IMG/VR virus record: IMGVR_UViG_3300008259_000230
Location: 1 to 20,044 of that record
Length of the DNA: 20,044 nt
Reading direction: 5' to 3' (one strand)
Source: a virus
The notes under the pieces are model-generated. The model had not been told where the DNA came from. It made no database searches and worked only from the letters and a program-made list of their open reading frames with translations. The translations under genes were made by a program, and so were the position numbers. Shown here one piece after another: positions 1-20,044 of this stretch (positions within the stretch are counted from its first letter, which is position 1; each line of letters opens with the position of its first letter).

Positions 1-179
1 TAGTTACCTTCCTTCTGCCAGCCGGACAGCTTGATCGGTATGTCATCTGCGTCTGTCTCGTTTAACAAGTTACGTAGGAACTGGCGGTCAAACACAATCT
101 CACCGTACAAGTCGGCAGAGTTGGGATTGACCTTCTGCTTGCTATAGTTCAGCCGGCCACTATTCGGATACTTGTTCAT
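1..179 (-). CDS. Conserved phage protein next to ERF (3' end cut by window edge)
   Basis: The first 59 codons of an open frame that runs off the left edge of the window. It starts MNKYPNSGRLNYSKQKVN and continues through GEIVFDRQFLRNLL to a segment reading IKLSGWQKEG. The ATG has an AAGGA Shine-Dalgarno about 9 nt upstream and lies inside the last codons of the ERF gene (20-nt overlap), so it is probably translationally coupled to it. Small proteins with an N-terminal YPNSGRL and an internal I(K/R)LSGW are common beside phage single-strand annealing genes. That link is from memory and no function is claimed. It is the fifth gene of the leftward recombination operon. Confidence 0.75.
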   Translation of the reverse strand, partial: MNKYPNSGRLNYSKQKVNPNSADLYGEIVFDRQFLRNLLNETDADDIPIKLSGWQKEGN

Positions 180-876
180 TGAATGATTCCTTGTATGTTT
201 TAAATGTTGCTGTTAGTTCTGCGTAAGCAGTGGCGTCTTGCTTCTCAATCATCTTGTAGATGTTTGCATTTGTGCGCCATACAGTCATCACATCATCTTT
301 TGTCTGAGCCATGTCCAGTGCGAAGACAGTTCCTTCGACCACAACTGAAAGCCAGTCGTTCCAGTGTGTCTCTGGGTCAGCGGTAATCTTTAGTTGCCAC
401 TGGCTGTCATTCCCTGCCACCTTTTTAGGAGGAACAGCTTGTGGGACAGCTTGTACAACTGGCTTCGGAGTCGCTTTAATCGGTACCGCTTGCTGCGGAG
501 CTGTCTTTGTCGCTTGATTTCCATCGTCATCCTCCGGTGCTATGCCACAGGCGGCCATCAGCGAATACCTTCTTGCATAACTTAAAGCACTACCAAAACC
601 CTGGGCGTCGTGCTTAGTTGCTGGCATGAACAGACTGCCGCCGGACATCTGCTCGCCTGACTCGTGAATAAATACAGTGGAAACCTTTACACCACCTTCG
701 CATTCATCTGTAAGCTGCATCAAGTAGATGCCATTGTTGTTGAGTGAATCAATCACTGCCTCTATACACGCCGACAGATCCGCGTACTTACTGCGGAAGT
801 GTGGGTTGGTACTGGACTTCAATGCAGGGCCAAACTCTCGCTGCGCTTTTACTAGCGCTGTGGCTATTGCTTTCAT
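160..876 (-). CDS. erf: ERF-family single-strand DNA annealing protein
   Basis: A 238-residue protein of the ERF (essential recombination function) superfamily, which anneals complementary single strands during phage recombination. The conserved N-terminal half is intact: A-LVKAQREFGPALKSSTNPHFRSKYADL at residues 8-35, the LNNNGIYLMQ segment near 45, and the hallmark GFGSALSYARRYSLMAACGI at about 92-112. It is followed by DDDGN and a Gln/Pro/Ala/Val-rich linker (about 124-152) leading to a variable C-terminal domain. The size is normal for the family. The ATG is preceded by AAGGAT, which overlaps the TAA of the upstream small exported protein. A PD-(D/E)XK nuclease lies two genes upstream, a classical nuclease-plus-annealase pairing. 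The family call is secure. The partner nuclease role is inferred from context. Confidence 0.92.
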   Translation of the reverse strand: MKAIATALVKAQREFGPALKSSTNPHFRSKYADLSACIEAVIDSLNNNGIYLMQLTDECEGGVKVSTVFIHESGEQMSGGSLFMPATKHDAQGFGSALSYARRYSLMAACGIAPEDDDGNQATKTAPQQAVPIKATPKPVVQAVPQAVPPKKVAGNDSQWQLKITADPETHWNDWLSVVVEGTVFALDMAQTKDDVMTVWRTNANIYKMIEKQDATAYAELTATFKTYKESFNEQVSE

Positions 877-884
877 AAGTATCC

Positions 885-1034
885 TTAGTAGCAGTTGGTA
901 TTGCAGTTGCCGGCGTAATCACAGCAGGTTGTGCAGGTAATGAATCTGCCATTCTGCTGATATGTGTGGGTAGTACAAGCTGCGTAGGCCATGCTTGCTG
1001 TCATCATTGCCCAGACTATGATTGCGTATTTCAT
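885..1034 (-). CDS. Small exported Cys-rich protein (49 aa)
   Basis: A 49-residue frame. It begins with a short signal peptide, MKYAIIVWAMMTASMAYA, with an AYA-A type cleavage site near residue 18. The mature part of about 31 residues holds six cysteines (20, 34, 37, 38, 44, 48), including the strings TCTTCC and GNCNTNCY. It would be exported to the periplasm and held by disulfides. The ATG has a strong AAGGAG Shine-Dalgarno and overlaps the nuclease stop as ATGA, so translation is coupled. Its own TAA overlaps the ERF Shine-Dalgarno. Small secreted proteins with a TCTTCC...NC core occur in many proteobacterial phages (memory), but I know no function. An exported protein inside a recombination operon is unexpected. 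Confidence 0.8.
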   Translation of the reverse strand: MKYAIIVWAMMTASMAYAACTTHTYQQNGRFITCTTCCDYAGNCNTNCY

Positions 1035-1909
1035 GACTTCTCCTTAAAGTAAATATAAGTTTGGTACTGCTTACAAAACGGGGCAGCCTGGCAGAAGCTA
1101 TCGCAACGTGTTCGGCCACCCTCTCTGGTTTCTATGTAATGTGGTTCTTTCTGCTGGCCGGCAAATACTGCGGCCTCATCTTTAATCTCAAATACTTTCT
1201 TAGCCCGCTTGCCGCCTTCTTTCATAACGGCATACGTAGTCTTCTTCTCCCACATTTCTTCGCTCGTACACTGCGGCATGTTCCCGCTGACCGCTGCAAA
1301 GTTTGCTTCGTTATGCAAGGTTAGACGGCGTCGCACAAACTCCTCGCGGTCTTCCTGCGACCACAGTGGTATGTCTAGTGTGACGATAGGTGCTTGCGGG
1401 TAAGTATCTTTGAGAGCTGCTTCCCTGCGGCTCCAATCCCGCACGATGCCGATGATTTGTAAGCCAGCCACTTTGTCACCCTTCACGCGCTCGACTAGCC
1501 ACGCGTACAGGTTGAGCTGGTCTATCCATTCTTGCTTCTCTTGCTGGACTGCCCACGCGCTAGTTACTTTGTAGTCGGCAATAAGTACTTTGCCATCTAT
1601 CAATTCCTGCAAATCTATAGCACCGCTAATAGACCATCCCTCAAACGTAGTGAACAGGCGTTCTTCTACTATGTGATGGTCGTCCTTGCCATGCTCTAAG
1701 ATATTATGGACAGCCGATCCGAACAGCGACCAGACCATATCAGCAGCATCCTGCTCGATATCTTCTTGGTGCTGGCGGCGTAATAGAACTAGCTGCGGTG
1801 GTGACAGGATCTCGGTGACACTTATCTCGCTGCTGCCCTTGCTATACTGAGGCCGCTTAATAACATTGACGAAAGTTTCCGGGAGGTTAAATTTATTAGT
1901 TAGCCTCAT
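1031..1909 (-). CDS. PD-(D/E)XK nuclease, RecB/Cas4-like, with four Cys (possible Fe-S cluster)
   Basis: A 292-residue putative exonuclease. Its PD-(D/E)XK core can be read in order: GSAVHNILE (about 64-72), a Glu in IVEER (about 81-83), Asp 99 in ISGAIDL, the D-x-K motif IADYK (Asp 112, Lys 114) and QLNLYAW (131-137). Cys 214 plus a C-terminal C-x3-C-x5-C (269, 273, 279) match the four-cysteine layout of Cas4/AddB-like nucleases that bind an iron-sulfur cluster. Cluster binding is inferred. The chosen ATG has GGAGGATAGCA directly upstream; a start five codons earlier lacks a comparable site. It lies upstream of ERF in the same operon and probably resects DNA ends for it. Confidence 0.88.
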   Translation of the reverse strand: MRLTNKFNLPETFVNVIKRPQYSKGSSEISVTEILSPPQLVLLRRQHQEDIEQDAADMVWSLFGSAVHNILEHGKDDHHIVEERLFTTFEGWSISGAIDLQELIDGKVLIADYKVTSAWAVQQEKQEWIDQLNLYAWLVERVKGDKVAGLQIIGIVRDWSRREAALKDTYPQAPIVTLDIPLWSQEDREEFVRRRLTLHNEANFAAVSGNMPQCTSEEMWEKKTTYAVMKEGGKRAKKVFEIKDEAAVFAGQQKEPHYIETREGGRTRCDSFCQAAPFCKQYQTYIYFKEKS

Positions 1910-2234
1910 TGCTATCCTCCACAAACTTAATTTTGTTTAGCTTGTCGATTGCTATCTGTAATTCTTTTTTATAAAGCTCAACCAATGGTTTTTGGTCTAC
2001 TCCAAAGAAAAGTTCTTCTTCACTCCAGACACGGTGCATATCAATCAAACTACTAATAATTTCTTGAATGCTGAAGTCTAATTTCAACTCCATATGATCA
2101 GCATCTTTATCATGCCAATCGCGTGGGATTATGGTGCTATCGTTCCATAAACAAATAGATAATTCCAAGTCGCCTGTATTGGTTACCTCTTCATGTATCA
2201 GGCTGTCTTTAATAACTATGATTCGCTGTGTCAT
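1896..2234 (-). CDS. Hypothetical protein (112 aa), first gene of the recombination operon
   Basis: A 112-residue soluble, acidic protein I do not recognise. It starts MTQRIIVIKDSLIHEEV, where the ATG has a GGGAGGATGAC Shine-Dalgarno region. The N-terminal half looks beta-rich and includes LELSICLWNDSTIIPRDWH. The C-terminal half is predicted helical (SIQEIISSLIDMHRVW and LYKKELQIAIDKLNKI). Its end overlaps the start of the nuclease gene by 14 nt. Position as promoter-proximal gene suggests early expression. Nothing in the sequence assigns a function. Confidence 0.8.
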   Translation of the reverse strand: MTQRIIVIKDSLIHEEVTNTGDLELSICLWNDSTIIPRDWHDKDADHMELKLDFSIQEIISSLIDMHRVWSEEELFFGVDQKPLVELYKKELQIAIDKLNKIKFVEDSNEAN

Positions 2235-2242
2235 GTCATCCT

Positions 2243-2280
2243 CCCTAGATGTAGGTATGATATTATCTCTATATCTAGGG
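2243..2280. promoter_or_regulatory. Inverted repeat across the leftward promoter (possible operator)
   Basis: CCCTAGAT (2243-2250) and ATCTAGGG (2273-2280) form a perfect 8-bp inverted repeat separated by 22 nt. The arms bracket the -10 hexamer and start site, and the inner one also reaches the Shine-Dalgarno. This is a reasonable geometry for a repressor site, but no binding protein is identified. Confidence 0.45.
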
Positions 2281-2288
2281 CTAGTCAA
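2260..2288 (-). promoter_or_regulatory. Leftward sigma70-type promoter of the recombination operon
   Basis: Read on the minus strand: TTGACT (2288-2283), 17-nt spacer, TAATAT (2265-2260). A GATAAT hexamer overlaps the -10 region. The expected start is about 2253, just upstream of the Shine-Dalgarno of the gene starting at 2234. An 8-bp inverted repeat lies across it. Confidence 0.7.
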
Positions 2289-2330
2289 CAGATATTTTTG
2301 TGTTATTATGTCTGTTGTATTGATTGATTA

Positions 2331-2346
2331 GTGTAAACGTTGCCAG
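2331..2346 (+). repeat. Copy of dispersed GTGTAAACGTTGCC motif
   Basis: GTGTAAACGTTGCCAG lies about 45 nt upstream of the leftward promoter. Its first 15 bases are identical to copies at 5684-5701 and, inverted, 14457-14474. A shorter inverted copy is at 15615-15627. Confidence 0.65.
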
Positions 2347-2455
2347 GGTAAATTTGTGTTATTGTTGTATCGGGAAAGCTCGCTGGTCACCTTCCTCCTG
2401 TTGTCGGTCTCCTTCCAGCGGGTGAGTACCATCTCGCTAGGGTTTCGGCCCTTTT

Positions 2456-2480
2456 ACCCCTGCTTCGGCGGGGGTTTTTT
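2456..2480 (+). terminator. Rho-independent terminator with no protein gene upstream
   Basis: ACCCCTGC (2456-2463), loop TTCG, GCGGGGGT (2468-2475): an 8-bp stem with one G-T pair, followed by T2476-T2480. It reads on the plus strand. The 170 nt upstream hold only further hairpins: CGCTGG (2381-2386) pairs with CCAGCG (2415-2420), and AGGG-TTTCGG-CCCT is at about 2439-2452. The terminated transcript is therefore likely a short non-coding RNA or a leader starting near 2290-2370. No clear promoter for it was found. Confidence 0.75.
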
Positions 2481-2504
2481 ACAGAATTGCAGTAGTAAAG
2501 AAAA

Positions 2505-2577
2505 GTGCCGGTTCGATTCCGGATGGTTTGCAGACGGCTTGGTAGCGACGGGGTGCGGTTCGAATCCGTGATTGACC
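2505..2577 (+). other. Two tRNA T-arm-like sequences (possible tRNA remnants or mimics)
   Basis: GCCGG-TTCGATT-CCGG (2507-2522) and TGCGG-TTCGAAT-CCGTG (2554-2570) both carry the T-arm consensus loop TTCRANN with a 4-5 bp stem. A D-arm-like string GGCTTGGTAGCGAC sits between them at about 2536-2549. I could not fit an acceptor stem, an anticodon arm or a CCA end to either, so these are not called as tRNA genes. They could be remnants, an attachment-site core, or part of a structured RNA. Confidence 0.35.
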
Positions 2578-2632
2578 TAGGTAGGTAAAAGGCATGACAT
2601 CTAGGAAAGACTAGAACTAACACGCATGAGGA

Positions 2633-2660
2633 TTGAGGCAAAGGCCCGTAAATTTATATT
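2633..2660 (+). promoter_or_regulatory. Candidate sigma70 promoter for the large structured RNA
   Basis: TTGAGG (2633-2638), 16-nt spacer, TATATT (2655-2660, five of six consensus bases). The predicted start near 2667 falls directly before the first strong helix of the structured region (2669-2678 with 2760-2770). Confidence 0.5.
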
Positions 2661-2779
2661 TTGCGAATGCTGGTCAGGTAAACGAGCTGGAATGCCTGCT
2701 CGCTGACTACAGTCCTCAGTCGTGTTGGTGTGGCTGGTAGCAACGGTTTCCCTTAAACTCCTGACCAAGCTCAGGGACG

Positions 2780-2846
2780 CCAACAACTTAGTCGGTATGG
2801 GCCAATGTAGCATCGACACATACGCTGGATAATCGTAACCAGCACT
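2780..2846 (+). repeat. Structured-RNA module, copy A (67 nt)
   Basis: Runs from CCAACAAC to CCAGCACT. It contains GTCGG...GCATCGAC and the hairpin GCTGG-ATAATCGTAA-CCAGC (2824-2843). It is about 80% identical to copy B, and the third stem pair is U-A here (T2826 with A2841). Confidence 0.8.
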
Positions 2847-3083
2847 AACAAGTTTGAGGGTTTGGGTGGTAGAACCCGGTCAGTGGTATAGCTCTTACGT
2901 CACTTGCGGCCGCAACACGTAATCTCGTACCTTCATCCCGGACTCCTCATGTTTCGCAAGCATAACTAAGCCTTCAAACTTGTTGGTGAATGCGTAGGCT
3001 GATACGCGGCATAAGTTATGTGACCTCCAGAGCCAGTCTCTCGCATAACTTAGGTTGGCAAAGCCGGAGATCAGCACCGGCCA

Positions 3084-3150
3084 CCAACAACCAAGTCGGC
3101 GTAGGCCAGCGTAGCATCGACATACGCGCCGGATAATCGTAACCGGCACT
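3084..3150 (+). repeat. Structured-RNA module, copy B (67 nt)
   Basis: Same order of elements as copy A. Its hairpin is GCCGG-ATAATCGTAA-CCGGC (3128-3147): the loop is identical to copy A while the third stem pair is C-G (3130 with 3145). It also forms GCGTA/TACGC (3110-3114 with 3123-3127). Confidence 0.8.
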
Positions 3151-3214
3151 TGCAAAAAACTGGGACATGTCCTAATATCTGCTTGTCACTGTGTCAGGCG
3201 GAGACAACCAACCT

Positions 3215-3292
3215 AAGCCCTTAAGCTTTGGTTCTTACCCCTTAAGTGGGAACGTGCCTGACACACGGAGAACCAAGCCTTAAGGGTTTTTT
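3215..3292 (+). terminator. Terminator of the structured RNA with competing upstream arms
   Basis: CTTAAGGG (3279-3286) followed by six T (3287-3292). It can pair with AAGCCCTTAAG (3215-3225; 11 bp including one G-U when T3287-3289 are used) or with CCCTTAAG (3239-3246; 8 bp). The second arm can instead form GTTC-T-TACC / GTGGGAAC (3231-3253). The alternatives exclude each other. Confidence 0.5.
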
Positions 3293-3608
3293 CATTTCCG
3301 GTGACCGCACCTCCCGCGTAGTAGAGAGCCTGCATGGGCTGCCGGAGAGAGAACACTGGTCGAGGTTTCACCTGCCTACGAACCACGCTACCTGTCGATG
3401 AGGGATAGCACAAGAGGGAGAAGCCATGGGTGATAGACAACTTCTCCATCGAACTAATCATCGCCTTCTGGGTTTGCCAGTATTCAGCATTAAGAATATG
3501 GGCAGGTGTGATACTCCACTCGTGTGCTGCGCATAGGTGGTGGGCTATCACCCTTGGGTAACCTAGAACTAGGATATGCAATAGATGGGAGTAGGGTGGA
3601 ACTAACTG
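3293..3608 (+). other. Gene-free structured stretch upstream of the rightward promoter
   Basis: No convincing gene on either strand. Helices include TCGATG/CATCGA (3395-3400/3447-3452) stacked on GGAGAAG/CTTCTCC (3417-3423/3441-3447). GTGATA/TATCAC (3508-3513/3545-3550) encloses CCAC/GTGG and TGTGC/GCATA. CCTAG-AA-CTAGG is at 3562-3573. It may be a second structured RNA, a continuation of the first beyond its terminator, or a replication-origin region. Strand is uncertain, because the helices exist in either. Confidence 0.4.
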
Positions 3609-3637
3609 TTGACACAGATAAGATTACAGATTATTGT
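3609..3637 (+). promoter_or_regulatory. Rightward sigma70 promoter of the early/replication operon
   Basis: TTGACA (3609-3614, perfect -35), 17-nt spacer, TATTGT (3632-3637). The expected start is about 3644, with AGGAGG at 3651-3656 serving the ATG at 3660. The TTG of the -35 opens the same frame as the first gene and could be mistaken for its start codon. Confidence 0.8.
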
Positions 3638-3659
3638 TTACGTTCTTACAGGAGGAATT

Positions 3660-3830
3660 ATGGAAACAGGAGAATGGTTACGTGATCATCTGCGCGAGTT
3701 CGCAGACAGGCTGGAACAGTCAGTAGTAGAGCGCGAGCGTGAGCGGGCAGCGGTAATTTGCCATGCTATGCGGGACGTAGAGTATCCAGCACTGGAGATA
3801 GCAGAGAGAATAATGGGGAGGTCAGAATGA
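3660..3830 (+). CDS. Small hypothetical protein (56 aa)
   Basis: First gene after the rightward promoter. It is 56 residues, METGEWLRDHLREFADRLEQ onward, strongly charged and almost entirely helical, with VVERERERAAV in the middle and ALEIAERIMG at the end. AGGAGG lies 3 nt before the ATG. Its stop overlaps the next start as ATGA. I do not recognise it. Its amphipathic helical character and promoter-proximal place suit a short regulatory or host-interaction protein, but that is only a guess. Confidence 0.75.
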   Translation: METGEWLRDHLREFADRLEQSVVERERERAAVICHAMRDVEYPALEIAERIMGRSE

Positions 3831-4030
3831 AAGCGTTTCCAATAAGCGCACAGTCGTTGGAGAAACACAACGGCAGAGATTTATCCGGTATGGACTTGCG
3901 TGATTACTTTGCGGCGAAAGCTATGCAAGGATACATGAGCCGCACATTGATTGATGGCTTTGATGAGGATGTTATGTCCGAAATGTCTTACAAGGTTGCC
4001 GACGCCATGATGAAAGCGAGGGATGAATGA
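3827..4030 (+). CDS. Small conserved phage protein with LRDYFAAKAMQ motif (67 aa)
   Basis: A 67-residue protein. Residues 20-36 read SGMDLRDYFAAKAMQGY and the C-terminus reads YKVADAMMKARDE. This LRDYFA(A/G)KAM...A..mADAMLKAR pattern is a family I know as common in phages and prophages and of unknown function. The ATG sits in an ATGA overlap with the upstream stop and has GGGGAGG as its Shine-Dalgarno. The in-frame upstream extension overlaps the previous gene and is less likely. Its own stop overlaps the glycosyltransferase start. Confidence 0.8.
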   Translation: MKAFPISAQSLEKHNGRDLSGMDLRDYFAAKAMQGYMSRTLIDGFDEDVMSEMSYKVADAMMKARDE

Positions 4031-5142
4031 TCCAATTCAACAGATACAAACTACCGGACGAGACAGTCGATTTCCACTCGTCATTTATAGGTCTGGTAGA
4101 GACTCTCAAAGCAGAGATAAACAGTGACTGCGCCCGAAGTATAGGACTGCTGCTTTCAATGGCACAGAGGTACCCTTTAAGCGATCGGCTGCCCTGCGTG
4201 GCCGCCAGGCTGTACTACTGGGGCAAGGTAAGCTGGTCATTCTTAGATAAGATGCTGCCGGCAAAGCTGCCTGCCAATTTCTTTTACACGCAGGAGCTGG
4301 TTGGTTGTCTAGGTTTTGAGCGATCAGCAAGTAAATGGGGTATTACAGAGGATCAGTGGAGGCTCTACCAAGGATTTGCAGAAGACTTCCCGCTTGATGT
4401 CCGTGCTACTGAATTTGTGTCATATCGCCCACGAAGCAGCGGATTCTTTAGCGTGATTGAGAACCTGATTGCAGCTCATATTGTTGCTGACATGGAAGGT
4501 AAGCGTTTGCAAATAGATTTAACAGGCAACTGGTGGGCTTACGATGAGCCGTTTGAAGATATCTTTGGCGACTCGTTTGAGTTTACAAAAGATGGTTCGC
4601 TGCCCCAGATGAGCTTCGAGGGTATGCGTCATCAGTGGATTCATGCTAACGACAAACTTGCGTCAATGCTTGCGTATTTGAAAGAACATTACTACACAAT
4701 GATTCTGGATGACATATCAAAGGTAGCCCATCCAATAACTAACATGGATTCGGCTGGCGTGATGTTTGTGCGTGGCGGCGATAAGTTAATGACTGAGACT
4801 GTTGTGCCACCAATGAAGTATTTGCTCAGAGATTTAAAGTCTATGGCTCGCAGGTGTGACGCCAGGTATGTACTGTCAGACGATCAGAATTTAGGGGAGG
4901 TTGTATCCTCGCTTGACGCGTATGTTGTAAACAAAAGCAACAAGATAGTCGGCGGCTATCACCACCACTTTGGTCACAAGCAGAGCTGCATGAACATACT
5001 GCGCAACTATATGTCAATGGTCGAGGCTAAAGAAAATATGTCGTGCCCGTCAGCCAATCTTGTTAACGCTGCACAGTGGAGCCGGAACGACAAAGAGAAC
5101 TACAGCCTGTCAAATCCAGTGCATCGCTACTTACTGATATAG
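4027..5142 (+). CDS. Putative glycosyltransferase, FUT8/GT23-like fucosyltransferase fold
   Basis: A 371-residue protein with no membrane segment. Residues 248-258, VRGGDKLMTET, followed by PPMKYL, resemble the donor-binding motif of alpha-1,6-fucosyltransferases (FUT8: VRRTDKVGTEA then HP..Y). Residues 281-287, YVLSDDQ, match the later Y-(L/V)-A/S-T/S-D-D segment. NMSCPSANLVNAA near residue 339-351 resembles the SSN-type motif of the same GT-B group. The upstream GFFSVIENLIAAHIVADMEGK could be the N-terminal Rossmann-like entry. The family is assigned by motif reading only. The second Arg of the RR pair is Gly here, so the exact activity is uncertain. It starts in an ATGA overlap with the previous gene. 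It may modify host surface sugar or phage DNA/protein; which is unknown. Confidence 0.6.
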   Translation: MIQFNRYKLPDETVDFHSSFIGLVETLKAEINSDCARSIGLLLSMAQRYPLSDRLPCVAARLYYWGKVSWSFLDKMLPAKLPANFFYTQELVGCLGFERSASKWGITEDQWRLYQGFAEDFPLDVRATEFVSYRPRSSGFFSVIENLIAAHIVADMEGKRLQIDLTGNWWAYDEPFEDIFGDSFEFTKDGSLPQMSFEGMRHQWIHANDKLASMLAYLKEHYYTMILDDISKVAHPITNMDSAGVMFVRGGDKLMTETVVPPMKYLLRDLKSMARRCDARYVLSDDQNLGEVVSSLDAYVVNKSNKIVGGYHHHFGHKQSCMNILRNYMSMVEAKENMSCPSANLVNAAQWSRNDKENYSLSNPVHRYLLI

Positions 5143-5144
5143 CC

Positions 5145-5249
5145 ATGGAAACTTTTGAACTCATCACATTAGCTGGAGGTATTTTGATCGGCATGGGGGT
5201 TTTACTTTTAATAATAGCAGCGGTGGTTGCTTATTTACTTGGAGAATAA
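5145..5249 (+). CDS. Single-pass membrane peptide (34 aa)
   Basis: A 34-codon frame starting METFELITLAGG. Its core of about 24 hydrophobic residues (ILIGMGVLLLIIAAVVAYLL) is followed by GE and the stop. It sits between the glycosyltransferase stop (2 nt upstream) and the ParB-like start (1 nt downstream), which favours it being real, although its Shine-Dalgarno is weak. Its 3' end carries the GGAG that serves the next gene. The predicted topology is N-out or N-in, with one transmembrane helix. Function unknown. Confidence 0.55.
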   Translation: METFELITLAGGILIGMGVLLLIIAAVVAYLLGE

Positions 5250-5250
5250 A

Positions 5251-6039
5251 ATGAATGTAGGATTAGAAAAAATACGAACGGATGGCGGCACGCAGAGTCG
5301 GGTAAAGATTGACGAGAATGTAGTAGCAAACTATGCCGATGACATATTAAACGGCGCAGATTTTCCGCCTGTTGTTTTATTCTTTGACGATACAGATTAC
5401 TGGCTGGCAGATGGGTTCCATAGATACTTCGCAAACAAACGGATCAATGCACCAAGTATCAAGGCAGAGGTAATTGAAGGCACAGTCAGAGACGCTATCC
5501 TGCACGGCATACAAGCTAACAACAAGCACGGCCTACGCCCTACTAATGAGGACAAGCGCAAGGGTGTACTTACTATGCTTAATGATATTGAATGGCAAGA
5601 ATATTCAAGTCGTGACATAGCCAAGATATGTGGCGTGTCTCATACGTATGTAAGTAATCTACGCGCTCAACTAACAGGAACAAGTGTAAACGTTGCCACT
5701 CCAAAGGAACCGCGCAAAGAAAAGCAGCCTGTTGATCCGGTAGAGGAATTCAACGAAGCAGAACTTGAGCGCGAAAACCTGCGTGCAGCAGCAGATAATT
5801 TGCAAAAACAGAACGAAGATTTACAGGACAAGCTGACAGTTGCAATGGCTGGCGGGGATGATATAGAAAAAGAAAAAGCACAGTCAATCATCACAGATTT
5901 GCGCGCACAGATCAGACTGTTAGAGATAGAATTAAAAGCTGTCACCACTTCGCGTGACCAATTCCAAAGAGAGAACGCGCAGCTAATGAAGCAGGTAGCT
6001 ATGCAGCAAAAGAAACTTAACAAGCTCGAAGGTAAATAA
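5251..6039 (+). CDS. ParB/Spo0J-like DNA-binding protein
   Basis: A 262-residue protein. The N-terminal ParB/sulfiredoxin-type domain includes PPVVLFFDDTDYWLADGFHR (39-58, with the DGFHR signature) and NANKHGLRPTNEDKR-like NKHGLRPTNEDKR (91-103). A helix-turn-helix, SSRDIAKICGVSHTYVSNLR, is at 119-138. A basic linker and a long coiled coil (about 165-260) with heptad-like LQKQNEDLQDKL and LRAQIRLLEIEL follow. The ATG with GGAG 6 nt upstream is preferred over an upstream TTG. Such proteins in phages may act in partition, replication or transcription, and no ParA gene is visible. The linker codons (residues 144-150) contain an 18-bp copy of the dispersed GTGTAAACGTTGCC motif, which could be its own binding site. 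Confidence 0.85.
   Translation: MNVGLEKIRTDGGTQSRVKIDENVVANYADDILNGADFPPVVLFFDDTDYWLADGFHRYFANKRINAPSIKAEVIEGTVRDAILHGIQANNKHGLRPTNEDKRKGVLTMLNDIEWQEYSSRDIAKICGVSHTYVSNLRAQLTGTSVNVATPKEPRKEKQPVDPVEEFNEAELERENLRAAADNLQKQNEDLQDKLTVAMAGGDDIEKEKAQSIITDLRAQIRLLEIELKAVTTSRDQFQRENAQLMKQVAMQQKKLNKLEGK
5684..5701 (+). repeat. Dispersed motif copy inside the ParB-like gene
   Basis: GTGTAAACGTTGCCACTC, identical over all 18 bases to the reverse complement of 14457-14474. It encodes the linker between the helix-turn-helix and the coiled coil, a place tolerant of sequence constraint. Confidence 0.7.
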
Positions 6040-6049
6040 TAAAACCCAA

Positions 6050-6069
6050 GCCAGCGGGCTAGTGCTGGC
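6050..6069 (+). promoter_or_regulatory. Intergenic hairpin between ParB-like and helicase genes
   Basis: GCCAGC (6050-6055) and GCTGGC (6064-6069) pair perfectly around an 8-nt loop, GGGCTAGT. There is no U-tract, so it is more likely an mRNA processing or stability hairpin than a terminator. It ends just before the GAAGGA Shine-Dalgarno of the helicase gene. Confidence 0.45.
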
Positions 6070-6083
6070 AGCGAGAAGGATAA

Positions 6084-7556
6084 ATGGCATTAAACCTACG
6101 CTCTTATCAAGAGCAAACGTTAGCTGCTTTGCGTGAAGGATTTGCAAAGGGCAAGAAGGCACAAATATTATACGCGCCCACAGGAGCTGGGAAAACTGAG
6201 ATGGCTATCGCTCTGATGGCTGCTACTAAAACCAAAGGTAACAAGGCTGCGATGCTGCTTGATCGTGTGGTGTTATGCGACCAGACCAGTAAGCGGTTAG
6301 ACAAGTACGACATAGACCATGGCGTGTTGCAGGCTGGTCATTGGCGGTATCGCCCCTACGAATCCATCCAAGTCTGTTCAGCTCAAACACTTGAGCGGCG
6401 CGGTAGTTTCCCAGGACTAAATCTTCTGATCGTGGATGAGGCACATCAGACCAGAGAACAAACTGTCGAGTTTATCAAAGCCAACCCGCACGTTCGTGTG
6501 ATCGGACTAACTGCAACTCCATTTACAAAGGGTCTCGGCAAGATATACGACAACGTAATCAGCACAGTCACAACCAAGCAATTGGTGGATGACAAAGTGC
6601 TAGTTCCCTTGCGTGTATTTATTGCCAAAGAGATTGACATGACTGGCGCAAAGAAGGTTGCCGGAGAATGGTCTGCTGATGAAACCACGCAGCGCGGCAT
6701 GGTAATTACCGGCGACGTTGTAACCGAATGGATAAAGAAAACGCATGAGATATTTGGTGAGCCTCGCAAGACAATCGTGTTTGCCAGCGGTGTGGAGCAT
6801 GGTATAGACCTGGCGCGTAAGTTCCAAGAGCAAGGACATAACTTTATTTGCATCAGCTACAAGGATGATGACGAATGGAAGAAGCAAGTCATCGAAGACT
6901 TCAGTAAGCCTGATACGCAGATCACAGGGTTGATAGCTACGGATATCCTAACAAAAGGGTTCGATGTCAGCGATGTGATGATCGGCATATCTGCTAGGCC
7001 ATTTAGCAAGAGTTTATCGTCTCATATCCAGCAGATGGGGCGCGTTATGCGTGGTCATGAGGGCAAAGACTTTGCGGTGTGGCTAGATCACAGCGGCAAC
7101 TACCTGCGTTTTCGTGATGACTGGGATCAAGTATTTGAGCAAGGCGTAGAGAATTTAGATGAGGGTAAAGAAAAGGTAAAGACAGAGCCGACAGAAAGAA
7201 TTAAAGCAGAAAGCAAGTGTCCATCATGTTCTGCGCTGTGGCCGAGCGGGTCTGATACTTGTTACAACTGCGGCCATGTCAGAGAGAAAAAGAACAAGGT
7301 GTTCTCTCTTGATGGTGAAATGATTGAGCTGGCTGGCAACGTTTCCAGAGATACCAAACAGGACTTCTGGAACCAAATGGTTTGGTACATGAAGGTGCAA
7401 GGCTGGTCTAAAGGTAGGGCGAGTCATACATACAAAGATAAGTTTGGCGTCTGGCCTCGTGGTCTGCGGGATGATACGCCAGCCATGGCGTCGGATGAAA
7501 CCAGAAAATATGTAGAGAAAAAACTGCGTCAATTTATACGCTCGGTAAGGAGATGA
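6084..7556 (+). CDS. SF2 DNA helicase, RadD-like, with zinc-finger
   Basis: A 490-residue superfamily 2 helicase. The motifs run in order: LRSYQEQTL near the N-terminus (Q-like motif), Walker A APTGAGKT (31-38), DEAH box VDEAH (117-121), GLTATP motif III (141-146), TDILTKGFDV motif V (286-295) and QQMGRVMRG motif VI (316-324). A four-cysteine finger C-x2-C...C-x2-C is at 379, 382, 393 and 396. This order plus the finger matches the RadD/YejH group, helicases tied to recombination and replication-fork repair. GAAGGA precedes the ATG. Its stop overlaps the leader of the Toprim gene. It probably unwinds or remodels forks during phage replication; specificity is not shown by sequence. Confidence 0.9.
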   Translation: MALNLRSYQEQTLAALREGFAKGKKAQILYAPTGAGKTEMAIALMAATKTKGNKAAMLLDRVVLCDQTSKRLDKYDIDHGVLQAGHWRYRPYESIQVCSAQTLERRGSFPGLNLLIVDEAHQTREQTVEFIKANPHVRVIGLTATPFTKGLGKIYDNVISTVTTKQLVDDKVLVPLRVFIAKEIDMTGAKKVAGEWSADETTQRGMVITGDVVTEWIKKTHEIFGEPRKTIVFASGVEHGIDLARKFQEQGHNFICISYKDDDEWKKQVIEDFSKPDTQITGLIATDILTKGFDVSDVMIGISARPFSKSLSSHIQQMGRVMRGHEGKDFAVWLDHSGNYLRFRDDWDQVFEQGVENLDEGKEKVKTEPTERIKAESKCPSCSALWPSGSDTCYNCGHVREKKNKVFSLDGEMIELAGNVSRDTKQDFWNQMVWYMKVQGWSKGRASHTYKDKFGVWPRGLRDDTPAMASDETRKYVEKKLRQFIRSVRR

Positions 7557-7558
7557 CC

Positions 7559-8410
7559 ATGGACTTTATAGAATTTGCCCGCAGTCATGGCATCCTGATT
7601 AACGATATGCCACCGCTCGGTGTGTGGAAACGGTTGCCAACAGAAGATCATCCTCGCTCGCGCAATGGGGCAGTCAAATACATGGGAGATGTTGGGTTCG
7701 TTCAGAACCATGCGACAAGTACCGTCGTATCTATATGGAAGCCTGACTCTCGCAATGTAACTATAGATCGTTCGTCTGCGCTGGCATCAATCAAGAAGGC
7801 AGAGGATGAACAGAAGAAACGCCAGCATCAGGCTATGCAACGCGCCGTCGGAATGCTTAACGGCAGCGGCCTGAGTACGCATCCATACCTTGAAGCAAAG
7901 GGTTTTCCTGATGAACAGGGCAATGTGCTGTGGCAGGACGGTAAACCTGTGCTTCTGATCCCGATGCGGGTGGGTGGTAACTTGGTGGGCTTGCAGCAGA
8001 TTGACGAGGACGGCGGGAAGAAGTTCTTGTACGGTCAGCGTACAAGCGGTGCGGTGTTTACCTTTGACAACAAGGGCATGAATGTACTGTGCGAAGGATA
8101 CGCGACTGCGTTGTCTGTGCGTCTGGCATTTAAGCAGATGAAGCAGAGGTACACGTTGCACGTTTGTTTCTCGGCGGGGAACATGGCGAAAGTTGCGGCA
8201 GGTCTGGAGCCTGGCCTTCTGATCGCAGATAACGATGCGTCTGGTACTGGTCAGCGCGTGGCAGAGGAAAGCGGTTGGAAATACTGGCTGTCTGATCGTA
8301 TTCAAGAAGATGCCAATGACTACCATCAGCGGGTTGGCTTGTTCGGGTTTACTCAAAGCCTGACCCAGTCAATGCTCGGTAGTCGTGCGGAAAGCAGCGC
8401 CCATACTTAG
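7559..8410 (+). CDS. Toprim-domain primase-like protein
   Basis: A 283-residue protein. The C-terminal half is a Toprim domain: the Glu motif VLCEGYATA (Glu 179) and the DxD motif LIADNDASGTG (Asp 224, Asp 226), followed by DANDYHQRVG, typical of phage and TraC-like primases. The middle segment HPYLEAKGF...LLIPMRV...LVGLQQID also fits that family. No CHC2-type zinc finger and no separate polymerase module is visible, so it may be a reduced primase or a primase accessory factor. I chose the ATG 6 nt after AAGGAG; an ATG two codons earlier would touch the Shine-Dalgarno. It is the last gene of the rightward operon and meets the leftward array tail-to-tail with a 42-nt overlap. Confidence 0.85.
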   Translation: MDFIEFARSHGILINDMPPLGVWKRLPTEDHPRSRNGAVKYMGDVGFVQNHATSTVVSIWKPDSRNVTIDRSSALASIKKAEDEQKKRQHQAMQRAVGMLNGSGLSTHPYLEAKGFPDEQGNVLWQDGKPVLLIPMRVGGNLVGLQQIDEDGGKKFLYGQRTSGAVFTFDNKGMNVLCEGYATALSVRLAFKQMKQRYTLHVCFSAGNMAKVAAGLEPGLLIADNDASGTGQRVAEESGWKYWLSDRIQEDANDYHQRVGLFGFTQSLTQSMLGSRAESSAHT

Positions 8411-8572
8411 CGCACCGTCCGTCAATGGTTGGATAGCGGCGAGCGATTGCATGATCTCGATACCCAAGTTCAGGCATCGCTCACCTTCTCCAGACCAATC
8501 AGATACTACGCGCACGTTCCCATCTTCATCTTCAAGAAGGTGAATTGAAAACGTGGCGGGGTGGTTATTCAT
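8369..8572 (-). CDS. Small hypothetical protein (67 aa), last gene of the leftward array
   Basis: A 67-residue protein starting MNNHPATFSIHLLEDEDGN, with VRVVSDWSGEGERCLNLGIE in the middle. It overlaps the 3' end of the Toprim gene on the opposite strand by 42 nt and is coupled to the previous gene by an ATGA overlap. It lacks the repeated start cassette. The pattern of a short beta-rich start followed by LGIEIMQSL resembles small phage proteins of unknown role. No terminator is apparent between the converging operons. Confidence 0.65.
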   Translation of the reverse strand: MNNHPATFSIHLLEDEDGNVRVVSDWSGEGERCLNLGIEIMQSLAAIQPLTDGALSMGAAFRTTTEH

Positions 8573-8766
8573 GCGTCTAGTTTATCTGATTGCGCCCACA
8601 GCATTTGTCCGACTAGCATTTCCGCCATGTTTTCTATTTCCTCTTGTATCCATTCGTCTGAATAACCCTCGAATGGTTCCCATGCGGTAAGGTCGTCAAC
8701 GTCTGCATAAAAGTGCATTGATGCAATTGCGTGTGCGCGTTCTTTAATTTCGGCTAATGTTTTCAT
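8569..8766 (-). CDS. Small acidic hypothetical protein (65 aa)
   Basis: A 65-residue acidic, helical protein with an EWIQEEIENMAEMLVGQ core. The start cassette is a variant, AGCAGATCAGACGATG, in which the Shine-Dalgarno core is AGCAG instead of AGGAG, so initiation may be weaker. The upstream gene's TAG lies at the cassette edge. Not recognised. Confidence 0.7.
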   Translation of the reverse strand: MKTLAEIKERAHAIASMHFYADVDDLTAWEPFEGYSDEWIQEEIENMAEMLVGQMLWAQSDKLDA

Positions 8767-8777
8767 CGTCTGATCTG

Positions 8778-9074
8778 CTAGTTGTCCACTACGTTAATGA
8801 AAGTATCTTTTGGCGCAGGGCGAACGGTCACAACATACCCTATGCGGTTGACATAGTGCCAGCCGTTAGTCAGTACTGGATAACCATCATCATCTTCAAC
8901 AATTGTCCATACGCGGTCGGGCGCAAGTTCGTAAACGGTTTTGACGTACTTATAATCATCGCCGTAAGTTTCTAACATGCAGCCGTTCCAACTGGCGTTA
9001 TCGTCAAAATCATTCTTCTGCGGCAGGTATTCTTTATAAAACTGTTCTATCGTTATCTCGCTTACTGTTGTCAT
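8778..9074 (-). CDS. Conserved phage/plasmid protein of unknown function (98 aa)
   Basis: A 98-residue protein with FYKEYLPQKNDFDDNASWNG, CMLETYGDDYKYV, RVWTIVEDDDG and GWHYVNRIGYVVT. The combination N-x-N/D-ASW-G-(C/M)-x-ETYG, VWT-(I/L/Y) and HxVNRxGY(x)VT is a family I recall in phages and plasmids, without known function. The start used is the ATG of an exact AGGAGATCAGACGATG cassette; the frame stays open 14 codons further upstream, but that part encodes only the cassette and the preceding gene's end. Confidence 0.8.
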   Translation of the reverse strand: MTTVSEITIEQFYKEYLPQKNDFDDNASWNGCMLETYGDDYKYVKTVYELAPDRVWTIVEDDDGYPVLTNGWHYVNRIGYVVTVRPAPKDTFINVVDN

Positions 9075-9085
9075 CGTCTGATCTC

Positions 9086-9241
9086 CTATCGGATACGTTC
9101 GTAAACCGCGATGCAACTGATTAAATCGTCGTGATCTAAAGCCTGTTCTTCTGCATGGTTAGCATCTTCAGCATCGCAATGAAAATTCCAACGATTCAAT
9201 TCATCTTCACCTTCCTGCACAATAACTATGTATTCGTTCAT
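9086..9241 (-). CDS. Small acidic hypothetical protein (51 aa)
   Basis: A 51-residue frame, MNEYIVIVQEGEDELNRWNF onward, with acidic DAEDANHAEEQALDHDD in its second half. The exact start cassette precedes it, and its TAG is fused to the next cassette (TAGGAG). It has a beta-strand followed by a helix, like many short phage proteins that display input in a single small domain. Not recognised. Confidence 0.75.
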   Translation of the reverse strand: MNEYIVIVQEGEDELNRWNFHCDAEDANHAEEQALDHDDLISCIAVYERIR

Positions 9242-9252
9242 CGTCTGATCTC

Positions 9253-9408
9253 CTATTGTTCGGGGTGTGGTGAATGAAATACTTGGCGCGATAAAGCCAG
9301 TAATTTTTCTGCTTGGTCAACGTGCAAACCGTTATGTTCGGCGTATTTTTCAACCGTTAAATAATTGTTAATGTAATCAAGGTATGTTTTTACAAGTTCA
9401 TCTCGCAT
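9253..9408 (-). CDS. Small conserved phage protein (51 aa), YAEHNGL-x-VDQAEKLL motif
   Basis: A 51-residue helical protein reading LDYINNYLTVEKYAEHNGLH then VDQAEKLLALSRQVFH. The pattern F/YLTVExYAEHxGLxxxQAxxLIxLxR is one I associate with short phage proteins, possibly a small helix-turn-helix-like fold. Exact start cassette upstream. Its TAG overlaps the cassette of the next gene. Function unknown. Confidence 0.78.
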   Translation of the reverse strand: MRDELVKTYLDYINNYLTVEKYAEHNGLHVDQAEKLLALSRQVFHSPHPEQ

Positions 9409-9419
9409 CGTCTGATCTC

Positions 9420-9596
9420 CTATATTGCTTTAAAGTATTGAATCCATGAGTAAATAGTTTCCGAATCAAACCAATCTTCCCTACGCATCATCAATTGCAA
9501 AACCTGCCGCGCATCGTCATTGCTCAGGCTATCGTCAATCGCTTGAATGTCAGTAAAATGTAAGCTAATTGATGCTTCATCTGGTAACTGTGTCAT
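9420..9596 (-). CDS. Small acidic hypothetical protein (58 aa)
   Basis: A 58-residue frame from MTQLPDEASISLHFTDIQAI to YSWIQYFKAI. Acidic in the centre (DDSLSNDDARQV) and aromatic towards the end (DWFDSETIYSW). It has an exact AGGAGATCAGACGATG cassette and a TAG fused to the next one. Not recognised. The frame is supported by cassette, tight packing and matching style with its neighbours. Confidence 0.75.
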   Translation of the reverse strand: MTQLPDEASISLHFTDIQAIDDSLSNDDARQVLQLMMRREDWFDSETIYSWIQYFKAI

Positions 9597-9607
9597 CGTC
9601 TGATCTC

Positions 9608-9781
9608 CTAATTGTCAGTAACTTTAAGTTCTTCTTGTAACCATGCCATAGCGGTGCATATATCGCTCCATTCGGCATCGTATTTTGCATCTCCTTCAGG
9701 TATGCAGTTATCGCGGTATTTAAACAGCGCGTCCCAAATGGTTTCCATCCATGTTTCTTCGTCGTTCGCTCTAAGTATCAT
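9608..9781 (-). CDS. Small acidic hypothetical protein (57 aa)
   Basis: A 57-residue protein with two helical blocks, NDEETWMETIWDALFKYRDN and AEWSDICTAMAWLQEELK. Instead of the repeated cassette it starts in an ATGA overlap with the stop of the upstream gene, with GGGAG further upstream, so translation is coupled. Its own TAG is fused to the exact cassette of the following gene. Not recognised. Confidence 0.75.
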   Translation of the reverse strand: MILRANDEETWMETIWDALFKYRDNCIPEGDAKYDAEWSDICTAMAWLQEELKVTDN

Positions 9782-9990
9782 TGCTTATTCTCCCTTGCGT
9801 ACTTAAGTGCTGACCAAAATACATTACTCATGTCTTGCAGAGACGAATAGTAGTCACCATGCTCTCCATCATAAAATTCATCATCATCTTCTGATAATAA
9901 AAACGCAATTACCGCTTCATCTGGAAACCCGCCATTACTATCTACAGCGCGAGCAAATGCTTTTTCATCTGCTGTTAGTTCTCTTGTCAT
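9778..9990 (-). CDS. Very acidic small hypothetical protein (70 aa)
   Basis: A 70-residue protein, MTRELTADEKAFARAV onward. It contains a strikingly acidic patch, SEDDDEFYDGEHGDYY (about 33-48), between two helices. Strong local negative charge is a property of DNA-mimic and nuclease-inhibitor proteins, but this alone does not assign such a role. Exact start cassette. The preceding gene's TAA directly abuts it (TAAGGAG). Confidence 0.75.
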   Translation of the reverse strand: MTRELTADEKAFARAVDSNGGFPDEAVIAFLLSEDDDEFYDGEHGDYYSSLQDMSNVFWSALKYARENKQ

Positions 9991-10002
9991 CGTCTGATCT
10001 CC

Positions 10003-10437
10003 TTACCAACTGGCACAATATTCAAATTCCCAAGTGTCGTCTAACTCTGCAAGCAGGGTTTCGATCTCGGCGGCGGTGCGTCTGATGTCATTCCAGTAGT
10101 CATCATTCACTTCTGTGCCACCAAAAAAGAATCCTTCCTGCGGCGGCAGTATCCTGCTGTCTTTGTGATATAGCGCGGCGCGGCAGTCTTTTAACAGTTT
10201 CTCCAGTTCTTCTCTGGTTACATAGTGCGGCTTACATTCGTCTATTCCATCCTGCACATTGTCAACAAACCAGCTATGAATCTGGTTTGCTTTGCGCCAG
10301 TACATTGCTTCAATTGAAACTTCTTTAACTCTGCGCTGTACGTTTATTTTTTCCTGAATCTCTTTTGCAACTTGTGTGTCTGCATCATTAAAACTCCACA
10401 AGTATTTTTTAGCGGATAAGTACATATCTAACCCCAT
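10003..10437 (-). CDS. Conserved phage protein of MGLDMYL family (144 aa)
   Basis: A 144-residue protein whose start MGLDMYLSAKKY, central YWRKANQIHSWFVDNVQDGI, YVTREELEKLLKDC and LPPQEGFFFGGTEVNDDYW segments follow a pattern widespread in phages and prophages (MGLDMYL...YWRK-N-IH-WF...GFFFG). The function is unknown to me. The start cassette here is a diverged form, AGGAGATTAAATCATG, in which the spacer differs but AGGAGAT is kept. It is the longest gene of the array. Confidence 0.88.
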   Translation of the reverse strand: MGLDMYLSAKKYLWSFNDADTQVAKEIQEKINVQRRVKEVSIEAMYWRKANQIHSWFVDNVQDGIDECKPHYVTREELEKLLKDCRAALYHKDSRILPPQEGFFFGGTEVNDDYWNDIRRTAAEIETLLAELDDTWEFEYCASW

Positions 10438-10448
10438 GATTTAATCTC

Positions 10449-10688
10449 CTATTTGAATTGGCTGCAGTGAATTGATTGATCTAAAATAAGATCACCGTCT
10501 GAGGTAAATGCTTGGATATAAACTTCGTTGTTTTCCAATGTCAGTCGAATGTAACCGCCAACATTTTCTGGATTATTTGCGTCATCAAAATTAAGTAGCA
10601 CATATTGGCTTGTGTCCGTTGTGTGCGTGTCAAGTGATGGAATTAATCCGGCTTGTTGTTTGAATACTTCTATCGGTTCGTAAATCAT
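10449..10688 (-). CDS. Small hypothetical protein (79 aa)
   Basis: A 79-residue beta-rich protein: YVLLNFDDANN, GGYIRLTLENNEVYIQAFTS and DGDLILDQ. Exact start cassette. Its TAG overlaps the diverged cassette of the MGLDMYL gene. Not recognised. The alternating hydrophobic pattern suggests a small beta-sandwich or barrel. Confidence 0.75.
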   Translation of the reverse strand: MIYEPIEVFKQQAGLIPSLDTHTTDTSQYVLLNFDDANNPENVGGYIRLTLENNEVYIQAFTSDGDLILDQSIHCSQFK

Positions 10689-10702
10689 CGTCTGATCTCC
10701 TA

Positions 10703-10915
10703 TCAGTTAATTTCAATCAAAACAAAACCGTCTGAAACAATGTCACCCACTTGCAATTCGTAGTTGTCTGCGTAATAAAATATTTTTTCATCGTCTGAAT
10801 CCTCTATTTCATCCCAACATCCTTTTGCTATGAGTACATCCATAAAATCAACCGTCTTTGCGGTTGGGTCAGTTGGCAAATAAAAGCCTCTGCATTTCCA
10901 TGTTTGGTATTTCAT
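10703..10915 (-). CDS. Small acidic hypothetical protein (70 aa)
   Basis: A 70-residue protein from MKYQTWKCRGFYLPTDPTAK to DGFVLIEIN. It has an acidic middle (EIEDSDDEKIFYYADNYE) and a C-terminal beta segment (QVGDIVSDGFVLIEI). Exact start cassette upstream. Its stop is TGA, followed by TAGGAG of the next cassette. Not recognised. Confidence 0.75.
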   Translation of the reverse strand: MKYQTWKCRGFYLPTDPTAKTVDFMDVLIAKGCWDEIEDSDDEKIFYYADNYELQVGDIVSDGFVLIEIN

Positions 10916-10926
10916 CGTCTGATCTC

Positions 10927-11097
10927 CTATCGGCTGATTGGTATTCCTGCGCGGCGTGCGCGGGTGATTGCTATTTTTGCGGCATGCGTACTCTTAAACA
11001 TGCGTCCTAAAAAATGAAATGTATCGTCTGTCACGTAACAATCTGAGCGCGAAAAGCTGCCGTTTATATACATTCCGTTGTAATAAAAAGTAAACAT
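10927..11097 (-). CDS. Small basic hypothetical protein (56 aa)
   Basis: A 56-residue frame reading MFTFYYNGMYINGSFSRS near the N-terminus and KSTHAAKIAITRARRAGIPI near the C-terminus. It is basic, unlike most neighbours. The cassette reads AGGAGATTAGACGATATG, so two extra bases separate it from the ATG. The TAG is fused to the next exact cassette. Not recognised. Confidence 0.7.
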   Translation of the reverse strand: MFTFYYNGMYINGSFSRSDCYVTDDTFHFLGRMFKSTHAAKIAITRARRAGIPISR

Positions 11098-11110
11098 ATC
11101 GTCTAATCTC

Positions 11111-11293
11111 CTATACGTTGGCTAAGTGTTTTGCTTTAACGACTGCCTGTGCAAGCGTCTGAAAGCGCATTAACAGGCATACGCGCTGGTCTGCATCGGT
11201 ATCAAACAGCGCGACATTAAAACCCTTGTCCGTCTGATAAATGCGTGATTCAACGCCGTATTCTGTGTTTGGGTAGGCTGCTATTTGTTTCAT
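11111..11293 (-). CDS. Small hypothetical protein (60 aa)
   Basis: A 60-residue protein, MKQIAAYPNTEYGVESRIYQ onward, with FNVALFDTDADQRVCLLMRF and a closing helix TLAQAVVKAKHLANV. This strand-strand-helix layout is common among short phage proteins. Exact start cassette. It lies just downstream of a gap with twin TTGACA repeats, which may supply an internal promoter. Function unknown. Confidence 0.75.
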   Translation of the reverse strand: MKQIAAYPNTEYGVESRIYQTDKGFNVALFDTDADQRVCLLMRFQTLAQAVVKAKHLANV

Positions 11294-11340
11294 CGTCTGA
11301 TCTCCTGTATGTATTAGTTAATCACGCTCACAACTATTGC

Positions 11341-11374
11341 ATTGTCAAGCGTGACTCAGTTAATTGTCAAGCGT
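11341..11374 (-). promoter_or_regulatory. Twin ATTGTCAAGCGT repeats, possible internal promoter of the array
   Basis: ATTGTCAAGCGT at 11341-11352 and 11363-11374, spaced exactly 22 bp (two helical turns). On the minus strand each holds ACGCTTGACAAT, including a perfect -35 TTGACA. The upstream one (11370-11365) has GACAAT 18 nt on, at 11346-11341, as a possible -10. It would drive the genes from 11293 down. It could equally be a paired protein-binding site. Confidence 0.45.
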
Positions 11375-11375
11375 T

Positions 11376-11687
11376 TTAAATTGTCTGATCTCCTAATGCT
11401 TTTGATATTGCTGCGCGGGATTTGGCTAGTATGTCGCAGTTCACTAAGCCTTCGTGCCAAACTGTTTGATCTAGTTCAATCTCAGCGCGTGATAGCAGGT
11501 CGCGCAGGGCTTCCAATAAATCAGGCGCGGCGGCGATTAGTCGGGCGTTTGCGGTGGTTTCCGCCAGTCCATCTTCCCAGTCTGGTATTTGCGCGATAAT
11601 CTCGCCTTGTGCGTCTTTAATGTTGCGGATATAGGCGCGGTCGAAAGCGATAGCGGTTTTCCATGGGGCTATAGAATGATTTAGCAT
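11376..11687 (-). CDS. Phage protein of the ANARLIAAAPDLLEAL family (103 aa)
   Basis: A 103-residue protein containing TTANARLIAAAPDLLEALRD (about 44-63) and a closing KSRAAISKAL, a pattern well known in phage accessory genes and without assigned function. The start is the ATG of cassette variant TGGAGATCAGACAATG. The frame is also open upstream, through the cassette. Its last codons, GGA GAT CAG ACA ATT TAA, read straight through another cassette copy (11379-11394) whose start codon is ATT, so the natural C-terminus has gained GDQTI. This suggests that the gene once ended earlier and was fused to a decayed junction. Confidence 0.82.
   Translation of the reverse strand: MLNHSIAPWKTAIAFDRAYIRNIKDAQGEIIAQIPDWEDGLAETTANARLIAAAPDLLEALRDLLSRAEIELDQTVWHEGLVNCDILAKSRAAISKALGDQTI
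11379..11394 (-). repeat. Orphan start cassette with lost ATG
   Basis: AGGAGATCAGACAATT on the minus strand: same as the cassette family except that the ATG is ATT and the following codon is TAA. No gene follows for about 80 nt. It shares the CAAT variant only with the cassette at 11685-11700. Confidence 0.7.
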
Positions 11688-11701
11688 TGTCTGATCTCCA
11701 G

Positions 11702-11905
11702 TTAAACGGTTAATAATCGGGTGCAAGCGGCTTCGTATATTTCGCGTCCGTTCTCGGTCAAGCTGTCAACGGTCAAAAATGGCGATGGTTTAAAATAAGT
11801 TTGAAGTCGGCATAATCGGGCATAACTAGTCGACCATTGACCAGCGTGGCAATGCACTAATGCGAGATACCATGCTTCGGCAATATCGAATCGGTCAAAA
11901 TACAT
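11702..11905 (-). CDS. Small hypothetical protein (67 aa)
   Basis: A 67-residue protein, MYFDRFDIAEAWYLALVHCH onward, aromatic and helical, with a C-terminal LTENGREIYEAACTRLL. FDIAEAWY near the start recurs in short phage proteins, but no function is known to me. Exact start cassette. Its stop is followed by the CTGGAG of the next cassette. Confidence 0.78.
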   Translation of the reverse strand: MYFDRFDIAEAWYLALVHCHAGQWSTSYARLCRLQTYFKPSPFLTVDSLTENGREIYEAACTRLLTV

Positions 11906-11919
11906 CGTCTGATCTCCTG

Positions 11920-12216
11920 TTAATTAAGGTCTAAGGCGTGCTGCTGCGGGTTTAATAAATGATTTGTAAAGTAAATGCGGCAGGTATAGCAGTCCGCATG
12001 TAATCCGCTCACTTCGTCAACGGCAAATTGTGTTTCCTGCCTGCCATAATGGGCATCCGTAAAATCAAGCGTGGCATCTGGCAGCTTCCAGTAGTCGCGC
12101 ATGAAAGCGTCGAGGTCGGCGGCTTCGCGGTCGTCAAGTCCAGAATAGTCGCCGTTAAAAAGCGCGGGTAAGTAGTGCGCGGCGAGTGTCAGTTCGTAAT
12201 AATCGTTTAATCGCAT
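11920..12216 (-). CDS. Conserved phage protein of unknown function (98 aa)
   Basis: A 98-residue protein. The N-terminal helical half reads YYELTLAAHYLPALFNGDYS and LDDREAADLDAFMRDY. The C-terminal half reads FAVDEVSGLHADCYTCRIYF. The combination L-x-x-AL.NGD.SGL...E...LD.F and E(V)SGLHADC....Y is one I recall from phage and plasmid accessory regions. The cassette is a variant, AGGAGCTTAGACCATG, which also supplies the TAG stop of the upstream gene. Confidence 0.78.
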   Translation of the reverse strand: MRLNDYYELTLAAHYLPALFNGDYSGLDDREAADLDAFMRDYWKLPDATLDFTDAHYGRQETQFAVDEVSGLHADCYTCRIYFTNHLLNPQQHALDLN

Positions 12217-12219
12217 GGT

Positions 12220-12420
12220 CTAAGCTCCTGCTAAGTGCGCGAAAGTGCGCGGGGTTGATTGTTCGATCTGGATTTGATACCCGAGCGCGGCGATAGTGTC
12301 GAGCGCGTGTCTAGTCAGCGTCTTAGTTCCTGCCAACTTTGCCAGTAGTCGGCTTTGGTCGCATGATGGGTACGCCGTCTCGATGCCGTAATTTTTCTCG
12401 ATTTTAATTGTGATTATCAT
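12220..12420 (-). CDS. Small hypothetical protein (66 aa)
   Basis: A 66-residue protein, MIITIKIEKNYGIETAYPSC onward, ending in ALGYQIQIEQSTPRTFAHLA. Strand-helix-strand layout with a helical KTLTRHALDTIAALG. It starts 4 nt after the upstream stop with a weak AAGGG site, not the repeated cassette. Its stop lies inside the next cassette. Not recognised; similar short proteins with TL...AL..I..LGY are frequent in phages. Confidence 0.72.
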   Translation of the reverse strand: MIITIKIEKNYGIETAYPSCDQSRLLAKLAGTKTLTRHALDTIAALGYQIQIEQSTPRTFAHLAGA

Positions 12421-12424
12421 TTTA

Positions 12425-12721
12425 TTAACCCTTTAAAATCAGTTTGCGAAGTGTCTGCATCTCGTCAGTCCAACTTTGCCCGCAGATGTAATACGGTGCG
12501 CGGTCGTTATCATCGGCAATAATCAGGCGGGAAAAAATGCCATAAGAGGGAAACAAGGCGAGCGGCATACGCAAGCGGCGGGAAAGCCTGTCTTTTGTAT
12601 CTGCGCGGCATCCTTTACCAATGATGGAAAGAATCTCGGCTTGTTGATGGTCGGTCAACGCGGGTTGACTATCAGGCGAGAATTTCGCGTCATGTATTGC
12701 GCGGTCTAGTGAATATTGCAT
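12425..12721 (-). CDS. Small hypothetical protein (98 aa)
   Basis: A 98-residue, overall basic protein. The helical N-terminal part contains HQQAEILSIIGKGCRADTKD and RLSRRLRMPLALFP. The C-terminal segment reads APYYICGQSWTDEMQTLRKL. Its start has GAGGAGAACACC before ATG, a strong but different Shine-Dalgarno from the repeated cassette. Not recognised. Confidence 0.75.
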   Translation of the reverse strand: MQYSLDRAIHDAKFSPDSQPALTDHQQAEILSIIGKGCRADTKDRLSRRLRMPLALFPSYGIFSRLIIADDNDRAPYYICGQSWTDEMQTLRKLILKG

Positions 12722-12731
12722 GGTGTTCTCC

Positions 12732-12809
12732 TCAGATGGATAAAAGTAAAAACAAGAAAAGCCAAAGAATAAAGAATCCGGCTATACCTGCCAAAATTTC
12801 GCTGTACAT
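12732..12809 (-). CDS. Single-pass membrane peptide (25 aa)
   Basis: A 25-codon frame, MYSEILAGIAGFFILW followed by LFLFLLLSI, is almost wholly a transmembrane helix. It has a strong TAGGAGAG Shine-Dalgarno, 7 nt before the ATG, and its stop overlaps the GAGGAG of the next gene, as expected of a translated operon member. Two palindromes lie immediately upstream (12832-12878). Function unknown. Confidence 0.6.
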   Translation of the reverse strand: MYSEILAGIAGFFILWLFLFLLLSI

Positions 12810-12831
12810 TGGTTCACTCTCCTAAAAGTGT

Positions 12832-12878
12832 GATTATCAAGTGATAATCCGCTAGCCAACTGCATGCAATCGGCTAGC
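12832..12878. promoter_or_regulatory. Two adjacent palindromes (operator or attenuator)
   Basis: GATTATCA-AG-TGATAATC (12832-12849) is a perfect 8-bp inverted repeat with a 2-nt centre. GCTAGCC (12851-12857) pairs with GGCTAGC (12872-12878), and the loop itself holds the palindrome TGCATGCA (12861-12868). In the direction of array transcription the second hairpin comes first and the other ends 8 nt before the Shine-Dalgarno of the 25-aa peptide gene. A short CTTTT follows, so attenuation is possible. Confidence 0.5.
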
Positions 12879-12887
12879 AGGTAGCAC

Positions 12888-13217
12888 TCAAGCGGCGGCG
12901 GTGTTAAGTTCTGCGAGGGCGATTTCATCCCATGTTGACAGCACTCCTAGCGTATCGGCTTCAACGTCATAAGCCCAGGTTGTAGCGGCTTCGTCGTCGT
13001 CATCAAAGACAGTGCAAGCTTCATAATATCCGCCGAAATCGTGCGCGAATCGTTTAACAGTGACATAACCGTTTTCCGGCTCTGGATAATGGCGGGTGAT
13101 TTGCTCGGCGAAAATAGCGGCTTCGCGGCGTTGCGCTGTAACATAACTTCCGGTTGGCTCGTTGGCGGTGCAATCTTCATCGCAGGGTACGGTTCCAATG
13201 GTTAGATAATCTCTCAT
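12888..13217 (-). CDS. Conserved phage protein of unknown function (109 aa)
   Basis: A 109-residue acidic protein. It has TVPCDEDCTANEPTGSYVTA at the start, REAAIFAEQITRHYPEPENG in the middle, FAHDFGGYYEACTVFDDDDE afterwards, and TWDE near the C-terminus. The GxVPxDEDCxQ/A...R.E...F......P......V..N.HDFG.Y.EV pattern is frequent in phage accessory genes; function unknown. Start cassette variant AGGAGATCACAGCATG. Second gene of the array. Confidence 0.82.
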   Translation of the reverse strand: MRDYLTIGTVPCDEDCTANEPTGSYVTAQRREAAIFAEQITRHYPEPENGYVTVKRFAHDFGGYYEACTVFDDDDEAATTWAYDVEADTLGVLSTWDEIALAELNTAAA

Positions 13218-13241
13218 GCTGTGATCTCCTGTTAGTTGGGT

Positions 13242-13487
13242 TTACTGATAGTTTCCTGCGTCATACTCGGCTAGTACTGCGCTGCCAATTTTTACTGCGG
13301 TTGCATCTTTAACGAAAATACTCACTTGTCCAGATATACCGCGCGCGGCATCTGTAAAATGAGCAGTCATTAGATCAAGAGCTGCATCGTCGAATTCATT
13401 TACATTAGCCGGTGCTATATAGGTGATCTCTAATACTTGCGGCGCGCCATAATCGCGACCAGTATTAAAAAATACTTTGTTATTCAT
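13242..13487 (-). CDS. Small hypothetical protein (81 aa), first gene of the array
   Basis: An 81-residue protein, MNNKVFFNTGRDYGAPQVLE onward. A strand-rich N-terminus is followed by the helix FDDAALDLMTAHFTDAARGI and the strand QVSIFVKDATAVKIGSAVLA. It starts with AAGGAAACCCGCT before ATG, not with the cassette. It is the first gene after the leftward promoter at 13531-13558. Not recognised. Confidence 0.75.
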   Translation of the reverse strand: MNNKVFFNTGRDYGAPQVLEITYIAPANVNEFDDAALDLMTAHFTDAARGISGQVSIFVKDATAVKIGSAVLAEYDAGNYQ

Positions 13488-13530
13488 AGCGGGTTTCCTT
13501 GTGTTAGTTAATAGGGTAATGCAGAGACCT

Positions 13531-13558
13531 AGATTAGCATTTCAATGCACTATGTCAA
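13531..13558 (-). promoter_or_regulatory. Leftward promoter of the small-gene array
   Basis: TTGACA (13558-13553, perfect -35), 16-nt spacer, TAATCT (13536-13531, weak -10). The expected start is near 13524, 37 nt before the first ATG. AT-rich direct repeats ATATATTTTA (13568-13577, 13585-13594) lie upstream and could act as an UP element. Confidence 0.6.
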
Positions 13559-13619
13559 GCCCCTACAATATATTTTATTTGATGATATATTTTAATCGAT
13601 TGCCAGGTTTTAATAGGTT

Positions 13620-13649
13620 TTGACTATTCCGGTGGTGTTCCTGTATATT
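13620..13649 (+). promoter_or_regulatory. Rightward promoter of the late packaging operon
   Basis: TTGACT (13620-13625), 18-nt spacer, TATATT (13644-13649). The expected start is about 13656, before the ATG at 13695. The TTG of the -35 opens the same frame as the terminase gene and should not be taken as its start. Confidence 0.6.
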
Positions 13650-13694
13650 CTGGGCAATTCGGCGCGAGCGCGCGCGACAGCTAAACGGTGCAAT

Positions 13695-14411
13695 ATGAAA
13701 ACAATCACAAGGAAACAAGCTAAGGAAGCTATACAGAGTAAAGGACTCGTATCAGCTATCGGTATAGGTAAAACCGGACTAACAGCAAAGCAAAGGAAGT
13801 TCGCAGAGAAGATTGTATTAGACGGTTTGAACGCATCGGACGCATACAGAGCGGCATACAACACTAAAGGTAATCCGGTAACAGTCAATCCGCATGCTAG
13901 TAGGCTGAGATCGAGTGACAAGGTGCAGACAACCATTCAGGCACTAGAACAGGCAAAAGAGGCGGCTGCATTGCATTCTATTGAAAGCTTGAAGGCTCTA
14001 GTCATTTCAACCCTAACTGACATAGCAACTAACAGCGACAAAGACGCGGTGAGAGTCCAAGCGGTGAAAACTTTGGGGACGGTGGTCGGCGTTGATATGT
14101 TCAGAGAGACCAAACGCATAGAGACGGTGAAAGACAGTTCAGAGATACGCGAGCAGATACTTGGACAGCTTAAAACCATGATGCTCGGTACTGACAGCGC
14201 GGTTGACGTTGACGCAAACGACCTGCTTTCAGAGTTGACAGCCGCCGACCCTACCCACTCCCCACCCCCCGAAACTGAGAATGGGACTCCGGCTGACCAT
14301 GTGCATACTATTCCACACGAACCATCCGATGATTTATCAGAAGACCCCCCCATCTCCAAGAATACGCAGCACCCCCAGGGGGATATATTTTTGGAAAATG
14401 AGGGCAGTTAA
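13695..14411 (+). CDS. terS: Terminase small subunit
   Basis: A 238-residue protein of the Terminase_2 small-subunit type, which recognises phage DNA and loads the packaging motor. The diagnostic N-terminal part LTAKQRKFAEKIVLDGLNAS then DAYRAAYN lies at about 27-54, followed by ASRLRSSDKVQTTI. The helical middle (residues 80-160) would form the oligomerisation core. The C-terminal 60 or so residues are Pro/Asp/Glu-rich and disordered. The ATG at 13695 is chosen because an upstream TTG coincides with a promoter -35; the Shine-Dalgarno is poor, so the start is not certain. It is followed, two small genes later, by the large subunit. Confidence 0.88.
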   Translation: MKTITRKQAKEAIQSKGLVSAIGIGKTGLTAKQRKFAEKIVLDGLNASDAYRAAYNTKGNPVTVNPHASRLRSSDKVQTTIQALEQAKEAAALHSIESLKALVISTLTDIATNSDKDAVRVQAVKTLGTVVGVDMFRETKRIETVKDSSEIREQILGQLKTMMLGTDSAVDVDANDLLSELTAADPTHSPPPETENGTPADHVHTIPHEPSDDLSEDPPISKNTQHPQGDIFLENEGS

Positions 14412-14422
14412 CAATTTGCTAC

Positions 14423-14505
14423 TGTAAACGTTTACACAGTTAAAGTAGTTTCTTAAGAGTGGCAACGTTTACACCCAGGGACTTATTAAAGGCGTATTAA
14501 AGGCG
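14423..14505. promoter_or_regulatory. Control region of the LexA-like gene: palindrome, motif copy, tandem 11-mers
   Basis: Three elements lie in 83 nt. The perfect palindrome TGTAAACGTTTACA is at 14423-14436. GAGTGGCAACGTTTACAC is at 14457-14474, the exact inverse of the 18-mer at 5684-5701. TATTAAAGGCG is repeated in direct tandem at 14484-14494 and 14495-14505, ending 3 nt before the ATG; the AAAGG inside each could serve as Shine-Dalgarno. The layout looks like an autoregulated operator. Confidence 0.6.
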
Positions 14506-14508
14506 TAT

Positions 14509-14811
14509 ATGACGGTATTGCTTATAAACAGGGAGATGACGGCAAAGCGTAGGGATATGTCGTATGAGGAATGTGTGGAGAGAGAGATGACGCCGGCGCA
14601 GAGGGAAGTTTTTTTATGTATAGATGAGTGGTGGAAGAAGTATGGGTTTGGGCCTTCTATACGGGATATATGTAATGTTAGGGGTAAGGGTGGGATGGGT
14701 AATACTTCTGAGATTATTGCTAGGCTGGTTAAGATTGGCGTGCTGAAAAAGGTTAAAGGAGCAGGCAGGAGTGTAAGACCGGTGTATATAAACTTCAGGA
14801 CATTGGAATGA
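14509..14811 (+). CDS. LexA-type winged-helix DNA-binding protein, no protease domain
   Basis: A 100-residue protein. From residue 26, MTPAQREVFLCIDEWWKKYG then FGPSIRDICNVRGKGGMGNT and SEIIARLVKIGVLKKVKGAG, it aligns by eye with the LexA N-terminal winged-helix domain (LTxRQxEVxxxIxxxxxxxGxxPTxxEIAxxxG...HLxxLxxKGxIxxxxGxxRxI). The autoproteolytic Ser-Lys domain of full LexA is absent, so RecA-driven cleavage is not expected. Two later in-frame ATGs exist. Its upstream region contains a palindrome and motif copies that could be its own sites. It may regulate late genes or the array. Coupled to the next gene by ATGA. Confidence 0.82.
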   Translation: MTVLLINREMTAKRRDMSYEECVEREMTPAQREVFLCIDEWWKKYGFGPSIRDICNVRGKGGMGNTSEIIARLVKIGVLKKVKGAGRSVRPVYINFRTLE

Positions 14812-15005
14812 CTGATAGAGATTTATTACTGGAGGCGTTCGGGCTTTTGTATGTGATGTACAAGGATCAGCACGGTGGTAGGAGATACTATCGTCCTGTC
14901 AGTATTTACCCTACGCTATCAAGAATTAAGAACCGATTGGAAAAAACTATGACTGGCTACAGTCCTGCGGGCGAGCGACGGAAGGTAAATAGTCCGTGGA
15001 CTTAA
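14808..15005 (+). CDS. Small hypothetical protein (65 aa) before the large terminase
   Basis: A 65-residue basic protein, MTDRDLLLEAFGLLYVMYKD onward, with YRPVSIYPTLSRIKNRLEK and an Arg/Lys-rich tail. It starts in an ATGA overlap with the LexA-like gene and overlaps the start of the large terminase by 10 nt. A helical start and basic end would fit nucleic-acid contact, but I do not recognise it. Confidence 0.7.
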   Translation: MTDRDLLLEAFGLLYVMYKDQHGGRRYYRPVSIYPTLSRIKNRLEKTMTGYSPAGERRKVNSPWT

Positions 15006-16471
15006 GTGAGCTGATAAGTAAGTTGCCGTCTGCTGAGCAGGAGAAACTGCTGGAGCAGGTAGGGCAGTACAAGGATGCGATCACGCGGGAGAAAGCGCAG
15101 AAGTCATTTATGGCGTTCGTGCATGAGATGTGGCCGGGGTTTATTCACGGGAGACATCATGCCCTTATGGCTAAGAAGTTTGAGGAAATAGCTGCGGGGA
15201 AGTTAAAGCGGTTGATCATAAATATGCCGCCGCGCCACACAAAGTCAGAGTTTGCTAGTTACTTATTGCCGAGTTGGTTCTTGGGTAAGTATCCAGACAA
15301 GAAGGTTATCCAGACATCTAACACGGCTGAACTAGCTGTTGGGTTTGGTCGTAAGGTTAGGAACTTAGTAGATAGCGATCAGTATGCAAAAATATTTCCG
15401 GGAGTCGGCCTGCGGGCGGATTCCAAGGCGGCGGGTCGTTGGGCAACTAGCCACGGCGGGGATTATTTCGCTATTGGTGTTGGCGGTACTGTTACTGGTA
15501 AAGGCGCTGATCTATTAATAATAGATGACCCGCACTCGGAACAAGAAGCTAAGTTAGCCCAGGGTGATCCAGGTGTATTTGACAATGTGTACGAGTGGTA
15601 TACCTCTGGCCCCCGGCAACGTTTACAGCCAGGTGGGGCGATCATCATCGTGATGACGCGCTGGTCTGATAAAGATCTAACTGGCAAGGTACTTAAGAGT
15701 GACAACACGGACTGGGAAGTAATAGAACTACCGGCAATATTGCCATCTGGGAATAGCTTGTGGCCTGAGTTCTGGCCGCTGGTGGAATTGCAGGCGCTGA
15801 AAGAAGAACTGCCGCCTTATAAGTGGAATGCCCAGTACCAACAGCAACCTACTGGCGAAGAAGGCGCGCTGGTAAAGAGAGATTGGTGGAAACGCTGGGA
15901 GTCAGATAGGGCACCGCCGTGCGAGTTTATTATCCAGAGCTGGGATACGGCGTTTACCAAAAGCCAACGGGCTGACTATTCTGCTTGTACAACGTGGGGC
16001 GTGTTTTATAAAGACGAGAATGAGAACGACGCCAACATAATTTTGCTGGATGCGTGGAAAGATAAGCTGGAGTTTCCAGAGTTAAAGGCTAAGGCCAAGG
16101 AAATGTACGATGAGTGGCAACCGGACTCCTGCATTATTGAGGCTAAAGCTGCTGGCGCGCCGTTGATATTTGAATTGCGACGGATGGGCGTGTACGTACA
16201 GGACTATACGCCGACTAGAGGCAACGATAAGTTCGTTCGTTTGAATAGCGTGACTGACTTATTTTCATCCGGTAAAGTGTGGGCACCCGAAACCCGTTGG
16301 GCTGACGAGGTTATCGAGGAGATGGCAAGGTTTCCGAACGCAGAACACGATGACTTGGTAGATAGTACGGTACAGGCATTGATGCGATTTCGGCAGGGCG
16401 GATTTTTGCGGCTTGATTCTGATGAAGAAGACGATCCAGTCGACTTTCGTCGCAAGCGCGTTTACTACTAA
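14996..16471 (+). CDS. terL: Terminase large subunit
   Basis: A 491-residue packaging motor with ATPase and nuclease. ATPase: INMPPRHTKSE (75-85) is a Walker A variant, and LLIIDDPHSE (173-182) is Walker B with the catalytic acid. RxxxPGG..IIIVMTRW (209-223) is the coupling region. Nuclease, RNase H fold: QSWDTAF (Asp 317), IIEAKAAG (Glu 382) and HDDLVDSTVQAL (Asp 452/453/456) supply the metal-binding acids. The start is GTG with GGAAGG about 13 nt upstream, overlapping the previous gene; GTG is chosen because the ATGs further in would remove the conserved N-terminal region. It is followed directly by the portal, whose Shine-Dalgarno (TAAGGA) overlaps this stop. Confidence 0.93.
   Translation: MDLSELISKLPSAEQEKLLEQVGQYKDAITREKAQKSFMAFVHEMWPGFIHGRHHALMAKKFEEIAAGKLKRLIINMPPRHTKSEFASYLLPSWFLGKYPDKKVIQTSNTAELAVGFGRKVRNLVDSDQYAKIFPGVGLRADSKAAGRWATSHGGDYFAIGVGGTVTGKGADLLIIDDPHSEQEAKLAQGDPGVFDNVYEWYTSGPRQRLQPGGAIIIVMTRWSDKDLTGKVLKSDNTDWEVIELPAILPSGNSLWPEFWPLVELQALKEELPPYKWNAQYQQQPTGEEGALVKRDWWKRWESDRAPPCEFIIQSWDTAFTKSQRADYSACTTWGVFYKDENENDANIILLDAWKDKLEFPELKAKAKEMYDEWQPDSCIIEAKAAGAPLIFELRRMGVYVQDYTPTRGNDKFVRLNSVTDLFSSGKVWAPETRWADEVIEEMARFPNAEHDDLVDSTVQALMRFRQGGFLRLDSDEEDDPVDFRRKRVYY
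15615..15633 (-). repeat. Dispersed motif copy inside the large terminase gene
   Basis: GGCAACGTTTACAGCCAGG on the plus strand matches GGCAACGTTTACACCCAGG at 14461-14479 in 18 of 19 bases. It encodes RQRLQPG. Confidence 0.5.
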
Positions 16472-16479
16472 GGACTAAC

Positions 16480-18951
16480 ATGGCGACAAATTTTGACAAA
16501 TCTCTGTATCAGGCTCCACAAGGCATGTCTGTAGATGAGATGGAACCGGATATTGAGATAGAAATTGAAGATCCTGAGTCTGTATCTATAGGACTTGGTG
16601 ACTTAGAGATAGAAATTGAGCCAGGAAAAGCGGATGAGGATGAGTTTAACTCCAATCTTGCTGAGTTTATGGACGATGAAGAGCTGCAATCATTGGCTGG
16701 CGACCTGTTATCTGACTTTGATGACGATATTGACGCCCGAAAAGACTGGATGCAGACGTATGTAGACGGCTTAGAACTACTGGGGATGAAGATTGAAGAA
16801 CGATCTGAACCATGGGAAGGCGCATGTGGGGTTTACCACCCTCTGTTATCAGAAGCTCTTGTTAAGTTCCAAGCCGAAACGATCATGGAAACGTTTCCGG
16901 CTTCGGGGCCTGTCAAAACTAAGATTATTGGCAAAGAAACTCCGCAAAAAAGGGAATCAGCGGAGCGCGTAAGAGACGATATGAACTACCAGTTGACGGA
17001 AGTCATGGTTGAATACCGTCCAGAACACGAGCGCATGGCCTGGGGACTAGGTTTATCTGGTAATGCGTTCAAGAAGGTGTACTTTGATCCAAGTTTGGAC
17101 AGGCAAGTGGCTGTATTTGTCCCAGCAGAGGATGTAGTTGTCCCTTATGGCGCAAGTAATTTAGAAACTGCCAACCGTATGACCCATGTCATGCGCAAAA
17201 CCAAGAATGAAATGCGCCGATTGATGGTTGCCGGCTTCTATAAAGACATAGATCTGCCAGAACCACAGAATACGTTGGACGATGTAGAGAAAAAGATAGC
17301 CGAACGCATGGGATTCCGTGCTACGTCGGACGATAGGTACAAACTTCTGGAAATGCAGGTGTATTTAGATCTGCCGGGCTACGAAGATAAAGATGATAAG
17401 GGCAAAGAGACGGGTATTGGTCTCCCATACATTGTAACTATCGAAAAAACTTCCCAAGAGATTTTAGCTATCAGACGGAACTGGCATCCTGACGATGAAA
17501 CCTGCCAGAAGAGGAACCATTTTGTTCACTACCCATACATACCTGGCTTTGGCTTCTATGCCTTCGGCCTTATTCATCTCATTGGCGCTTTTGCTAAGTC
17601 TGGTACTTCTATTATTAGGCAGCTTGTTGATGCTGGCACTTTATCGAACCTTCCTGGGGGTCTTAAGACTAAGGGAATGCGGGTCAAGGGAGATGACACT
17701 CCAATTTCTCCCGGCGAGTTCCGAGATGTGGACGTCGCGTCCGGCACGATCAGAGACAACATCCTCCCTCTCCCATATAAAGAGCCAAGCCAAGTCCTCT
17801 TAGCATTGATGGACAAGATCGTCGAAGAAGGCCGACGGTTTGCTGGCGCATCAGATCTCAAGATTGCAGACATGTCATCCAACTCACCAGTTGGTACGAC
17901 GTTAGCTATTCTTGAGAGAACTCTAAAAGTAATGTCAGCTGTGCAAGCGCGTATCCACTACGCGATGAAGCAAGAGCTGAAGTTATTGAAAGAGATTATT
18001 CGTGACTACACCCCAGATCAGTATGACTATGACCCGGTAGAGGGATCGCGCCGCGCTAAAAAATCTGACTACGACCATGTAGATGTAATACCGGTATCAG
18101 ATCCAAACGCCGCAACCATGGCTCAGAAGGTAGTCCAGTATCAAGCGGTTATGCAGATGGCTCAGGCCAATCCACAGATATATGACTTGGTTGAATTAAA
18201 CCGGCAGATGCTAGAGGTTCTAGGTATTAAGAATATCGGCAAGTTAGTCCCGAGCGCCGAAGACTTCAAGCCTAAAGACCCAGTGCAAGAGAACATGAAT
18301 ATATTGAACGGCAAGCCAGTCAAGGCATTTATATATCAGGATCATCAAGCACACATTACTGTCCACCAGTCGGCCATGCAAGATCCAAAGATCATGCAGA
18401 TTGTTGGTCAGAATCCTAAAGCACAGATGATTGGCGCGGCAATGATGGCGCATATAAATGAACACGTTGCGTTTGAGTATCGCAAGCAGATAGAAGAGCA
18501 ACTTGGTATTCCGTTGCCAGACATGGACAAGGAATTACCGAAAGATTTGGAAGTAGAAGTATCCCGCATGATGGCTCTGGCAGCACAAAAACTGCTACAG
18601 AAAGATCAAGCGGAAGCTGCACAAGCGCAGGCGCAGCAAGCGGCCCAAGACCCGCTGGTGCAAATGCAACAGGCAGAGTTGCAACTCAAAGCCAAAGAAG
18701 TGGATCTCAAAGAGAAGAAGCTCGCGGCAGACGCAGCAGCTCAAGCCGACAAGCTGGAGTTGGAAAAAGCACGTATCGACGCTCAGAAGGAGATTGCTGG
18801 TATGCAGGTCGGAGCAAAAGCCGCAGCAGAGAAAGCAAGATTCGAGGGCGAGATGGAAGTAAAAGGATTGGAAATTGGCTCCAAACTAGCCAAAGAACGC
18901 ATGGATATGCTTCGGCCAGAACCGAAGAAACCTACCAAAAAAGGTGAATAA
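16480..18951 (+). CDS. Portal protein (long form, 823 aa)
   Basis: An 823-residue portal, the dodecameric ring at the capsid vertex through which DNA is packaged. Recognisable segments are SEPWEGACGVYHPLLSEALV (about 110-129), ETPQKRESAERVRDDMNYQL, EYRPEHERMAWGLGLSGNAF then KKVYFDPS, and FVPAEDVVVPYGASNLETAN, typical of long portals in uncultured aquatic phages (memory). The C-terminal 150 residues are an Ala/Gln/Lys-rich coiled coil (AEAAQAQAQQAAQ, then MQQAELQLKAKEVDLKEKK). The N-terminus is acidic and contains the motif EIEIE twice. AAGGA precedes the ATG. Its size is much above the usual 500-600 residues, through the N-terminal acidic region and the coiled-coil tail. Confidence 0.9.
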   Translation: MATNFDKSLYQAPQGMSVDEMEPDIEIEIEDPESVSIGLGDLEIEIEPGKADEDEFNSNLAEFMDDEELQSLAGDLLSDFDDDIDARKDWMQTYVDGLELLGMKIEERSEPWEGACGVYHPLLSEALVKFQAETIMETFPASGPVKTKIIGKETPQKRESAERVRDDMNYQLTEVMVEYRPEHERMAWGLGLSGNAFKKVYFDPSLDRQVAVFVPAEDVVVPYGASNLETANRMTHVMRKTKNEMRRLMVAGFYKDIDLPEPQNTLDDVEKKIAERMGFRATSDDRYKLLEMQVYLDLPGYEDKDDKGKETGIGLPYIVTIEKTSQEILAIRRNWHPDDETCQKRNHFVHYPYIPGFGFYAFGLIHLIGAFAKSGTSIIRQLVDAGTLSNLPGGLKTKGMRVKGDDTPISPGEFRDVDVASGTIRDNILPLPYKEPSQVLLALMDKIVEEGRRFAGASDLKIADMSSNSPVGTTLAILERTLKVMSAVQARIHYAMKQELKLLKEIIRDYTPDQYDYDPVEGSRRAKKSDYDHVDVIPVSDPNAATMAQKVVQYQAVMQMAQANPQIYDLVELNRQMLEVLGIKNIGKLVPSAEDFKPKDPVQENMNILNGKPVKAFIYQDHQAHITVHQSAMQDPKIMQIVGQNPKAQMIGAAMMAHINEHVAFEYRKQIEEQLGIPLPDMDKELPKDLEVEVSRMMALAAQKLLQKDQAEAAQAQAQQAAQDPLVQMQQAELQLKAKEVDLKEKKLAADAAAQADKLELEKARIDAQKEIAGMQVGAKAAAEKARFEGEMEVKGLEIGSKLAKERMDMLRPEPKKPTKKGE

Positions 18952-18953
18952 CT

Positions 18954-19145
18954 ATGGATAAGGCGTTTGAAATTCTCATTCAACAATTGAGAGATAAGCG
19001 TCAGCAGGTAGTCGAGGCGGTTTCAACCAACTGTGCCAAAGACTATTCTGAGTACCAAAAACTTTGCGGCGAGATTCGGGGTCTCTCGATTGCAGAGGGT
19101 TTTATATTAGACCTTGCAAAAACTATGGAGTTATCTGATGAGTGA
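18954..19145 (+). CDS. Small conserved head-region protein (63 aa)
   Basis: A 63-residue helical protein, MDKAFEILIQQLRDKRQQVV then KDYSEYQKLCGEIRGLSIAE. A short protein with a KDYxEYxxLCGEIRGL core is often found between portal and co-chaperonin in this kind of phage (memory). Function unknown, perhaps head assembly. Starts 2 nt after the portal stop and overlaps the co-chaperonin start by 8 nt. Confidence 0.8.
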   Translation: MDKAFEILIQQLRDKRQQVVEAVSTNCAKDYSEYQKLCGEIRGLSIAEGFILDLAKTMELSDE

Positions 19146-19539
19146 AATCGCAATCGCCACCGAAGACGGCGAGGTATCAACTCTGCCACAAACAGCAGAA
19201 GAGAAGGCGAAACAATTACCGGTTCCTACGGGATATCACATCTTAGTTGGGTTACCGGACAAGGAAGAAAAATTCGAGAGCGGCCTGCTAAAAGCAGACT
19301 CGACTATGAATCACGAACAGATTCTAGCCACCGTATTTTTCGTAATCAAAATGGGGCCGGATTGCTACAAAGATGAGAAACGGTTTCCAAATGGCCCATG
19401 GTGTAAGGAAGGGGATTTTATTCTCGCCCGCCCTAACACTGGTACTCGTCTCAAGATACATGGTCGTGAATTCAGATTGATTAATGACGATGTAGTTGAG
19501 GCAGTTGTGGATGATCCTCGCGGTATATCCAGGGTTTAA
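19138..19539 (+). CDS. Phage GroES-like co-chaperonin
   Basis: A 133-residue homologue of GroES, the lid of the GroEL folding chamber; phage versions (T4 gp31 type) help fold the capsid protein. Residues 32-45 read PVPTGYHILVGLPD, the first strand of the chaperonin-10 barrel. FESGLLKADSTMNHEQIL follows as the likely mobile loop, then ATVFFVIKMGPDCY, corresponding to the GxVVAVGxG strand. GDFILARPNTGTRLKIHGRE matches the GDxVLFxxYxGxxxxxxGxE part, and RLINDDVVEAVVDDP the C-terminal IxxxDIxAVV. The ATG with GGAG 7 nt upstream is preferred to one eight codons earlier inside the previous gene. The barrel is longer than GroES (97 aa), as is common in phage copies. Confidence 0.88.
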   Translation: MSEIAIATEDGEVSTLPQTAEEKAKQLPVPTGYHILVGLPDKEEKFESGLLKADSTMNHEQILATVFFVIKMGPDCYKDEKRFPNGPWCKEGDFILARPNTGTRLKIHGREFRLINDDVVEAVVDDPRGISRV

Positions 19540-19553
19540 CAAAGGAGAAACAA

Positions 19554-20044
19554 ATGGCTACAAACAAAATGGATGCGGATGAGTTCAAGTTTCCCGATGA
19601 ACAAGAGGAGGTATCTGCTGCGGCGGATGACTTCGAGATAGAGATTGAGGACGATACTCCCCCGGAGGATCGCAACCGGCAGCCTTTACCCAAAGAGATG
19701 GTTCAAGATCTTGAAGAAGATGAACTTGAAGACTATAGCGAAGGGGTGAAGGAACGTCTGAAGCAGATGAAGAAAGTCTGGCATGACGAACGCCGCGAGA
19801 AAGAACAGGCATTACGCGAACAGCAAGAAGCTTTGGCTTATGCCCAGCGTATGCAGGAAGAGAACAAAGCTCTAAAAGGCAGGCTATCTGTAGGCGAGCA
19901 GACATTTGTTAGTACCTATAAGAATGCTGCCGAGATGGAGTTGGATAACGCTAAGCGGGATTACAAAGAAGCCTACGATATGGGCGACTCTGACCGTTTG
20001 CTGGAGGCGCAGGAAAAGCTGTCGGCGGCACAGTACAAGTTGCA
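19554..20044 (+). CDS. Scaffold-like head protein (start only; runs off the right edge)
   Basis: An open frame of 163 codons that leaves the window without a stop. It begins MATNKMDADEFKFPDEQEEV with AAAGGAG 6 nt upstream. Residues 25-35 read DDFEIEIEDDT, followed by PPEDRNRQPLPKEM. The remainder is a highly charged coiled coil (VKERLKQMKKVWHDERREKE, then EKEQALREQQEALAYAQRMQ). Position after portal and co-chaperonin, acidity and coiled coil fit an internal scaffolding protein. The EIEIE string also occurs in the portal N-terminus. The rest and the capsid gene lie beyond the window. Confidence 0.7.
   Translation, partial: MATNKMDADEFKFPDEQEEVSAAADDFEIEIEDDTPPEDRNRQPLPKEMVQDLEEDELEDYSEGVKERLKQMKKVWHDERREKEQALREQQEALAYAQRMQEENKALKGRLSVGEQTFVSTYKNAAEMELDNAKRDYKEAYDMGDSDRLLEAQEKLSAAQYKL

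Follow-up and report, generated by a model that had tools for sequence, protein, structure and literature searches.

The structured non-coding region described here is real; it extends from approximately position 2370 to approximately position 3600 of the window, i.e., the whole 20,044-nt stretch of DNA that was analyzed, and is hence wider than the segment 2667-3292 highlighted in an earlier note on this DNA. In the best-supported reading, the region is a mosaic, or array, of separately folding RNA modules and not a single 625-nt RNA. The explanation for this array that we favor, and to which we would give somewhat less than an even chance, is that it provides small phage RNAs acting in trans, and that its most thoroughly characterized module, A, is a rigid scaffold displaying a variable insert. 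The window stems from a 20-kb phage contig that carries terminase and portal genes; the top matches of the terminase are found in phage 023Pt_psg01, the gammaproteobacterial phage DSL-LC04, and Pelagibacter phages (51-58% identity). Within positions 4027-13500 of the window, a block on the - strand (8369-13487) consists of a run of small ORFs annotated without a function and located between the helicase/primase and terminase genes; several of these ORFs are conserved in the relatives L135 and L169.

The earlier note had proposed one large structured non-coding RNA with its own promoter and terminator. The structured and non-coding character of the segment is borne out by the analysis. No match in PHROGs was found for the six overlapping ORFs tested across the stretch, a coding function was accordingly rejected, and the claim that the stretch lacks a credible gene stands. 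The long helices to which the note had drawn attention also exist: several long inverted repeats are present, and the + strand folds far better than shuffled sequences (z -5.4), with a z value of -3.0 for the - strand. In addition, a direct repeat of 77 nt (2775-2851 and 3079-3155; 79%) occurs in two copies 304 nt apart. What could not be upheld is the idea of one RNA that starts at 2667. In relatives, non-coding conservation spans approximately 2497 to 3656, past both ends of 2667-3292, and the same modules are held in differing orders and combinations; neither the one-RNA reading nor these boundaries are therefore supported. The presumed promoter TTGAGG-N16-TATATT (2633-2660) scores 9/12, a match that chance readily yields (five in the region, 1.4 expected), sits in the loop of the hairpin of module C1, and is missing from L151, the nearest relative that retains C1. 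The terminator stem followed by six T residues (3287-3292), in turn, is real, and the stem covaries in relatives; it represents the 3' end of element K, whose own conserved promoter (3150-3178) would thus drive only the last ~108 nt. A longer read-through transcript that starts at some other promoter may also reach position 3292. The modules recognized in the region, all of them on the + strand, are as follows.

2372-2482, + strand: module D-like stem, GGGAAAGC (2372-2379) ... GUGAGUACC (~2422-2431), closing stem CGCUGG/CCAGCG
2456-2482, + strand: intrinsic terminator after the D-like stem, predicted by a terminator scan
2504-2600, + strand: two T-arm-like hairpins, GGTTCGATTCC and GGTTCGAATCC, degenerate tRNA-like
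2617-2728, + strand: module C1 hairpin, CUAACACGCAUGAGGAUUG (2617-2635) / CAGUCCUCAGUCGUGUUGG (2710-2728), variable interior
2723-2785, + strand: module in the usual slot of A, outer stem GUUGGUGU / ACGCCAAC, 4.8 bits with the A model
2790-2842, + strand: module B, copy 1, AGUCGG + 5-bp stem + hairpin CUGG-AUAAUCGUAA-CCAG
2843-2988, + strand: module C2, 21-nt arms 2843-2863 / 2968-2988, 86% complementary
2981-3089, + strand: module A, predicted outer stem P1 2981-2988/3082-3089, 7-8 bp
2992-2995/3004-3007, + strand: P2 of module A, loop AGGCUGAU at 2996-3003
3008-3062, + strand: variable insert of module A
3063-3067/3077-3081, + strand: P3 of module A, loop AGAUCAGCA at 3068-3076
3094-3146, + strand: module B, copy 2, AGUCGG ... 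CCGG-AUAAUCGUAA-CCGG
3150-3178, + strand: predicted promoter of K, TTGCAA (3150-3155), 17 nt, TAATAT (3173-3178)
~3185-3292, + strand: element K, predicted small-RNA gene, ~108 nt
3183-3187/3203-3207, + strand: hairpin of K, loop UGUGUCAGGC (3190-3199)
3215-3235/3269-3286, + strand: terminator hairpin stem of K, followed by U6 (3287-3292)

Covariation, whose absence the earlier note had named beforehand as grounds for giving up its RNA proposal, is strong in modules A, B, and K and speaks in favor of RNA. Module A was traced through two short stretches (approximately 2984-3007 and 3058-3097) that recur in 88 phage records in blastn searches. The copies share a common layout, in which the outer stem P1 is followed by an AAU linker, P2 with the loop AGGCUGAU, an insert, and P3 with the loop AGAUCAGCA, the second strand of P1 directly abutting P3. 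A search pattern in which only the loops and their spacing are fixed was chosen to avoid selecting for pairing. Among the matches to this pattern listed in viral contigs, P2 and P3 are both paired in 97 of 122, compared with none of the 117 checkable matches in bacterial genome contigs, which were taken as the chance level. P1 had played no part in the selection and is paired at all seven positions in 79 of the 97 viral copies. When all column pairs of 96 sequences were subjected to a G-test with average-product correction, the ten top-scoring pairs were P1, P2, and P3 pairs, with scores between 32 and 117, while the maximum after column shuffling was 23. In 52 aligned sequences, 98.7% of the cells are paired and 15 pairs are changed on both sides, a count that none of 500 shuffles attains and that collapses when the partner strand is slid; G-U pairs are present, as expected for RNA. 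The copy in the window scores 84.6 bits with the covariance model R1, of whose training set it is itself a part. Computationally, these data show module A as a predicted three-way junction closed by P1, with two hairpin loops that are perfectly complementary to each other. We infer that these loops (GCUGAU/AUCAGC) can kiss over 6 bp; the argument is one of complementarity and not of covariation, since the loops are near-invariant in the set, show no covariation, and were used to find it.

The two-half consensus of module A matches 263 of 50,697 phage records, mainly those of Klebsiella, Pseudomonas, and Escherichia phages, and among them P1, D3, and HK620; counts from scans of the sequence collections are lower bounds, and the IMG/VR contigs are redundant. 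All copies that were inspected lie in non-coding DNA: between tRNA-Thr and tciA in P1, between pR' and the lysis genes in HK620, flanked by tRNA genes in D3 and ZC08, and near tRNAs in ST4; doubtful ORFs overlie the module in P1 (plp) and D3 (orf86). The remark of the earlier note that RNAs of this kind are found near tRNA genes is thus matched by P1, D3, ZC08, and ST4. A close association of module A with intact tRNA genes was rejected as weak, as such a gene is found within 1.5 kb of 14 of 107 loci, where eight were expected. Module A is mostly present in a single copy per genome; most copies are not immediately followed by a terminator, and neither a terminator nor a start codon is found at a fixed distance on its 3' side. 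The insert (approximately 33-178 nt) varies freely in sequence and length and does not fold beyond shuffled sequences (mean z -0.4), so that its reading as a conserved folded domain is unsupported; this is as expected for a payload carried by a scaffold. When bacterial genomes were sampled and screened with the A model, one of 229 gammaproteobacteria was retrieved, that genome having been picked beforehand, and none in three other bacterial groups (0/142, 0/119, and 0/119); these results say little because few candidates were scored per genome. DNA similar to module A is carried by E. coli prophages in 999 of 5426 genomes, in many of them over just ~40 nt.

The search of Rfam 15 gave no match to any family, GOLLD, ROOL, OLE, HEARO, and introns included, at the gathering score (window), and none of interest with E values up to 5 (2300-3700). 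These candidates were therefore rejected, and of the classification offered in the earlier note, an uncatalogued structured phage RNA remains while GOLLD and ROOL fall away. ROOL and GOLLD resemble the elements studied here in being phage-borne, highly structured, equipped with kissing loops, and sometimes located beside tRNA genes; they have one fixed fold, in contrast to the present mosaic of short modules, which matches them neither in sequence nor in structure. Module A itself has no match in Rfam 15, nor does element K when the window is searched at the gathering score, and no description of modules A, B, or K was found in the open-licence PMC papers. On account of the CAAC/GTTG ends, integron attC sites were considered as well; their consensus does not seem to fit. 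The order of arms in tRNA and tmRNA is like that of module A: a 7-bp stem, a short linker, a 4-bp arm with an 8-nt loop, an insert, a 5-bp arm that abuts the stem, and a loop-loop contact. Module A differs from a tRNA in having neither an anticodon arm nor the T-loop sequence. No match was found by ARAGORN or in Rfam, and a CCA at the tRNA position is rare (9 of 96 copies), on which grounds a tRNA or tmRNA was rejected.

A bona fide relationship seems to exist with STnc100 (RF02076), an sRNA of gammaproteobacterial prophages. Its 7-bp closing stem ends in GGUG/CACC, as in module A, and both possess an AAU linker, P2, a variable insert, and a 5-bp P3 abutting the closing stem; comparing the STnc100 consensus alignment with the pair counts of module A recovered this shared layout. 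In Klebsiella phage T765, the Rfam match to STnc100 exceeds the threshold; those in Magnus, ST4, and P1 fall short of it. These STnc100 copies occur in the same arrays as module A (P1, T765), or, for sub-threshold ones, near it (Magnus, ST4). The A model detects the P1 copy of STnc100 with 25.4 bits (E 5e-7 in 741 bases, filters off) and that of T765 with 14.2 bits (E 5e-4 in 401 bases), each at its correct position. These scores, weak yet at the right place, show at the level of sequence and predicted structure that module A is homologous to STnc100. Nonetheless, a search with RF02076 retrieves nothing from the window (E values up to 10 over 2960-3110), and the loops differ, those of A (AGGCUGAU / AGAUCAGCA) sharing six complementary bases and the P3 loop of STnc100 measuring 5 nt. 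Since RF02076 fails to match the window despite the A-model scores on STnc100 copies, module A is treated here as a divergent sister family of STnc100 and not as a member. For PasD, which RIL-seq detected as a prophage sRNA in enteropathogenic E. coli, a structural relationship with STnc100 is reported (PMC13192938, 2026 preprint).

Element K has the hallmarks of a stand-alone small-RNA gene with intrinsic termination: it possesses its own promoter at a fixed distance and a terminator, both of which are conserved. In nearly all of 33 relatives, a constant 6 nt separates the -10 element from the GUC of the hairpin, and the mean best promoter match is 8.1/12, versus 6.1 at random positions. The loop UGUGUCAGGC and the segment GCCUGACACA (3256-3265) of the terminator-hairpin loop pair with each other over 10-12 bp, and such a pairing is also seen in relatives of 3160-3300. 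With fixed anchors and no search, the two loops pair at 10 of 10 positions in all 27 non-identical copies, which represent 14 distinct strand pairs, while permuted partners pair at 7.2 positions on average; the first three pairs of this helix are invariant, and their TGT side belonged to the anchor. The predicted loop-loop helix, or pseudoknot, may form within one molecule or between two. In several relatives, an ORF is found within ~70 nt after K, and because a gene follows so closely there, K may act as a leader in these genomes. In L479, the ORF that begins 28 nt after K starts like an HNH endonuclease (PEYEVSNLGRIKR, our own reading of the sequence).

Beyond the terminator of K, the stretch 3305-3600 is a further piece of conserved non-coding DNA (79% identity to L135 over 3149-3656) and contains the hairpin AGCC-UGCAUG-GGCU, for which other relatives have a swapped stem, AACCC/GGGUU. 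The stretch continues up to a good promoter, TTGACA-N17-TATTGT (3609-3637), which is separate from that of K and precedes the next credible start of a gene at position 3660.

Module B was found by a pattern scan in at least 61 viral contigs. The loop AUAAUCGUAA of its hairpin is fixed and was used as the search pattern. In 42 of the 48 anchored copies, all five positions of the stem are paired, and many different stem sequences occur; the stem hence covaries. Module C, located directly upstream of A and other modules, is a hairpin in which two arms enclose a variable interior. The arms of C1 recur in many relatives, and in L151 a complementary replacement stem is present (UAAUAUGUAUGGGGAUUAG / CUUAGUCCCCACCCAUAUUAG); likewise, a different yet complementary stem surrounds the interior of C2 in L135. 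The 3' arm of C2 contains the 5' strand of P1 of module A. The slot at 2723-2785 is filled with other modules in other phages. Module D is also found in relatives; L135 has the identical layout with a replacement stem, CCAGCCAG/CUGGCUGG. The GAAA and GAGUA strands of the D-like stem of the window, in our own reading, resemble a possible loop-E motif. The stem-terminator unit at 2372-2482 may represent a small RNA of its own or a leader. The stretch 2504-2635 of the window is 83% conserved in L151. ARAGORN and Rfam gave no match for 2504-2600, and no complete tRNA is present there; the C modules of P1 and T765 contain similar tRNA-like fragments without an anticodon arm.

Arrays of this kind are not a peculiarity of the window. 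In P1 (AF234173.1; positions 2684-3400 of locus L252), at least four modules line up in the interval from tRNA-Thr to tciA: a C carrying an A-like unit, a B-like hairpin (GCCGGAACCGUAACCGGCAC), a C carrying a canonical A, and a further C carrying an STnc100-like unit. The copy of module A spans 69499-69598 of AF234173.1, and the STnc100-like copy comes after it. Part of this array is crossed in antisense by the annotated ORFs plp and upl. Klebsiella phage T765 (positions 1620-4730 of locus L257) possesses ~3.3 kb without annotated genes, followed by tRNA-Met; the stretch contains many long hairpins, module A, a B-like hairpin, and the above-threshold match to STnc100. Genes plp, upl, and trnT of P1, all located at the array of this phage, proved non-essential in a CRISPRi study (PMC10695390), plp and upl being antisense over or beside the P1 copy of module A. 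A strong laboratory phenotype is hence not to be expected.

Several other explanations for the array have to be weighed. Module B, and K where a gene is close, could be cis-acting mRNA leaders, the copies in the window being either leaders or their remnants. In 23 of 54 B copies, a Shine-Dalgarno sequence and a start codon are found no more than 46 nt downstream (6.4 at random positions, maximum 13), which is in line with this, as are the ORFs close to K in several relatives. In the window, however, neither copy of B precedes a gene, the next start (3660) being located behind a promoter of its own, and we consider this explanation possible but on balance unlikely for the array, a leader role being likely for module B. 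More doubtful is a two-state switch, in which the 5' strand of P1 pairs with either the upstream C arm or the downstream arm of A, transcription or a ligand decides between the two, and downstream termination or processing is thereby controlled. Of 151 loci, 97 have an upstream helix that extends to the P1 strand. In these 97 loci, pairing of P1 with the upstream flank averages 5.3 of 7 positions, versus 4.6 (maximum 4.8) with permuted flanks, and in 45 of them both partners reach at least 6/7 with differing P1 sequences; the window itself would allow both helices with CACUAAC (2843-2849), GUUGGUG (2982-2988), and CACCAAC (3082-3088), which hints at alternative folds. The effect is modest, though; for half of the loci no good second partner exists, and the lack of a terminator or start codon at a fixed distance after A is not what a switch would suggest.

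It is quite improbable, in our view, that the modules make up one long RNA that forms an RNA-only assembly, like ROOL and GOLLD, through loop-loop pairing between molecules. This idea draws on the several loop-loop elements, the tandem modules, the tRNA genes nearby in some phages, and the kissing loops between the chains of ROOL and GOLLD (PMC12286853). It has to contend with the lack of a match in Rfam, with modules that are shuffled and an A that is usually single-copy, unlike a fixed cage subunit, and with a K that has its own promoter. The T-arm-like hairpins that adjoin the modules and the mosaic order would also be compatible with decayed tRNA genes and functionless recombination debris. 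Distant phages show strong compensatory changes in A, B, and K, and these, together with the invariant loops, make this the most improbable of the explanations: for A, B, and K it is contradicted by the covariation, and it could hold for 2504-2600 and for the module at 2723-2785.

We therefore return to the reading that we prefer, an array of small phage RNAs that act in trans. Its computational part comprises the structural conservation of A, B, and K, the promoter and terminator of K, and the homology of A to STnc100. In the proposed mechanism, A and K would be produced during infection as small, stable RNAs and would act in trans. The kissing loops of A would hold a rigid scaffold from which the variable insert is exposed for base-pairing with host or phage RNA, a mode of action that is modeled on the one proposed for the prophage sRNAs STnc100 and PasD. 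K, for its part, would serve as a compact sRNA or, where a gene lies shortly behind it, as an attenuating leader. The A fold may not always form, as the 5' strand of P1 can also pair upstream in half of the copies. A bolder extension, which we put forward as speculation and think rather unlikely to hold in full, is that phages carry a cassette system built from exchangeable RNA modules that share a three-strand junction, whose P1 strand pairs either upstream or downstream, and in which kissing-loop scaffolds present swappable inserts; the junction would be a programmed fold switch, and A the most widespread representative of a superfamily to which STnc100 also belongs.

Module A is present in the classic model phages P1, D3, and HK620 and yet absent from Rfam 15; its role in infection, if true, would be testable at once in P1. 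Element K would be a second uncatalogued family, one in which the loop-loop covariation is unusually clean. The link of module A with STnc100 and PasD would place scattered prophage sRNAs into one structural superfamily of phage origin.
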